Origin: Thermanaerosceptrum fracticalcis
GTDB lineage: Bacteria > Bacillota > Peptococcia > DRI-13
DNA length: 64,000 nucleotides
Assembly (NCBI RefSeq): GCF_000746025.2
Contig: NZ_CP045798.1
Coordinates: 3,455,501-3,519,500, forward strand
Direction: 5' to 3'
This document shows positions 1 to 64,000 of this stretch, one piece after another. A model generated the notes under the pieces. It did no database searches and was not told the DNA's origin. It saw nothing but the letters and a program-made list of their open reading frames with translations. Made by a program: the position numbers and the translations under genes. Position 1 is the stretch's first letter; each line of letters starts with the position of its first letter.

Positions 1-180
1 GTGAAGCAAAAAGATGAATTTGGCGCAGAAGTCAAACTTCCTAAGCTCGAGGCCGGCAATACTGTGGATGTAGTCAATATATCCGAAGAAGAAATGTTTA
101 AGCTCCAGCAGGAACTGATGGCCGCAGTCCAGCAGTTTGTTGAGAAAAATATGGCCCTGTTCCAGCCCTACATGCAATAA
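1..180 (+). CDS. C-terminal end of an unrecognised protein (5' truncated by window edge)
   Basis: Frame 1 is open from the first base to a TAA at 178-180 (59 codons). The first codon is GTG but no upstream sequence is available, so it may be an internal valine. The visible tail is acidic and glutamine-rich, with a probable amphipathic helix (EEEMFKLQQELMAAVQQF). I recognise no family. It precedes two ABC-2 permeases on the same strand and could belong with them, but a hairpin separates them. Function unknown. Confidence 0.55.
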   Translation: MKQKDEFGAEVKLPKLEAGNTVDVVNISEEEMFKLQQELMAAVQQFVEKNMALFQPYMQ

Positions 181-188
181 ACTATCAT

Positions 189-214
189 GGGGAAGAGGTG
201 GAAGCCTCTTCCCC
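189..214 (+). terminator. Stem-loop after the truncated first gene
   Basis: A perfect 10-bp stem (GGGGAAGAGG / CCTCTTCCCC) with a 6-nt loop lies 8 nt after the stop. No U-run follows, so it may be a weak terminator or an mRNA-end hairpin. Confidence 0.5.
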
Positions 215-238
215 AAACTTATATCGGGTGACTAGAAT

Positions 239-1453
239 ATGATCATTTATTGCCTTATCAAAAATGAACTGAAGATGTTATGGAAAGACAGGGTTGCCCT
301 AATCTCCCTGTTTTTGCTGCCCTGTTTCTTTATCTGGTTTTTTGTACAGGTTTTCACTCCTTATCTTGACAATAAACGCTTTAGTGAAAAATTCCAGATT
401 GCCTTAGTAAATGAAGATAAAACGGCCTATTCTAAAATGCTCTTAAGCCAGTTTGAGACGGCCAGTCATTTGAAAGAATTAGTAAAAATACAGGAGACTG
501 AGGAAAGAAAAGCCCTGGAGATGCTGGAAAAGAATGAGGTGGCAGGTATTATCCTTTTACCTGCTGGGTTTATGGACAGTATTTACACAGGCGAGAATAA
601 GCCCTTTGTCTTTATCGGCAATAAGGAAAAAAGAGCTGCAGCAAACCTTATGAAGCATCAACTGCTGAGTGCTGCCAACCTTATTTCGGCGGGGCAAAGC
701 GGAATTATCACTGCCTGGCGCTACGCTTACTGGGGCGGGGCAGGGGAGGACTTGCTGGCTAAGCTGGAAAAACAGCTGACCTATAGTTTCACCATGAATT
801 CCCTGGGAAGAAACCGGGTTTTTCGGGAAGAAACGGTTTCCTTTTTGCCCAAAATAACGGCGGCTGAATATTTCACAGCCTCACTTCTGGCGGTTTTTGC
901 CTCTTTTTTGGGTTTTATGGGAATGAAGTCTCTCGTATATGAGAAAGCCCCCGGTCTGAGAGACAGGTTAAGGGCCTCACCTCTCAAAATGTGGCAAATC
1001 TTGCTTGGTAAGTTCACAGCTTCTTTTGTCTTGGTTTTGGTTCAATTAGTGTTTATTTTGCTCCTAACCAGCGCCTTTTTTAAAACATATCTGGGAAGTC
1101 CGGTGGTTAGTATCCTTGTGCTTCTGGCCGCTTCGTCCTTTGCTGTAGCGGCCTGGGCTACATTTATTGCGGCTGTTTCCTCCACAGTACAAATCGCCGA
1201 TTTGCTTGGCTATCTAGGTACTCCCTTACTTGCCATTATCGGGGGGAATATCTACCCCCTCATTGCCCTGCCCGATACCATCAAAAGGGTGAGTGACTTT
1301 ACTTTTAATAAGTGGATGGCTAGCGGCTTTACAAAGATTTTTGCTGCCGATCCTACCCTCTCTCTGACACCGGATGTCTGGCATCTTATGATGATTGGCA
1401 GTGTACTTCTTATCATCTCTCTAGGAATTCTGGCATGGCCGAGGAGGAAATAG
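239..1453 (+). CDS. ABC-2 type transporter permease
   Basis: Membrane subunit of an ABC exporter. The 404 residues show the layout of the ABC-2 permease family with a large external domain: an N-terminal membrane helix (about 20-40), a soluble extracytoplasmic region (about 45-210), then about five hydrophobic segments (215-400). No ATP-binding motif is present, so it needs a separate ATPase, which is not adjacent downstream and may lie upstream of the window. The stop abuts the ATG of the next, similar permease, so the two are translationally coupled and probably form a heterodimer. The substrate cannot be read from the sequence. Confidence 0.85.
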   Translation: MIIYCLIKNELKMLWKDRVALISLFLLPCFFIWFFVQVFTPYLDNKRFSEKFQIALVNEDKTAYSKMLLSQFETASHLKELVKIQETEERKALEMLEKNEVAGIILLPAGFMDSIYTGENKPFVFIGNKEKRAAANLMKHQLLSAANLISAGQSGIITAWRYAYWGGAGEDLLAKLEKQLTYSFTMNSLGRNRVFREETVSFLPKITAAEYFTASLLAVFASFLGFMGMKSLVYEKAPGLRDRLRASPLKMWQILLGKFTASFVLVLVQLVFILLLTSAFFKTYLGSPVVSILVLLAASSFAVAAWATFIAAVSSTVQIADLLGYLGTPLLAIIGGNIYPLIALPDTIKRVSDFTFNKWMASGFTKIFAADPTLSLTPDVWHLMMIGSVLLIISLGILAWPRRK

Positions 1454-2671
1454 ATGAGCCAGCTGTTAATCATAACTTTCTATAAAATAAAAATACTTGC
1501 TAAAGATAAGGGCTTTCTTATAGTGATGGTCCTGGTTCCCCTGCTCTTTGCTTTCCTTGTTAGTGGGGTACAGAGTTATGAGAAGCAAAATCTTATTCCT
1601 GTGGTGATCGCTGATGAAGATAACAGCGACTATTCCCGCTTGCTTATAGAGCGTTTGGCGGGAAAAGAAGGAATTCAGCTTATTGTTACCGATAAAACCA
1701 AAGCTGAAAATCTGGTAAAAAATTATCAGGCAGAAGTGGCTTTTATTATTAAAAGGGGGTTCAAAGAAGCCATTCTCCAGGAGAATATCAATGAGTCCAT
1801 AACTTTGCTGAAATCACCTGTCTCTCTATCTTACGGGATAATCCAGGAGATGCTGGCCAGTGAAGTGATGAGGCTAGCTTCCAATGCTTCAGCGGCTAAC
1901 TGGGTTACGAAAATCTATAAACAGTTTCAGCTCCAAATGACCGGGCAGCCATCTGACTTATGGGGAAGCGCCTGGAAATACGCTGATTCTTTATGGGAAC
2001 CGGAGCCATTAATGAAGATGGAATACCGGGAACTGGGAAGTACAGGTATTATTGTTCCGACCCACAAAACCCTACCTATTATTTCTTTACAGTCTTTGGG
2101 AATGATCCTGATGTTTCTCATGTTCTTCATCATGTTTAACAGCAGCTGGTTGATAGAAGAACGCAACAATTTTACACTCCAGAGACTGGTCATTGTCCCT
2201 GGCCTCTTGCCAAAATACTTTTTGGCTAACATTCTTTCTCTTCTTGTCCTTGCCCTGGTGCAGTTAGGGATCTTTCTCTCCCTAACCAGACTGTTCTTTC
2301 ATATCTTCCTTTTTACGTCTTTTTATCATTACATCATTTTAATTTTATATATTTTGGCAGTTATAGCCCTGGGGCTGTTTCTGTCGGTTTTTTTAAAGAC
2401 ACCGGCGCAGCTGCAGGCGGGTGCCCCGGCTATTTCCCTTCTTACCAGCTTCATCGGAGGCTGTTTTTGGAGTTTTCTTGACCCTCCTGAGACGATCAAA
2501 ATAATGTCTCTCTTCACTCCCCAGGGCTGGGCCCTCCGGATGATAAAAGACCTGGTGTTAAACAACTATGTATTCACCGATCTACTACGGACTTGCCTGG
2601 CACTTATTGTTTTTACTTTATTCATGCTGGCTGCGGCCTACTGGAAAATACGCAGGGCAGTTTTACAGTAA
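1454..2671 (+). CDS. ABC-2 type transporter permease (second subunit)
   Basis: Second permease of the pair, 405 residues with the same architecture as its neighbour: one N-terminal membrane helix, an external domain of about 180 residues, then a C-terminal membrane bundle. The start follows the preceding TAG without a gap, and GAGGAGGAAA just before it is the ribosome binding site. Tandem permeases of this type usually work with one ATPase in export of drugs, lipids or peptides. No ATPase lies between this gene and pfkA. The gene is followed by about 300 bp without a gene. Confidence 0.83.
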   Translation: MSQLLIITFYKIKILAKDKGFLIVMVLVPLLFAFLVSGVQSYEKQNLIPVVIADEDNSDYSRLLIERLAGKEGIQLIVTDKTKAENLVKNYQAEVAFIIKRGFKEAILQENINESITLLKSPVSLSYGIIQEMLASEVMRLASNASAANWVTKIYKQFQLQMTGQPSDLWGSAWKYADSLWEPEPLMKMEYRELGSTGIIVPTHKTLPIISLQSLGMILMFLMFFIMFNSSWLIEERNNFTLQRLVIVPGLLPKYFLANILSLLVLALVQLGIFLSLTRLFFHIFLFTSFYHYIILILYILAVIALGLFLSVFLKTPAQLQAGAPAISLLTSFIGGCFWSFLDPPETIKIMSLFTPQGWALRMIKDLVLNNYVFTDLLRTCLALIVFTLFMLAAAYWKIRRAVLQ

Positions 2672-2724
2672 ACGCCATTTCCCTACTATATTTCAGTATT
2701 GCCTGGTAAAATTTTGTTCTTCCT

Positions 2725-2772
2725 AAGGAATTTATATAATTCCTTGGGGTCTTAGGGGAAGGCATTCCCCTA
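2725..2772 (+). terminator. Two consecutive hairpins downstream of the ABC-2 permeases
   Basis: Two inverted repeats lie back to back: AAGGAAT/ATTCCTT at 2725-2745 and TAGGGGAA/TTCCCCTA at 2753-2772. They probably end the permease transcript, but neither is followed by a long T-run. Confidence 0.4.
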
Positions 2773-2822
2773 TGTTCTAGTATGATGTAATTGTTAGTAT
2801 ACGGTTGATGAAGGGGGGAAGA

Positions 2823-2884
2823 AGAGCATTTCATTACGGGTATTAACCTGATCATTGACGGAGGGATGACCCGTAAAATGCTCT
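2823..2884. repeat. Long inverted repeat upstream of the pfkA promoter
   Basis: The arms AGAGCATTT-CA-TTACGGGT (2823-2841) and ACCCGTAAAATGCTCT (2869-2884) are complementary apart from a 2-nt bulge and enclose about 27 nt. The structure lies just before the predicted pfkA promoter, so it is probably not in the pfkA mRNA. It could be a terminator, a small RNA or an element remnant. Confidence 0.5.
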
Positions 2885-2898
2885 ATGAGCCATAGTTT

Positions 2899-2927
2899 TT
2901 GTGAAACCCTGTTTTGTGTTATATTAT
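2899..2927 (+). promoter_or_regulatory. Sigma-A type promoter of pfkA
   Basis: TTGTGA (2899-2904) and TATTAT (2922-2927) are separated by 17 bp. The -10 box ends 41 bp before the pfkA start. Confidence 0.55.
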
Positions 2928-2956
2928 GTTTAAATCCTATTGCAACAATATAGTAA

Positions 2957-3928
<972 letters not shown>

Positions 3929-3949
3929 TTGGAGGAGGCAGAAGCAAAC

Positions 3950-5596
3950 ATGAAAATAACCATCGCCCAGCTAAACCCGGTGGTTGGCGACATTGAGGGC
4001 AATATGGCCAGGCTTATAGATACATTGTCTCATTACAGCTGCGATACTGATTTAATTGTTTTTCCGGAACTGTTTCTTGCCGGTTATCCTCCACGGGACC
4101 TCCTGGAACGGGACTCCTTCATTAATAAAATCCGGCTTGCCATCGATAAAATTGTGGTGGAGTCGGTGAAATTTCCGGAGACTGGACTGCTCTTTGGTGC
4201 GCCTATTACCTCAGGAGAAAATACGGGAAAAGGTCTCTATAATTCCGCCCTGCTGGTTTACCAGGGGAGGATATTATTAAGCCAGCATAAGTCCCTGCTG
4301 CCTACTTATGATGTTTTTGATGAAGCCAGGTACTTTGACCCTGCGCCGTCCATCCAAACCATTCCCTTCAAAGGGGAAACCCTGGGTATTTCTATTTGTG
4401 AAGATGCCTGGAACGACCCGGAACTGTGGCCGAAAAGAAAAATGTATGCCTTTGACCCCATTGAGGAACTGGCGGTCCAAGGCGCCAACCTCTTAATCAA
4501 CATTTCCGCTTCTCCTTTTTATGTGGGAAAGGAGGAAATCAGATACAGGTTGATCCAAAATCATGCCCGAAAATACGAGGTGCCTTTCATCTATGTCAAC
4601 CAGGTGGGAGCCAATGACGAACTGATTTTTGACGGGAGAAGTATAGCTCTCGATAAAAAGGGTGAACCCTTGCTTGTTTGTAAAGCTTTCCAGGAAGAGA
4701 TAAAGACCGTAGATACCGGTGAAAAGGGCATACCCGGACTGTACAAGCCCCAGGAGAAAATCGAAGCCGTTTATCAGGCTTTGGTTTTAGGGGTTAGGGA
4801 TTATATGAAGAAAAGCGGCTTTAAAAAAGCGGTGATAGGGTTATCCGGCGGTATTGACTCGGCCCTGGTTTGCTGTATCGCCAAAGAGGCCGTAGGGGCG
4901 GAGAATGTCCTGGGGATATCCATGCCCTCACCGTACTCTTCACGGGGAAGTATGGAAGATTCCCGGAAATTGGCAGCCAACCTGGGTGTGGAATTTAGGG
5001 TGGTTCCCATCACAGGTATTTACCAGGCCTATTTAGACACACTAAAGAAGCATTTTGCGGGGCGAGAGGCAGATACCACAGAAGAAAACATCCAGGCCAG
5101 GATACGCGGTAATATTTTGATGGCTTTTTCCAATAAATTTGGGTATCTTGTCCTGTCTACAGGCAATAAGAGTGAAATGGCTGTGGGTTACTGCACCCTC
5201 TATGGTGATATGAGCGGGGGATTAAGCGTGATTTCCGATGTGCCCAAAACCATGGTCTATGAACTGGCTAAATTTATTAATCGTCACGGTGAAATCATAC
5301 CCCAGGAGATTATTGACAAGGCGCCTTCCGCAGAACTCAGGCCCAACCAGACAGACCAGGATACGCTGCCGCCTTACCCGTACCTGGACAAAATCCTGCA
5401 ATTATACATTGAGGAAGGCTATGGGGCGCAAGACCTGGTTGAGGAGGGGTTTGATCCGGAGACAGTAAAATGGGTCATAAAAACTGTGGAAAAGAATGAA
5501 TATAAAAGAAGACAGGCTGCCCCCGGTCTTAAGGTCAATACGAAAGCCTTTGGCATAGGACGCAGGATACCTCTTGCCGCTAAACGGGACAGCTAA
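3950..5596 (+). CDS. nadE: Glutamine-hydrolysing NAD+ synthase
   Basis: Catalyses the last step of NAD+ synthesis, amidation of nicotinic acid adenine dinucleotide using glutamine. The 548 residues comprise a nitrilase-like glutaminase domain (about 1-260), with the Glu of ELFLAGYP, the Lys of HKSLLPTYDVFDE and the Cys of ISICEDAW as triad. A C-terminal ATP-pyrophosphatase synthetase domain follows (about 275-548), with the P-loop GLSGGIDSA and the STGNKSE motif. The frame opens with a TTG at 3929, but GGAGGAGG at 3931-3938 places the start at ATG 3950. It follows pfkA on the same strand. Confidence 0.95.
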   Translation: MKITIAQLNPVVGDIEGNMARLIDTLSHYSCDTDLIVFPELFLAGYPPRDLLERDSFINKIRLAIDKIVVESVKFPETGLLFGAPITSGENTGKGLYNSALLVYQGRILLSQHKSLLPTYDVFDEARYFDPAPSIQTIPFKGETLGISICEDAWNDPELWPKRKMYAFDPIEELAVQGANLLINISASPFYVGKEEIRYRLIQNHARKYEVPFIYVNQVGANDELIFDGRSIALDKKGEPLLVCKAFQEEIKTVDTGEKGIPGLYKPQEKIEAVYQALVLGVRDYMKKSGFKKAVIGLSGGIDSALVCCIAKEAVGAENVLGISMPSPYSSRGSMEDSRKLAANLGVEFRVVPITGIYQAYLDTLKKHFAGREADTTEENIQARIRGNILMAFSNKFGYLVLSTGNKSEMAVGYCTLYGDMSGGLSVISDVPKTMVYELAKFINRHGEIIPQEIIDKAPSAELRPNQTDQDTLPPYPYLDKILQLYIEEGYGAQDLVEEGFDPETVKWVIKTVEKNEYKRRQAAPGLKVNTKAFGIGRRIPLAAKRDS

Positions 5597-5628
5597 TCTA
5601 TCTTAGGAAGTAGGAAAGTAGGTTGGAT

Positions 5629-6822
5629 ATGATGTCCCAGAATGTCAGCTTTCTTAATCTGGGTGTGGCCCAGTGGTTAGTTGAAAAGTTGAAGGCTATA
5701 GGAATTAAGGAGCCTACCGAAGTGCAAAAAGCGGCTATCCCGGCCATTTTGGCCGGGAAGAATGTGATTGTCCAGTCACCCACAGGCACCGGCAAGACTC
5801 TGGCTTATCTGGCTTCCTTGCTTACGAATGTTAAGCATGAAACGAAGGATCTGGAAGTTTTGATTCTTGTACCTTCCAGGGAACTGGCCATGCAGGTGTT
5901 AAGGCAGCTTAAAGAAGTGGCAGATAACATAGGGGCTGTGCCTCTCATCGGCGGAGCTAATCCCGCCAGACAGCTGGAAGCCCTAAAAGAAAAGCCCAAA
6001 GTGGCCGTGGGAACGCCCGGAAGGATAGCGGAACTGTTGCAAAAACGTAAAATTAATGGCCAGGCTGTCCGGGCTATTGTGGTGGATGAAGTGGATAAGA
6101 TGCTGGAACAGGGCTTCATGGAGGATGTAAAAAAGGTCTTCAAGGCTACCCTGAAAACGCGGCAGGTTCTTTTTTTCTCAGCTACGGTTCCGCCGGAAGT
6201 TCTGGAGAATGCCGGGAGTTTTATGTCCGAGCCCCAGTTTATTCAGACCGGGGAGGGAAGGCGTACACCTTCTACTATCAAACATGTTTACTTTACGTGT
6301 AATGAGCGGAACAAAACCCAGACCCTTCTCAAACTTTACCGTATTTACCGGCCGGAAAAGGCCCTGGTTTTTATCAATCGCAATGAAGGGGTAGGACCTT
6401 TGGCGGGGAGGCTGCAGGAGCTAGGCCTCAATGCTGTTGGGCTCCATAGTGATTTAGCCCAGCCCCATCGTAAAGAAGTTCTGGAAAAATTCCGCCAGGG
6501 AAAGGCCGACCTCCTGGTAACAACGGATCTCCTGGCCAGGGGCATGGATATTCCCGGAGTAGACGTGGTCTTTAATTTCGATTTGCCCGTAGATGAAGAA
6601 CACTATCTCCACCGGGTGGGACGCACTGGGAGGGCCGGTAAAAAGGGAACGGCCATCAGTTTTGTCACGGAAGAACAAAAATTCATTATGGCCAAATACC
6701 AGAAACTGCTGCAAACTTCCATTGAGCACATGGGAATTGCCGAAAACCGGGTCTTTCCCATAGACTACAGGAAAAAGAAAGAGAAAAAGCACCGCCAGCT
6801 TTACAGGAAAAAGGATGGTTAA
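5629..6822 (+). CDS. DEAD-box RNA helicase
   Basis: ATP-dependent RNA unwinding, probably in ribosome assembly or RNA decay. All core motifs are visible: the Q-motif glutamine (EVQKAAIP), motif I SPTGTGKT, Ia PSRELA, Ib TPGR, motif II as DEVD rather than DEAD, motif III SAT, motif V around TTDLLARGMDIPGV, and motif VI HRVGRTGR. At about 397 residues it is a bare two-domain core with a short basic tail (KKKEKKHRQLYRKK) and no RNA-binding extension. Alternative starts at TTG 5623 and ATG 5632 are possible. Its stop overlaps the next start by one base, indicating translational coupling. Confidence 0.93.
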   Translation: MMSQNVSFLNLGVAQWLVEKLKAIGIKEPTEVQKAAIPAILAGKNVIVQSPTGTGKTLAYLASLLTNVKHETKDLEVLILVPSRELAMQVLRQLKEVADNIGAVPLIGGANPARQLEALKEKPKVAVGTPGRIAELLQKRKINGQAVRAIVVDEVDKMLEQGFMEDVKKVFKATLKTRQVLFFSATVPPEVLENAGSFMSEPQFIQTGEGRRTPSTIKHVYFTCNERNKTQTLLKLYRIYRPEKALVFINRNEGVGPLAGRLQELGLNAVGLHSDLAQPHRKEVLEKFRQGKADLLVTTDLLARGMDIPGVDVVFNFDLPVDEEHYLHRVGRTGRAGKKGTAISFVTEEQKFIMAKYQKLLQTSIEHMGIAENRVFPIDYRKKKEKKHRQLYRKKDG

Positions 6823-7268
6823 TGATGGAGAGGCAAGAAGACTGTTTATTTGTTTACGGTTCTCTGTTGACGGGTACCAATGATCCAGAGATCGACAGAA
6901 TCATTCCCGCTTATTGCCGGTATATTGCTGAAGGCTATATATTGGCAGAATTATACGATTTAGGGGAATATCCGGGAGCCATACCTTGTATGTACCCTGA
7001 GGCTAAAGTCTATGGAAAAGTGTTTGAAGTATTAAATTTTGCAGAATGTTTTAATGTCCTTGATGAGTACGAAGGCTATTATGCCAATGATCTTAAAGCC
7101 AGTGAATTTATGAGAAGTAAGACCCCGGTGAGGCTATTGACTGGAGAAGATACGGTGATGGCCTGGGTTTACTATTATAACGGGGAAATTAAAGATGAAC
7201 CCCAAATAATCTCGGGCAACTATGTGCAATATAAAAGAGATAAGGACAAAATTAGTCCTGCAATCTAA
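6822..7268 (+). CDS. Gamma-glutamylcyclotransferase-like (AIG2/GGCT fold) protein
   Basis: A 148-residue protein with the YGSLL substrate-binding loop at 13-17 and the acidic LDEYEGYY segment near 80-87 that carries the catalytic glutamate in the GGCT/AIG2/BtrG family. Members release 5-oxoproline from gamma-glutamyl peptides or amines; the substrate here is unknown. The ATG overlaps the stop of the helicase by one base; a second ATG is the next codon. Confidence 0.8.
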   Translation: MMERQEDCLFVYGSLLTGTNDPEIDRIIPAYCRYIAEGYILAELYDLGEYPGAIPCMYPEAKVYGKVFEVLNFAECFNVLDEYEGYYANDLKASEFMRSKTPVRLLTGEDTVMAWVYYYNGEIKDEPQIISGNYVQYKRDKDKISPAI

Positions 7269-7284
7269 AGGAGTTATTTCATAG

Positions 7285-7533
7285 ATGAAAGCAAGAATTA
7301 AAGGTATTTTATTGTCATGCCTAGGCTGGACGTTTATATTCTTAGGCATACTGGGCCTTTTTCTTCCTTTTTTACAAGGGATACTTTTTTTGCTGATAGG
7401 CCTCTATATACTGTCCCATAATTCACTATGGGCTAAGAGAATCTTACTCAAAATAAGATGGAGATTTCCCCGGTTAGCTGATAAAATTGATAAAGCGAAA
7501 GGGATCGCAAAGCGTTATATCAGGTTGAATTAG
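7285..7533 (+). CDS. Small membrane protein (DUF454/PGPGW-like)
   Basis: An 82-residue protein with two closely spaced hydrophobic helices (about 8-28 and 30-48) and a basic tail (KIRWRFPRLADKIDKAKG). The layout resembles the DUF454 (YbaN) or PGPGW two-helix inner-membrane families, none with an assigned biochemical role. AAAGGAG at about 7268 is the ribosome binding site. It lies between the GGCT-like gene and the flavin reductase-rubredoxin gene, probably in one transcript. Confidence 0.7.
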   Translation: MKARIKGILLSCLGWTFIFLGILGLFLPFLQGILFLLIGLYILSHNSLWAKRILLKIRWRFPRLADKIDKAKGIAKRYIRLN

Positions 7534-7558
7534 ATGTATTTTGAGAGGAGTGGGTTAA

Positions 7559-8245
7559 GTGAACAGCAAAACTCTGCACAAGGTTAGTTATGGCATGTAT
7601 CTGGTTAGTTCGAAGAAGGGGGAAAAATATAACGGGCAAATTGCAAATACCGTTTTCCAAATTACATCTGAACCCCCGACCGTTGCTGTCAGCATAAACA
7701 AACAAAATCTTACCCATGAATTTATCCGGGAAAGTAAGGTTTTTACTGTCGCGATTTTAAATAAGGACGTTCCTATGACTTTTATCGGGTTGTTTGGTTT
7801 TAAAAGCGGCAGGGAAGTTGAGAAGTTTGAGGGGATAAAATACAGGCCTGGACAAACAGGGGTACCTATTGTCTTAGACTATAGTATCGGTTTTCTGGAA
7901 GCCCAGGTGATAGATGAAATAGATGCTGGCACCCATACCATTTTCCTTGGCAGGGTAATTGATGCTGATATCTTTGTAGATGAGGAACCCATGACTTATG
8001 CCTACTATCATGAGATTAAACGGGGTGCAGCACCCCAGACGGCGCCTACCTACATCAAAAATGAGCCCCCAGCAGAAGTAGGAAGTGGAGAAAAATACAA
8101 ATGTAACGTTTGCGGGTATATTTATGACCAGGAGCAGGGTGATCCCGAGACGGGCATCGCACCCGGCACTCCTTTTTCCCGGCTGCCTGCTGACTGGGTC
8201 TGTCCCATCTGTGGTGCAGGGAAAGAGCAATTTAGCATAGCATAA
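7559..8245 (+). CDS. hrb: Flavin reductase-rubredoxin fusion (high-molecular-weight rubredoxin)
   Basis: A two-domain electron carrier of 228 residues. Residues 1-160 form a flavin reductase-like FMN-binding split barrel; residues 178-228 form a rubredoxin with paired cysteines CNVCG (182, 185) and CPICG (about 215, 218) that bind one iron. This is the architecture of Hrb of acetogens, which passes electrons from NAD(P)H to flavodiiron proteins that remove oxygen or nitric oxide. No flavodiiron gene is in the window. The GTG start at 7559 is set by GAGAGGAG 8 nt upstream. A terminator follows. Confidence 0.9.
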
Positions 8246-8304
8246 AGGGAGACTGAATCTTCTCTGGCTGCCTAATTTAGTAAAATAGCGCAAATCACAA
8301 AAAA

Positions 8305-8360
8305 GGTATGCTTTATCGTTCATTGGTGAAACGTAAAGCATACCCTTTGGTTTTATATTT
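8305..8360 (+). terminator. Rho-independent terminator after hrb
   Basis: The stem GGTATGCTTTA-T-CGTT / AACGTAAAGCATACC (8305-8344, one bulge) is followed by a T-rich stretch. It separates hrb from the convergent efflux gene. Confidence 0.75.
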
Positions 8361-8379
8361 TCTCAGGAAAAGTATAATC

Positions 8380-8420
8380 TAATTAATCGGAAGTCGGAAA
8401 GCGGATGTCGGAAATCGAAG
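8380..8420 (+). repeat. Dispersed ~40-bp repeat, copy 1
   Basis: A GGA/TCGGAA-rich stretch beginning TAATTAATCGGAAGTC. It matches the reverse complement of 39712-39750 at most positions. It sits in the intergenic space between two convergent genes. Confidence 0.5.
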
Positions 8421-8435
8421 CGGCATAGCCGCATT

Positions 8436-9617
8436 TTATCCCTGCGCGGTATAGTCTTTATCGATAGTGATAATGCAGAAGAAATGGGGATGTTTCTCCT
8501 GCACCTTTCTGGTGATGGCTTTGCGGAGCTCCTTTTCTTCTTCTTTACTCATCCCGCTTTTCACTACCACATCAAAGATAAGGTTTTCTTTTTCGTTTTT
8601 GCCCACGATACGGAAATCATGGAAGGACTGTACCTGGGGAAATTCTTGTAAAATCTGGGCTACTTCTTCCTGCATCCTCATTAATTCTTCCGAATCAACG
8701 TTGACAGGATCCATATGAATGGTGAGAACAATCCCCAGTTCTTTGGAAACCTGGCGTTCCACGTGATCGATGAGCTCGTGGAGTTCCATGATGTCTTTAT
8801 TCGAAGGGACTTCGGCGTGTATGGAAGCCATATGCCGGCCGGGCCCGTAGCTGTGCACGATTAAATCATGGACACCGGTTATTCCCTCATAACTGAGGAC
8901 TTTTTTCGTGATGTTCTCCACCAGTTCCTGCTCAGGGACTTCTCCCAGCAGGGGACTAATGGTTTCTTTCGTCAGGGAGATACCGGAATAGAGAATAATA
9001 CCCGAGACAATGATTCCCACATACCCGTCCAAGGGGAAGGAGGTCCATAAAGAAGCCAGGAGAGACAGACCAATGCAGCCTGTAGAGATCATATCGCTCA
9101 GGCTGTCAAAGGATGTGGCGGAAAGGGCTTGTGAATCGATGGCCCTGGCCAGGTAACGGTTAAAGAGAGAGAGCCAGCCTTTGGTTAAGATAGCAAAGAT
9201 GATAATAAGAAAAGCGGGCAGGCTGAAGGTTACCGGAACGGGGTGAAGAATGCGGTCAAGGGAAGACTTGATCAGTTCATAACCTACCAGTATGACGAGA
9301 AAAGAAACAATTAAGCCTGCAATGTATTCCAGGCGGCCGTGACCGAAGGGGTGTTCTTCGTCGGCGGGTTTGCCGGCCAGCTTAAATCCCAAAATGGTGA
9401 CCAGGGAAGAGGCTACGTCCGTTAAATTATTAAAGGCATCACCGATAAAGGCGATACTGTTTAAGGCCAGACCGGTGGTCAACTTTACGGTAAAAAGGAG
9501 GAGGTTAGCCAAGATACCTACCACACCTCCCAGGTAGCCGTATTTAACCCGTACTTCAGTTTTTTCCGTGTGTTGATAGTCTTTGATCAAAGATTTAACC
9601 AAGAATTCACTAAACAA
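8436..9617 (-). CDS. Cation diffusion facilitator family efflux protein
   Basis: Proton-coupled export of divalent metals (Zn2+, Fe2+, Mn2+ or similar) across the cytoplasmic membrane. About 393 residues: an N-terminal bundle of about six membrane helices with the family motifs GDAFNNLTD and HPFGHGRLEY, then a cytoplasmic domain from about 210 that is longer than usual and contains a second ferredoxin-like segment. The frame extends to GTG 9626, but AAGAGG on the minus strand is better spaced for the TTG at 9617. It is convergent to hrb and divergent from ptb. Metal specificity cannot be read. Confidence 0.9.
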   Translation of the reverse strand: MFSEFLVKSLIKDYQHTEKTEVRVKYGYLGGVVGILANLLLFTVKLTTGLALNSIAFIGDAFNNLTDVASSLVTILGFKLAGKPADEEHPFGHGRLEYIAGLIVSFLVILVGYELIKSSLDRILHPVPVTFSLPAFLIIIFAILTKGWLSLFNRYLARAIDSQALSATSFDSLSDMISTGCIGLSLLASLWTSFPLDGYVGIIVSGIILYSGISLTKETISPLLGEVPEQELVENITKKVLSYEGITGVHDLIVHSYGPGRHMASIHAEVPSNKDIMELHELIDHVERQVSKELGIVLTIHMDPVNVDSEELMRMQEEVAQILQEFPQVQSFHDFRIVGKNEKENLIFDVVVKSGMSKEEEKELRKAITRKVQEKHPHFFCIITIDKDYTAQG

Positions 9618-9776
9618 AAGATTCACCTCTTAAGAAGGGATTGGTTCCTGTAACATCATACAACAAAAGGTAAGAAAAGGCCAATAATACAAAATACGGG
9701 TTAAAAATTGCAGGAAAAACAGGTTTTATCCAGAACTATATTTTACGGATAAGTAACGGATGAAAGGGGATACTTT

Positions 9777-10685
9777 ATGAGGTCTTTTCAGGAAATCAAA
9801 GAGGCAGTTCTCAATCACCCGGTAAAAAAAGTCATTGCCGTGGCAGCAGCCGATGATGAGGATGTATTGGTAGCGGTCAAAATGGCCAGCCAGATGAAAC
9901 TGGCCGAGCCAATTCTCATCGGCAATGAGGTAAAAATCCGTGAGATAGCGGATGAGGTAGCTTTTGACTTAACAGGGGTTAAAGTAATTGATGAGCCGGA
10001 CCAGTTCCAGGCTGCCCGTAAAGCTGTCAGGAAAATTCGTGAGGGCGAGGCCCATATCATCATGAAGGGATTAATCGGTACTGCTCCTTTCCTCAAAGCT
10101 ATCCTGGAAAAGGATGTGGGCTTAAGGACGGGCAATGTTCTCAGTCATGTAGCTTTATTTGAAGTCCCCCACTTCTCTCGTTTACTGCTGGTTACCGATG
10201 CTGCTATGAATATTGCGCCTACCCTTCCGGAGAAGGTACAAATTATCCAGAATGCCTTACAGGTCACGAAAAAATTAAAGATAAGCCAGCCCAAAACGGC
10301 GGCGGTATGTGCAGTGGAAACTGTAAACCAGGATATGCCGGCCACTGTGGATGCTGCCCTGCTGGCCAAGATGAGTGAACGAGGCCAGATCAAAGGGACT
10401 ATTATTGATGGACCCCTGGCCTTGGATAATGCTGTTTCCCTGGAGGCAGCCAGGCACAAAGGTATTAAGAGCCCCGTTGCTGGTGAGGCTGACATTATTA
10501 TAGTGCCCGACATTGAAGCGGGTAATATTATGTATAAGACCCTGGTCTACCTGGCCAATGCCGATAATGCCGGGGTAGTAATGGGCGCCCTGGCTCCCAT
10601 TGTGCTTACTTCTCGTGCCGATACGGCTGAGGCCAAGCTGAATTCTATTGCCTTGAGCATGCTGCTGGCCCAAGGGGATGAATAA
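9777..10685 (+). CDS. ptb: Phosphate butyryltransferase
   Basis: Converts butyryl-CoA (or a branched-chain acyl-CoA) and phosphate to the acyl phosphate. The 302-residue protein belongs to the phosphate acetyl/butyryltransferase family: MKGLIGTAPFLKAIL (about 100-114), TDAAMNI (about 139) and the conserved VPDIEAGNI (about 243) are visible. The AAGGGGA before the ATG is the ribosome binding site. buk follows 21 bp later, giving substrate-level ATP from acyl-CoA. The preceding 150 bp hold no convincing promoter. Confidence 0.93.
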   Translation: MRSFQEIKEAVLNHPVKKVIAVAAADDEDVLVAVKMASQMKLAEPILIGNEVKIREIADEVAFDLTGVKVIDEPDQFQAARKAVRKIREGEAHIIMKGLIGTAPFLKAILEKDVGLRTGNVLSHVALFEVPHFSRLLLVTDAAMNIAPTLPEKVQIIQNALQVTKKLKISQPKTAAVCAVETVNQDMPATVDAALLAKMSERGQIKGTIIDGPLALDNAVSLEAARHKGIKSPVAGEADIIIVPDIEAGNIMYKTLVYLANADNAGVVMGALAPIVLTSRADTAEAKLNSIALSMLLAQGDE

Positions 10686-10706
10686 AGATAAGAGGAGACG
10701 GATAAG

Positions 10707-11777
10707 ATGGAGAACTATAAAATCCTGGCCATTAACCCTGGCTCAACATCTACTAAGATTGCTGTCTTTGTCAATGAAAACCTGGACTTTGAGAAAACGC
10801 TGCGTCATAGTACGGAGGAACTGGAGAAGTTCCCGCGGGTGGCCGACCAGTTTTTATTCCGCATGGAGGTAATTACTTCTTCCCTGGAGGAAGCCCAAAT
10901 TCCCCTCGGTAGTTTGCAGGCTGTGGTGGGTCGGGGGGGATTACTTAAACCTATTAGCGGCGGAACTTATCTTGTCAATGAAGCCATGTGCCATGATTTG
11001 AAGCATGCCAAAAAGGAACATGCATCTAACCTGGGTGCCCTGATTGCTAGAGAGATAGGCGAGAGGTTTGGCATCCCTGCCTTTATTGTAGACCCCGTAG
11101 TGGTAGACGAAATGGAGCCGCTGGCCAGAGTATCGGGCATGAAAGGGGTGGAACGGAAAAGCCTTTTTCATGCCTTAAACCAGAAAGCCATTGCACGCAA
11201 GGCAGCAGAGGCCCTTAACAAAAAGTATGAAGAATGTAATCTGATAGTAGCTCACATGGGCGGCGGTGTTTCCGTAGGAGCCCATGAAAAAGGCAGGGTA
11301 ATTGACGTTAATAATGCTTTAGACGGAGATGGGCCATTTTCCCCGGAACGTTCCGGGGGGGTTCCCGTAGGCAGTATTGTAGAAATGTGCTTTGAAAAGG
11401 GCTTGAGCCGGAATGAAGTATACAAATGTATTGTGGGGCGGGGGGGCCTGGTGGGTTATCTGGGTACTAACGATGCCAGGGTCGTGGAAGAGATGATTAA
11501 GCAGGGAAATGAAGAAGCCCGCCTGGTTTATGAGGCCATGGCCTATCAGGTAGCTAAAGAGATTGGCAGTTGTGCTGCGGTGCTGAAAGGGAAAGTGGAG
11601 GCTATTGCCCTAACGGGCGGCCTGGCTTATTCCCAGATGCTAACTAACTGGATAAAAGAAAGAGTGGAGTTTATTGCCCCCGTGATGATCTTCCCCGGCG
11701 AAGGAGAAATGGAAGCCCTGGCAGGAGGGGCCTTACGGGTCTTACAGGGGACAGAGGTCTATAAAGAATATTTATAG
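10707..11777 (+). CDS. buk: Butyrate kinase
   Basis: Transfers phosphate from butyryl phosphate to ADP, giving butyrate and ATP in the cytoplasm. The 356 residues match the acetokinase/butyrate kinase family: phosphate-1 loop [13 protein letters not shown] (about 8-20), GRGGLLKP (about 74), [12 protein letters not shown] (about 182) and the adenosine loop LTGGLAYS (about 302). It forms the classical ptb-buk pair. Branched-chain or other C4-C5 acyl phosphates are possible substrates. The gene is followed by a 138-bp spacer. Confidence 0.95.
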
Positions 11778-11915
11778 TGTTTCACTAAACGCAACAATGT
11801 TTTACATCATAAATTATTTTTAGCTTTCTTAGGTTATGTCAGAATTCAGGGGAGGATTAAGTCGATTCTTATGGAAATATTATAGCGCTAATCTCAACCT
11901 GGAGGAGGATTATCG

Positions 11916-12389
11916 ATGATTCTCGGACACATCAAAAATTTGGATGTAGAAAAAGGCGCCTTCTCACCTACGCTGGTTAAAGGGTTGGCATACCTGGCTA
12001 ACACTGATTTCTCCACCCTGGCGCCAGGACGCTATGAGCTGGACGGTGATAAAATGTTTGCCCTGGTCCAGGACAGTCAAACCCAGCCCAAAGCCCAGCG
12101 TAAAGCGGAAACCCACGAAAAGTATATTGATGTCCAGTATATAGCAGAAGGCGTCGAGGTTATGGGTTATGCTCTGAACTCCCCGGAGCATGAAATAAAA
12201 GAAAATCTCCTGGCAGAGAAAGATGCTATCTTTTACAAAACTGTAAAAGGTGAGATCGACCTGGTTGTATTCCAGGGGATGTACGCCGTTTTCTTCCCCC
12301 ATGATGTCCACCGTCCCGGCTGCATGTACGGGGCAGAGCTCTCTATAGTGAAAAAAGTGGTACTGAAAATTGCGGTTAGCGCAATGTAA
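11916..12389 (+). CDS. YhcH/YjgK/YiaL (DUF386) family protein
   Basis: A 157-residue single-domain protein of the YhcH/YiaL cupin-like family, whose members open or isomerise sugars such as sialic acid derivatives and bind a metal. Supporting residues are the conserved ETHEKYIDVQYI (about 66-77) and the C-terminal FFPHDVHRPG (about 126-135), both containing metal-ligand candidates. GGAGGAGG precedes the ATG. No sugar operon adjoins it; it stands between buk and PFOR, so its substrate is unknown. Confidence 0.85.
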   Translation: MILGHIKNLDVEKGAFSPTLVKGLAYLANTDFSTLAPGRYELDGDKMFALVQDSQTQPKAQRKAETHEKYIDVQYIAEGVEVMGYALNSPEHEIKENLLAEKDAIFYKTVKGEIDLVVFQGMYAVFFPHDVHRPGCMYGAELSIVKKVVLKIAVSAM

Positions 12390-12397
12390 GTAGACGG

Positions 12398-12425
12398 AAA
12401 CCGGCCACGATTATGGTCGGTTTAT
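12398..12425 (+). terminator. Weak terminator after the YhcH-like gene
   Basis: The stem AAACCGGCCA / TGGTCGGTTT has one mismatch and is followed by TATTCC, a poor T-run. Confidence 0.5.
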
Positions 12426-12533
12426 TCCTTAAAAAAGTAAAATTTTGTTGTACAAATGCGCGATTATATGCAAAATTAAAACTTTTGTTATTTGCTTATA
12501 TTTCCAACAATTTATTTTAAAGTTTATATATAA

Positions 12534-16088
<3,555 letters not shown>

Positions 16089-16145
16089 TGAAACACAGGG
16101 TTAGTCGAGACAGAGCTCTTAAAGTAACACACAATAAAAAATAAA

Positions 16146-16200
16146 AAGAAAGCCGCAGGGTAAGTTTTGTGCTTACCGTGCGGCTTTCTTTACTTTTTTG
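16146..16200 (+). terminator. Strong Rho-independent terminator after PFOR
   Basis: A long stem (AAGAAAGCCGCAGGGTAAG against CTTACCGTGCGGCTTTCTT, one mismatch) with a 7-nt loop is followed by TACTTTTTTG. Confidence 0.93.
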
Positions 16201-16207
16201 TTTGCTA

Positions 16208-16313
16208 TTTGAGGACGAAATAGGTCCACTAACTGAAAAAGGTATGAAAAAGGGGTTTTAGTGCTGGCTTGCCATTAAATATATGTTGTAGTACAATTTT
16301 TGAGGACAAAATA
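16208..16313. repeat. Pair of direct repeats TTTGAGGACRAAATA
   Basis: A 15-nt motif occurs at 16208-16222 and again at 16299-16313 with one difference (G/A). The second copy begins just after the -10 box of the promoter at 16269-16297 and precedes the ribosome binding site of the 113-aa gene, as an operator would. Confidence 0.45.
16269..16297 (+). promoter_or_regulatory. Sigma-A type promoter of the 113-aa gene
   Basis: TTGCCA (16269-16274) and TACAAT (16292-16297) are separated by 17 bp, 33 bp before the start codon of the following gene. Confidence 0.7.
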
Positions 16314-16330
16314 CCTAAGGAGCTGAAAGT

Positions 16331-16672
16331 ATGGAGAATTTCTTTGCCAAAATGAAAGAATACCTACGTATGGATACAGAAATATCCTTTACCGAATTTA
16401 ATGATTACTACCAGCAGGTTATGGACTACCTCAAAGCAAATTATGAAAAAATGGAAAAAGAAGATAATATTAAAGCAAAATTTATCCTCATGATCTTGGC
16501 CAGCAACAGTGCGGCCCGGGCCCAAAGAAAAGGACCCGAAATGAAAAAATACAGGAAAATTAATGAAAAGACTAAGTTCTGGGCCGATGCTATCAACTAC
16601 CGGCTCATTCAATCCGGTATGTCGCAGAGTGAAATTGATCAGGCGCTGGATGAAATAAATAAAGAAATATAA
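16331..16672 (+). CDS. Hypothetical protein, 113 aa
   Basis: I do not recognise a family. The product is a charged, mostly helical soluble protein with no membrane segment, no cysteine and no signal peptide; basic and acidic residues alternate (for example YEKMEKEDNIKAKF and MKKYRKINEKTKF). It has its own promoter, an AAGGAG ribosome binding site and a possible operator repeat, so it is very probably expressed. Its 3' end abuts a truncated gene remnant on the other strand. Confidence 0.75.
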   Translation: MENFFAKMKEYLRMDTEISFTEFNDYYQQVMDYLKANYEKMEKEDNIKAKFILMILASNSAARAQRKGPEMKKYRKINEKTKFWADAINYRLIQSGMSQSEIDQALDEINKEI

Positions 16673-16745
16673 AAAATGCGGCTGTGCCCCTTCGAGTGGT
16701 ATCGAATTGCACATAACGCAGAAAATGCTGGACGACTTCTTCCAT
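16605..16745 (-). pseudogene. Truncated peptidase T-like gene start
   Basis: On the minus strand a complete set of start signals precedes only about 20 meaningful codons: a promoter (16777-16805), AGGAGG, and an ATG at 16745. The first residues, MEEVVQHFLRYVQFDT, resemble the N terminus of tripeptidase T (PepT, family M20). After about residue 20 the similarity ends and the frame runs into the 3' part of the 113-aa gene, stopping at 16605. I infer a gene whose 3' part was deleted. The match is short, so the family assignment is tentative. Confidence 0.4.
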
Positions 16746-16776
16746 GAATCATCCCTCCTTTAGTGCTCGCTATCTT

Positions 16777-16805
16777 ATCATACGTCATTTGGTAACCCCT
16801 GTCAA
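16777..16805 (-). promoter_or_regulatory. Near-consensus promoter of the truncated peptidase gene
   Basis: On the minus strand, TTGACA (16800-16805) and TATGAT (16777-16782) are separated by 17 bp and point towards the ATG at 16745. Confidence 0.65.
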
Positions 16806-16869
16806 AAGTGGTCCAAAGTGAACCGGTGGGCAAAATGATAAATCCCGCTTGTGTCGGATGGTATATGAA

Positions 16870-16881
16870 ATGACTAGTCAT
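16870..16881. promoter_or_regulatory. 12-bp perfect palindrome
   Basis: ATGACTAGTCAT lies upstream of the truncated peptidase promoter; it could be an operator for that lost gene. No regulator is identified. Confidence 0.25.
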
Positions 16882-16921
16882 ATGGAAGGGGATATGGGTA
16901 TATCATTGGCAGGGTAGTAGA

Positions 16922-16947
16922 AAAGGACTGGTGTGCACCAGTCCTTT
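16922..16947 (-). terminator. Terminator of the minus-strand flavin reductase gene
   Basis: A perfect 12-bp stem (AAAGGACTGGTG / CACCAGTCCTTT) with a 2-nt loop lies 16 bp past the stop of the minus-strand gene; its arms supply short A and T tracts on both strands. Confidence 0.75.
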
Positions 16948-16963
16948 CTTCCTATTACGAGCC

Positions 16964-17467
16964 TTATACTTCTTGATGGCAGGCTACTATTTCGCCAAAG
17001 TACAGGGTATGGTAGTCTTTTTTCGGGTAAAACTTGGCATCCACATCTGTTGGTATCCCAGCGGGGTCTAAGGCCTGTTTGTAGATGATCTTGCACTCAA
17101 AGTGAAGGTCACATCCTTCAATCAGAGGGGAGGACACTTTGGCCGCAGGCAAGGTTTTTAAGCCGCATTCCTTAAATTTGTCGATGTCGCGGCCTGATTT
17201 GCTGCCACAGGTGGCCAGGGCTTCCTTCAGCTTGCCAAAGGGAATGCTTATTGTAAAATTATCCGCGGATTCTATCAGTTCATAAGTATAACGAGAATCT
17301 CTGACCATCACGGTAAAACAGGGTTTGCCCCAAATGACGCCAATATAACCCCAGCCTATGGTCATGGTATTTAGTTTTCCCCTAGCTTCCACTGTGAGGA
17401 AAGCCCCTTTGGGAAGGTATTCCAGGGCCTCTTTGGCCAGTTCGTTATAGGGAATTTCTTTAAGCAT
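16964..17467 (-). CDS. Flavin reductase family protein (flavoredoxin-like)
   Basis: A 167-residue FMN-binding split-barrel protein: MTIGWGYIGVIWGKPCFTV (about 35-53) is the flavin-binding region, and SGRDIDKF (about 91-98) is the loop typical of flavoredoxin and flavin reductase-like proteins. Such proteins carry electrons or reduce free flavin in anaerobes; the partner is unknown. It is related to the N-terminal domain of the Hrb-type fusion at 7559 but lacks rubredoxin. GGAGGTG precedes the ATG on the minus strand. Confidence 0.88.
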   Translation of the reverse strand: MLKEIPYNELAKEALEYLPKGAFLTVEARGKLNTMTIGWGYIGVIWGKPCFTVMVRDSRYTYELIESADNFTISIPFGKLKEALATCGSKSGRDIDKFKECGLKTLPAAKVSSPLIEGCDLHFECKIIYKQALDPAGIPTDVDAKFYPKKDYHTLYFGEIVACHQEV

Positions 17468-17496
17468 GACAACACCTCCAACCAGTATCTCCCAGC

Positions 17497-17524
17497 ATTA
17501 TACCATAAATGAGCAGAAAGCCAA
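17497..17524 (-). promoter_or_regulatory. Promoter of the flavin reductase gene
   Basis: On the minus strand TTGGCT (17519-17524) and TATAAT (17497-17502) are 16 bp apart, 30 bp before the ATG. Confidence 0.5.
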
Positions 17525-17612
17525 AACCTTGAGTCTTGCAAAAATATGATACAATAATAAAGTATTGTTGATTTATATGAAAAAATATACTTGTAGGAGA
17601 CGAGAGTTAAGG

Positions 17613-18257
17613 ATGAAAAAAATTACAACATTGCTCTTTGATCTGGATGGGGTATTAATTGATTCTTTTCCTGATGTGGCGGATGCTCTTAATTACGCTT
17701 TTAAAGCCGTAGGAGCTCCGGAAAAAAGCTACGAGGAGATAAAAAGCATCTTTGGTTACGGGGCAAAAAACCTGGTAGCTGACGGGCTTGGCGAGAAATA
17801 CGCCAGCTATTTTAATGAGGCAATGGTCACTTTTAAGGAGCGGTACCTGGCGACCTGTCTCAATAAAACAAAACTGTATCCTGGCGTGAAAGAGGTTCTG
17901 AACCACTTTAAGGACAAAAATCTGGCGGTTGTAACCAATAAGAGTGAGTTCTTTTCCCGCTATATCCTGGAACAGCTGGGTGTTGGCCAATACTTTCGTT
18001 ATATCGTAGGACCGGAATCCGTAAGCTGTTTAAAACCACACCCTGAAGGGATCCTGCTTTTACTAGAGCGCTTTCGGGCCGATGCTGCCGAGAGTGTGAT
18101 GATAGGTGATTTCCCATCGGATATGGCGGCAGGAAAGGCAGCCGGGACTCTTACCTGTGGTGCTTATTACGGTTTCGGTGACAGAACAAAACTTAAAGGT
18201 GCCCAAGCCGACTATTACATTGAAACCATCGCTGAGCTTAAAGATCTGTTTTTTTAG
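17613..18257 (+). CDS. HAD-family phosphatase (phosphoglycolate phosphatase-like)
   Basis: A 214-residue haloacid dehalogenase-superfamily hydrolase. The four motifs are present: LFDLDGVLIDS (motif I, nucleophilic Asp), VVTNKSEF (II), LKPHPEG with the lysine (III), and IGDFPSDMAAGKAAG (IV). A helical cap lies between I and II, as in Gph/PpaX phosphatases. The frame extends upstream to 17565, but AGGAGA and the MKKITTLLFDLDG start favour ATG 17613. The substrate is unknown. The UPF0182 gene follows 40 bp later. Confidence 0.88.
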   Translation: MKKITTLLFDLDGVLIDSFPDVADALNYAFKAVGAPEKSYEEIKSIFGYGAKNLVADGLGEKYASYFNEAMVTFKERYLATCLNKTKLYPGVKEVLNHFKDKNLAVVTNKSEFFSRYILEQLGVGQYFRYIVGPESVSCLKPHPEGILLLLERFRADAAESVMIGDFPSDMAAGKAAGTLTCGAYYGFGDRTKLKGAQADYYIETIAELKDLFF

Positions 18258-18297
18258 TGACCTGCTTTAAAAAGCTGTGTAAAGGAGAGTGAGCTGG

Positions 18298-21024
18298 TTG
18301 TACGGAGGATATCATGGGACTCCAGGGGATGAAAATGTTAGAGAGTTTAAATTATCCCCTAAAATTCCTCATAAATTGATAATGTTCCTGGCTGTAATTT
18401 TGCTTTTCAGCATCTTGCGGTTTCTTGTCTCTTTCAAGCTGGACTGGACCTGGTTCAGTGTTTTAGGTTACGGGCCTGTTTTTTGGAAGTCCTTTTTAGC
18501 CAAGGTCCTGGTAAGAGGAGGAATATTTGCTGCTGCAGCAGCCTTAAATTTTCTTAATCTTTACCTGGTCTTCAAAGTAGCCAAAAAACCCCTAAAACTT
18601 TTAATTGTCCTGCCTTTGGCCGCTTTCCTGGCTTTTATTGTGATAGGGAATTCAGGAGACCTGTGGTTAGCCATTCTCAAATATTTAAATGCTGAGCCCT
18701 TTGGTTTAACGGATCCCCAGTTTCAACTGGATGTGGGCTTTTATGTTTTTAAACTGCCCGTCTTGTGGCTGGTTTACCGGGTAGTGAATGTCTGGCTACT
18801 GGTCAACCTGGTGGCGGCTCTTACCCTTTATTTGGTATTTTTTCCCCGGCGTAGCGAGGTTTCCTTCCAGAACATAACCAGGCGTATATTCAGCGGCGAG
18901 GAAAAGAAAGGGCTCAACCATATTGGGATACTACTGGGATTGCTCATGGCCTGGCAAGCTGTGCAGTATAAACTATCCACTTATGAGCTCTTATATTCCC
19001 AGGCAGGTTCTGTCATTGGTGCGGGTGCTGCCGATATAGGGGCCAGGCTTCCAGCTTATTATCTGATGATGATTTTCTCTGTCATAACGGGTTTGTTTAT
19101 TACCGTAATTTTTAGTAAACGCATGTTTCTTGCTGTCACTGCCATTCCTGTCTTTTTCCTGGTAACCCTGCTTGCTGCGGGAGTGTTTCCCGGTTTATAT
19201 CAGAAGTTTATTGTGGCCCCTGATGAATTAGGACGGGAAAAGCCCTATTTGGAACGCAACATTATGTACACCCGTTTGGCCTATGGCCTGGATAAGTTGA
19301 CAGAGGTTGAGTATCCGGTGGGTGAACTAACCGCCAAAGATCTACAGGAAAACAGAAAAACCATCGACAATATCAGGCTCCTGGATCACCGGGCTACGAA
19401 AAGCACCTATGGACAACAGCAGGAAATCCGTTCATATTACGATTTCGTCGATGTGGATGTGGACCGCTACCTGATTAATGGCAAAGTGACCCAGGTCCTC
19501 CTGGCAGGAAGGGAATTAAACCGCCAGACCCTGCCGGAACAGGCCCGGACCTTTAATAACCTGATGTTTAAATACACCCATGGTTTCGGGCTGGCCATGA
19601 GTCCGGCCAATTTGGTTAGTGAAGCGGGTTTGCCCCAGTACTTAATCAAAGATATACCACCCCAATCTCCCCTTTTTGCGGTTCAAGAACCACGGATTTA
19701 TTTCGGTGAGGCCACCAAAGATAATGTCATCGTCAATACGGGCCTCAAAGAGTTCGATTATCCTGTAGGTGACGATAACCAGGAATACCTTTACCAGGGC
19801 AAAAAAGGCATCCCCATGAACTTTTTGAACAAAATCCTTTTAACCATCAGGGATATGGAGTTTAAGTACCTGCTTTCCAGTTACATTACTCCGGAGAGCC
19901 AGTATTTGGAGACACGCCATATCAAAGAACGTGTCAAAAGAATTGCACCTTTTCTTCTCTATGACCAGGATCCCTATCTGGTTCTGGGGAAAGACGGCAA
20001 GCTCTATTACCTCATGGATGCCTATACCGTTACCGACAAGTTCCCCTATTCCCAGGCTGTTGATGACAAAAATGGTTTTAACTACTTCAGAAACAGTGTG
20101 AAAATCATCCTGGATGCCTATTCGGGTGAGGTCAATTATTATCTCCTTGACCAGGGTGACCCTATTGTCAGGGTCTACGCCAAAATTTATCCCGGTTTAT
20201 TCAAACCCTGGGAGGCATTTCCCCAGGACTTGAAAGAACATATCCGCTATCCCGAAGACCTCTTTAACATCCAATCCTTGATTTTACGGGATTATCACAT
20301 GAGCAATCCTACCGTTTTTTATAACCGGGAAGATAGGTGGGAGTTAGCCCAGGAGCTGTACTGGGGTAAAGGTCAAGTTCAGGAACCTTATTACAGCATT
20401 ATTAAACTCCCGGGAGAAAAAGAGGAAGAGTTTGTCCTCATGCGTTCCTTTACTCCTACAGGTAAACAAAACATGGTGGCCTGGCTGGCGGGGCGTTCTG
20501 ACGGTGCCAACTACGGAAAGCTTTTGCTTTACAAGTTCCCCAAGGGCGCCCAGGTTCCCGGTACCATGCAGGTAGAATCTGTGATTGACCAGGACCCTTA
20601 TATTTCCGGGCAGCTCACCCTCTGGGGTCAGGGCGGCAGCCGGGTCCTCCGGGGTAATCTCCTGGTCTACCCCATCGGCGGCTCCCTCCTCTATGTGGAA
20701 CCCCTCTATATTGAAGCCGAGCAAAATAAATTCCCCCAGTTAAAGAAAGTCCTGGTTTTCTACAAAGACAAGATTGTGATGGAAGACACCCTGGAAAAAG
20801 CCTTGAAATCTTTATTTGGCACAACTATCCCCGCACCTGTACCTACGGACACTGGCGGTATACCTTTGCCTCCGGCAGAAACCAAGGTCGAGGAATTAAT
20901 CAAACGCTTGATTACTCTGCACAAGGAAAGTAAGGAAAAGCTGAAGGCAGGCGACTGGGCAGGCTACGGCCAGATACAGAGCGAGATTGACAGGATCATG
21001 CGGTCTTTAGAAGAGAGAAGCTAA
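18298..21024 (+). CDS. UPF0182 family membrane protein
   Basis: A large protein of about 908 residues. The N-terminal third holds seven or so hydrophobic helices (about 20-305); the rest is a long, probably extracytoplasmic domain with the family landmarks RPYLERNI-type segment (KPYLERNIMYTRLAYGL), TYGQQQEIRSYYDF and RVYAKIYPGLFKP. The C-terminal tail (about 850-908) is helical. The family is widespread in Firmicutes and Actinobacteria and has no established function. The frame opens at GTG 18289, but AAAGGAG (18281-18287) is better spaced for TTG 18298. Confidence 0.9.
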   Translation: MYGGYHGTPGDENVREFKLSPKIPHKLIMFLAVILLFSILRFLVSFKLDWTWFSVLGYGPVFWKSFLAKVLVRGGIFAAAAALNFLNLYLVFKVAKKPLKLLIVLPLAAFLAFIVIGNSGDLWLAILKYLNAEPFGLTDPQFQLDVGFYVFKLPVLWLVYRVVNVWLLVNLVAALTLYLVFFPRRSEVSFQNITRRIFSGEEKKGLNHIGILLGLLMAWQAVQYKLSTYELLYSQAGSVIGAGAADIGARLPAYYLMMIFSVITGLFITVIFSKRMFLAVTAIPVFFLVTLLAAGVFPGLYQKFIVAPDELGREKPYLERNIMYTRLAYGLDKLTEVEYPVGELTAKDLQENRKTIDNIRLLDHRATKSTYGQQQEIRSYYDFVDVDVDRYLINGKVTQVLLAGRELNRQTLPEQARTFNNLMFKYTHGFGLAMSPANLVSEAGLPQYLIKDIPPQSPLFAVQEPRIYFGEATKDNVIVNTGLKEFDYPVGDDNQEYLYQGKKGIPMNFLNKILLTIRDMEFKYLLSSYITPESQYLETRHIKERVKRIAPFLLYDQDPYLVLGKDGKLYYLMDAYTVTDKFPYSQAVDDKNGFNYFRNSVKIILDAYSGEVNYYLLDQGDPIVRVYAKIYPGLFKPWEAFPQDLKEHIRYPEDLFNIQSLILRDYHMSNPTVFYNREDRWELAQELYWGKGQVQEPYYSIIKLPGEKEEEFVLMRSFTPTGKQNMVAWLAGRSDGANYGKLLLYKFPKGAQVPGTMQVESVIDQDPYISGQLTLWGQGGSRVLRGNLLVYPIGGSLLYVEPLYIEAEQNKFPQLKKVLVFYKDKIVMEDTLEKALKSLFGTTIPAPVPTDTGGIPLPPAETKVEELIKRLITLHKESKEKLKAGDWAGYGQIQSEIDRIMRSLEERS

Positions 21025-21034
21025 GGTGATAACC

Positions 21035-21931
21035 ATGAATTTAACGAACTGCAGAATCTGTCCCTGGGAATGCGGCGTTAACCGGCTGGCAGGGGAAAAG
21101 GGAGTCTGCCAGGCCGGAGGAGAACTGAAGATAGCCAAGGCTTTTCTCCATCCCTGGGAAGAACCCTGTATCAGCGGCACCAGAGGCTCGGGGACTATCT
21201 TTTTTACTCACTGCAATCTAAAATGTGTTTACTGCCAGAACTACAAAATCAGTCAAGAACACTTTGGCAAGGAAATCTCCATTTCCCGTTTTGCCGATAT
21301 CTGTCTTTCCCTGCAGGAAAAAGGAGCTCATAATATAAATTTGGTCTCACCTACCCAGTTTATTCCCCTGGTTAAAGCGGGCTTAAAAGAGGCTAAGGAC
21401 AGAGGGCTCTCCATTCCGGTGGTTTATAATGGTAACGGTTATGAGAAGGTGGGGACGCTTAAAGAATTAAACGGATTAATTGATGTGTATTTGCCTGATC
21501 TCAAGTATTTTTCCAATGAGCACGCCGTGAAGTATTCCGGTGTCCCTAACTATTTTTCCATTGCCACCGGTGCCATCAAGGAGATGTACAGGCAGGTAGG
21601 AGTTCCTCGATTCAATGACGAGGGAATTATTCTGAAAGGATTAATCATCAGGCATCTCCTGTTGCCGGGCCTGGAAGAGGATTCACGGAAGATACTGGAG
21701 TGGATTGCCCGGGAGTTACCCCGGGAGGTTTATCTTAGCCTCATGGGACAGTATACCCCTGTTCACCGTGCACCTGAATTTCCTGCACTGGCCCGTCCTG
21801 TTGGAGAAGAGGCCTATGAAGAAATGATTGATTATTTTTTCCAGCTTGGGCTGGAAAATGGTTTTGTCCAGGAACTTACCTCTTCTGACGTAGGTTATAT
21901 CCCGGATTTTGACTTGGCCGGTCTTGAGTAG
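21035..21931 (+). CDS. Radical SAM protein (PflA/AmmeMemoRadiSam-like)
   Basis: A 298-residue radical SAM enzyme. An N-terminal cysteine cluster (CRICPWECGVNR, then CQAG) precedes the SAM-cluster motif CNLKCVYC (about 64-71, CxxxCxxC spacing). The remainder is the (beta/alpha) barrel with LVSPTQFIP and VYNGNGYE. This matches the pyruvate formate-lyase activase-related proteins of unknown substrate found widely in anaerobes. AAGGTGAT sets the ATG at 21035 rather than GTG 21026. It follows the UPF0182 gene closely; no glycyl-radical enzyme is adjacent. Confidence 0.9.
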   Translation: MNLTNCRICPWECGVNRLAGEKGVCQAGGELKIAKAFLHPWEEPCISGTRGSGTIFFTHCNLKCVYCQNYKISQEHFGKEISISRFADICLSLQEKGAHNINLVSPTQFIPLVKAGLKEAKDRGLSIPVVYNGNGYEKVGTLKELNGLIDVYLPDLKYFSNEHAVKYSGVPNYFSIATGAIKEMYRQVGVPRFNDEGIILKGLIIRHLLLPGLEEDSRKILEWIARELPREVYLSLMGQYTPVHRAPEFPALARPVGEEAYEEMIDYFFQLGLENGFVQELTSSDVGYIPDFDLAGLE

Positions 21932-21974
21932 CAAAATTTGACAGTTACGAATATTGTATACTCTAAGAAAAGTC

Positions 21975-22003
21975 TTGTCAGGTCAAAAAAAATATGCTAT
22001 TCT
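21975..22003 (+). promoter_or_regulatory. Promoter of glutamine synthetase gene
   Basis: TTGTCA (21975-21980) and TATTCT (21998-22003) are separated by 17 bp. The predicted start near 22010 yields a leader of about 120 nt. Confidence 0.6.
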
Positions 22004-22039
22004 AACACCAATAGAAAATTAAATAATAAATTTGAGGGC

Positions 22040-22093
22040 AAAGGCGTTCTCAAAAAGATGGATGTTGATCATCTTTTTGTGACGCCTTTTTTG
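22040..22093 (+). terminator. Leader terminator (attenuator) upstream of glutamine synthetase
   Basis: Inside the glnA leader, AAAGGCGT and ACGCCTTTTTT flank an inner stem AAAAAGATG / CATCTTTTT; the right arm ends in a run of six T followed by TTTTT after one G. The hairpin lies between the predicted promoter and the start codon, so expression should require read-through or antitermination. Confidence 0.7.
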
Positions 22094-22131
22094 TTTTTAA
22101 TTTTATGTGAAAAGAAAGGGGATATGGGAAA

Positions 22132-24225
22132 ATGAAAATTTTCGGCGCCAATGTTTTTACGGACGCAGTCATGAGAGAGAGACTGCCCAAGAATGTTTAC
22201 AAGTCCTTGAAGAAAACCATCGATGAAGGACTGCCTTTAGATCCTTCCGTAGCCGAAGTGGTAGCCAGCGCTATGAAGGATTGGGCTATTGAGAGAGGGG
22301 CTACGCACTTCACTCATTGGTTTCAACCGATGACAGGTTTTACAGCGGAGAAACATGATTCTTTTATATCTCCCACGGCTGATGGCAAAGTGATTATGGA
22401 ATTCTCCGGGAAAGAATTAATCAAAGGGGAACCCGATGCCTCCTCCTTCCCCAGCGGCGGTATTCGTGCTACTTTTGAAGCCAGAGGTTATACAGCCTGG
22501 GATTGTACTTCTCCTGCTTTCCTTAAAGAAGATGCCGGGGGTGTAACCCTTTGTATCCCTACGGCTTTCTGTTCCTATACCGGGGAAGCGCTGGATAAGA
22601 AAACGCCTCTTTTGCGTTCGATGGAAGCCCTTTCCAAACAGGCACTGCGTATTCTAAGGCTCTTTGGCAATACTACAGCCACCCGGGTTATTGCCACCGT
22701 TGGCCCGGAACAGGAATATTTCCTGATTGACAAAAAGTTTTATGAGCAAAGAAAGGACCTGATGCTGGCGGGCAGAACCCTCTTTGGTGCCATGCCGCCT
22801 AAAGGACAGGAGCTGGAAGACCACTACTTTGGCAGTATTAAAGAACGGATTGCTGCCTTTATGAAAGAAGTAAATACTGAGCTCTGGAAACTGGGGGTAT
22901 CCGCAAAAACCCAGCATAATGAAGTAGCACCTGCCCAGTATGAAATTGCCCCTATTTTTAATACCACCAATATTGCAACAGATCATAACCAGCTGGTTAT
23001 GGACACATTGAAAAAAGTAGCCAACAGGCACGGCCTGGTTTGTCTTCTTCACGAGAAGCCTTTTGCCGGTGTTAACGGTTCCGGTAAGCACAACAACTGG
23101 TCCATGGCTACCAATGACGGGCAGAATCTCCTGGAACCCGGCACTACGCCCCATGAAAATGCCCAGTTCTTAACCTTTCTGTGTGCCGTCATTAAGGCTG
23201 TGGATGATTACGCTGATTTACTTCGTGTCTCCTGTGCTAACCCCGGCAACGACCATCGCCTGGGCGCCAATGAAGCCCCGCCTGCTATCATCTCCGTCTT
23301 CCTCGGCGAACAACTGACAGATATTTTTGAACAGCTGGGCAACGGCGGTCCCAAGAGCTCCAAGCAGGGCGGCCAGTTGACCGTGGGCGTTACTACCCTG
23401 CCTCCTCTTCCCAAGGATTCTACCGACAGGAACAGGACTTCACCCTTCGCCTTTACCGGCAACAAGTTTGAATTCCGCATGGTTCCCTCCTCTCTCTCTA
23501 TTGCCGGTCCTAACCTGGTACTCAACACCATTGTGGCGGAAGTTCTTTCCCAGATGGCAGACCGCCTGGAGAAAGCTGCCGACTTTAATGGGGAACTGCA
23601 AGCAATCCTTAAAGAAATTGCCACCAAGCATAAGCGTATAGTCTTTAACGGCAACAACTACTCTGAGGAGTGGGTAGAAGAGGCAGCGAAACGGGGCCTG
23701 CCTAACATTAAGTCTACCGTAGATGCCATCCCTGCCCTCATCACTGAAAAGGCTGTAGCTCTATTTGGCAAGCATGGTGTGCTTAATGAAACCGAATTAC
23801 ACTCCCGTTATGAAATTCTCCTGGAACAATACTGCAAGCAGATTAACATTGAAGCCCAGACCATGATCTTTATGGCCAAGCGGCAAATTCTCCCTGCTGC
23901 CGCCAAGTATACCGCTCTCCTCGCTAATTCTATCAATGCTGTGAAGAGCGCTGCCGCCGGGGCTGATGTATCTGCTCAGGTGGAAACCCTGGAGGAAGTA
24001 TCGGCAGTACTCGCCTCCTTCAAGAAGAAGCTCGCCGACCTGGAGAAAGTAACAGCCGAGGCTAAAGGATTAGAAGGCGATGTTTATGAGCAGGGTGTCT
24101 TCTATCGCGATGTGGTCTTCAAGGCCATGGGCGATCTCCGGGCTGACGGCGACAAGCTGGAAACCATGGTGGACTCGGCCCTCTGGCCCATTCCCACCTA
24201 TGCGGAAATGCTGTTCATGATCTAA
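22132..24225 (+). CDS. glnN: Glutamine synthetase, type III
   Basis: ATP-dependent ligation of ammonia to glutamate; main ammonia assimilation enzyme. The 697-residue length and the motifs [19 protein letters not shown] (about 104-122), [37 protein letters not shown] and [15 protein letters not shown] identify the large type III enzyme (GlnN), distinct from the ~450-residue type I. AAAGGGGAT is the ribosome binding site. The leader holds a terminator, suggesting nitrogen-dependent antitermination. A terminator follows and no other nitrogen gene is adjacent. Confidence 0.96.
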
Positions 24226-24286
24226 CCTCTCCATAAGCTTACTCCCAATTTCAAATAACCACTCCCTCAATATAACCCATTCCTGG

Positions 24287-24319
24287 AAAAAAGGTTGAGA
24301 TTAATCTCAGCCTTTTTTC
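24287..24319 (+). terminator. Rho-independent terminator after glutamine synthetase
   Basis: The stem AAAAAAGGTTGAGAT / ATCTCAGCCTTTTTT (one G-T pair) with a 2-nt loop carries its own T-run. Confidence 0.88.
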
Positions 24320-24456
24320 TTCGATTGTATTCATAAAAATTTATTACAGCCTATGGGGAAAATTATATTTAAAATCAAGGGATTCGGGGTTTTAGTATAG
24401 AATTAAATAAATTAAATGTCTAAGTTTTTGAAAACACCCGGGAGAGAGCTGTTTAA

Positions 24457-26298
24457 ATGAAACCAAACCTGATTTTAATTGCCCCTAATGAGAACATTGC
24501 CCAAGTAGCCAATCTGGTGATCAGGGAAAGTGAAATAAATTGTCGCGTGGTGGTGGGAAACCTGGACCAGGGTGTAAAACTGGCTAGAATCGCCGAGAAG
24601 ACCGGGGTGGAAGCCATCATCAGCCGGGGCGGCACTTTCCTGGGGATTCAACAGGTCATCGATAAAATACCCCTGGTGCAAATCAACGTTTCCGCCTTTG
24701 ACCTGCTGGAAGCCCTTGCTGCCGCTTCCCAGTTTTCCTATAAGGTAGGGGTAGTGGGTTACCCTAATACCATCTATGATGCCGCTTCTGTGGGGAGATA
24801 TCTTAACCTGCAGGTGATGGAGATCCCTGTAGAGAACCCCATCCAACTGGAGCAGCAGCTATTGGAGGCCATCAAAGCGGGAATTAAGGTTATTGTGGGT
24901 GATACCATTTCCGTGGAAATAGCCCTGAAGTTAGGCATTCAGGGTGTCCTTATCTCTTCGGGCAAGCGTGCCATCTATAACGCCCTTACCAGGGCTGAAG
25001 AATTGGCCATGTTGAGAAGGAAGGAAGTCCTGGCTCAGGAAAGACTCAGGACAATTTTGGATGCAGTGGGGGAAGGTATACTGGCCACAGATCATACCCA
25101 AACCATTACCCACTGCAACCCCGCCGTGCAAAAATACCTTGGTCTTACGCAGGAGAAGATTACAGGCCGGCGTCTTCGCGACCTGATTCCCCAGTACCAG
25201 GGAGCAGAGGAACTGGTATCTATGGCAGGACAACAGTATTTGTTTAACTCACAGAAAATCGCTTACCAAGGCCAGGATAATGCGGGTTTAATAATATCGG
25301 TCAAGCCTTTAAAGCAAATTCAGGAAACCGAAACTAAAGTAAGAAAGAAACTCCATCAAAGGGGACTGGTGGCCAAACATACCTTTAATGATATTGTCGG
25401 CAATAGTGAAATTATCAATGCTACCATTTACAAAGCCAAAAAAATCAGTAAATCTCACGCCACCGTCTTACTGACCGGTAAAACCGGTGTAGGCAAAGAA
25501 ATGTTTGCTCAGAGTATTCATAATGCCAGCAGCCGTTGTCATGAACCATTTGTGGCCGTGAATTGTGCCGCCTTTTCCGAATCTTTGCTGGAAAGTGAGC
25601 TTTTCGGGTATGTGGAAGGAAGCTTTACCGATGCGCGCAAAGGCGGAAAAATAGGATTGTTCGAGTTAGCCCACCGGGGAACCATCTTCTTAGATGAAAT
25701 TGGCGATATGAGCTTAGCTGTTCAGGCCAAAGTGCTGCGGGTCATGCAGGAAAAGGAGGTTATACGCCTGGGTGATGACCGGATCATTCCCGTGGATATC
25801 CGGATTATCGCCGCCACCAATTATGACCTTTGGGAAGCGGTAAAGAAGGGACTGTTCCGGGAGGACCTCTATTACCGTGTGAATGTCCTCACCCTCTCCA
25901 TTCCCACGTTAAGGGAAAGGGGAGATGACGTGGTTCTTTTGGCCGAGCATTTCTGCAGCCGGCAGGCGCCTCATCTAAAGATAGAGGAAGGAGCCTTTTT
26001 ACCCCTCCTGGCTTATGATTGGCCGGGAAATGTCAGGGAGCTTTTTAATTTTGTAGAACAGTTAATCGTTCTCCATGAAGGTGAGCGTATCACGGGGGAA
26101 GATGTCTCTAATCTGATGATTTCCACCCTTAAACAGGGAAAAGATTTACTTGGTTTTGTTCATTCTCCCAGGAGATTGACTGATGGTATGATTCTGGAAG
26201 CACTGGCCAAATGCAATGGCAACCAGAGCCGGGCCTGTGAACTTTTGGGGATTGACAGGTCAACCTTATGGAGAAGGCTAAAGAAGTTAAAACCATAA
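24457..26298 (+). CDS. Sigma-54-dependent activator with PrpR-type sensor domain
   Basis: Bacterial enhancer-binding protein, 613 residues: PrpR_N-type ligand domain (about 1-185), PAS (about 200-310), AAA+ core with Walker A TGKTGVGKE (about 340-348) and Walker B IFLDEIGDM (about 411-419), and a C-terminal Fis-type helix-turn-helix (CNGNQSRACELLGIDRSTL, about 584-602). The sigma-54-contacting loop, normally GAFTGA, reads GSFTDA (about 387-392). It sits directly upstream of a -24/-12 promoter and TGTTGC repeats that serve the sugar-acid operon, so it is the likely activator of that operon; the PrpR-type domain probably senses the substrate or an intermediate. Confidence 0.92.
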   Translation: MKPNLILIAPNENIAQVANLVIRESEINCRVVVGNLDQGVKLARIAEKTGVEAIISRGGTFLGIQQVIDKIPLVQINVSAFDLLEALAAASQFSYKVGVVGYPNTIYDAASVGRYLNLQVMEIPVENPIQLEQQLLEAIKAGIKVIVGDTISVEIALKLGIQGVLISSGKRAIYNALTRAEELAMLRRKEVLAQERLRTILDAVGEGILATDHTQTITHCNPAVQKYLGLTQEKITGRRLRDLIPQYQGAEELVSMAGQQYLFNSQKIAYQGQDNAGLIISVKPLKQIQETETKVRKKLHQRGLVAKHTFNDIVGNSEIINATIYKAKKISKSHATVLLTGKTGVGKEMFAQSIHNASSRCHEPFVAVNCAAFSESLLESELFGYVEGSFTDARKGGKIGLFELAHRGTIFLDEIGDMSLAVQAKVLRVMQEKEVIRLGDDRIIPVDIRIIAATNYDLWEAVKKGLFREDLYYRVNVLTLSIPTLRERGDDVVLLAEHFCSRQAPHLKIEEGAFLPLLAYDWPGNVRELFNFVEQLIVLHEGERITGEDVSNLMISTLKQGKDLLGFVHSPRRLTDGMILEALAKCNGNQSRACELLGIDRSTLWRRLKKLKP

Positions 26299-26303
26299 GG
26301 TGC

Positions 26304-26340
26304 TGCAAAATGTTGCAATGCAACTGTTGCGATGTTGCAG
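26304..26340 (+). promoter_or_regulatory. Putative enhancer (UAS) of the sugar-acid operon
   Basis: TGTTGC occurs at 26311, 26325 and 26333, the first within the palindrome GTTGCAATGCAAC (26312-26324), and CTGCAAAA lies just before. The cluster is about 85-110 bp upstream of the -24 element, a typical distance for sigma-54 activator sites. Confidence 0.6.
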
Positions 26341-26422
26341 GGAAATATTTCAGAAAAGTCTATAATAGTTTAATATGCCTTTATTTATCCCATAATCCGG
26401 GGTTGTGCAGGTTATGGGACCA

Positions 26423-26440
26423 TTGGCACACTTCTTGCAA
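26423..26440 (+). promoter_or_regulatory. Sigma-54 (-24/-12) promoter of the sugar-acid operon
   Basis: TTGGCACACTTCTTGCAA matches the consensus TGGCAC-N5-TTGC, with GG at 26425-26426 and GC at 26437-26438. It lies about 32 bp before the start of the kinase gene. Confidence 0.85.
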
Positions 26441-26471
26441 TACTAAATGGTGGCAAGAAAGGAGAGGTGCC

Positions 26472-27764
26472 ATGGTGTATTACGCAATCATTGCCGATGA
26501 CCTCAGTGGATCCAGCGATACTGCGGTAACTTTCAGTAATTATGGCTATAGGAGCGCCGTTTTGAATTACCCGGAAGGGGCTAATTATAAAATTCATAAC
26601 TGCGATGTGGTGGCAATATCTACAAATTCCCGGGAAGTCAGTAGTCAAGAAGCCCAAAAAGTTGTCAGGGATGTGTGTAGATCCCTTAAAGAAATGGGTG
26701 TCAGGGAGATTTATAAAAAAATCGATTCTACCTGGCGGGGAAACATTGGGGCGGAACTGGAAGCCATGATGGCGGAGTTGGGGTTATCCCTGGCCGTAAT
26801 CTGCTCAGCTTTTCCTAAAACAGGTCGTCTTGTCAAAGAAGGATACCTGCTGATTAACGGCGTGCCCCTTCACGAAACACCTATTGCCAAGGACCCCAGT
26901 TTTCCAGTGAAGGATTCTTATTTACCACGGGTTTTACAGGGGCAGACTTCTCTACCGGTTAAGCTTATAGAGGCTCCGCTGGTTGCCCAGGGACCTCGTT
27001 ATCTCACAGAGTGCCTGAAGAAAATAGCGGCGGAGGGTAAATGCCTGGTTTTAATAGATGCATTAGATGAAAAGGATTTAAATATTATCGCCAGTCTTGA
27101 GCAAAATCAGCTTCCTCCCCTTGTTTTCTGCGGGTCTGCCGGTCTTTCCGGAGCTCTGATCAGGAACAATCTGGAGCGTATTTTCCCCAAGATACCACCC
27201 GTTCTTGTGATTGTTGGCAGTGTTCACCCGCAGAACCAGGCCATGGTGAATTATCTGATTGGCAATAACCTGGCCAAGGAGTTGTTTCTTGACCCTGTCC
27301 ATCTCCTTGCTGAAGAGAAGGATTATGCAGCTAAGGAACTCCTTGAGGAAGGCAAACGAATACTAAAAGACGGTTACAACCTTATTGTGCGAACCTCCCG
27401 GGGTCAAGAGGATCAGGAAAGAGCTAAAGCGGCGGGAAGGCAACGCGGATTATCGGATGTTGAATCTGCCTATTGTATTGCGGAAGGTATTCAAAAATAT
27501 GTACAAATCTTTATGAAAGAACACCAGTTTTCCGGGATGATCGTTACCGGAGGGACAACAGCGCTCCATGTCATCAGGGGATTTGACGGCGTAGGCATCG
27601 AGGTGGAGGAAGAACTGGAACCCGGTATTCCTTATGGAAGAATTATCGGTGGTTCTTTAGAGGGTATGGGGCTTGTCACCAAGGCAGGAGGATTTGGTTC
27701 GGAACAGGTCTTTGCCAGAGCCATTCAACATCTGCAAAGAAAATACATGCAGGGAAGGAGATAA
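26472..27764 (+). CDS. Four-carbon acid sugar kinase (DUF1537 family)
   Basis: ATP-dependent kinase of the DUF1537 family, characterised members of which phosphorylate D-threonate, D-erythronate or 3-oxo-tetronates at O4. The 430 residues show the N-terminal ADDLSGSSDTAV (about 8-19) and KKIDSTWRGNIGAE, then the C-terminal nucleotide domain with VTGGTTALHV (about 358) and ELEPGIPYGRIIGG. The frame extends upstream through the promoter, so it is cut to ATG 26472, preceded by AAAGGAGAGG. It is the first gene of the sigma-54 operon; the next gene, pdxA2, would oxidise the 4-phosphate. Confidence 0.9.
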   Translation: MVYYAIIADDLSGSSDTAVTFSNYGYRSAVLNYPEGANYKIHNCDVVAISTNSREVSSQEAQKVVRDVCRSLKEMGVREIYKKIDSTWRGNIGAELEAMMAELGLSLAVICSAFPKTGRLVKEGYLLINGVPLHETPIAKDPSFPVKDSYLPRVLQGQTSLPVKLIEAPLVAQGPRYLTECLKKIAAEGKCLVLIDALDEKDLNIIASLEQNQLPPLVFCGSAGLSGALIRNNLERIFPKIPPVLVIVGSVHPQNQAMVNYLIGNNLAKELFLDPVHLLAEEKDYAAKELLEEGKRILKDGYNLIVRTSRGQEDQERAKAAGRQRGLSDVESAYCIAEGIQKYVQIFMKEHQFSGMIVTGGTTALHVIRGFDGVGIEVEEELEPGIPYGRIIGGSLEGMGLVTKAGGFGSEQVFARAIQHLQRKYMQGRR

Positions 27765-27769
27765 TCACG

Positions 27770-28777
27770 ATGAAGAAAAGACCGATATTAGCCATCACCA
27801 TGGGTGATCCCTCGGGCGTTGGTGCGGAAATTACGGTAAAAACACTGAGTAAACCTGAATATTATGAGATGGCCCGTCCCCTTGTTATTGGGGATGCTGA
27901 GAGAATCAGGCAAAGCCTTAAATTCGTAAATCAGCCTCTGGAGGTTAATATCATAAAGGATGTTAAGGATGCCAAGTTTACTTTTGGCACCATCGATGTG
28001 CTGCACCTGAATATCAATGGTGCTTCCGAAGTTCCTTATGGTCAGGTCAACGCCATTGCCGGAAAAGCTTCGGTGTCTTATATCTTTAAAGGAATAGAAC
28101 TGGCCAAGAACCGGGAGGTAGATGCCGTAGTCACCGGGCCCATTCATAAGGAAGCCATGCACCTGGCAGGATTTACCCAGTATCCCGGGCATACGGAGAT
28201 CTTTGCCGATAAGACCAATACTAAGGATTACGCCATGATGCTTGCTACTGATGGTTATTATGTAATCCATGTCAGTACCCACTGCTCATTAAGGCAGGCC
28301 TGTGACAAAGCCACAAAAGAGCGGGTGAAGACAGTCATTGATTTAGCCCATGATATGATCCAAACCTACCAGGTTCCCAATCCCGTCATAGCCGTGGCCG
28401 GATTAAATCCCCATAGTGGCGAGGGAGGGGCCTTCGGTACGGAAGAAATCGAGCATATCATCCCCGCCATTGAAGAAGCCAAAGCCGAAGGGAAGGAAGT
28501 CATCGGGCCTATTCCTCCGGACAGCCTGTTTGTCCGGGCCATGAAAGGCCAATTCCAGGTCATGATTGTGATGTACCATGATCAGGGACATATTCCTGTA
28601 AAAGTGATCAATTTTGACGACGGTGTCAATGTTACCCTGGGACTACCCATTATCCGCACTTCTGTGGATCATGGTACAGCCTTTGGTAAGGCAGGCAAGG
28701 GTACGGCGTCCCCGGCCAGTATGGAAGCAGCCTTTAAACTGGCGGCCGAGATGGCTTTAAAGAAATATTATCGTTAA
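27770..28777 (+). CDS. pdxA2: 4-phospho-D-threonate/erythronate dehydrogenase (PdxA2)
   Basis: NAD-dependent metal dehydrogenase of the PdxA family, 335 residues: MGDPSGVGAEI (about 10-20), GHTEIFAD (about 143), and the C-terminal MYHDQGHIPVK (about 267-277) with metal-binding histidines. PdxA acts in vitamin B6 synthesis, but a PdxA homologue paired with a DUF1537 kinase is the known D-threonate route: the 4-phosphate is oxidised and decarboxylated to dihydroxyacetone phosphate. It starts 6 bp after the kinase gene, so a catabolic role is strongly favoured over pyridoxine synthesis. Confidence 0.9.
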   Translation: MKKRPILAITMGDPSGVGAEITVKTLSKPEYYEMARPLVIGDAERIRQSLKFVNQPLEVNIIKDVKDAKFTFGTIDVLHLNINGASEVPYGQVNAIAGKASVSYIFKGIELAKNREVDAVVTGPIHKEAMHLAGFTQYPGHTEIFADKTNTKDYAMMLATDGYYVIHVSTHCSLRQACDKATKERVKTVIDLAHDMIQTYQVPNPVIAVAGLNPHSGEGGAFGTEEIEHIIPAIEEAKAEGKEVIGPIPPDSLFVRAMKGQFQVMIVMYHDQGHIPVKVINFDDGVNVTLGLPIIRTSVDHGTAFGKAGKGTASPASMEAAFKLAAEMALKKYYR

Positions 28778-28789
28778 GGGGGAGAAAAA

Positions 28790-30064
28790 GTGAGCGTTAA
28801 GACAGTGGAACTTCCTTATGGCCCTTCCGTGATCAATGTGCAGATTCCCGAGAAAAATCTTCTGGGTGTGTATTCTCCGGTAGACCTGCCTCCCGTGGCC
28901 GATATCTCCATGGAAGTAGAACGAGCACTGGCCCATCCCATTGGTTCCCCTACTTTAAGGGAGCTGGTGGCCGGTAAAAAGAATGTCGTGATTGTTGCTG
29001 ACGACAACACCCGGCTAACGCCCACCGATAAAATTATTCCTATCCTTTTAAGAGAGATGAACGCAGCCGGAGTAAAGGATGAGCAGATTACTATAGTCAT
29101 CGCTTTGGGTACTCACCGTGATATGACGGACAGGGAAATTTTAGACAAGTTCGGTGAAGAAGTAGTCCGCCGGGTAAAGATTGTGAATCATGATTATAAA
29201 AGTGCAAAAGCCTTGGTGGACCTGGGAATGACGGATAACGGGACCCCCGTCTCTATCAATAAGCTGGTTTATGAGGCGGACTTTAAAATAGGGGTAGGCA
29301 GCATCGTGCCCCACCATATTCCCGGCTATGCCGGCGGGGCTAAAATTGTGCAGCCCGGTGTTTCCGGGGAAATAACCACAGGCAGCACCCATTTGTTGAG
29401 TGTGCGGGCCCCCCGCTCCCTCTTAGGCGTGGAAGATAATCAGGTGCGCCGTGAGTTAAACAAGATTGCCAGAACCATCGGCATGCATACTATTTTTAAC
29501 ACGGTTTTGGACAGAAACGGTAAGGTGATTCAGGGCTTTTTCGGAGATATTGAAGAAGCCTTTAAGGCCGGGGTAGAGGTGAGTAAGGCTGTCTATATGG
29601 TAAGAGTTCCCCAGGAAGCGGACATTGTCCTGGCCAGCTCTCATCCCTGTGACCTGGAGTTTTGGCAGGCCCATAAAACCCTTTATGCTGCCGACAGGGC
29701 GGTAAAGGAGAAAGGAATCATTATTGTAGTTACACCCTGCCCCGAAGGTGTAGCCAAAACCCACCAGGAAATGGTGGAGTATGCGGGACTGTCATCCGTT
29801 ACCATCAAAAAAATGTTTGATGACGGGCTGATCGAGGATTCTGTGGCTGCTGCCTTAGCCATTGCCTGGGCCCAGGTGCGGGAAAGGGAACAAGTATATA
29901 TTGTTTCCGGCGGAGTTTCCCATGAGGCCGCCAGGAAATTGGGCTTTGTGCCTTTCAACACGGTGGAAGAAGCTCTTAACCACGCTCTCCGGGAAGTGGG
30001 GAAAGAGGCAAAAATTGCAGTTCTCACCCATGCCCCCGATACCTTGCCAGTAATAGATGCTTAA
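28790..30064 (+). CDS. larA: LarA-family nickel-dependent racemase/epimerase
   Basis: Member of the lactate racemase superfamily, which interconverts C2 epimers of 2-hydroxy acids using a nickel-pincer nucleotide. The 424 residues carry all the landmark residues of LarA, shifted by at most one position: Asp72 and Arg75 in DDNTRLTP, His109 in GTHRDMT, His175 in PHHIPGYAGG, Lys185 (cofactor attachment) and His201. The cofactor genes larB, larC and larE are not in the window. In a sugar-acid operon the substrate is more likely a tetronate than lactate. The gene is 12 bp after pdxA2. Confidence 0.88.
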   Translation: MSVKTVELPYGPSVINVQIPEKNLLGVYSPVDLPPVADISMEVERALAHPIGSPTLRELVAGKKNVVIVADDNTRLTPTDKIIPILLREMNAAGVKDEQITIVIALGTHRDMTDREILDKFGEEVVRRVKIVNHDYKSAKALVDLGMTDNGTPVSINKLVYEADFKIGVGSIVPHHIPGYAGGAKIVQPGVSGEITTGSTHLLSVRAPRSLLGVEDNQVRRELNKIARTIGMHTIFNTVLDRNGKVIQGFFGDIEEAFKAGVEVSKAVYMVRVPQEADIVLASSHPCDLEFWQAHKTLYAADRAVKEKGIIIVVTPCPEGVAKTHQEMVEYAGLSSVTIKKMFDDGLIEDSVAAALAIAWAQVREREQVYIVSGGVSHEAARKLGFVPFNTVEEALNHALREVGKEAKIAVLTHAPDTLPVIDA

Positions 30065-30180
30065 TTTTTGGAATCTTGTTTAAACATAAAATACTTCAAA
30101 ATTTACTGGAAAGGGGGGATTGGGGTCAATTAGCTGATTTTTTCACTATTTTTGCTGATAAAAAAGGAGGAGGAAGAGTG

Positions 30181-31191
30181 ATGAAAAAGTTTTTGAGTTT
30201 CCTGTTAATTGCCATGTTAGTCCTGACTTTAGCAGGTTGCGGACAGAAAGCGCCTGCCCCTGCGGCCAATGCTCCTAAGGAGGAACCTAAAGCCCAAACC
30301 ATTCGGATAGCTCATACCCTGGCTCCCGAGTCCCATTACCATAAAGGTCTGGAAAAATTTGCCTCCATTCTCGAACAAAAATCAGGCGGCAAACTAAAAG
30401 CCCAGATTTTCCACAGTGCCCAGTTAGGCAGTGAACGTGATGCTATCGAGGGTGTATCCATGGGTACTCTGGAAGCTACCCTGGTTTCTACTGCTCCTCT
30501 GGCTAACTTCTCTAAGAAGTTCATGGTCTTCGATCTGCCCTTTATCATTCAGGACAGAGCAGTAGCCTTTGCTGCCATGGACGGCGAGATGGGTAAAGGT
30601 ATGCTCGCTTCTTTGGAAGCCAAAGGAATTAAAGGTTTAGGCTTCTGGGAAAACGGCTTTAGAATGCTGACAAACAGTAAAAAAGCCATCAACACTCCCG
30701 CAGATATCGCCGGCCTGAAAATCCGCTTGATGGAAAACCCCGTTCACGTGGAAACCTTTAAGGTTCTGGGTGCTCAGCCTGTGCCCATGCCTTTTGGCGA
30801 ATTATTTACCTCCTTACAGCAAAAAACTGTTGACGGTCAGGAAAACCCCCTTGTCATTATCTACACCAGTAAGTTTTATGAAGTACAGAAGCACCTGGCT
30901 TTAACCGGGCACTTCTATGCACCGGCTGCTTTCCTGGTAAGCAAATCCTTCTATGACAAGTTGTCTCCTGAACTACAAAAGGCCCTTTCCGAAGCAGAAC
31001 AGGAAGCCCGTAAATGGGAAAGAGAATACTGCATCAACCTGGAAAAAGACCTGGTTGCCAAGTTGAAAGAAAAGGGTATGGAAGTTACCACACCTGATAA
31101 GAAAGCTTTACAGGAAGCTACCAAGTCCGTTTATGAGAAGTTTAAGGCTGAAATCGGGGAAGATGTCATCAACGCTTTATTGAAGAAATAA
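30181..31191 (+). CDS. dctP: TRAP transporter solute-binding lipoprotein (DctP family)
   Basis: Extracytoplasmic substrate-binding subunit of a TRAP transporter. The first 20 residues form a lipoprotein signal peptide with the lipobox LAGC (cysteine at about 20), followed by a short Pro/Ala-rich linker. The mature part (about 40-336) has the DctP fold, including the conserved GLKIRLMENP segment with the arginine that binds the substrate carboxylate, and MPFGELFTSLQQKTVDGQE. The frame reaches upstream to 30076, but AAGGAGGAGGA points to ATG 30181. A sugar-acid or hydroxy-acid ligand is inferred from the neighbours. Confidence 0.93.
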   Translation: MKKFLSFLLIAMLVLTLAGCGQKAPAPAANAPKEEPKAQTIRIAHTLAPESHYHKGLEKFASILEQKSGGKLKAQIFHSAQLGSERDAIEGVSMGTLEATLVSTAPLANFSKKFMVFDLPFIIQDRAVAFAAMDGEMGKGMLASLEAKGIKGLGFWENGFRMLTNSKKAINTPADIAGLKIRLMENPVHVETFKVLGAQPVPMPFGELFTSLQQKTVDGQENPLVIIYTSKFYEVQKHLALTGHFYAPAAFLVSKSFYDKLSPELQKALSEAEQEARKWEREYCINLEKDLVAKLKEKGMEVTTPDKKALQEATKSVYEKFKAEIGEDVINALLKK

Positions 31192-31210
31192 TGAAGTACA
31201 ATAGGGAACG

Positions 31211-31240
31211 GAGACTCGTAGGTTTCCTGCGGGTCTCTCT
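31211..31240 (+). terminator. Intercistronic hairpin between dctP and dctQ
   Basis: GAGACTCG (31211-31218) pairs with CGGGTCTC (31230-31237, one G-T pair) and is followed by TCTTTCTCC. It may attenuate transcription so that the binding protein is made in excess over the membrane subunits. Confidence 0.5.
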
Positions 31241-31257
31241 TTCTCCTTAGGGGGTGA

Positions 31258-31728
31258 ATGGTTTTGGCAAAATTTTTTGACCGTATCGAAGAGTATTTAT
31301 TAATTATTCTCTTTCCCATCATGACCATCGTTGTTTTCGCTGCCACTGTGTCCCGTTATTTTCAACTGGTGCCTATGCCCTGGTCCGAGGAACTGGCCAG
31401 GTATATCATGGTTTGGATGGCATACATCGGGGCCAGTTTGGGTGTGAAGCGGAATGCCCATTTAGGCGTGGAGGTGGTTGTCAACTTGCTGCCGTCCGGC
31501 CTGAAAAAGATTGCTGATATCATCAGGGTTGCGATAGTGGTCTTGTTTAGTGCTTTGATTGTCTATTTTTCCTATAAAATCATTATGCACCAGATTAACA
31601 TCAAACAAACTTCGCCAGCCCTCTTTATGCCCATTTGGATTGCTTACCTGGCCGTACCGGTAGGCTGCCTGATGATGAGTGTACGCCTGATCCAGGGGAC
31701 ATTTTTTGTAACAAAAAAAGCGGATTAA
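31258..31728 (+). CDS. dctQ: TRAP transporter small membrane subunit (DctQ family)
   Basis: A 156-residue protein with four membrane helices (about 15-35, 50-68, 92-112, 128-148) and the family signature WSEELARYIMVW (about 42-53). DctQ joins DctM to form the Na+-dependent permease. AGGGGGTG lies very close to the ATG at 31258; a TTG two codons later (31264) is an alternative start with better spacing. It belongs to the sugar-acid operon. Confidence 0.9.
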   Translation: MVLAKFFDRIEEYLLIILFPIMTIVVFAATVSRYFQLVPMPWSEELARYIMVWMAYIGASLGVKRNAHLGVEVVVNLLPSGLKKIADIIRVAIVVLFSALIVYFSYKIIMHQINIKQTSPALFMPIWIAYLAVPVGCLMMSVRLIQGTFFVTKKAD

Positions 31729-31754
31729 GTCAGGATGGAAAGAGGTGAGAGATT

Positions 31755-33038
31755 ATGATGTCCCTGTTATTGTTCGGTACGCTCCTTGTACTGCTGGTCT
31801 TAAATATTCCCATAGGGGTTGCTTTAGGCCTGTCCTCCATTACAGCCCTGGTCTTTGGCAATATGCCCACACCTCCTTTAGTTGTGGCCCAGCGCATGTT
31901 TACAGCCGTGGACTCGTTTCCCTTTATGGCTATTCCTTTCTTTATGCTGGCCGGCGGACTAATGGAAAGCGGCGGGATTTCCCGGCGTCTCATCAGCTTT
32001 GCTAAAGCCTGTGTGGGTACAGTTCCGGGGGGTCTGGGTATTATTACCATTGTAGCCTCTGCCTTTTTCGGTGCCATTTCAGGTTCAAACCCTGCCACTG
32101 TGGCGGCCATCGGGGGAATTATGATTCCGGCCATGATTAAAGCAGGATATCCCAGGGATTTTGCGGCGGCCGTGGCCGCTGCTGGGGGGACATTAGGGGT
32201 TATCATACCTCCCAGTATTCCCATGGTTACTTATGGTGTAGTGGCCAGTGTTTCTATCGGAACATTGTTTATGGCTGGTTTTATTCCAGGGGTTATCATT
32301 GCCTTATGCTTAATCGGGGTTATCTATTTTTATGCGCTAAAACTGGATTTACCCAAAGGGGAACCCACAAATTTGAAGCTGTTCGTCTCATCTTTCAAAG
32401 AAGCTATCCTGGCTCTGGTGATGCCTATTATCATCCTGGGCGGTATTTACGGCGGTGTGTTTACACCTACGGAAGCCGCTGCTGTAGCAGTAGTCTACTC
32501 ATTCATTGTCAGTATTTTTATCTACAAGGAGTTGACCATCAAAGATTTGGGCCCTGTTATTGTTAAGGCAGGGGTGAGCACATCCGTTGTACTCTTTGTG
32601 ATTGCCACATCGGCGTCCTTCTCCTGGCTGATCACCAGCGCCCAAATCCCGGCCAAGGTTACAGCGGCCATGATGAGCCTGTCTACGAATGCTGTGGTAA
32701 TTACCTTATTGATCAACCTGATTCTCTTATTCTTAGGGACCTTTTTAGAGACCCAGGCCATTATTCTTTTAGTGGCGCCCATTCTCTTGCCCTTAGCCGT
32801 GCAGTTGGGCATTGATCCCATTGTCCTGGGGATTATCATGGTTGTGAACACTTCTGTAGGGATGATAACCCCGCCTATGGCCGTTAATTTATTTGTGGCC
32901 TGCGGTATTTCCAACCTGAAAGTAGAACAAATCAGCCGCAGGATTGTGCCTTTCTTAATCATCGAAATAATTCTTGTTCTAATCCTCTCCAACTTACCCC
33001 AGATCGTTATGTTCCTGCCGAATTTGCTGGGTAAGTAA
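31755..33038 (+). CDS. dctM: TRAP transporter large membrane subunit (DctM family)
   Basis: The 427-residue transport channel of the TRAP system with about 12 membrane helices. Family features are FPFMAIPFFMLAGGLMESGG (about 56-75), GAISGSNPATVAAIGGIMIPAM (about 97 on) and ETQAIILLVAPILLP in the C-terminal half. AAAGAGGTG precedes two ATG codons (31755, 31758). Together with dctP and dctQ it would import the acid that the operon degrades. Confidence 0.93.
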   Translation: MMSLLLFGTLLVLLVLNIPIGVALGLSSITALVFGNMPTPPLVVAQRMFTAVDSFPFMAIPFFMLAGGLMESGGISRRLISFAKACVGTVPGGLGIITIVASAFFGAISGSNPATVAAIGGIMIPAMIKAGYPRDFAAAVAAAGGTLGVIIPPSIPMVTYGVVASVSIGTLFMAGFIPGVIIALCLIGVIYFYALKLDLPKGEPTNLKLFVSSFKEAILALVMPIIILGGIYGGVFTPTEAAAVAVVYSFIVSIFIYKELTIKDLGPVIVKAGVSTSVVLFVIATSASFSWLITSAQIPAKVTAAMMSLSTNAVVITLLINLILLFLGTFLETQAIILLVAPILLPLAVQLGIDPIVLGIIMVVNTSVGMITPPMAVNLFVACGISNLKVEQISRRIVPFLIIEIILVLILSNLPQIVMFLPNLLGK

Positions 33039-33079
33039 AGTCTGGCCTGTTTAATAGCAATCTGTAAAAGAGGTGTTCA

Positions 33080-34753
33080 ATGATGCGGCGCAGCCAAAGA
33101 ATTCTAACCCGTCCGGAATGGAGCATCAACAGGGCTTACTATAAAGCCATGGGCTATTCAGACACTGACCTGGAAAAACCCATGATTGGTATAGCCAATG
33201 CCTGGAGTACCACAGTGCCTGGCCATTACAACCTGCGCCAGGTGGCGGAAGCTGTAAAAGAAGGCATCAGGCAGGCGGGGGGAACCCCTGTGGAATTTGG
33301 GGTAATCGGGGCCTGTGACGGCATTGCGGAAGGCCATGAAGGCATGAGGTATATCCTGCCTACGCGGGATATTATCGCTCACAGCATTGAGCTGATGGTC
33401 CAGGCCCATCAATATGATGGCATTGTTTTACTGGGTTCCTGTGATAAAATTGTGCCCGGTATGCTGATGGCTGCGGCCAGGCTGGATCTACCCGCTATCT
33501 TCGTCAATGGGGGGCCCATGTTAGGTGGTCCTGTCCTTCATGGTCGCAAGGCAGATACCACTTCTATCATTGAAGCCGTGGGAAGGTTAAAGCAGGGGGA
33601 GATTAACGAAGAGGAATTAGTCAGGATGGAGGATTCCTGTGCGCCTACCTGTGGTTCCTGCTCCTTTTTGGGAACGGCCAACACCATGTGCTGTATTGCC
33701 GAAGCCCTGGGGATGTCTTTGACGGGGAGCGCTATGGTACCGGCAGTATATAATGACAGGTTGAAAGTAGCCCAGGAATCGGGGCGTGTTATCGTGAGCC
33801 TGGTGGAAAAAAATCTTACAGCCAGAAAAATCATTACCCGTGAGTCCATTGAAAATGCCGTCAGACTGAATGCGGCCATCGGTGGTTCGACCAATGCCGC
33901 TCTTCATCTTCCAGCTATTGCCTATGAAGCTAAAATTCCTTTGGATATGGAGCTTTTTGATATCCTCAGTCGTTCTACTCCCTTGATTGCCAAAATGAAT
34001 CCTGCTGCACCCCTCAATGTCATTGATTTCTATGAAGCAGGAGGCGTACCGGCTGTGATGGAAGAGATTGCAAATCTTTTACATACAGGTGCCATGACTG
34101 TCACCGGTAAGACCATCGGGGAAAACATTAAGGGAAGTAAATCTACCAATCCGGCGGTAATTAAAACTTTCCGGGAACCCTTTAGCCCTATGGGCGGGCT
34201 GGCTGTTCTTTATGGAAGTTTAGCCCCCAATTCTGCCGTAACCAAACCAGCGGCCATCAATCCTAATATGCTTACTTTTAAAGGGTCGGCCCGGGTTTTC
34301 GATTCGGAAGAAGAGGCCAACCAGGCTATCCTTAATAAAGCCATTAACCCCGGTGAGGTTATTGTCATTCGCTATGAAGGGCCCAAGGGCGGCCCCGGTA
34401 TGCCGGAAATGTTCAAGGCCATGAAATTGCTCTATGGTTTGGGGCTGGCGGATAAAGTAGCCCTGGTCACTGATGGTAGATTCTCCGGCACTAACAATGG
34501 ATGTTTTGTGGGCCATATCTCCCCGGAGGCGGCAGAAGGGGGACCAATAGCTTTGGTGCAAGACGGAGATTTAATTGAGATCGATATACCTGGGCGCAAA
34601 CTTGAGCTTCTGGTAGATCCCGAAGAGCTGGAGAAAAGAAAAGAGAACTGGCGTCCGGTGCCTCCCCGGGTTACGGAAGGTTATTTGTATCTTTACAGCA
34701 AACTGGCTGAGTCTGCCGATAAAGGCGCCATCATCAAGCACCGTGCTGAATAA
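33080..34753 (+). CDS. ilvD: IlvD/Edd family dehydratase (dihydroxy-acid or sugar-acid dehydratase)
   Basis: Iron-sulfur dehydratase of 557 residues. Cluster-ligand cysteines are visible in IGACDGIAEGHEGM, LLGSCDKIVPGM and APTCGSCSFLGTANTM (about 189-204); TDGRFSG (about 470) is the C-terminal signature. The length equals dihydroxy-acid dehydratase of branched-chain amino acid synthesis, and that reading cannot be excluded. Its place as last gene of the sugar-acid operon, with no other ilv gene in the window, suggests instead dehydration of an aldonic acid to a 2-keto-3-deoxy acid. It is followed by a strong terminator. Confidence 0.88.
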   Translation: MMRRSQRILTRPEWSINRAYYKAMGYSDTDLEKPMIGIANAWSTTVPGHYNLRQVAEAVKEGIRQAGGTPVEFGVIGACDGIAEGHEGMRYILPTRDIIAHSIELMVQAHQYDGIVLLGSCDKIVPGMLMAAARLDLPAIFVNGGPMLGGPVLHGRKADTTSIIEAVGRLKQGEINEEELVRMEDSCAPTCGSCSFLGTANTMCCIAEALGMSLTGSAMVPAVYNDRLKVAQESGRVIVSLVEKNLTARKIITRESIENAVRLNAAIGGSTNAALHLPAIAYEAKIPLDMELFDILSRSTPLIAKMNPAAPLNVIDFYEAGGVPAVMEEIANLLHTGAMTVTGKTIGENIKGSKSTNPAVIKTFREPFSPMGGLAVLYGSLAPNSAVTKPAAINPNMLTFKGSARVFDSEEEANQAILNKAINPGEVIVIRYEGPKGGPGMPEMFKAMKLLYGLGLADKVALVTDGRFSGTNNGCFVGHISPEAAEGGPIALVQDGDLIEIDIPGRKLELLVDPEELEKRKENWRPVPPRVTEGYLYLYSKLAESADKGAIIKHRAE

Positions 34754-34824
34754 GGGGAAAACTTATTTGGCAGGAAGGGTGGCAAACCCATGATGGCCAG
34801 TGGTATACTTTTGTATATGAAGGA

Positions 34825-34861
34825 AGGCCCGGGACGAATACTGAAAAGTATCCCGGGTCTT
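34825..34861 (+). terminator. Terminator of the sugar-acid operon
   Basis: The GC-rich stem AGGCCCGGGA / TCCCGGGTCT encloses a smaller ATAC/GTAT stem with a GAAA-containing loop; a short TTAT tract follows. Confidence 0.75.
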
Positions 34862-34907
34862 ATGCTGTACAAAGATTAGATTAAAGACAGAGGTGACACT
34901 GTGTAAA

Positions 34908-35819
34908 ATGGATTCCGGCTTAATCCAATTTGTTGTAGAATCAGACAGGGAAGAGATGGCCCTGGGCGATTATCTTCACAATGTAAAACACATTTCGGCC
35001 AAAGCCCTGACCAGGTTAAAGCATCACGGCCAGGTTTTAGTCAATAATGAGCTCTTCCTCCTCAAGGACAGGATTAAAGCGGGAGACCGTATATCCCTCA
35101 TCTATCCCCCTCAGCACGCCAGTGAATACTTGCAGCCGGAATACCTTCCCTTTAACATTATTTATGAAGATCAGGATGTGCTGGTGGTAAACAAGGAGGC
35201 AGGCCTTTGTGTCCATCCCACCAAAGGCCACCCCTGCGGGACCCTGGCTAATGGTATCCTGTATCACTGGGAGGCCAAAGGAGAAAGGGCCTATGTCCAT
35301 TTTGTCAATCGCCTGGATAAAGACACTTCCGGGCTGGTGCTGGTGGCCAAGCATACTTACAGTGCCCAGCAGCTTTTTCGCCAGCAAAGGAAGGGAATGA
35401 TTTCCCGGCGATATCTCGGTTTGGTGAAAGGTGTAATAACGGAAAAATCAGGTACAATTAACTTACCCATTGGACGCCTGCCGGGAAAAACCACCAAGCG
35501 CATCATTTCCCCGGAGGGACTGCCTGCAGTCACCCATTTTCAGGTGGTAGAAATCATCAACGGTTATACGTTGTTAAAATTAACCCTGGAAACAGGCAGG
35601 ACTCATCAAATCCGGGTCCATTTGAGCCATCTGGGCTATCCTTTAGTAGGAGATGAGCTTTACGGGGGCGAAAGCTTCCTGGCCAGACGGCAGCTGCTCC
35701 ATGCCTTTTGCTTAACCTTTACCCACCCCCGTTCAGGCGAAGAACTTAAGTTTAGTGTTCCTTGGCCAAAGGATATGGACCATATCATAAACAAACTTAA
35801 GAATAACATAATGAAATAA
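34908..35819 (+). CDS. RluA-family pseudouridine synthase
   Basis: Isomerises uridine to pseudouridine in rRNA or tRNA. The 303 residues contain an N-terminal S4-like RNA-binding segment (about 15-70) and the catalytic domain with the signature HFVNRLDKDTSGLVLVAK (about 131-148), whose Asp is catalytic, and the C-terminal LETGRTHQIRVHLSHLGYPLVGD. This is the RluD/YhcT-type arrangement; the exact target cannot be told. ATG 34908 is chosen; a GTG at 34893 overlaps the AGAGGTG ribosome binding site and is less likely. Confidence 0.92.
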   Translation: MDSGLIQFVVESDREEMALGDYLHNVKHISAKALTRLKHHGQVLVNNELFLLKDRIKAGDRISLIYPPQHASEYLQPEYLPFNIIYEDQDVLVVNKEAGLCVHPTKGHPCGTLANGILYHWEAKGERAYVHFVNRLDKDTSGLVLVAKHTYSAQQLFRQQRKGMISRRYLGLVKGVITEKSGTINLPIGRLPGKTTKRIISPEGLPAVTHFQVVEIINGYTLLKLTLETGRTHQIRVHLSHLGYPLVGDELYGGESFLARRQLLHAFCLTFTHPRSGEELKFSVPWPKDMDHIINKLKNNIMK

Positions 35820-35849
35820 GTGTAAAGAGTATGTACAATTGTCGAATAA

Positions 35850-35858
35850 TGTTATAAT
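35850..35858 (+). promoter_or_regulatory. Extended -10 promoter of the membrane protein gene
   Basis: TGTTATAAT is an extended -10 element about 50 bp before the start at 35907. No good -35 box is seen; TTGTCGAAT lies just upstream. Confidence 0.4.
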
Positions 35859-35906
35859 AGCATTACATTGATGTTACTATATCCTGGTTATAAGATAGAG
35901 GAGACT

Positions 35907-37262
35907 ATGGCAAAATTTCTACAAACACATGGACGCCAGCTGCTGCACTTAGCTTTTTTTGTGGTATACTTAGCTTCCGTTATTACAAAAATACCTGTCT
36001 TAAACGTCATGCTGGCTATATTCTTACTGCTGTTAGTAGGACAAGCCGTGTTCGGTGCTTCTTCCTCGAACCAAAAGGTCTCGATGGCGTTATTCGCCCT
36101 GGGGGGCGCAAGCCTGGCCTTCGCGGGAGCTCCTTTCACAGACTGGCTCACGGCTTTAACTTTTAATGCCGGATTAGTCGCTTTGTTTGTGGCGCTGCCT
36201 TTCTTTTCCTTTTTGCTTTATTACGAAGATTATCAACAAGCCATTACGGATTTTTTCCAGAAATATGTCAGGGGGAAATCCGGTTTTAATATTCTTACGG
36301 CCTGGCTCTCCTTCATTCTCGGTGCCATTTTAAACCTGGCAGGTGTTCATATGTTATATCATCTCCTGGAGAAAAACGCCGGTGATTTTGAGAATAGAAC
36401 AGGTTTTTACCAGGCTTTGGTGAGGGGAAATCTGGCCGGGGTGTTTTGGGCACCCAATTTCATGTCGGTAGCCGTTGTCTTGCAATATGTCCATATATCC
36501 TGGTTAAAAATTGCTCCCATGGGAGTTTTACTTTCTGTCTTGATGTTACTTTTTATTTCCCTTCTATTTATCATTGGTAATCGAAGGAATCAAACAAAAG
36601 CTTTTACGCAACCGAAACCTCTAGAATTTTCCTGGAAACCGCTGTTACATCTCTTAGTTGTTTATTTCGGCTTAATTTTTATGGTTAGTCTCTTTAATAT
36701 TTTTACGCCCTATAAAATTCTTACGATTGTACCATTGGTCGCTTTGATCTACCCTCTGTTGTTAGCCCTTATCCAAAAGAAAATGGGTATTTACCTAAAA
36801 CAGCTGGACCATTATTACCATTGTTCCCTGCTCAAGCTTAAGAATGAGGTTCTGCTCTTTGCTTCCGTAGGTTTTTTCGGTAAAGCCCTGGACATTACAG
36901 GCATAGGGGCTAAAGTTTCTGAGTATATACCTCTTGAGCAGGTTTCTCTTCCCGCGCTGGCTGTGTTTATTGTTATTTCCGGTATGGGTATTTTATCTTT
37001 AATAGGTATTCATCCCGTGGTAGCTATCTCTGCTTTGGCTGCTACCATAGGCTACAATACCCTGGGAATCTCTCCCCGGGCTTATGCTTATACATTGCTG
37101 TTAGGATATGCCGTTGCGGTGATGGCCTCGCCTTTTTCCGGGATGTCCCTGGTCATGTCAGGATTAACCGGGGAAAATCCCTGGAATGCCGTACCACGTT
37201 TTAATATTCTGTTTGCCCTGGCCGTCACTTTCGTGTATTCAATAATTTTACCCTTCATATGA
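35907..37262 (+). CDS. Polytopic membrane protein, putative permease
   Basis: A 451-residue protein with about 11-12 hydrophobic helices and short loops. Its internal pattern, two halves each containing a small-residue-rich segment (for example GMGILSLIGIHPVVAIS and ASPFSGMSLVMSG), resembles ion-transporter (IT) superfamily permeases such as DctM-, ArsB- or citrate-type carriers, but I cannot assign a family. GAGGAG before ATG 35907 fixes the start; the frame itself opens at 35868. Flanked by a pseudouridine synthase and a terminator, it is probably monocistronic. Confidence 0.75.
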   Translation: MAKFLQTHGRQLLHLAFFVVYLASVITKIPVLNVMLAIFLLLLVGQAVFGASSSNQKVSMALFALGGASLAFAGAPFTDWLTALTFNAGLVALFVALPFFSFLLYYEDYQQAITDFFQKYVRGKSGFNILTAWLSFILGAILNLAGVHMLYHLLEKNAGDFENRTGFYQALVRGNLAGVFWAPNFMSVAVVLQYVHISWLKIAPMGVLLSVLMLLFISLLFIIGNRRNQTKAFTQPKPLEFSWKPLLHLLVVYFGLIFMVSLFNIFTPYKILTIVPLVALIYPLLLALIQKKMGIYLKQLDHYYHCSLLKLKNEVLLFASVGFFGKALDITGIGAKVSEYIPLEQVSLPALAVFIVISGMGILSLIGIHPVVAISALAATIGYNTLGISPRAYAYTLLLGYAVAVMASPFSGMSLVMSGLTGENPWNAVPRFNILFALAVTFVYSIILPFI

Positions 37263-37285
37263 GATGAAAAATATGGCAGAATAGT

Positions 37286-37315
37286 AATAGACCTTCCGCT
37301 GGGAAGGTCTATTTA
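37286..37315 (+). terminator. Terminator after the putative permease
   Basis: The perfect stem AATAGACCTTCC / GGAAGGTCTATT with a short loop is followed by TAATATCT. Confidence 0.75.
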
Positions 37316-37338
37316 ATATCTGTTTGGGAGGAACTTCA

Positions 37339-38307
37339 ATGAGTAACATCATCGAGGTCCAGGACCTGGTTAAGGAATTTTCCGGTGTCAAAGCTGTAAA
37401 CGGGATAAGTTTTGAGGTTTCCCGGGGGGAAATCTTTGGTTTCCTGGGACCCAACGGAGCAGGTAAGTCTACAACCATGAAGATACTGGCCACCCTGCTA
37501 AAGCCTACCTCCGGTTACGCTGTCTTGAACGGGCTTGACATCAGGGCAAATCCCCAGGGTGTCCGCCAGTCCATTGGTATGGTCTTTCAGGAAACGACCC
37601 TTGATGAAAAACTGACGGCCAGGGAAAACCTCATGTTTCACGGGCTCTTATATAACATTCCCGGCAAGGCTTTGCGGGAAAGAATGACTAAAGTCCTGGG
37701 TATGGTGGAATTAACAGAGCGCCAGGATTCCCTGGTCCGTACTTTTTCGGGAGGAATGAAAAGGAGACTGGAGATTGCCCGGGGATTGATTCACTATCCC
37801 AAGGTCCTTTTTCTGGATGAGCCTACTGTGGGACTGGATCCTCAGACAAGGTCCCATATCTGGGAATATATCCACGATCTTAGAAAACGCGAAGGACTGA
37901 CCATTTTTTTAACCACTCACTATATGGATGAGGCGGAAAACTGCGACCGCATTGCCATTATTGACCACGGGCAAATTGTGGCACTGGATACTCCTGCCGG
38001 TTTAAAGGCTCAAGTGGGCGGGGATTTGATCAGAATGGTAGTCAAAGATAAACACAGGATCAAGGAACTGCTGCAAGAAGAATTTTCCCTCAGCGCCCAG
38101 GAGTTTGGTGAGGAAGTACAAATAGAAACAGGGAACGGGGAGGAATTTATCCCTATTTTAATCAGTAAGTTTCCGGGACAGATTCAGGCCATTAGTCTAA
38201 GTCAACCTACCCTGGATGATGTTTTCCTTAAATTAACGGGTCGGGAGATCCGGGAAGAATTCGTTAACAGTAAATGGCTGGGTAAAGGACGGAGGTGGAG
38301 AAGGTGA
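37339..38307 (+). CDS. ABC transporter ATP-binding protein (DrrA-like)
   Basis: ATPase of an ABC-2 exporter, 322 residues: Walker A GPNGAGKST (about 39-47), signature SGGMKRRLEIARG (about 138-150), Walker B VLFLDEPTVGLD (about 158-169) and the switch histidine in TTHYMDEAE (about 193-201). The extended C-terminal region (about 230-322) is typical of the DrrA/daunorubicin resistance group. Start at ATG 37339 after GGGAGGA; an upstream in-frame TTG is rejected. The stop overlaps the permease start by 4 bases. Confidence 0.93.
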   Translation: MSNIIEVQDLVKEFSGVKAVNGISFEVSRGEIFGFLGPNGAGKSTTMKILATLLKPTSGYAVLNGLDIRANPQGVRQSIGMVFQETTLDEKLTARENLMFHGLLYNIPGKALRERMTKVLGMVELTERQDSLVRTFSGGMKRRLEIARGLIHYPKVLFLDEPTVGLDPQTRSHIWEYIHDLRKREGLTIFLTTHYMDEAENCDRIAIIDHGQIVALDTPAGLKAQVGGDLIRMVVKDKHRIKELLQEEFSLSAQEFGEEVQIETGNGEEFIPILISKFPGQIQAISLSQPTLDDVFLKLTGREIREEFVNSKWLGKGRRWRR

Positions 38308-39086
38308 CGAGGGAACTTAAAGCAATTTATGTGATATGGCTCAGGGATGTGCTACGCTTTGTCAGGGAAAAACCCCGTATCATAGGCATGATTGGACAGC
38401 CGCTTCTTTACCTGTTAATCATGGGTAACGGGCTCTCCGCCGCTTTACGTCTCAATGATGCCCCTCCCGGTTTCAGTTATTTAGAGTTTATGTATCCCGG
38501 AATTATCGGGATGTCTGTCCTCTTCACTTCTGTTTATTCGGCTATTTCTATTGTTTGGGACAGGGAATTCGGGTTTCTCAAGGAAGTACTGGTGGCTCCC
38601 GTCCCCCGCTGGGCTGTGGCTGTAGGTAAAGCTTTGGGGGGAAGCACTATCTCCATGCTTCAGGCCACTATTCTCCTTATGATAGCACCATTTCTCGGGA
38701 TTAAACTTACAGCGGGTACTGTCCTCTCCCTCTGGTGTGTTTTATTTATCATTGCTTTTTCCTTAACTTCTTTGGGTATTATTATTGCGTCACGGATGGA
38801 ATCAATGGAAGGTTTTCAGATGATCATGAACTTCCTGGTAATGCCCCTCTTTTTCTTAAGCGGTGCCATGTTTCCCCTTAGGGGGGTTCAACCCTGGATG
38901 GAAAGCCTTATGCGTATCGACCCCCTCACTTACGGGGTTGATGCCATCCGCAATATCTTTTTTGCCCAGTCTCCTTACAGGGATATTATGGTTCAGTTTT
39001 CACTCGGAACCGATTTGCTGGTCATCAGCGGGATGGCCGTTGTTTTTATTCTTTTGGCAGCTTACTCCTTTTCTCATGCCAAGTAA
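38304..39086 (+). CDS. ABC-2 type transporter permease (DrrB-like)
   Basis: Membrane partner of the preceding ATPase, 260 residues with six hydrophobic helices (about 25-250) and the ABC-2 signature near FLVMPLFFLSGAMFPLRGVQP (split here by function: MPLFFLSGAMFPL is the conserved core). The GTG at 38304 overlaps the TGA of the ATPase gene (GTGA) and is spaced 7 nt from GGAGGTG; the frame also holds GTG 38295. The pair resembles drug or polyketide exporters; the substrate is unknown. Confidence 0.9.
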   Translation: MTRELKAIYVIWLRDVLRFVREKPRIIGMIGQPLLYLLIMGNGLSAALRLNDAPPGFSYLEFMYPGIIGMSVLFTSVYSAISIVWDREFGFLKEVLVAPVPRWAVAVGKALGGSTISMLQATILLMIAPFLGIKLTAGTVLSLWCVLFIIAFSLTSLGIIIASRMESMEGFQMIMNFLVMPLFFLSGAMFPLRGVQPWMESLMRIDPLTYGVDAIRNIFFAQSPYRDIMVQFSLGTDLLVISGMAVVFILLAAYSFSHAK

Positions 39087-39167
39087 TGGCTACGCAAATT
39101 TCTACTTAACTCTCCAGCGTTTTTTCGTTATACTAAAGGAGTGAGTCTCTAACTTTCTAGGAAAGCG

Positions 39168-39695
39168 GTGTTGACTATTAACACACTGAGCAAGGAAATC
39201 AAAGAATGGATCATGACTATCCTTTTGGCAGTAGTGCTTGTGTTAATCATTAGAACTTTCGTAATGGACAGCCGGATTGTACCGACTACCTCCATGGTAC
39301 CGACCATTATGCCCCAGGATAGATTGTTTGTCGAAAAGATAACCTACCGGTTTAGCGGCCTTCACCGGGGAGAAGTCATTGTCTTTAAACCTCCGGCCCA
39401 ATCCGGCTTAAAAGAAGATTTAATTAAGAGGTTAATCGGGCTGCCCGGAGATACCATAGAAGTAAAAAACGGTAAACTCTATGTTAACGATGTAGCCCAA
39501 AATGAGCCATACCTGGCTGAACCCATTCAGTATTCCTTAAAGAAAGTCACGGTGCCGGAGAGCAAACTCTTCGTCCTAGGGGACAACCGCAACAGGTCTT
39601 ATGATTCCCATGAGTGGGGGTTTGTGGACATTACCAGTGTGAAAGGTAAAGCCTTCGTCACCTATTGGCCCCTCCACAGGTTTAAAGTCTGGTAA
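39168..39695 (+). CDS. lepB: Signal peptidase I
   Basis: Membrane-bound serine protease that removes signal peptides from secreted proteins. The 175 residues have one N-terminal membrane helix (about 13-32), the nucleophile in TTSMVPT (Ser42), the general base in DLIKRLIGLPGD (Lys87) and the C-terminal GDNRNRSYDSHEWG box. The length matches Gram-positive SipS-type enzymes. The start is GTG 39168, or the TTG directly after it. A strong hairpin follows. Confidence 0.95.
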   Translation: MLTINTLSKEIKEWIMTILLAVVLVLIIRTFVMDSRIVPTTSMVPTIMPQDRLFVEKITYRFSGLHRGEVIVFKPPAQSGLKEDLIKRLIGLPGDTIEVKNGKLYVNDVAQNEPYLAEPIQYSLKKVTVPESKLFVLGDNRNRSYDSHEWGFVDITSVKGKAFVTYWPLHRFKVW

Positions 39696-39711
39696 TAGAA
39701 AACACGAGCTG

Positions 39712-39750
39712 TTCGACTTCCGATATCCGTTATCGGACTTCGAATAATTA
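39712..39750 (-). repeat. Dispersed ~40-bp repeat, copy 2
   Basis: The reverse complement of this stretch, beginning TAATTATTCGAAGTCCG, aligns along its length with 8380-8420. Within it TCCGAT and ATCGGA form a small inverted repeat. It lies between lepB and its terminator. Confidence 0.5.
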
Positions 39751-39781
39751 GTTTTATACTTTTTTCGAACGACGGGACTAA

Positions 39782-39820
39782 AAAGAGAGTGGCGCAGTTC
39801 AACTGTGGCACTCTCTTATC
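39782..39820. terminator. Bidirectional terminator between lepB and the GntR regulator
   Basis: The stem AAGAGAGTG / CACTCTCTT is extended by an inner CAGTT/AACTG stem; A- and T-rich flanks on both sides suit the two convergent genes. Confidence 0.82.
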
Positions 39821-39825
39821 TTTTA

Positions 39826-40542
39826 TCACTTATTAAAATCTATGGTTTCCATCATTTGCTTTTCCACACCTAAAAGGTGGTCATACATCCTCTCCCTGGC
39901 CAGGCGGGGGTTAGAGGCAGCGATGGCATCGTAAATTCCCTTATGTTCTTTATAAAGTCTTTCCGGAGTACCGGGGGTTAAATACAGGCGCTGCCGGCTG
40001 GTTCTCAGGCTCTGTTTCATAGTATCGGAGATGGTGTTCATTAAACGCAGCAAAATGGAATTATGGGCCGCTACGGCTATGGCAAAATGAAACTTATGGT
40101 CAGCCTCTTCCCCCAGTTTGTTCTGTTCCAGGTCGAGTTTCATTTGTTTTAGGGACTCTCCCATGATCTCAATTTCTTCCGGTGTACCCCGTTCGGCGGC
40201 CAGACCTGCTGTTTCTACTTCGAGAATTTTCCGTACTTCCAGGAGTTCCATAACAGTATCCTTTTCGATAGAAAGAATCAGAGCCAAGGGACCGATAATA
40301 GAATCTACAGTGGTTTGCCTGATAAAGGTTCCTTCACCGGGCCTTACTTCAATGAGGCCCATGATTTCCAGGGCGCTGAGAGCTTCCCGGACCGAAGCCC
40401 GACTGACTTTTAACTGCTCCGATAGTTCTCTTTCGGATAAGAGCTTGTCTCCAGGAGCCAGGTTACCTGAGTTAATCAAGTGGCGAATTTGTTCCACGAT
40501 TTCTTCATAAATCTTCTTCGTCTTAATAGGCTTAAAGTCCAT
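39826..40542 (-). CDS. GntR/FadR-family transcriptional regulator
   Basis: A 238-residue repressor-type regulator: an N-terminal winged helix (about 5-75) with LLSERELSEQLKVSRASVREAL (recognition helix) and VRPGEGTFI, followed by a helical FCD ligand domain (about 90-230) whose Asp/His residues (for example DHKFHFAIA) would bind a metal and an organic acid. The frame extends to 40557, but GGAGG on the minus strand is spaced for ATG 40542. FadR-type regulators control acid and fatty-acid pathways; the targets here are unknown, and the divergent gene is a ProC-like reductase. Confidence 0.9.
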   Translation of the reverse strand: MDFKPIKTKKIYEEIVEQIRHLINSGNLAPGDKLLSERELSEQLKVSRASVREALSALEIMGLIEVRPGEGTFIRQTTVDSIIGPLALILSIEKDTVMELLEVRKILEVETAGLAAERGTPEEIEIMGESLKQMKLDLEQNKLGEEADHKFHFAIAVAAHNSILLRLMNTISDTMKQSLRTSRQRLYLTPGTPERLYKEHKGIYDAIAASNPRLARERMYDHLLGVEKQMMETIDFNK

Positions 40543-40624
40543 GATGCCAGCCTCCATTTATGATAATGTTAAAAAAGTATTCCGCTTAAATCAGAATTAT
40601 ATCCCTTATTATATACCAAAAACC

Positions 40625-40656
40625 GAAGAACGTGGGAGAGGCTGCCCACGTTCTTC
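40625..40656. terminator. Perfect hairpin in the divergent promoter region
   Basis: GAAGAACGTGGG pairs perfectly with CCCACGTTCTTC over 12 bp around an 8-nt loop. Both flanking genes point away from it, so it is not an ordinary gene terminator; it may end a short transcript or act as a binding site. Confidence 0.5.
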
Positions 40657-40826
40657 TACTATAATCTTATCTATTTCTTTAAGATATCCTCATCCTTATT
40701 AAAAATATACCAGTTATGGTAAGACTGTCTCTTTCCATTGACGGCCCAGGCAGGGCTTTTGTTGCCTTAGGACCTTAGAAAGAGATATACTTTTATATGA
40801 AAAGGGCAAAGGAGGAGAGACCGGAA

Positions 40827-41648
40827 ATGAAGAAAATCGGTTTTATTGGGACAGGCAGTCTCGGCTCTATGCTGATCAGGGGGTTTGTGAGAAACGGCGT
40901 CATCGGGCCTGAAAATATCAATGTTATCAACCGTTCACCGGAAAAACCCCTGCGGTTAAAAGAAGAGGGGTTTTCCCTCCGTATATATTCTAACTACCGG
41001 GAACTGATCAATGATTCTGAGATTATTTTTATCTGTGTAAAACCCAACGACTTACCCCAGGTCCTGGAAAGAACGGGAAGAGTGTTTCCACAAACAAAGC
41101 TCGTGGTTTCTACCCTCTTGGCACCTTCCCTGTCTGATTTGGAACAAATTATTGATGGGAAGCTGATCCGTATTTATCCCAGCGTAACCCAGAGTACAGG
41201 AAGAGGTGTCACCATTGTCACCTGGGGACAGGCCATTGGAAATCAAGACAGAACAGTATTTCTTCCTTATTTAAACGCTTTGGGCAAATATTATGTTCTT
41301 CCCGAAAATTTGTACAGAGCAGCGGGGGATATTACCAGCTGTGGACCGGCTTTCATGGCCGCCATGGTTGGGGCTCTCGCCGAGGAAGGTATCAAGCATG
41401 GCATTTCCCCGGAAATAGCGGGGGAGATGGCGGTGGAAACCATGCTGGGTACGGCCCTGTTGTTGCTGGAGCGAAAGTTGACTTTTAGCGAGCTTATCTC
41501 TCAGGTGGCAACTCCCGGGGGTTGTACGGCAGAAGGGTTAAAAATATTAGAGAAGAGTTTACCGGGCATCATGGACGAAATATATGAGGCTACCTGCAAC
41601 AGGCAGGAGGCCGTCAGTGAAAGTGTCCGTAAGGCGTTATCCCATTAG
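40827..41648 (+). CDS. Pyrroline-5-carboxylate reductase-like protein (ProC/ComER family)
   Basis: A 273-residue NAD(P)-binding oxidoreductase with the Rossmann motif GFIGTGSLGSML (about 5-16) and the C-terminal dimer domain with AAGDITSCGPAF (about 171-182) and VATPGGCTAEGL (about 231-242), the ProC signature. Some members (ComER) have no proven role in proline synthesis. AAAGGAGG sets ATG 40827; the frame opens at 40797. No proA or proB is nearby, so proline synthesis is possible but unproven. Confidence 0.87.
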   Translation: MKKIGFIGTGSLGSMLIRGFVRNGVIGPENINVINRSPEKPLRLKEEGFSLRIYSNYRELINDSEIIFICVKPNDLPQVLERTGRVFPQTKLVVSTLLAPSLSDLEQIIDGKLIRIYPSVTQSTGRGVTIVTWGQAIGNQDRTVFLPYLNALGKYYVLPENLYRAAGDITSCGPAFMAAMVGALAEEGIKHGISPEIAGEMAVETMLGTALLLLERKLTFSELISQVATPGGCTAEGLKILEKSLPGIMDEIYEATCNRQEAVSESVRKALSH

Positions 41649-41681
41649 ACATACATGCCGCTATGCGTCACCAGCAGAATG

Positions 41682-41925
41682 ATTAAATTATTTATTCAGG
41701 GTCTGCCACTACGTATCCCGAGCTGTGTATAGAACAAACTAAAGCTCCTTTCGGGAAAAAGCAGACCACCCTCGACAGTCCGTCCTAGACTGGCCTCGGG
41801 TTGGGTCTGACTTCCTATCATCCCCTCTGCTTTTTCTGCCTCAGTTCGCTAAGTTTGTTTGGCTATGCTCCGCTAGGGAACGTTTATGGCATACCCTTCA
41901 TTACCCTTGATAATTTTAGATTAGG
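41682..41925. repeat. Large imperfect fold-back (inverted-repeat) element
   Basis: Nested complementary blocks share one centre near 41797: GGGTCTGCCA (41699) with TGGCATACCC (41887), ACGT (41711) with ACGT (41879), GAGC (41720) with GCTC (41867), AACAAACT (41733) with AGTTTGTT (41852), AAAAAGCAG (41756) with CTGCTTTTT (41827), and an inner CAGACC...CAGTC with GACTG...GGTCTG. The outer A/T-rich flanks also pair loosely. It fills the 350-bp gap between the ProC-like gene and the DUF2007-like gene and contains no credible gene. It could be a MITE-like remnant or a structured RNA. Confidence 0.6.
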
Positions 41926-41930
41926 GAATC

Positions 41931-41960
41931 TTGTTTACACTATTTTTCAGGTGATAGAAT
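41931..41960 (+). promoter_or_regulatory. Possible promoter of the DUF2007-like gene
   Basis: TTGTTT (41931-41936) and TAGAAT (41955-41960) are 18 bp apart, 41 bp before the ATG at 42001. Confidence 0.4.
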
Positions 41961-42000
41961 TGTACAGTGTAACTTTCAGGCGAAATAGAGGTGTGTTGCC

Positions 42001-42345
42001 ATGATCTTGGAGCATTCCCAGGAGTGGGTCTATCTTACCAATGTGTATAATCAAAAAGAAGCGGCTATTGTCTGTAATTTCCTATTACAAAACGGAATCA
42101 CTGCCAAAAAACTTTTTCCCGGTGAAGGTGATATGCCGGAAGAAGAGGGGAGACCAAAAGCAGGCGTCAATCTTTATGTGTCTAAGGAAAATTTGCCCGA
42201 GGCCAGGGAGCTTCTGCAAATAAAAGAACAAAAAGTGAGTACACTAGATAAAAGTAGTTTATTTTTCTGGATCGTAGCTATTCCAGGTCTCATTCTTTTC
42301 TTATGGCTTGCCTTTACTTTAATTACAAGAGTAATGACAAAATAG
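42001..42345 (+). CDS. Small membrane-anchored protein with DUF2007-like domain
   Basis: A 114-residue protein. Residues 8-75 look like a DUF2007-type alpha-beta domain (WVYLTNVYNQKEAAIVCNFL, then LYVSKENLPEARELL), a fold related to PII-like signal proteins. A single hydrophobic helix occupies about 86-107. No function is known. GAGGTG precedes the ATG. A small basic-protein gene follows 14 bp later. Confidence 0.7.
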   Translation: MILEHSQEWVYLTNVYNQKEAAIVCNFLLQNGITAKKLFPGEGDMPEEEGRPKAGVNLYVSKENLPEARELLQIKEQKVSTLDKSSLFFWIVAIPGLILFLWLAFTLITRVMTK

Positions 42346-42359
42346 AGGGGTTGAAACAG

Positions 42360-42518
42360 ATGGACGAAGCGGTAAAAGAACGACTGCGCGCACTTATTGA
42401 AGCGAAGAAACAAGGAAAGAATAACTTCCCCGGTAGTAAAAAGGACATTTATCAAGCTCAGGGGAAAAAACGTAAAGGGATTAAACAGCGGAAGCAGGGA
42501 GGTCTTTTTGACAAATAA
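42360..42518 (+). CDS. Small basic hypothetical protein, 52 aa
   Basis: A lysine/arginine-rich peptide (QGKKRKGIKQRKQGG near the end) starting MDEAVKERLRALIEAK, preceded by AGAGGGG 9 nt before the ATG. It is probably co-transcribed with the DUF2007-like gene and followed by a terminator. It may bind nucleic acid, but I recognise no family. Confidence 0.6.
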   Translation: MDEAVKERLRALIEAKKQGKNNFPGSKKDIYQAQGKKRKGIKQRKQGGLFDK

Positions 42519-42580
42519 CAACTTCGGTGCCGGCTTTCGCCAGGAAGAAAAGATGATAGCCGAACTAATAACTACCAACT

Positions 42581-42611
42581 AAAAAATGAGCCCTGGAGGG
42601 CTCATTTTTTT
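42581..42611. terminator. Bidirectional terminator
   Basis: AAAAAATGAGCCC / GGGCTCATTTTTT around a 4-nt loop. It serves the plus-strand small genes and abuts the stop of the minus-strand decarboxylase operon. Confidence 0.92.
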
Positions 42612-43788
42612 AGTGTGTACCAAAGAGTGACAGCAGAACACCGGCAGCAACGGCAGAACCGATAACACCGGCCACGTTGGGACCCATGGCATGCATCAGG
42701 AGGAAGTTCCTGGGGTTATCTTTCTGGCCCACTACCTGGGATACCCGGGCCGCCATAGGCACGGCCGATACACCGGCAGAACCGATGAGGGGGTTAACCT
42801 TACCCCCGGAGAGAACATACATCAGGTTGCCAAGGAGCACGCCACCGGCCGTACCCATTGCAAATGCTGCTAAACCCAGGAGAATAATCGAGATAGTTTG
42901 AAAGTTAAGGAAGTTTTCGGCACTGGCTGTGGCACCAACGGTTGTACCTAAGAAGATGGTGACGATGTTGATGAGGGCGTTTTGCGCTGTATCATTCAAA
43001 CGTCCCACCACACCTGATTCTCTAAAGAGGTTACCCAGCATGAGCATACCAATGAGCGGAGCCGCATCGGGTAATAACAGGGTTACAATAACCGTTACCA
43101 CAATGGGGAAAATGATTTTTTCCGTCTGGGAAACGGGACGAAGCTGTTCCATCACTGTCATCCGGGCCTTCTTGGTGGTTAATGCCCGCATAATAGGCGG
43201 CTGGATAATGGGTACCAGAGCCATGTAGGAATATGCAGCCACAGCAATGGCGCCTAAGAGGTGGGGCGCTAGCTTCGAGGTTAAAAAGATAGCGGTAGGA
43301 CCGTCAGCACCGCCGATAATACCGATAGAAGCAGCTTCCTGGGGATTAAACCCTAAGAAGAGGGCCCCGATAAAGGTGGTGAAGATACCTAACTGGGCAG
43401 CAGCACCTAAAAGCAGGGTCTTAGGGTTGGCAATGAGGGGACCGAAGTCGGTCATGGCTCCTATTCCCAGGAAGATCAGGGGTGGATAGATTCCCATTTT
43501 TACCCCTTGATAGAGGTACCATAAAAGGCCGCCGGGCACGATCTTTTCTTTACCGGTAATGGGATCAATGGCAGTTCCCTGGGGTGCCATAATGCCGGTA
43601 TCAGGCAGGTTCGCTAAAAGCATACCAAAGGCAATTGGTAATAAAAGAAGCGGTTCAAAGCCTTTGACGATGGCCAGGTACAGCAGAGTAAAGGAAATGA
43701 AGAGCATAACAATTTGCTGCCAGGTTATGGTGACAAAGCCGGTACTCATGGCCAAATCGTAAAGGGCCTGGGTCAGATTAAGTTCCAT
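42610..43788 (-). CDS. mmdB: Na+-translocating decarboxylase, beta subunit (membrane pump)
   Basis: Membrane subunit of biotin-dependent Na+-pumping decarboxylases (oxaloacetate, methylmalonyl-CoA or glutaconyl-CoA type). It decarboxylates carboxybiotin and exports Na+. The 392 residues form about 11 membrane helices and include the conserved [17 protein letters not shown] (Asp essential for Na+ transport) and [14 protein letters not shown]. The minus-strand frame opens at TTG 43800; ATG 43788 is better spaced from GAGAGGGG. Last gene of the operon mmdA-D-C-B. Confidence 0.94.
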
Positions 43789-43828
43789 TGGTGAGTTCAA
43801 CCCCTCTCGTATTTTTAAACACTCACGC

Positions 43829-44218
43829 TTAGCCGATCACTACAAGTACGTCCCCTGGGTTAACAGCCGCACCTTCGGATACTCTGATTTCTTTAACGCT
43901 ACCAGTTGCGCCGGAGAAGATTTCGTTTTCCATTTTCATGGCTTCAAGGGTTAAAACGAGATCACCCTCTTTCACGGCTTGGCCTACCTTCACTTTAATG
44001 GACATAATTTTACCGGGCATGGGAGCAGTAATGACTTCAGCGCCGGCAGCTACAGGAGCAGGGGCAGCCTTGGGAGCCGGGGCAGGTGCAGCTTGAGGTG
44101 CAGGAACAGATGCTGCTGCAGGAGCGGCAGGCCTTTGCGCAGGGGCTGCACTACCGCCAATTTCTTCTACTTCCACTTCATAGGTCTTACCATTCACTGT
44201 GATATTAAATTTTTTCAT
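43829..44218 (-). CDS. mmdC: Biotin carrier subunit of the decarboxylase
   Basis: Carries the carboxyl group between the carboxyltransferase and the membrane pump. The 129 residues comprise a short N-terminal fold ([19 protein letters not shown]), an Ala/Pro-rich flexible linker (about 32-65) and a C-terminal biotinyl domain with EAMKMENE; the biotinylated lysine is 34 residues from the C terminus, as usual. AAAGGAGA before ATG 44218 fixes the start; the frame extends to 44248. Confidence 0.94.
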
Positions 44219-44248
44219 TTTTTGTCTCTCCTTTCCCACATCAACCAA

Positions 44249-44584
44249 TTAAAATTGTCTTAAGTTCATTGTTTCCTGACGACCAGCCAGGCTCCAGGAG
44301 GGAGCATGGCCGCCAGGCACACGGGTTATGGTCTTTATGCTCATCCGTCCCTGGGTTAAGAAAGCCACAGTGGCAGCGATAACGGCTATGACGTCACTGT
44401 CGTCTTCCTTTTTCACAGTCGCTGCCGGGTCTGCTCCTTTTGTTACAGACTCTGCTTCAGACTTTTTTTTTACCGTACTTCCTGTTACCGAAGCCATAAA
44501 GTTGATAACAAAGATAAGAAAAGTAAGGGCTATAAAGACAATACCCATACCGATAAGGGTTACCTGTAAACCGAATACTAACAT
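44249..44584 (-). CDS. mmdD: Na+-pump decarboxylase, small membrane subunit (OadG/MmdD family)
   Basis: A 111-residue subunit that holds the decarboxylase complex together. One N-terminal membrane helix (about 5-30) is followed by a charged linker and a conserved C-terminal tail (SWSLAGRQE) that is typical of the larger delta-type subunits and contacts the carboxyltransferase. GGGGGAGG precedes the ATG on the minus strand. Confidence 0.87.
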   Translation of the reverse strand: MLVFGLQVTLIGMGIVFIALTFLIFVINFMASVTGSTVKKKSEAESVTKGADPAATVKKEDDSDVIAVIAATVAFLTQGRMSIKTITRVPGGHAPSWSLAGRQETMNLRQF

Positions 44585-44613
44585 TTCCTCCCCCCCTTTA
44601 CATGATGAGATTT

Positions 44614-46164
44614 TTAGAGTGGAATATTGCCGTGTTTCTTAGCGGGACGGGTTTCGCGCTTAGTAGAAAGCATCTCTAAGGCATTGGCCAGGCGGGGTCT
44701 GGTTTCTTTAGGTTCAATCACCATATCCACATAACCCCTTTCGGCAGCTACATAGGGAGTGGCGAAACGTTCGCGGTAATCGGCTATTCTTTCTGCCCGT
44801 TCTTTCGCAGGATCGGCAGCTGTTTCTATATCCTTGCGGAAGATGATGTTGGCGGCACCTTCGGCACCCATGACCGCAATTTCCGCTGTAGGCCAGGCCA
44901 TAACCTGGTCAGCCCCCAGGTGGCGTGAGCACATGCCAATGTAAGCACCACCATAGGCTTTACGGGTAATGACGGTTACTTTGGGTACAGTGGCTTCAGA
45001 ATAAGCGTAGAGCAGCTTGGCGCCGTGACGGATAATACCGCCGTACTCCTGGTTGGTTCCCGGTAAGTATCCCGGTACATCCACAAAAGTTACTATAGGG
45101 ATGTTAAAGGCATCGCAGAAACGGATAAAACGCGCAGCTTTATCGGAGGCGTTGATGTCCAGGCAGCCGGCCATAACCTTAGGTTGATTGGCGATAATGC
45201 CAATGACCTGGCCATTAATGCGGGCGAAGCCTGTCAGCATGTTGGGGGCATACAAAGGTTGGGTCTGGAAGAATTGGCCGTTATCCACAATCTTTTGGAT
45301 GAGTTCCACCATGTCATAAGCAGCGTTGGGGTTATCGGGAATGATTTCGTTGAGGGATTCATCCATGCGGCCAGGATCATCGCCCGATTCCAGATAGGGG
45401 GGATTCTCCAGGTTGTTGGATGGCAGGTAGCTTAGCAGGGTACGGATTTGCCTAAAACAGTCTTCTTCATTCTCGGCGGCAAAGTGGGCAACGCCGCTGG
45501 TACGGTTGTGGGTCATAGCCCCGCCTAACTGTTCGTCGGATACTTCTTCACCGGTTACGGCCTTAATTACCTGGGGCCCCGTGATGAACATGCGGGCGGT
45601 ATTTTTCACCATAAAAACGAAGTCTGTTAGAGCAGGAGAATATACGGCGCCACCGGCACAGGGTCCCATAATCACGGAAATTTGGGGAATAACCCCTGAG
45701 GCCAGGGTATTGCGGTAGAAAATCTGACCGTAACCGGAAAGGGCATCTACCGCTTCCTGGATACGGGCCCCTCCGGAGTCGTTAAGCCCTATACAGGGTG
45801 CACCCATTTTTACCGCCAGGTCCATTACTTTACAGATCTTGGCGGCATGCATTTCCCCGAGAGAACCGCCCAGTACTGTAAAGTCTTGGGCAAAGACATA
45901 AACCAGACGGCCATCAATAGTGCCATATCCCGTTACTACGCCTTCACCGGGGGCTTCTTTGCCGGCCATGTCAAAGTTTACACAACGATGGGCAACAAAC
46001 TTGTCCAGTTCAGTAAAGGTTCCCGGATCCAGGAGTTTCTCGATGCGCTCACGGGCAGTGAGTTTACCGCTCTGGTGCTGCTTATCGATGGCTTTTTGAC
46101 CGCCGCCTGATTCAATCTTTTTACTACGGGCCAAAAGATCATCAATTTTAGCTTTGGTACTCAT
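44614..46164 (-). CDS. mmdA: Carboxyltransferase (alpha) subunit of acyl-CoA decarboxylase
   Basis: Transfers the carboxyl group from an acyl-CoA to biotin. The 516 residues match the methylmalonyl-CoA decarboxylase alpha / propionyl-CoA carboxylase beta family: two crotonase-like halves with [49 protein letters not shown] and [13 protein letters not shown]. The length fits MmdA (about 510) better than GcdA of glutaconyl-CoA decarboxylase (about 587), but substrate specificity cannot be proved from sequence. It is the first gene of the operon and has its own sigma-54 promoter. Confidence 0.92.
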
Positions 46165-46217
46165 AGCATTTAATCACTCCTTTTATGTTTTTTGTTAATT
46201 CCCGGGTACTATTCCAT

Positions 46218-46232
46218 GCAACTATCGTGCCA
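46218..46232 (-). promoter_or_regulatory. Sigma-54 promoter of the decarboxylase operon
   Basis: On the minus strand TGGCACGATAGTTGC matches the consensus TGGCACG-N4-TTGC exactly. It is about 55 bp upstream of the mmdA start. Confidence 0.85.
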
Positions 46233-46304
46233 GCTTCTTGGGATTAGCTGTAGGATATGGTTGTGGATATATGATTTCTGAAGAAAAAAACTAATTCTAA
46301 TAAA

Positions 46305-46329
46305 GAAGCAATGATGAGAAGCAATGATG
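46305..46329 (+). repeat. Tandem duplication GAAGCAATGATG
   Basis: GAAGCAATGATG occurs at 46305-46316 and 46318-46329 (13-bp period), between the divergent sigma-54 promoters. Confidence 0.5.
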
Positions 46330-46372
46330 GATGGGATTTTGATGCGGAGAATTAGGGCTTAGACATAAATTA

Positions 46373-46390
46373 TGATGTTTTGCTGCATCA
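46373..46390. promoter_or_regulatory. Putative activator site (UAS) copy A
   Basis: TGATGT-N6-GCATCA, an 18-bp near-palindrome in the divergent region; about 140 bp from the mmdA promoter and 185 bp from the acyl-CoA dehydrogenase promoter. Confidence 0.65.
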
Positions 46391-46484
46391 AACATAGTTG
46401 GAAAAGCATCGGAATGAATAAATATCTTTAATTAAACCCCCGCAAACCGGGAAAAGCTTGTAAAAAAAGTTACAAAAAACATTA

Positions 46485-46502
46485 TGATGCAATCTGGCAT
46501 CA
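46485..46502. promoter_or_regulatory. Putative activator site (UAS) copy B
   Basis: TGATGC-N6-GCATCA is a perfect inverted repeat about 70 bp upstream of the -24 element of the acyl-CoA dehydrogenase operon. Confidence 0.7.
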
Positions 46503-46572
46503 TTTTTTCTTTATTGGCCTGATGAAGTAAAGAAAATATGTTGAATTTCTAGTATTTTCTTCACGGGGATAA

Positions 46573-46590
46573 TTGGCATGAAAGTTGCAA
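46573..46590 (+). promoter_or_regulatory. Sigma-54 promoter of the beta-oxidation operon
   Basis: TTGGCATGAAAGTTGCAA has GG at 46575-46576 and GC at 46587-46588, the invariant 12-bp register. Transcription would start about 110 bp before the ATG. Confidence 0.8.
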
Positions 46591-46710
46591 GGTAAATTAT
46601 ATGTAAAAGGCACGTAAGTCTGAAAAGGAGGTATGGGAACAGGCTCGTTTCGATCAGAAAATTACAGATGATTATGCAAAATTGAGAAAAAATTAAAAGG
46701 AGGTAATGTT

Positions 46711-47856
46711 ATGGATTTCAGGTTTACTGAGGAACAGGAAAACATTCGAAAAATGGTGAGGGACTTTGTAGAGAAGGAGGTTGCCCCCGGAGCCGCTGAA
46801 CGGGATGAAGGGGAAAGTTTCGCCCCCACATATGAACTGTTGAAAAAAATGGGAAAACTGGGACTTATGGGACTTCCTTATCCCAAAGAGTATGGGGGAG
46901 CCGGTGCCGACCAGATTACTTACGCCCTGGTAGGTTTTGAAATCAACCGGGTAGATGCTTCCCTGGGATGCGCGTATTCCGTGCATATTTCCTTGTCTGG
47001 CTGGCCTATTTTTTATTACGGTACCGAGGAGCAAAGACAGAAATACTCAGTTCCTATGTTCAAAGGAGAAAAATTAGGAGCTTTTGCATTGACTGAACCT
47101 AATGCGGGCAGTGATTCCGGTGCCAGCCAGTGTACTGCCGTTTTAGATGGGGATCATTACGTCTTGAACGGGACAAAATGTTTCTGCACCAACGCCGGTT
47201 TTGCAGATGTCTATGTGGTCTTCGCTATGACTGATAAGTCCAAAGGCGTTAAGGGCATTAGTGCTTTCATTGTGGAAAAAGATACACCTGGCTTTAATTT
47301 TGCCAAGCAGGAAAGGAAAATGGGTATTCGTTCCACTGTACAGCGGGAAATCGTTATGGAGAATGTAAGAGTACCAAGGGAAAACCTTCTGGGCAAAGAA
47401 GGCGAAGGCTTTAAGATTGCCATGACTACCCTGGATGGCGGTCGTATCGGAATTGCTGCCCAGGGAGCGGGTATCGCCATGGGGGCCTATGAGTATGCCC
47501 TTAAGTATGCCAAGGAACGTCACCAGTTTGGTAAACCTATTGCCCAGCAGCAGGCTATTGCTTTTAAATTAGCGGATATGTTTACCAAGATCGATGCAGC
47601 TAAGCTCCTTACCCTTTATGCGGCACATAAAAAAGATCTCGGGCTGCCTTTTTCGGCAGAAGCTGCCAGTGCCAAGAAGTTTGCCACCAATACGGCTATG
47701 GAAGTTACCACTGAAGCTGTACAGATCCTGGGCGGCCATGGTTTCTTAAGAGATCACCCAGTAGAAAGAATGATGCGTGATGCCAAGATTACGCAAATTT
47801 ACGAAGGCACCAACGAAATTCAAAATGTGGTAATTTCAGGGATTATTTTACGGTAG
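46711..47856 (+). CDS. Acyl-CoA dehydrogenase
   Basis: FAD enzyme that introduces the alpha-beta double bond of an acyl-CoA, passing electrons to EtfAB (encoded downstream). The 381 residues have the usual order: helical N domain, beta domain with ALTEPNAGSDSG (about 126-137) and helical C domain ending in QIYEGTNEIQ, where Glu365 is the catalytic base of the butyryl/short-chain type. R-Q-F FAD contacts (ERHQFGKPI) and GGHGFLRD are present. The substrate could be butyryl-CoA, glutaryl-CoA or a branched acyl-CoA. AAAGGAGG precedes the ATG. First gene of a long sigma-54 operon. Confidence 0.94.
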   Translation: MDFRFTEEQENIRKMVRDFVEKEVAPGAAERDEGESFAPTYELLKKMGKLGLMGLPYPKEYGGAGADQITYALVGFEINRVDASLGCAYSVHISLSGWPIFYYGTEEQRQKYSVPMFKGEKLGAFALTEPNAGSDSGASQCTAVLDGDHYVLNGTKCFCTNAGFADVYVVFAMTDKSKGVKGISAFIVEKDTPGFNFAKQERKMGIRSTVQREIVMENVRVPRENLLGKEGEGFKIAMTTLDGGRIGIAAQGAGIAMGAYEYALKYAKERHQFGKPIAQQQAIAFKLADMFTKIDAAKLLTLYAAHKKDLGLPFSAEAASAKKFATNTAMEVTTEAVQILGGHGFLRDHPVERMMRDAKITQIYEGTNEIQNVVISGIILR

Positions 47857-47867
47857 TGTTTAACCTG

Positions 47868-47914
47868 CCATTTCCTTGGCCCCTCCCGCCAAGGGAGGGG
47901 TCTTAGGGAAATGG
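47868..47914 (+). terminator. Large intercistronic hairpin after the acyl-CoA dehydrogenase gene
   Basis: GGCCCCTCCC / GGGAGGGGTC sits inside an outer CCATTTCC / GGGAAATGG stem; a run of seven T follows 12 bp later. It may be a partial terminator or an mRNA stabiliser that keeps dehydrogenase expression above that of the downstream genes. Confidence 0.65.
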
Positions 47915-47949
47915 TGTAGGCAGAGTTTTTTTACTAAAGGGGGGTGTTT

Positions 47950-48597
47950 ATGGCTAAGGTTATATCTATTGGAGAAGCTGTGGATATGATTAAAGACGGG
48001 ATGACCATTATGGTTGCCGGGTTCTGGGGGGTGGGAACACCGGAAAAACTTATCGATGCTCTGGTGGCAAAGGGGACAAAGAATCTTACAAGCATCAGTA
48101 TTTCAACGGCATTGCCCACGAAAGGTGTTGGTAAGTTAGTGGCTAACCGCCAGTTAAAAAAAGTCATTGTATCCTATATCGGGAGAAACCCGGCCACCTC
48201 GGAGCAGTATGAGTCCGGTGACCTGGAGGTTGAATTTGTTCCTCAGGGTACACTGGCAGAACGAATCCGGGCCGGCGGGTTTGGTTTGGGCGGTATCTTG
48301 ACTCCCACCGGGGTAGGTACTGAGATAGAACAGGGAAAACAGCGCATTACTGTAGATGGCCGCGATTATCTTCTGGAAAAACCCTTACGGGCTGATGTGG
48401 CTTTAATTAAAGCCCATAAAGCAGATAAAGCGGGGAACCTGGTCTACCGGAAAGCGGCACGCAACACTAATCCTTTAATGGCCGCAGCAGCAGATATTAC
48501 TATTGTCCAGGCTGATGAAATTTTAGAAATCGGGGAGATTGACCCTGATGAAGTTATGACGCCCGGTATTTTCGTGGACTATCTGGTCCAGGGCTGA
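47950..48597 (+). CDS. CoA-transferase subunit A (AtoD/ScoA type)
   Basis: Alpha subunit of a family I 3-oxoacid CoA-transferase, 215 residues. GFWGVGTPEKLIDAL (about 22-36) and GFGLGGILTPTGVGTE (about 99-114) are the glycine-rich family motifs. With subunit B it moves CoA between acids, allowing activation without ATP. ATG 47950 is chosen over the in-frame GTG 47944; AAAGGGGGG lies upstream. Subunit B follows 12 bp later. Confidence 0.93.
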   Translation: MAKVISIGEAVDMIKDGMTIMVAGFWGVGTPEKLIDALVAKGTKNLTSISISTALPTKGVGKLVANRQLKKVIVSYIGRNPATSEQYESGDLEVEFVPQGTLAERIRAGGFGLGGILTPTGVGTEIEQGKQRITVDGRDYLLEKPLRADVALIKAHKADKAGNLVYRKAARNTNPLMAAAADITIVQADEILEIGEIDPDEVMTPGIFVDYLVQG

Positions 48598-48609
48598 GGG
48601 GGTTATGAG

Positions 48610-49269
48610 ATGGACACAAAGGATGTTTTTATTGCTAAACGTGTAGCCCAGGAATTCAAGGACGGGGATTTTGTCAACCTGGGAATTGGTATACCTACCT
48701 TAGTAGGGAATTACATTCCTAAAGGAGTACGCGTATTCTTCCATTCGGAAAATGGTTTTACACACATTGGCCCCATGCCTAACTCTGAGGAGGATATTGA
48801 TAGAGAACTGATCAATGCCAGTGACCAGTTTGTCACAATTCTTCCCGGTGGAGCTTTTTTCGACAGTGCTGTATCTTTTGGTATCATTCGCGGCGGTCAC
48901 CTGGCGGCAACAGTTCTGGGGGGATTGCAGGTTGACCAGGAGGGTAATTTGGCCAACTGGCGGATGCCCGGCAAGAAGACGGTAGGTATGGGAGGCGGCA
49001 TGGATTTAGCCGTTGGGGCTAAAAGAGTAATTATTGCTATGGAACATACCAACAAGGGTGAGCCCAAAATCGTCAAGAAATGTAATGTTCCCCTGACTGG
49101 GCTGAAATGTGTCGACCTCATTGTGACAGAAAAGGCGGTTATGGCTGTAACCAGCCAAGGTCTTGTCCTGAAAGAAATTGCGCCTGGTGTAACCGTTGAG
49201 CAGGTGCGTGCAGCCACGGAAGCCGATTTTACCGTTGATCCTGATTTAAAAATTATCAGCGTGGAATAA
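48610..49269 (+). CDS. CoA-transferase subunit B (AtoA/ScoB type)
   Basis: Catalytic beta subunit, 219 residues. The glutamate that forms the covalent CoA thioester is in HSENG (Glu47), and GMGGGMDLAVGAKRVI (about 127-142) is the second conserved element. The exact donor and acceptor (acetoacetate, butyrate, glutarate or others) cannot be read from the sequence. The next gene begins two bases after the stop in the open frame. Confidence 0.94.
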   Translation: MDTKDVFIAKRVAQEFKDGDFVNLGIGIPTLVGNYIPKGVRVFFHSENGFTHIGPMPNSEEDIDRELINASDQFVTILPGGAFFDSAVSFGIIRGGHLAATVLGGLQVDQEGNLANWRMPGKKTVGMGGGMDLAVGAKRVIIAMEHTNKGEPKIVKKCNVPLTGLKCVDLIVTEKAVMAVTSQGLVLKEIAPGVTVEQVRAATEADFTVDPDLKIISVE

Positions 49270-49291
49270 AATGGGCACAAGGAGTGAAAAT

Positions 49292-50251
49292 GTGAACAAC
49301 ATTGCTTTTGTTTTCCCCGGACAGGGAACCCATTACGTGGGGATGGGTCTTGAATTGGCCAAGAGATATAAAGAGGCCGCCGATGTATATGAACAGGCAA
49401 ACGAGATAATGGGTTTTGACCTTGCTAAAATGTGTTTTGAGGGGCCCGAGGAAGAACTTGTTAAAACTGAAAATTCCCAGCCTACCATTCATACAACCAG
49501 TATTGCGATTTTGAAAGTTGTAGAAAAATACGGCATTAAAGCTGGGGTTACTGCCGGCTTTAGTTTAGGCCAGTATTCTGCCCTTGTTTATGCCGGTGCT
49601 CTAAAGTTTGAGGATACGGTAAAACTGGTAAAGACCAGGGGAATGCTGATGCAGAATGCCGTTCCCCTGGGTATGGGCAAAATGTGCTGGATCACAGGAC
49701 TCAGCAGGGAACAGGTTTTGCAAATAGTTGAAGATTCGAAACACCTGGGACATATCGAACCTTCCAATTTCAATTGTCCCGGTCAGATTATTGTAGCCGG
49801 ATATAATGCCCCAGTTGAGTATGCCCAGAAACTGGCCCTGGAGAGAGGTGCTAAAGGTGCGGATTTTCTTAGAGTGAGCGGTCCTTTCCACACCAGGCTC
49901 CTTTACGAAGCTGGGTTTAAGTTAAGGGAAGAACTAGACAAGATTGAAGTTAAGAACCCCCAAATCCAGTACGTTGACAATGTTACGGGCAAATATTTTG
50001 ATCCGGAAAAAGATGACCTAAAGGAACTTTTAAAAGAACATGTCTATAAAGCTGTTATGTGGGAAGACTCCATGGATTCTATGCTGGAGGCAGGTGTAGA
50101 TACATTTATTGAACTTGGTTCGAAAAATGTCCTTACCAATTTAAACATAAGATGTGCCCAAAAACACAACAAGGAAGTACGTTGTATAAATGTACGGGAT
50201 ATTGAAACATTGGAGGCCTTGCTTCGGAATATGGAAAAAGAACTTAAATAA
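49292..50251 (+). CDS. FabD-like (malonyl) acyltransferase
   Basis: Acyl-CoA:carrier-protein transacylase family, 319 residues. The nucleophile elbow reads GFSLGQ (Ser91) instead of the usual GHSLGE; Arg116 in KTRGML, which in FabD binds the free carboxylate of malonyl, and His200 in GPFHT are present at nearly the E. coli positions (92, 117, 201). Retained Arg implies a dicarboxylic acyl group. It is out of place: no fatty-acid synthesis or acyl carrier gene is near, and it lies inside a degradative operon. AAGGAG spaced 7 nt fixes GTG 49292, not the upstream ATG. Confidence 0.87.
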   Translation: MNNIAFVFPGQGTHYVGMGLELAKRYKEAADVYEQANEIMGFDLAKMCFEGPEEELVKTENSQPTIHTTSIAILKVVEKYGIKAGVTAGFSLGQYSALVYAGALKFEDTVKLVKTRGMLMQNAVPLGMGKMCWITGLSREQVLQIVEDSKHLGHIEPSNFNCPGQIIVAGYNAPVEYAQKLALERGAKGADFLRVSGPFHTRLLYEAGFKLREELDKIEVKNPQIQYVDNVTGKYFDPEKDDLKELLKEHVYKAVMWEDSMDSMLEAGVDTFIELGSKNVLTNLNIRCAQKHNKEVRCINVRDIETLEALLRNMEKELK

Positions 50252-50287
50252 GAACTAATAATTTATTAAAGGAGGAGAGTGTTAATT

Positions 50288-51154
50288 ATGAACATCAAAA
50301 AAGTCTTAATCATTGGAGCCGGTCAAATGGGAAGCGGTATTGCCCAGGTCATGGCCATGTCCGGCCGGGAAGTGGCCATGTTTGATGTCGACCAGAAGTT
50401 TGTGGACAAGGGTCTTGCTGGTATTGAGAAGAACCTGGCCAAAGACGTGGAAAAAGGCAAGTTAACTGCAGAGCAGAAGGATGCCATCATGAAGCGCATC
50501 AGCGGCGGCGTCGAGTGGACTGCCAAGGACTGTGACGTTGACATTGCTATTGAAGCCGTAGTCGAGAACCTGGAAGTGAAAAAGGCTATTTTCAAGAAAC
50601 TGGACGAATTCTGTCCTCCCAACACCATTCTTGCTACCAACACCTCTACCCTTTCTGTAACAGCTATTGGCTCCGTAACCAAGCGTCCGGAAAAGGTAAT
50701 TGGCATGCACTTCTTTAGTCCTGTGCCCATCATGAGGCTGATTGAGGTGGTTCAAGGACTCGCCACCAGTGAAGAGACAATCAAGGCTGTTGTGGAACTC
50801 GGTGCAAGCCTACCCAATGGCAAAACTCCTATCGTAGTCAAAGACTTCCCCGGTTTCGTCGGAAACAGGATTATGATCCCCATGATTAACGAAGCCATTT
50901 ACACTATATATGAGGGAGTTGCCGATCCTGCAACTATTGACAGTGTTGCTATGCTGGGATTCAATCATCCTATCGGCCCCATCCGCCTGTGTGACGCTAT
51001 CGGTCTTGACACCATCCTTTATGTAATGGAAGTTCTCTACGAGGATTTGGGCGATCCCAAATACCGTCCCTGTCCCTTGCTGAAAAAATATGTGGAAGCT
51101 GGTTGGCTGGGTAAGAAGACAGGAAGAGGTTTCTACAACGATTACAAAAAATAA
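50288..51154 (+). CDS. hbd: 3-hydroxybutyryl-CoA dehydrogenase
   Basis: NAD(P)-dependent oxidation of 3-hydroxyacyl-CoA to the 3-oxoacyl-CoA. The 288 residues contain the Rossmann motif [13 protein letters not shown] (about 8-20), the catalytic region [10 protein letters not shown] (about 114-123) with [16 protein letters not shown] (His in the catalytic dyad) and [11 protein letters not shown]. It is the single-domain Hbd size of clostridial butyrate metabolism. ATG 50288 follows AAAGGAGG; GTG 50279 is too close to it. Confidence 0.95.
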
Positions 51155-51169
51155 AAGGAGGTTAAATCC

Positions 51170-51952
51170 ATGGGCGAATATAAAAACTTACTCTTTGAAA
51201 ATCAGGACGGCATAGGGATTTTAACGATGAATCGTCCGAAAGCCCTTAACGCGTTAAACACTGAGACATTAAGTGAGCTTTCTCAATTACTTGACGAAAT
51301 CGCCAAGGACGATTCCATTAAGGTTGTAGTAATTACCGGTGCAGAAAAAGCATTTGTAGCGGGGGCAGATATCACCGAGATGCTGCACATGACGAGTGCT
51401 GAAGGTCGTGCCTTTGGTCTCTTAGGCCAGGCCACATTTAACAAAATAGAAAATATGCCGAAGCCTGTAATTGCTGCAATTAACGGTTTTGCCTTAGGCG
51501 GCGGCTGCGAACTGGCTATGGCCTGTGACATACGTATTGCCTCGGAAAAGGCTAAATTTGGCCAGCCCGAAGTTGGTTTGGGTATTGTGCCCGGTTTTGC
51601 TGGGACTCAGCGCCTGCCCAGACTAGTAGGCAAGGGACGGGCCAAAGAAATCCTCTTTACCGGAGAAATGTTTGACGCCCAAGAGGCATACCGTATAGGA
51701 TTGGTCAATAAAGTTGTGCCCCCCGAAGAACTAATGCAGGCAGCTAAAACTATGGCCCAGAAAATTATGAAGAATGCACCCTATGCTGTAGCTTTGTGTA
51801 AAGCAGCCGTTAACCTCGGTCTGGATGTGAGTCTTGATGCAGGTCAGGATTATGAGGCTACTCTCTTTGGTGTTACCTGTTCTACGGAAGATAAAAAAGA
51901 GGGTATGTCCGCCTTTGTGGAAAAACGGAAAGCAACCTTCGTAGGTAAATAA
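51170..51952 (+). CDS. crt: Enoyl-CoA hydratase (crotonase)
   Basis: Hydrates a 2-enoyl-CoA to the 3-hydroxyacyl-CoA, completing the step between dehydrogenase and Hbd. The 260 residues carry the oxyanion-hole motifs AGADITEM (about 64-71) and NGFALGGGCELAMACDI (about 105-121), and the two catalytic glutamates in GGGCELA and QPEVGLGIVPGFAGTQRL. AAAGGAGG precedes the ATG. No thiolase is encoded in the operon. Confidence 0.95.
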   Translation: MGEYKNLLFENQDGIGILTMNRPKALNALNTETLSELSQLLDEIAKDDSIKVVVITGAEKAFVAGADITEMLHMTSAEGRAFGLLGQATFNKIENMPKPVIAAINGFALGGGCELAMACDIRIASEKAKFGQPEVGLGIVPGFAGTQRLPRLVGKGRAKEILFTGEMFDAQEAYRIGLVNKVVPPEELMQAAKTMAQKIMKNAPYAVALCKAAVNLGLDVSLDAGQDYEATLFGVTCSTEDKKEGMSAFVEKRKATFVGK

Positions 51953-51960
51953 CAAATAAA

Positions 51961-51992
51961 GACCCCCGTTTTTATTGATAGAAACGGGGGCC
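51961..51992 (+). terminator. Intercistronic stem-loop after crotonase
   Basis: CCCCCGTTT / AAACGGGGG around a 10-nt loop. No T-run follows on the plus strand, so it is more likely an mRNA-processing or stability element than a terminator. Confidence 0.5.
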
Positions 51993-52010
51993 TCCCATAG
52001 GAGGCAATGA

Positions 52011-53195
52011 ATGCGGTACTACACCCCCAAGTCAGAACTTGATGCCCGTATTACACGTTTTCAAATAGGGTTACGTGAGCAGGATGTAGAGTGTGCCTTG
52101 ATTACACAAAATGTAGATATGTTTTATTTTTCAGGGACTATCCAGCATGCCCATCTGTTTATTCCCGCAGAAGGTAAACCGGTGCTATTCGTTACCAAGA
52201 GTACAGAAAGGGCACGGAGTGAGTCATTCCTGGATTGTATTGTAGATTTAGCGCAGCCAAAGGATTTAAGAGGTATACTTAGTGAATTCGGGTACGGTTC
52301 TCTGAAAACCATAGGTCTTGAGGGGGATGTATTAACCTTTAATTTGTACCGGCGGTATGAAAAACTATTTTCTCCTGCTAAAGCAGTTGATATCAGCCCC
52401 CTGATACGTTCCGTACGGATGATTAAATCACCTTATGAGCTGGAACTGATCCGTGAAGCAGGAAAAATGGGAAGCGAGATAATGGCCTTTGTAAGTGAAA
52501 ACTTAAGGGCCGGGATGGCTGAGTTCCAGATAGTGGGTATGATTGAGAAGCTTTCCCGGGAAAAAGGCCATCCCGGGTTTATACGCACCAGGGGATTTAA
52601 TCAGGACCTGGTTCCCGTCCTGTTGTTATCTGGGCCGGGGGGAGGTGTGCCGAGCTATGCCAACGGGCCCCTGGGCGGATCCGGGGCCACAACTGCCTTT
52701 CCCTATGGACCTTGTAACCGGATAATCGGACGTGATGAATCTGTTATCGTTGATTATGAAGCATGGGTAGGCGGATACATGACGGATATGACACGTACCT
52801 TTTGTGTAGGACGGCTTCCCGGATATATGGAGAGAGCTTACCATGTGGCAGTGGAGATACAAGAATTGTTAAAAGATCTGGGAAAACCAGGGATAAAATG
52901 TGAGGAACTTTTTCAGAAAGCACGGGAAAAAGTACGTAAATATGGCTTGATTGACCATTTTATGGGCATGCATAGACCTGTATCCTTTATCGGGCATGGG
53001 GTTGGTTTGGAGGTTGACGAATTGCCTGTCATAGCACCGGGGATTGCAACACAGCTGGTTGAGGGAATGGTGATAGCCATTGAACCCAAATTTGTCTTTC
53101 CAAAAGGTGCTGTAGGGATTGAAAATACATTTGTAGTGGGCAAACAGGGACTGGAGCACTTAACAAGTTTTGATGAAGGAATCCAGTATTGTTAG
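52011..53195 (+). CDS. M24-family metallopeptidase-like protein (Xaa-Pro peptidase type)
   Basis: A 394-residue pita-bread-fold protein: an N-terminal creatinase-like domain (about 10-150) and a C-terminal metal domain. All five ligand residues appear present: Asp in IVDYEAW, Asp in YMTDMTRTF, His in IGHGVGLE, Glu in AIEPKF and Glu in GIENTF. Annotated relatives are X-Pro dipeptidases, but creatinases and other hydrolases share the fold, and a peptidase is unexpected in a beta-oxidation operon. GGAGG fixes the ATG. Confidence 0.85.
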
Positions 53196-53208
53196 GGAGG
53201 CCTATTTG

Positions 53209-54057
53209 ATGAGAGAGGAAGATAAGGATATTCTACAAAGATATTTGGAATTTGTACCCCTCTTGAATGAAATGATGCCCATTGATATAGGTGTTGGGCT
53301 CTTCGACAGGGAAAAGTGCCTGCTTTATGTACCGGGGAAAAAACTGGACCTGGGGGCTAAACCCGGTGACCCAGTTAAAGCCGGAAGTGGTGTTCACCGT
53401 GCTATGACTGAAAAACGCAGGATTTTTGTCCGTATTGATAAAGCCGTATATGGCCGGCCCTATCTGGTAGTGGCACTACCCATCTATAACGGTTTTAAAG
53501 AGGTAATTGGAGGTATTGCCATTACTGAGCCTTTGGATAAGTTTGATGAGTGCAGGGAAATATCGGATAAGTTGTATGAAAATGCGAGTGTATTGGCTAG
53601 TACAACCCAGGAGATTTCTGCTCAGACCGAAGAAATAGCATCTGTTTGCCAGACCCTGTCCCACTTGGCTGAACAACTGAAAATGCGGATTCAGGAGACT
53701 GATCAAGTGCTTGGATTTATAAAAACTATCGCCAAGCAAACCAATTTATTAGACCTTAATGCGGCTATTGAGGCGGCGCGGGTTGGTGATCAGGGACGGG
53801 GCTTTGGAGTAGTAGCGGAAGAAATAAGAAAACTGGCCTCCAACAGCAGTGAATCCATAAAAAAAATAGAATCAGTGGTTAAGTCAATACAATACGATAG
53901 TGACCACGTATACGAACAAATAAGTCATGTGGATGACGTTATTTCCCAGATTGCTTCGGCTATTACCAGTGTAGCAGGTGCGGTTGAGCAGCTTGCCGCC
54001 ATGTCCGAGGGCCTTAACAAACTGGCGGAATCACTGGAAAGTGACGAAAACAACTAG
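53209..54057 (+). CDS. Soluble chemoreceptor-like protein (MCP signalling domain)
   Basis: A 282-residue protein without membrane helices. Residues 1-120 form a compact sensor-like domain ([20 protein letters not shown]... [12 protein letters not shown]) that I cannot assign with certainty. Residues 135-280 are a coiled-coil methyl-accepting signalling domain with the tip sequence [19 protein letters not shown] and [13 protein letters not shown]. It may link metabolism of the acid to motility, or act as a cytoplasmic sensor. GGGAGG sets ATG 53209; the frame opens at 53170, overlapping the previous gene. Confidence 0.85.
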
Positions 54058-54093
54058 TATTAAAAATAGCCTGGCAAGAAGGGGTAATGTCGT

Positions 54094-54849
54094 ATGAAAA
54101 TCCTTGTATTGCTTAAAGAAACTTTTGCTACCGATTTTAAAGTTGTTTTAACACCCGCTGGGAAAATAGATGATACACAGGTTAGCTATATTGTTAACCC
54201 TTATGATGAATATGCTTTGGAAGAGGCAGTAAAAATTAAAGAAGATATGGGAGGGGAGGTTATCCTTTATACCGTGGGCAGGAAGGATGGGGCCGCAACT
54301 TTAAAAAATGCCCTGGCCATGGGGGCTGACAGGGCTATGTTAATCACAGCGGGTGCGAAAGACAGCCAGACGGTTACAGAACTGCTGGCGGAAACAATCA
54401 AACAGAAAGATCCTGATTTCGACCTAATCCTGGCGGGCTGGATTGCCATAGATGACAATAATGCCCAAGTGCCTGGCCGGCTAAGCACTTTGTTAGGGCT
54501 TCCCCTGGTAAATGTGGTAACAAAATTAAATATAAACATAAAGCAGAGAAAAATCCTTTGTGAACGTGAGGCAGATGGCGTACAGGAAATTGTGGAGGTC
54601 GAATTGCCAGCCGTTATAGCTGTGCAAAAAGGTATTAACGTGCCTCGTTATCCCACGGTGCAAAATATCTTGCAGGCTAGAAAGAAAAAGATTCAGATAA
54701 TTTTCCCGGAAGTGGAAAATAAACACGATTCAGTTATTACCTACCAGATTCCGCGGAAAAGAAAAGCTGCCTTGTTATTTGACAATTCTGATCCCCAGCA
54801 AGCTGTGTTCCAGTTAGTACAGAAATTACAGGAAGACAAGGTACTATAA
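54094..54849 (+). CDS. etfB: Electron transfer flavoprotein, beta subunit
   Basis: Forms with EtfA the flavoprotein that accepts electrons from the acyl-CoA dehydrogenase at the start of the operon. The 251 residues match the EtfB/FixA family: MKILVLLKET, VNPYDEYALEEAVKI (about 34-48), MGADRAMLI and the nucleotide loop AGWIAIDDNNAQVPGRLSTLLG region (about 114-135). That loop differs from both the canonical AIDDDxNQT and the bifurcating AIDGDTAQVG forms, so whether this Etf bifurcates is unclear. Confidence 0.93.
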   Translation: MKILVLLKETFATDFKVVLTPAGKIDDTQVSYIVNPYDEYALEEAVKIKEDMGGEVILYTVGRKDGAATLKNALAMGADRAMLITAGAKDSQTVTELLAETIKQKDPDFDLILAGWIAIDDNNAQVPGRLSTLLGLPLVNVVTKLNINIKQRKILCEREADGVQEIVEVELPAVIAVQKGINVPRYPTVQNILQARKKKIQIIFPEVENKHDSVITYQIPRKRKAALLFDNSDPQQAVFQLVQKLQEDKVL

Positions 54850-54877
54850 TTTTCAAATTCAGAAGGTGTATTAGAAC

Positions 54878-55867
54878 ATGATAAAAAATATCCTGGTTAT
54901 CGCGGAACAGGCAAATGGTCAGCTAAAAAGTGTAGTGGAAGAAATGTTAAGTTTTTCCAGCAACCAGGCCAGAGCAAAAGGATTTTCTGTAAAAGCTGTA
55001 TTGTATGGGGAAAAAATTTCGGAAGGTATGTATCAACAGATAGGTCACTGGGGTGTGCATGACATAATTACAGTGAACAATGAGAAACTCAAAGTACACA
55101 ATCCCCAGCTTGCCTGCCACATATTGGCTAATATTATCAGGGAAGAGGCACCCCAGCTTGTTATGTTCGGAAATACAGCTATAGGAAAAGACCTGGCCCC
55201 CCGGCTGGCCCAGGATTTTACTGCACCTATGGTTAGCGATGTTATTAGCATTAATTTTACTTCTAATGGTATAAGTTTTGTCAGGCCTATTTATGGCGGT
55301 AAGGTTTTCGAAAATATTGAGTTTAATAACAAACTCACCTTCGTAACCGTTCGACCTAACACTCTGGGGAAACACTCTGTGAGTTATCAAAAGCCCCGTA
55401 TAACAGACCTAAATTTTGATTTACCCGACAATCTGCTTTATGTGGTTAAAAAGATTGTAGAGAAAAGCAAAGTGGAAAAAAACTTAAACGAAGCTGAAAT
55501 TATTGTTTCCGGGGGAAGAGGTTTAAAGAAAGTTGATGATTTCCTAATCTTGGAAGAGTTAGCCCAGGTTTTAGATGGAGCAGTTGGTGCCTCAAGAGGG
55601 GCAGTTGATGCCGGGCTGCGCCACCATTCCGCTCAGGTTGGGCAAACAGGGAAAACGGTATCCCCTAAACTTTATATTGCTTGTGGGATTTCGGGAGCTA
55701 TTCAACACTTAGCAGGGATGTCCACATCCCAGGTCATTGTGGCTATCAATAAAGACCCGGATGCTCCCATATTTAAGATAGCCGATTATGGTATTGTGGG
55801 CGATCTTTTTGAAATAGTACCTCTGCTGACAAGAGAACTGAAGAAAGTACTAAAAAAAGACGTGTAA
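54878..55867 (+). CDS. etfA: Electron transfer flavoprotein, alpha subunit
   Basis: FAD-binding partner of EtfB, 329 residues. The N-terminal half (about 1-195) has the adenine-nucleotide alpha hydrolase fold; the C-terminal half has the FAD signature, from VGASRGAVDAG (about 240) through QVGQTGKTVSPKLYIACGIS to GAIQHLAGM. No N-terminal ferredoxin extension is present. It starts 28 bp after etfB and precedes the activator gene by 15 bp, within the same operon. Confidence 0.95.
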   Translation: MIKNILVIAEQANGQLKSVVEEMLSFSSNQARAKGFSVKAVLYGEKISEGMYQQIGHWGVHDIITVNNEKLKVHNPQLACHILANIIREEAPQLVMFGNTAIGKDLAPRLAQDFTAPMVSDVISINFTSNGISFVRPIYGGKVFENIEFNNKLTFVTVRPNTLGKHSVSYQKPRITDLNFDLPDNLLYVVKKIVEKSKVEKNLNEAEIIVSGGRGLKKVDDFLILEELAQVLDGAVGASRGAVDAGLRHHSAQVGQTGKTVSPKLYIACGISGAIQHLAGMSTSQVIVAINKDPDAPIFKIADYGIVGDLFEIVPLLTRELKKVLKKDV

Positions 55868-55882
55868 AAAGAGTGTGACACT

Positions 55883-57340
55883 ATGTATGAGGACAGGAGA
55901 ACCTCCGACTCTGACCTGAATAAAATAATGGCTCAAGAGCTTAACTCCATATTTGAAGCTTCTTATGACGGTTTGTATATATGTGACAAGGATGGGCGTG
56001 TGGTCAGGGTTAATAGTGCCTGGGAAAAAATATCCGGTTTTCCCAGGCAGGCAGTAATAGGAAAAAACGTGAAAGAACTGGTGGAGGAGGGTTATTATGA
56101 TAATTCTGCCGCATTATTAACCATAGAAAGCAAAAAAACATCCACTACCATGTTAAAGATCACTTCGGGGCCTAAAAAAGGACAGGTTATCATGGCTACT
56201 GGAACCCCTATCCTGGACGAAAAAGGTGAGCTTGTACAGGTTGTTGTTAATGTAAGGGATATTACGGATTTAGAAAACCTTAAGGCCCAGCTCAATGAAA
56301 CCATGCAACTAACCAGGCGTTATGCCGACGAATTGGAAGAAATACGCCTTCAGCAACAAAAAATTGATGATATTGTGGTGAAGAGCCCTTCAATGCAGAG
56401 GATTGCTGAGCTGGTTGTCCGTGTTTCCCGGGTTGATTCTACAGTACTTATTACCGGGGAATCAGGGGTGGGTAAAGAGATTATTGCCAGGAAAATCCAC
56501 CTTTTAAGTAACAGGAAAAACAACTCTCTCATTAAAATCAACTGTGGTGCCATACCCGAGAATCTCTTGGAGTCGGAATTATTTGGCTATGAGGCAGGCG
56601 CGTTTAGCGGTGCAAGGCGGGAAGGAAAACCTGGCATGATTGAACTTGCTTCCGGTGGTACCCTCTTTTTAGATGAGATAGGGGACTTACCCCTAAACTT
56701 GCAGGTGAAGTTATTAAGGGTATTGCAGGAAAGAGAAATCACCCGGGTGGGAGGAATAAAACCCATTCAGGTGGATACTCGCATAATTGCAGCTACAAAT
56801 AAGGATTTGACAGCCATGCTGAAAAAGGGCACCTTCCGTCAAGATTTATTTTACCGGCTTAATGTAGTAAATATTGAGATCCCTCCTTTAAGGGAACGTC
56901 GTGAAGACCTGGTAGCATTAATACCAGTCATCCTGCACAAAATTAACGAAAAGTACAACCTGAGGAAAAAACTATCTCCACAGGTAATGGAGCGGTTTTT
57001 AAAATACCATTGGCCGGGGAATATCAGAGAAATTGAAAATACCCTGGAGAGACTTGTAGTCCTTACAAATGAAGATGTTATCGGCATAGACCATCTGCCT
57101 GATTATTTAAAGGAGGAAAAATCTCATCATAATAAAATAATCACCTTTGATTCTATTGTGCCTTTAAAGACAGCCGTTGAAGAAGTGGAATACCAAATGC
57201 TCGCTATGGCTCTCGAAAAATACGGTTCGACCCGGGCCATGGCCAAGGCATTGGGTGTAAACCAGTCCACCATCGTCAGGAAGATGAGACAATATAGGAT
57301 GGATAAAAATGATGCTTTGGAACATCTTAATGGTGCTTGA
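55883..57340 (+). CDS. Sigma-54-dependent activator with PAS sensor
   Basis: Enhancer-binding protein of 485 residues: an N-terminal PAS domain (about 10-125, ASYDGLYICDKDGRVV), a short coiled coil, AAA+ core with Walker A GESGVGKE (about 192-199), sigma-54 loop GAFSGA (about 239-244; T to S variant) and LFLDEIGDLP, then a Fis-type helix-turn-helix (MAKALGVNQSTIVRKM, about 452-467). As last gene of the beta-oxidation operon it is the best candidate for the protein that binds TGATGY-N6-GCATCA at 46373, 46485 and 57398, which would make it autoregulated. Confidence 0.93.
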   Translation: MYEDRRTSDSDLNKIMAQELNSIFEASYDGLYICDKDGRVVRVNSAWEKISGFPRQAVIGKNVKELVEEGYYDNSAALLTIESKKTSTTMLKITSGPKKGQVIMATGTPILDEKGELVQVVVNVRDITDLENLKAQLNETMQLTRRYADELEEIRLQQQKIDDIVVKSPSMQRIAELVVRVSRVDSTVLITGESGVGKEIIARKIHLLSNRKNNSLIKINCGAIPENLLESELFGYEAGAFSGARREGKPGMIELASGGTLFLDEIGDLPLNLQVKLLRVLQEREITRVGGIKPIQVDTRIIAATNKDLTAMLKKGTFRQDLFYRLNVVNIEIPPLRERREDLVALIPVILHKINEKYNLRKKLSPQVMERFLKYHWPGNIREIENTLERLVVLTNEDVIGIDHLPDYLKEEKSHHNKIITFDSIVPLKTAVEEVEYQMLAMALEKYGSTRAMAKALGVNQSTIVRKMRQYRMDKNDALEHLNGA

Positions 57341-57397
57341 GCGCATCTATTGTTGATACAAAAAAAACTTAGATTAGCAAGTCTATAGTGCTTATGA

Positions 57398-57415
57398 TGA
57401 TGTTCATATGCATCA
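57398..57415. promoter_or_regulatory. Putative activator site (UAS) copy C
   Basis: TGATGT-N6-GCATCA, the same motif and spacing as at 46373 and 46485, about 105 bp upstream of the -24 element at 57519. Confidence 0.7.
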
Positions 57416-57517
57416 ATGCTGCCCGTTTTGTTTTTTAAAAAATATGGAAAATGAAAATCAGAAGCACTCAGGAAGCGGGTTAAGCCATGGTCCGGGGTCT
57501 TGGGAATTTTGTTTGGT

Positions 57518-57534
57518 CTGGCACAAAAGTTGCA
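57518..57534 (+). promoter_or_regulatory. Sigma-54 promoter of the CoA-transferase/AOR operon
   Basis: CTGGCACAAAAGTTGCA matches TGGCAC-N5-TTGC, with GG at 57520-57521 and GC at 57532-57533. It lies about 65 bp before the ATG. Confidence 0.87.
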
Positions 57535-57597
57535 TCTCTATATATTTGTAGCATTTATTATACAGAATAGATAAAACATTCAGAAAGGAGCATTTCT

Positions 57598-58902
57598 ATG
57601 AGTAAATGGCAAGAAATGTATAAGCAAAAATTAACTTCGGCGGAGGAGATTGTAAAAAAAATCAAGTCGGGGGATGTTTGCTGCTGTCCTTCTGCTCTGG
57701 GTGAGCCTGCAGCCATTGTAGAGACCCTTGCCGAAAGAGCTCTGCGGGAAGACTTAAGGGGTATTACCCATCATATGCTCCTTGCTTGCCGGAAATGGAA
57801 GTACCTATCCCCTGAACTCGCAGGAAGGATTACTCATGTTGCCTGGTTTACCAGTGGAGCGGCCAGACCCGCAGTCCAGGAAGGAAGAGCCGACTATATG
57901 CCCAATTTTTACCATGAGGTACCCCGGTATTGGCGGGAATACAGGGAACCTGATGTATTTTATGCCATGGTTTCTCCTATGGATAAACACGGGTATTTCA
58001 GTTTTGGCGTAGCGGCCAGCGAACCTAGAGCCCAGATGTCCCGGGCCAAGAAGATTTTCCTGGAAGTGAACCAGTATATGCCCCGGATTCATGGTTCGGC
58101 CTTTGTTCATATCTCAGAAGTTGATGCCCTTTGTGAAGCCCATATTCCCCTCCCTGAACTGCCCAGCGAACCTTTGTCGGAGATAGATATTATTATGGGG
58201 AACAGCATCGCCGAGATGATTCCAGACGGAGCCACCATCCAGTTAGGCATCGGAGGGATCCCCAATGCTGTGGGAAAAGCTCTGATGTCTAAGAAAGATC
58301 TTGGTATTCACAGTGAAATGTTCACTGACAGCATGGTGGATTTGATTGAAGCCGGTGTTGTCACCAATAAAAAGAAAAATATTAATACAGGCAAATCCGT
58401 AGCCTCTTTCGCTTTTGGTTCCCGCAGAATGTATGATTATCTGGATGATAACCCGGGTGTAGAATTTCATCCTGTTGATTATGTCAACGAACCTACTATT
58501 ATTGGTTTGAACGACAATTTTATTTCCATAAATGCCTGTTTGGAAGTTGATTTGTTGGGACAGGTTTGCTCTGAATCCATAGGGCCTAAGAACTTTAGCG
58601 GAACTGGCGGGCAGGTGGATTTTGTACGGGGCGCCAACAGGTCAAAAGGTGGGAAAGCCTTTATTGCCATGTATTCCACGGCCAAAAACAATACCATCAG
58701 TAAAATTAAGCCTATGCTTACAGAGGGCGCTGTAGTGACAACTTCCAAAAATGATGTTGACTATATCGTAACGGAATATGGTATTGCAAAACTGAAAGGC
58801 AAAACAGCAAGCGAAAGGGCCAAGGCGCTGATTGCTATTGCGCATCCTAATTTCAGGGAAGAATTGACCTTTGCTGCCAGGAAAATGAATTTGGTTATCT
58901 AG
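57598..58902 (+). CDS. Acetyl-CoA hydrolase/4-hydroxybutyrate CoA-transferase family protein
   Basis: One-chain CoA-transferase of the Cat2/AbfT type, 434 residues. The catalytic glutamate is in HSEMFTDSM (about 240), IQLGIGGIPNAVGKAL (about 216) precedes it, and FSGTGGQVDFVRGA (about 335) is the CoA-binding loop. It would activate an imported carboxylic acid with acetyl-CoA or butyryl-CoA as donor. AAAGGAG precedes the ATG. It heads a second sigma-54 transcription unit with the permease, ferredoxin and AOR genes. Confidence 0.92.
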   Translation: MSKWQEMYKQKLTSAEEIVKKIKSGDVCCCPSALGEPAAIVETLAERALREDLRGITHHMLLACRKWKYLSPELAGRITHVAWFTSGAARPAVQEGRADYMPNFYHEVPRYWREYREPDVFYAMVSPMDKHGYFSFGVAASEPRAQMSRAKKIFLEVNQYMPRIHGSAFVHISEVDALCEAHIPLPELPSEPLSEIDIIMGNSIAEMIPDGATIQLGIGGIPNAVGKALMSKKDLGIHSEMFTDSMVDLIEAGVVTNKKKNINTGKSVASFAFGSRRMYDYLDDNPGVEFHPVDYVNEPTIIGLNDNFISINACLEVDLLGQVCSESIGPKNFSGTGGQVDFVRGANRSKGGKAFIAMYSTAKNNTISKIKPMLTEGAVVTTSKNDVDYIVTEYGIAKLKGKTASERAKALIAIAHPNFREELTFAARKMNLVI

Positions 58903-59148
58903 GATTTTACTTTTATGGTTTTGTGCAATCTGGGCTAATACGCAACGGTAATTCGTCGCGATTAACCAGGAGGTGATAAATAAAAGCTTATAAGAAGCAA
59001 ATGGGGACTCATTTTGGTTGTGGTTTTAAGAGAAAGAGACCACCGTAATTTTTACAACAAATAAGGTCTCTAGTAACAAAGAAAGGATATTTGGGATAGG
59101 TTAGGTCAGTGCAAAATTCGCAAGATGTCAAGAAGAGGAGGAAAAATT

Positions 59149-60522
59149 ATGGCAATTTACCGTGAACATGGCAAGGAACAACCTTATATACCAATGGGGC
59201 TGTTCAAGGTTCGGTTTCCCTTCATTCATTACAAATGGGAATGGCCGGAGGCTTTACAGGGACTTATTCTGGTAGCAGTTGCCCTGGGTTCTATCCCCGT
59301 TCATCAGGAAATCCTGGGGGTACCTTTTGAAGTGGCCCTGGTTATGGTGGCGTTAAACGGCTTACTTTACATCCTGCATCCCACCTTTGGCGACCCTGTA
59401 TTCCCAGGTTGGATCACGCCTGCTATTCCGTTAGTACTTGCCTGGTGTAAAGGTTATACCGCTGGCCCCGATAGGATACAGGCAATTATTGCCCTGCAAT
59501 TATCAATGGCTTTCGTATTTTTCTTTTTAGGTTTTACTGGATTAGCCAAAAAGATAGTCTCTTTTGTACCCGTTTCCATGCGGGCAGGGATTATCTTAGG
59601 CGCCGGACTGGCTGCTACCATTAGTGTTATTCAGCCCAAGGGCCGTATGACCGGTCAAGAGGTTACTATTCTTACCGGTGCTCTCATCTGTTTCCTGGTC
59701 TTGTTCTCCTGGCGGTTTGCCGTGGCTAAGGAAAAAAATGCTTTCCTGGCTCAGTTGTCCAAGTATGGCATGCTTCCCGGGATTATCGTGGCAGCTATTG
59801 TCGGTCCCATTATCGGAGAAATACCCATTCCGAAAATTCAAATGGGTATTATAGATCTTAGTTTGTTCGGTGAACTGGTTTCTAAATATACTATATTTGC
59901 TGTTGGTTTTCCGGGAATAAAATACTTTATCGATGCTATACCCTTAGTTATTGCTGCTTACATTATCGCTTTCGGAGACTTTGTGCTGGCTGAGGTTGTT
60001 ACCAAAGAAGCTGACGCTGTCCGCGATGACGAGATCATCGAGTTTAACCCCAACCGTTCCAACATCATTTCCGGTTTCCGTAACCTGGTTATGGGCCTTT
60101 TCGCTCCCTACGGACCTCTCTGCGGTCCCCTCTGGGCCGGCGGTACTATCGCTATAGCTGAACGTTATAAGCATGGACGCAAGGCTATGGACTCTATCTG
60201 GGGTGGTGCCGGTTCCTTTACCATTGCTATGTTTATTGCCGGATTCTTCCTGCCCATTATCAGTCTGGTTAAACCGGTTTTACCGGCGGCCCTCTCCTTA
60301 ACCCTTTTGGTACAGGGATTTGCCTGCTGTTATATTGCCATGGATATGGTTAAAACCAAGGAAGAGCGCGGTGTGGCAGGAATTATGGCCCTGTTTTTAG
60401 CTACTAAGACAGCAGCCTGGGGGCTGGCTGTAGGTATTATTCTTCACCTGGTTATTGGTGTTAACGATGGTAAACCGGCGGCAGCCCCTGCAAAACCGGC
60501 AGGGAATGCCCTGGCAGAATAA
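59149..60522 (+). CDS. Putative permease (NCS2/SulP-like membrane protein)
   Basis: A 457-residue integral membrane protein with about 11-12 helices and a Pro/Ala-rich tail. Overall pattern resembles the xanthine/uracil (NCS2) and SulP anion carriers, but the clear NCS2 signature is missing, so the family is uncertain. Conserved-looking loops are FGDPVFPGWITPAIPL (about 90) and APYGPLCGPLWAGGTIAIA (about 320). Its position between a CoA-transferase and an AOR makes it a candidate importer of the operon's acid. GAGGAGG fixes ATG 59149. The preceding 246 bp hold an AGGAGGTGA with no gene after it. Confidence 0.75.
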   Translation: MAIYREHGKEQPYIPMGLFKVRFPFIHYKWEWPEALQGLILVAVALGSIPVHQEILGVPFEVALVMVALNGLLYILHPTFGDPVFPGWITPAIPLVLAWCKGYTAGPDRIQAIIALQLSMAFVFFFLGFTGLAKKIVSFVPVSMRAGIILGAGLAATISVIQPKGRMTGQEVTILTGALICFLVLFSWRFAVAKEKNAFLAQLSKYGMLPGIIVAAIVGPIIGEIPIPKIQMGIIDLSLFGELVSKYTIFAVGFPGIKYFIDAIPLVIAAYIIAFGDFVLAEVVTKEADAVRDDEIIEFNPNRSNIISGFRNLVMGLFAPYGPLCGPLWAGGTIAIAERYKHGRKAMDSIWGGAGSFTIAMFIAGFFLPIISLVKPVLPAALSLTLLVQGFACCYIAMDMVKTKEERGVAGIMALFLATKTAAWGLAVGIILHLVIGVNDGKPAAAPAKPAGNALAE

Positions 60523-60549
60523 ACTCATACCAATTAGCATTTTGCTGTA

Positions 60550-60583
60550 TTCAGGTTGCCTTCCGGGGGGAGGCAACCTGAAT
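60550..60583 (+). terminator. Intercistronic hairpin after the permease gene
   Basis: A perfect 13-bp stem, ATTCAGGTTGCCT / AGGCAACCTGAAT, with an 8-nt loop, followed by GTGTTTCC. Possible partial terminator. Confidence 0.6.
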
Positions 60584-60617
60584 GTGTTTCCTCATAAAGC
60601 TTTTGGAGGTACAAAAT

Positions 60618-60875
60618 ATGGCTAAAGAACTGGTATTAACACCGGGCAAATGTACGGGCTGTACTACGTGTGCCTTAACCTGCTCTATCACGTACCACAA
60701 TGAATTTAACCTGGCCAAGTCTCACATTAGAATTAGGAAACATGATGTAGAAGGAGTATTCGAAATAACATTTTTATCCACCTGTCTAAAGTGCCATCGT
60801 TGTGCGGAAGTCTGCCCATCCGGGTGTCTGCGTTCTGTTAAATTATTGGATGATATCCAGGAGGGAGGAAAATAA
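60618..60875 (+). CDS. 4Fe-4S ferredoxin-like protein (AOR electron partner)
   Basis: An 85-residue protein with cysteine motifs CTGCTTCALTC (about 15-25) and CLKCHRCAEVCPSGC (about 55-69), enough for two [4Fe-4S] clusters in an atypical, HycB-like spacing. Such small subunits accompany AOR-family enzymes and carry electrons to or from them. GGAGGT fixes ATG 60618. Its stop abuts the AOR start codon, indicating translational coupling. Confidence 0.88.
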   Translation: MAKELVLTPGKCTGCTTCALTCSITYHNEFNLAKSHIRIRKHDVEGVFEITFLSTCLKCHRCAEVCPSGCLRSVKLLDDIQEGGK

Positions 60876-62795
60876 ATGTACGGGTATGCAGGGAAATTGC
60901 TGGATATTGATTTATCAAGGCAATACGTAAAAGAAATCCCTCTGGAGACGGAATTGATACAAAAATATATTAGTGGTGTGGGATTTTCCACAAAGATTGT
61001 CTATGATCAAGTGCCTCCCGGGGCAGATCCCCTGGGGCCGGAAAGCGTAATTTGCTTTGCTGTAGGAGTACTAACCGGCACAAATATTCCTACGGCCTGC
61101 CGTACTGAAGTTTCCGCCAAATCCCCGGCTACAGAGCTGTTTGGTACGTCAAATTCCGGGAGTTTTTGGGGAAGTGAACTGAAATATGCCGGTTACGACG
61201 GGATTATCATCAGGGGGCGGGCTGCTACACCCGTTTATCTCTATATAACGACCGATAAAGTAGAAATTTTACCCGCTCTTCACCTCTGGGGCAAGGATGC
61301 CTGGGATACGTTAGGCCTTATCAGGCAAAAGTTTTTGGATGAGGAGATTCAGGTTGCAGCTATAGGGCCTGGTGGAGAAAAATTATGTCGTTTTGCCAGT
61401 ATCCAGAACGGTCCCTATGACGCCTGGGGCCGGACAGGACTGGGAGCTGTAATGGGCTCAAAAAATTTAAAAGCTATTGCCGTACGGGGCAATAAACCTC
61501 TTCGCGTTCATGATAAAAAGAAATATCAGAAAGCCGTGGAAAAATGCCGTGAGGCTATTTATAAATCTCCCTTTTACGGTCCTTTCAGTAAGTTTGGTAC
61601 CATGCTGGCAACCATCCCCTATTATGAATTTGGTGCACTTCCCGGCCGAAATTTCCAAACAGGGGTTTTAAAGGGCTGGCTGGAGACCCGCAGCCGTAAT
61701 CTGGTACCCAAATACAGTAAACGGGGAATTGCCTGTATAGCCTGTCCTATAGCCTGCGCTCACTGGGTTGAGGTAAAAGAAGGACCTTATGCGGGCCTGC
61801 AGGTAAAGGATATGGAAGTAACGCCTTTAATTGGCTTTGCGGCAGGGTGTGATATTAATAACATTCCTGCTGTGGCTAAAATTACCGAAATATGCCAGCG
61901 ATACGGAATTGATCTGGTTTCCACTGCCGGCACGGTGGCTTTTGCCATGGAGTTATACCAAAGAGGCATCTTATCAGAAAAAGAGATTGGTTTTAAGCTG
62001 GAATGGGGCAATGAGGCTGCCCTTTTCCGGTTGATTGATTTAATTGTTAGGCGGGAAGGTATAGGCGACATTTTAGCGGAGGGCACAAAAAGAGCCGGAG
62101 AGAAAATACCGGGAGCATCCTATTATGCCATGCAAATCAAGGGATTAGAAATACCTATGGCCGATCCCCGGGGCCGCTGGTCCACATGGACTTTTGGAAA
62201 TATTACCAATATCAGGGGCGGGGACCACCTGCGCAACCGGAATCCTGTGGAAAATTTAAGATATAATAAGAATCCTCTCGAATATAATTGGGAAGCGTTT
62301 GGCTTTCCCGATGAGCTATATGAGTACCTGGATATGCCCCAGAAAATTAAGGAGGAAATATTCCATCCCGAATCAAAAGATGTGAATATTCCTAAGATGT
62401 CCAAGTGGGCGGAGGATCTGATTTCCTTATACAATACCCTTGGCATGTGTATTCGGCCTCCAGTGCTTCAGGCCGTTGGGCCTACTCTCCTTGCTGAGCT
62501 TTATTCCTCCCTTACCGGAATAGAAATAACAGGGGAAGAACTAATGAGAGCAGGGGAAAGGGTTTGGAATCTCCAAAAACTTTTTAACCTGCGTGAAGGA
62601 GAGAAAAAAGAGGACAGTGTTTATCCCCAGCGGTTTTATCAAGAGATGCTCCCCGATGGCCCTAGCCGGGGAAGAATCCTTGATCCTGCTAAGGTTAAAG
62701 AAACATTGGAAGAGTACTATGAGGCCCGTGGCTGGGACCGGGACGCGGGTATTCCCACAAAAGAGAAATTACGGGAACTGGAGATATCTGTGTAG
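60876..62795 (+). CDS. Aldehyde:ferredoxin oxidoreductase-family tungstoenzyme
   Basis: A 639-residue member of the AOR family, which binds tungsto-bispterin and one [4Fe-4S] cluster and interconverts acids and aldehydes with ferredoxin. The cluster ligands are CIACPIAC (about 286-293) and a distant Cys in LGMCIRPP (about 524). The N-terminal pterin domain has ELKYAGYDGIIIRG and GRTGLGAVMGSKNLKAI. The family also includes the BamB subunit of class II benzoyl-CoA reductase, which likewise sits beside a ferredoxin, so an aromatic-ring reductase is an alternative; AOR is more probable. Confidence 0.9.
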   Translation: MYGYAGKLLDIDLSRQYVKEIPLETELIQKYISGVGFSTKIVYDQVPPGADPLGPESVICFAVGVLTGTNIPTACRTEVSAKSPATELFGTSNSGSFWGSELKYAGYDGIIIRGRAATPVYLYITTDKVEILPALHLWGKDAWDTLGLIRQKFLDEEIQVAAIGPGGEKLCRFASIQNGPYDAWGRTGLGAVMGSKNLKAIAVRGNKPLRVHDKKKYQKAVEKCREAIYKSPFYGPFSKFGTMLATIPYYEFGALPGRNFQTGVLKGWLETRSRNLVPKYSKRGIACIACPIACAHWVEVKEGPYAGLQVKDMEVTPLIGFAAGCDINNIPAVAKITEICQRYGIDLVSTAGTVAFAMELYQRGILSEKEIGFKLEWGNEAALFRLIDLIVRREGIGDILAEGTKRAGEKIPGASYYAMQIKGLEIPMADPRGRWSTWTFGNITNIRGGDHLRNRNPVENLRYNKNPLEYNWEAFGFPDELYEYLDMPQKIKEEIFHPESKDVNIPKMSKWAEDLISLYNTLGMCIRPPVLQAVGPTLLAELYSSLTGIEITGEELMRAGERVWNLQKLFNLREGEKKEDSVYPQRFYQEMLPDGPSRGRILDPAKVKETLEEYYEARGWDRDAGIPTKEKLRELEISV

Positions 62796-62872
62796 TCCAT
62801 TTTGTCGCAAGAGAAGGAATATTTAGATTGTTGTGGAATATTTCTATACAGCTTGCAACGGAGGTAAATGGG

Positions 62873-64000
62873 ATGAGAATATCAGATTTGAACATACTGA
62901 AAGGTCCATTCCTTAGCTTGAATCTTTCTTTTAGGCAAATAATACAGGTGTTTTCCCAGTACTCATTTTCTGCCTTACCCGTTATGGACGGGGAAGGGAA
63001 ATATGTGGGAATTATAAAGGCTCAGGATATTTTTGCTCACTTAGAGAAGCTTTCGTATGAATCGTCCATCAATCAACTCTGCCTTCCTAATGAGCCTGTG
63101 AAAGAAAATGATAAAGTATTCCAAGTGCTTGAACAGGACCATTTTGATATAATACCCGTTGTGAACGACAGTAAGATGTTAGTAGGGTTGATTACGAAAA
63201 CAGACCTGATCGACTCTGCCTTAATGTGGTATAAAACAACGGCAGAAAAATACAGCCAGGTAGTGGCTTCTTCGTATAACGGCATTATTGCCATAGACAC
63301 GGAAGGGAAAATATTTGTTTTTAATCCTGCGGCAGAAAGAATTTTAGAACGTGAGGCAAAGCAGTACCTGGGTAAACATATTTCGGAGCTGGACCCGGCT
63401 AACGGGGCCTCATCGAGACACTGGCAAAGGGAAGCGTTTCCATTGGCGTTAAGATCGTAATAAATGGGAAGACAATTCTTTCCAACCGCTCGCCTCTCGT
63501 CTATAATGGGCAGGTTGTGGGTGCTATGGGTGTATTCCTCGATATATCCACCCTGGAGTCTGTCATAGAGGAATTAAATAAACATAAGGCTCTTGTCCGC
63601 AAACTTAATGCCATTATTGAATCTTCCTATGACGGTTTATATATCTGTGATAAAAATGGGATTGTTACTAATGTAAATACAGCCTGGGAACGTATCTGCG
63701 GTGTTTCCCGTGAGTATGTTGTCGGCAAAAGCGCCTATAACCTGGTAGCTGAGGGACTTTACAACAAATCGGCTGCTACGAAGGCTCTGGAAACAAAAAA
63801 GACATGTACGGTTATGCTGGAAATGACTTCAGGGCCCAAAGCCAGCCAAAAAATTATGGCCACCAGCACTCCGGTATTCGATGAGAAGGGTGAGATCGAG
63901 CAGGTGGTAGTAAACGTTCGTGATATTACCGAACTTGAAAATCTAAAGAAACAACTGGATGACATAAGGCATTATGCTTCAGAACTTCAGGAGATGCAGA
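62873..64000 (+). pseudogene. Sigma-54-type activator with CBS and PAS domains, frameshifted and cut by window end
   Basis: Starts at ATG 62873 (GGAGGT 7 nt upstream). The first frame encodes a pair of CBS motifs (about 1-120) and a PAS domain from about 128, then runs out of family-like sequence near 63404 and stops at 63460. Family-like sequence resumes in another frame (LIETLAKGS..., from about 63409) and continues to the window end with a second PAS domain closely similar to that of the activator at 55883 (ESSYDGLYICDKNG). One extra G in the GGGG run at 63404-63407 would restore one frame. It may be a real mutation or an assembly error. The AAA+ domain is expected beyond the window. Confidence 0.75.

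Follow-up and report, generated by a model that had tools for sequence, protein, structure and literature searches.

The window, that is, the whole stretch of 64,000 nt of Thermanaerosceptrum fracticalcis DNA analysed here, contains a FabD-type gene, called fabD2 below, in an operon of C4 acyl-CoA genes. In our preferred reading, which we put forward tentatively, its product is quite possibly a neofunctionalised Ser-His acyltransferase that acts on a malonyl-like acyl-CoA at the acetoacetyl-CoA node, and not the FabD of fatty acid synthesis. The initial annotation had suggested a new role for this gene, and such a role does appear likely, because fabD2 is a second FabD-type gene, is separate from the housekeeping FabD and carries changes shared by its whole clade.

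The fabD2 gene and its operon

The open frame of fabD2 (49271-50251, forward strand) encodes 326 aa, and the GTG at 49292, with the stop at 50251, gives a protein of 319 aa. The latter start, chosen in the initial annotation, is likely right because an AAGGAG (49279-49284) lies 7 bases upstream of the GTG and the homologues also begin at the matching position. Ser91, Arg116 and His200 of the 319-aa count, which that annotation reported together with the motif GFSLGQ, are all present and correspond to Ser98, Arg123 and His207 of the 326-aa count. The only Pfam domain in the protein was Acyl_transf_1 (PF00698; 97.6 bits, cut-off 32.7). The TIGR00128 model (fabD) scored 284.6 bits against a curated cut-off of 260.9, and among the relatives described below it scored 282.5 in G429, 295.7 in G900 and, under the cut-off, 231.8 in G536.

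The operon has the order acd-ctfA-ctfB-fabD2-hbd-crt on one strand, and the features of this part of the window are the following.

46711-47856, forward strand: acd, short-chain acyl-CoA dehydrogenase (profile matches)
47944-48597, forward strand: ctfA, acetate/3-oxoacid CoA-transferase subunit A (profile matches)
48610-49269, forward strand: ctfB, 3-oxoacid CoA-transferase subunit B (profile matches)
49292-50251, forward strand: fabD2, FabD-type acyltransferase paralogue (Pfam and TIGR model matches, clade in the tree)
50279-51154, forward strand: hbd, 3-hydroxybutyryl-CoA dehydrogenase (profile matches)
51170-51952, forward strand: crt, short-chain enoyl-CoA hydratase (profile matches)
52011-53195, forward strand: M24-family (creatinase/prolidase-like) protein (relatives in G001 and G900)
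53170-54057, forward strand: MCP signalling-domain protein (relatives in G001 and G031)
54094-54849, forward strand: etfB (profile matches)
54878-55867, forward strand: etfA (profile match)
55883-57340, forward strand: PAS-sigma54 activator, likely the regulator (relatives in G429, G031 and G900)
57598-58902, forward strand: butyryl-CoA:acetate CoA-transferase-like gene (below the cut-off of that model)
59125-60522, forward strand: permease, weakly like Xan_ur_permease (a 79% identical relative precedes acd-fabD2 in G900)

The tight, same-strand placement of a FabD-type gene between ctfB and hbd was thus as first described: the ctfB stop lies 22 bases before the GTG and hbd starts 27 bases after fabD2, the gaps between CtfA and CtfB and between Hbd and Crt being 12 and 15 bases. 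Equally, the operon encodes neither an ACP nor a condensing enzyme. A PF00550 profile search of the genome returned only the AcpP encoded with the fab genes and a protein like DltC, whose gene has dlt-like neighbours judging by their sequences; no second acyl carrier protein for FabD2 was found. Promoter and terminator scans gave site numbers no greater than in shuffles.

The products of acd, hbd, crt and ctfAB suggest a pathway through butyryl-, crotonyl-, 3-hydroxybutyryl- and acetoacetyl-CoA. The further proposal that the pathway may handle a dicarboxyl-CoA was not supported, since no enzyme of the operon clearly does so and its enzymes fit the C4 series. Divergent to the operon, at 42610-46164 on the reverse strand, is a gene set for a Na+-transporting decarboxylase of biotin type, with carboxyltransferase, OAD_beta and a protein like a biotin carrier; it does not adjoin the operon in L003 (the contigs of G001 and G031 end at that point).

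As for the downstream part, the M24-family and MCP-domain genes (52011-54057) are within the operon and overlap by 26 bases, and relatives of one gene or of the pair are present in G001, G031 and G900. An aldehyde:ferredoxin oxidoreductase gene and then a short CBS-PAS-like ORF occupy 60876-63460; this ORF is similar to the regulators of L003 and G031 over their front part only, and is perhaps a truncated regulator.

The canonical FabD of the same genome

We counted the fabD genes, as the initial annotation had advised. The genome of the window (G000; 3,805,411 bases, one contig) has two PF00698 genes, the other of which adjoins fabH-like, fabK-like, fabG and acpP genes in a fatty-acid operon, and so the possibility that fabD2 is the only fabD of the genome was discarded. 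Two PF00698 genes were present in each of the seven fabD2 genomes, the second FabD being canonical at Gln14, Leu67, Ser92, Glu95, Arg117, Arg190, His201 and Gln250 in 7/7.

Distribution and phylogeny

The searches overlapped, and seven genomes were found in all: G000, G001, G031, G429, G900, G428 and G536. Matches above the housekeeping range occurred in 3 of 46 genomes of the class of the window genome, in 4 of 398 sampled from its phylum (two of these, L113 and L114, being canonical), in 2 of 155 genomes from the same order as G428, in 2 of 380 from the class to which G429 belongs and in 1 of 395 sampled from the phylum of G428; fabD2 is rare. A scan of named genome contigs, in which 80 of 589 relatives were retained, gave L003, of the Negativicutes MAG SKW2 (G429), and L004, of the Syntrophobacterales MAG AUK149 (G428). 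The next-best matches, L005, L113 and L114, were not counted as members, being canonical FabDs with Gln14 and Glu95.

The main tree was unrooted and contained 55 hand-picked proteins (an earlier quick tree of 123 rows was made before G900 was found). In it, the seven FabD2 proteins formed one clade (UFBoot/SH-aLRT 100/100, stem of 0.61 changes per column), with G900 as the deepest member, beside Clostridia-type FabDs, the nearest being Thermohalobacter L005. FabD2 is of FabD ancestry, and is placed apart from the housekeeping FabD of its genome: the canonical FabDs of G000, G429 and G428 group with their own relatives. The clade has members in both Bacillota and Thermodesulfobacteriota, which implies horizontal transfer, and an origin as a paralogue of a Clostridia-type FabD that later spread fits best.

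Predicted structure and selection

The AlphaFold model of FabD2 had a mean pLDDT of 74.4 and a pTM of 0.76, with five sequences behind it and weak regions at the active-site loops. Its best Foldseek matches were FabD structures (3ptw, TM 0.89/0.92, 40% identity). Between the two sister species G000 and G001, dN/dS was 0.029 for FabD2, 0.028 for CtfB, 0.023 for CtfA and 0.129 for Hbd; between the FabD2 of G428 and G536 it was 0.099. FabD2 is under purifying selection, as are its neighbours.

A separate observation concerns acd (46711-47856), the protein of which is 100% identical to that of G001 (L120, 6781-7926), with a dS of 0.028, whereas the adjacent ctfB and fabD2 have a dS above 0.7 between the same genomes. 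This looks like a recent exchange of acd alone.

Kept and altered residues

The seven FabD2 proteins were compared with 112 canonical FabDs in the numbering of E. coli FabD. The 112, most of which were collected for their similarity to the window protein, do not represent FabDs at large, nor are they all different, as the identical pairs L034/L115 and L013/L086 were retained; the MdcH row, three PKS AT rows and L124 (a duplicate of the window genome's own FabD) were left out. The codons concerned, all on the forward strand and named by the 326-aa count, are listed here.

49331-49333: His21 (E. coli Gln14); His in 7/7, canonical Gln in 112/112
49490-49492: His74 (E. coli Leu67); His in 7/7, canonical His in 0/112
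49562-49564: Ser98, nucleophile (E. coli Ser92, Ser91 of the 319-aa count); 7/7 and 112/112
49571-49573: Gln101 (E. coli Glu95); Gln in 6/7, Glu in G900
49637-49639: Arg123, carboxylate-binding Arg (E. coli Arg117; residue comparison)
49889-49891: His207, catalytic base (E. coli His201; residue comparison)
50039-50041: His257 (E. coli Gln250); His in 7/7, canonical Gln in 111/112

Ser92, His201, Arg117, Gln11 and Gln63 are kept in 7/7. At position 67 the canonical proteins have Leu, Val, Phe or Met, and at position 250 the single canonical His is that of L078; the Nostoc PKS AT, among the rows left out, likewise has His at 250. Position 190 is basic (Arg or Lys) in 109/112 canonical FabDs and in 0/7 FabD2. 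The motif GFSLGQ occurs in 6 of 7, and since G900, the deepest member, has GFSLGE, it is not diagnostic of the clade; we dropped it as a hallmark in favour of the three clade-wide histidines.

Concerning what these positions do, the main chain of Gln250 contacts His201 in E. coli FabD, and residue 190 may take part in binding ACP or CoA. PMC10054515 gives the roles of Ser92, His201, Arg117, Gln11 and Leu93. For PksD, PMC11775670 describes Gln15, residues of helices alpha4 and alpha12 and the Arg117 counterpart as one hydrogen-bond network round the pocket; positions 14, 67 and 250 of FabD2 plausibly lie in those same elements.

Gene context and the place of the thiolase

Genes for hbd, crt, acd and a CoA-transferase were near fabD2 in 7/7 genomes, although the type of CoA-transferase and the layout vary. 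This context is more than chance, because seven genomes keep it and the dN/dS of FabD2 is 0.029. The order acd-ctfA-ctfB-fabD2-hbd-crt is shared by G000, G001, G429 and G031. G900 has acd-fabD2-hbd-crt followed by GctB-like and GctA-like genes, an M24 gene and a further CoA-transferase, so that acd and hbd, and not a CoA-transferase gene, are the direct neighbours of fabD2. In G428 and G536, GctB-like and GctA-like genes (PF01144, tested on G536) precede fabD2, and crt, hbd and a different acd are convergent to it, hence fabD2 is not co-transcribed with crt and hbd there. Adjacency of acd and a FabD gene was rejected as a sign of FabD2 by itself, because acd also precedes a canonical FabD, one belonging to a fab operon, in L065.

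Two further loci are recorded here. In G031 (L119, G031:C58, 4743-5141) a decayed second fabD2, a 132-aa ORF with pieces of the C-terminal half, lies between the intact fabD2 and hbd. The G900 cluster ends with an HpaB-fold protein (L145, 376-1839, reverse strand), which we take to be like 4-hydroxybutyryl-CoA dehydratase in sequence; the window genome has a protein of the same look (L157, 3677-5128) ahead of a thiolase-hbd-crt set.

No thiolase gene was found in the flanks of fabD2 (8.6 to 64 kb) in the seven genomes. The window genome has five full-length thiolases, all elsewhere and each beside other acyl-CoA genes, and two of the five directly precede hbd, the same place that FabD2 has here. 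(After a thiolase-hbd pair on L156 of G000 there are tandem 419-aa ORFs, 7251-8510 and 8858-10117, that share their first 45 residues.) FabD2 contains no thiolase domain (PF00108), and thus shares the place of thiolase but not its fold. In Syntrophomonas wolfei, the genes Swol_1932-36 of syntrophic butyrate oxidation similarly cluster CoA-transferase, acyl-CoA dehydrogenase, Hbd and Crt, but with the thiolase Swol_1934 between bcd and hbd, where the window operon has FabD2 (PMC3582634). It is mainly this thiolase-like position, an argument from position only, that places FabD2 at the acetoacetyl-CoA node. A literature search, with most subscription journals outside its coverage, found no FabD paralogue in such an operon.

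Comparison with known systems and alternative explanations

FabD2 resembles PksD, an acyl hydrolase of trans-AT polyketide synthases, in being a FabD-fold relative with an altered pocket, and it may be asked whether it too is a hydrolase, one that guards the C4 pathway by cleaving off CoA any side products of malonyl, methylmalonyl or ethylmalonyl type, or short acyl groups that have stalled. This is the explanation nearest to the editing role first imagined, and we rate it as rather unlikely. The decarboxylase cluster next door would suit it, except that this is not beside the operon in L003. In one malonyl-specific AT, hydrolysis rose about sevenfold when the His preceding the nucleophile was replaced (PMC4186864), and FabD2 has Phe or Tyr there, but Leu occupies this position in 55 of the 112 canonical FabDs. 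Moreover, acyl hydrolases such as PksD lose the malonyl-binding Arg according to PMC11775670, while FabD2 keeps it in 7/7; we therefore did not assign FabD2 to that group.

Unlikely, too, and a little more so, is an ordinary second malonyl-CoA:ACP transacylase that makes malonyl-ACP with the AcpP of the genome, its place in the operon merely adjusting fatty acid synthesis during growth on C4 acids. FabD2 is in fact like FabD (TIGR00128; 3ptw, 1mla) in predicted fold, in the Ser-His dyad, and in Arg117, Gln11 and Gln63, so that the malonyl-binding Gln-Arg pair is kept, and the TIGR00128 cut-off is exceeded in G000, G429 and G900, though not in G536. Unlike FabD, however, it has His at 14, 67 and 250, no basic residue 190 and no fab operon, with the strictly conserved Gln14 and Gln250 replaced in 7/7, and it forms a separate clade beside a canonical FabD already present in every genome.

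Improbable, in our judgement, is that FabD2 is a new kind of acetoacetyl-CoA enzyme that replaces thiolase in the operon. It would then be a FabD-fold acyltransferase whose acyl-enzyme, formed from acetoacetyl-CoA, leads to transfer, to hydrolysis or even to retro-Claisen cleavage (into acetyl-Ser and acetyl-CoA), the new histidines serving as acid/base, and what becomes of the C4 pool would be settled without a cysteine thiolase.

Still less probable is that FabD2 charges or recharges the cycle of the neighbouring CoA-transferase, in the way that malonate decarboxylase relies on MdcH to load malonyl for MdcA, a CoA-transferase-like protein. Both FabD2 and MdcH are FabD-fold acyltransferases in an operon with a CoA-transferase-like protein (MdcA, MdcC and MdcH are in one operon in Azospirillum), and a CoA-transferase gene of one of two different types is near fabD2 in 7/7. 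Against this, FabD2 scored 190.2 bits with TIGR03131 (cut-off 297.9), for which an identity as MdcH was dropped; its locus has no mdc genes, no MdcC-like carrier was found by the PF00550 search of the genome, and in G900 the adjoining genes are acd and hbd. A search for MdcH in 199 genomes gave no match, but was uninformative as the control genomes likewise gave none. A non-catalytic scaffold or regulator of the operon enzymes is very improbable: the unusual changes at conserved active-site positions and the constant operon context would agree with it, but all catalytic residues are kept in 7/7 and dN/dS is 0.029.

Proposed reaction

We return to the preferred reading, that of a Ser-His acyltransferase at the acetoacetyl-CoA node, for which we infer both the substrate and the acceptor. 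The reaction would most likely be of ping-pong type, in which Ser98, activated by His207, forms an acyl-enzyme from a short acyl-CoA. The donor could be malonyl-CoA or acetoacetyl-CoA; Arg123 and Gln70 would orient it, and it is the presence of these two residues that argues for a malonyl-like group. Acetoacetyl-CoA is the product of Hbd and a substrate of CtfAB-type enzymes, and acetoacetyl is near-isosteric with malonyl. As main substrate, malonyl-CoA is a possibility short of likely, and acetoacetyl-CoA is one to the same degree. The Gln63-Arg117 pair, described as the basis of malonyl specificity in PMC12895367 (see also PMC6954729), fits malonyl better than acetoacetyl. Given this pair, kept in 7/7, a dicarboxylyl donor is possible. 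The acyl-enzyme would then be resolved by an acceptor other than a canonically docked AcpP, i.e. CoA, another thiol or water, as suggested by the loss of basic residue 190 and by the remodelled pocket and entrance. Because FabD2 fills in this operon the place that thiolase has in some sister operons, it probably helps to set the fate of acetoacetyl-CoA or of a related thioester. Points against the preferred reading are the convergent layout of fabD2 and crt-hbd in G428 and G536, the score of the window protein above the TIGR00128 cut-off, and the five thiolases elsewhere in the genome, with which the pathway does not need FabD2 for cleavage.

Significance

The standard model names this gene fabD (ACP S-malonyltransferase) and would put it in fatty acid synthesis. 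What the clade shows is that anaerobic C4 acid metabolism has recruited a textbook fold, which in two phyla is encoded close to genes for Hbd, Crt and a CoA-transferase. Should FabD2 act on acetoacetyl-CoA or malonyl-CoA, it would give butyrate/crotonate metabolism a new point of control or bypass.
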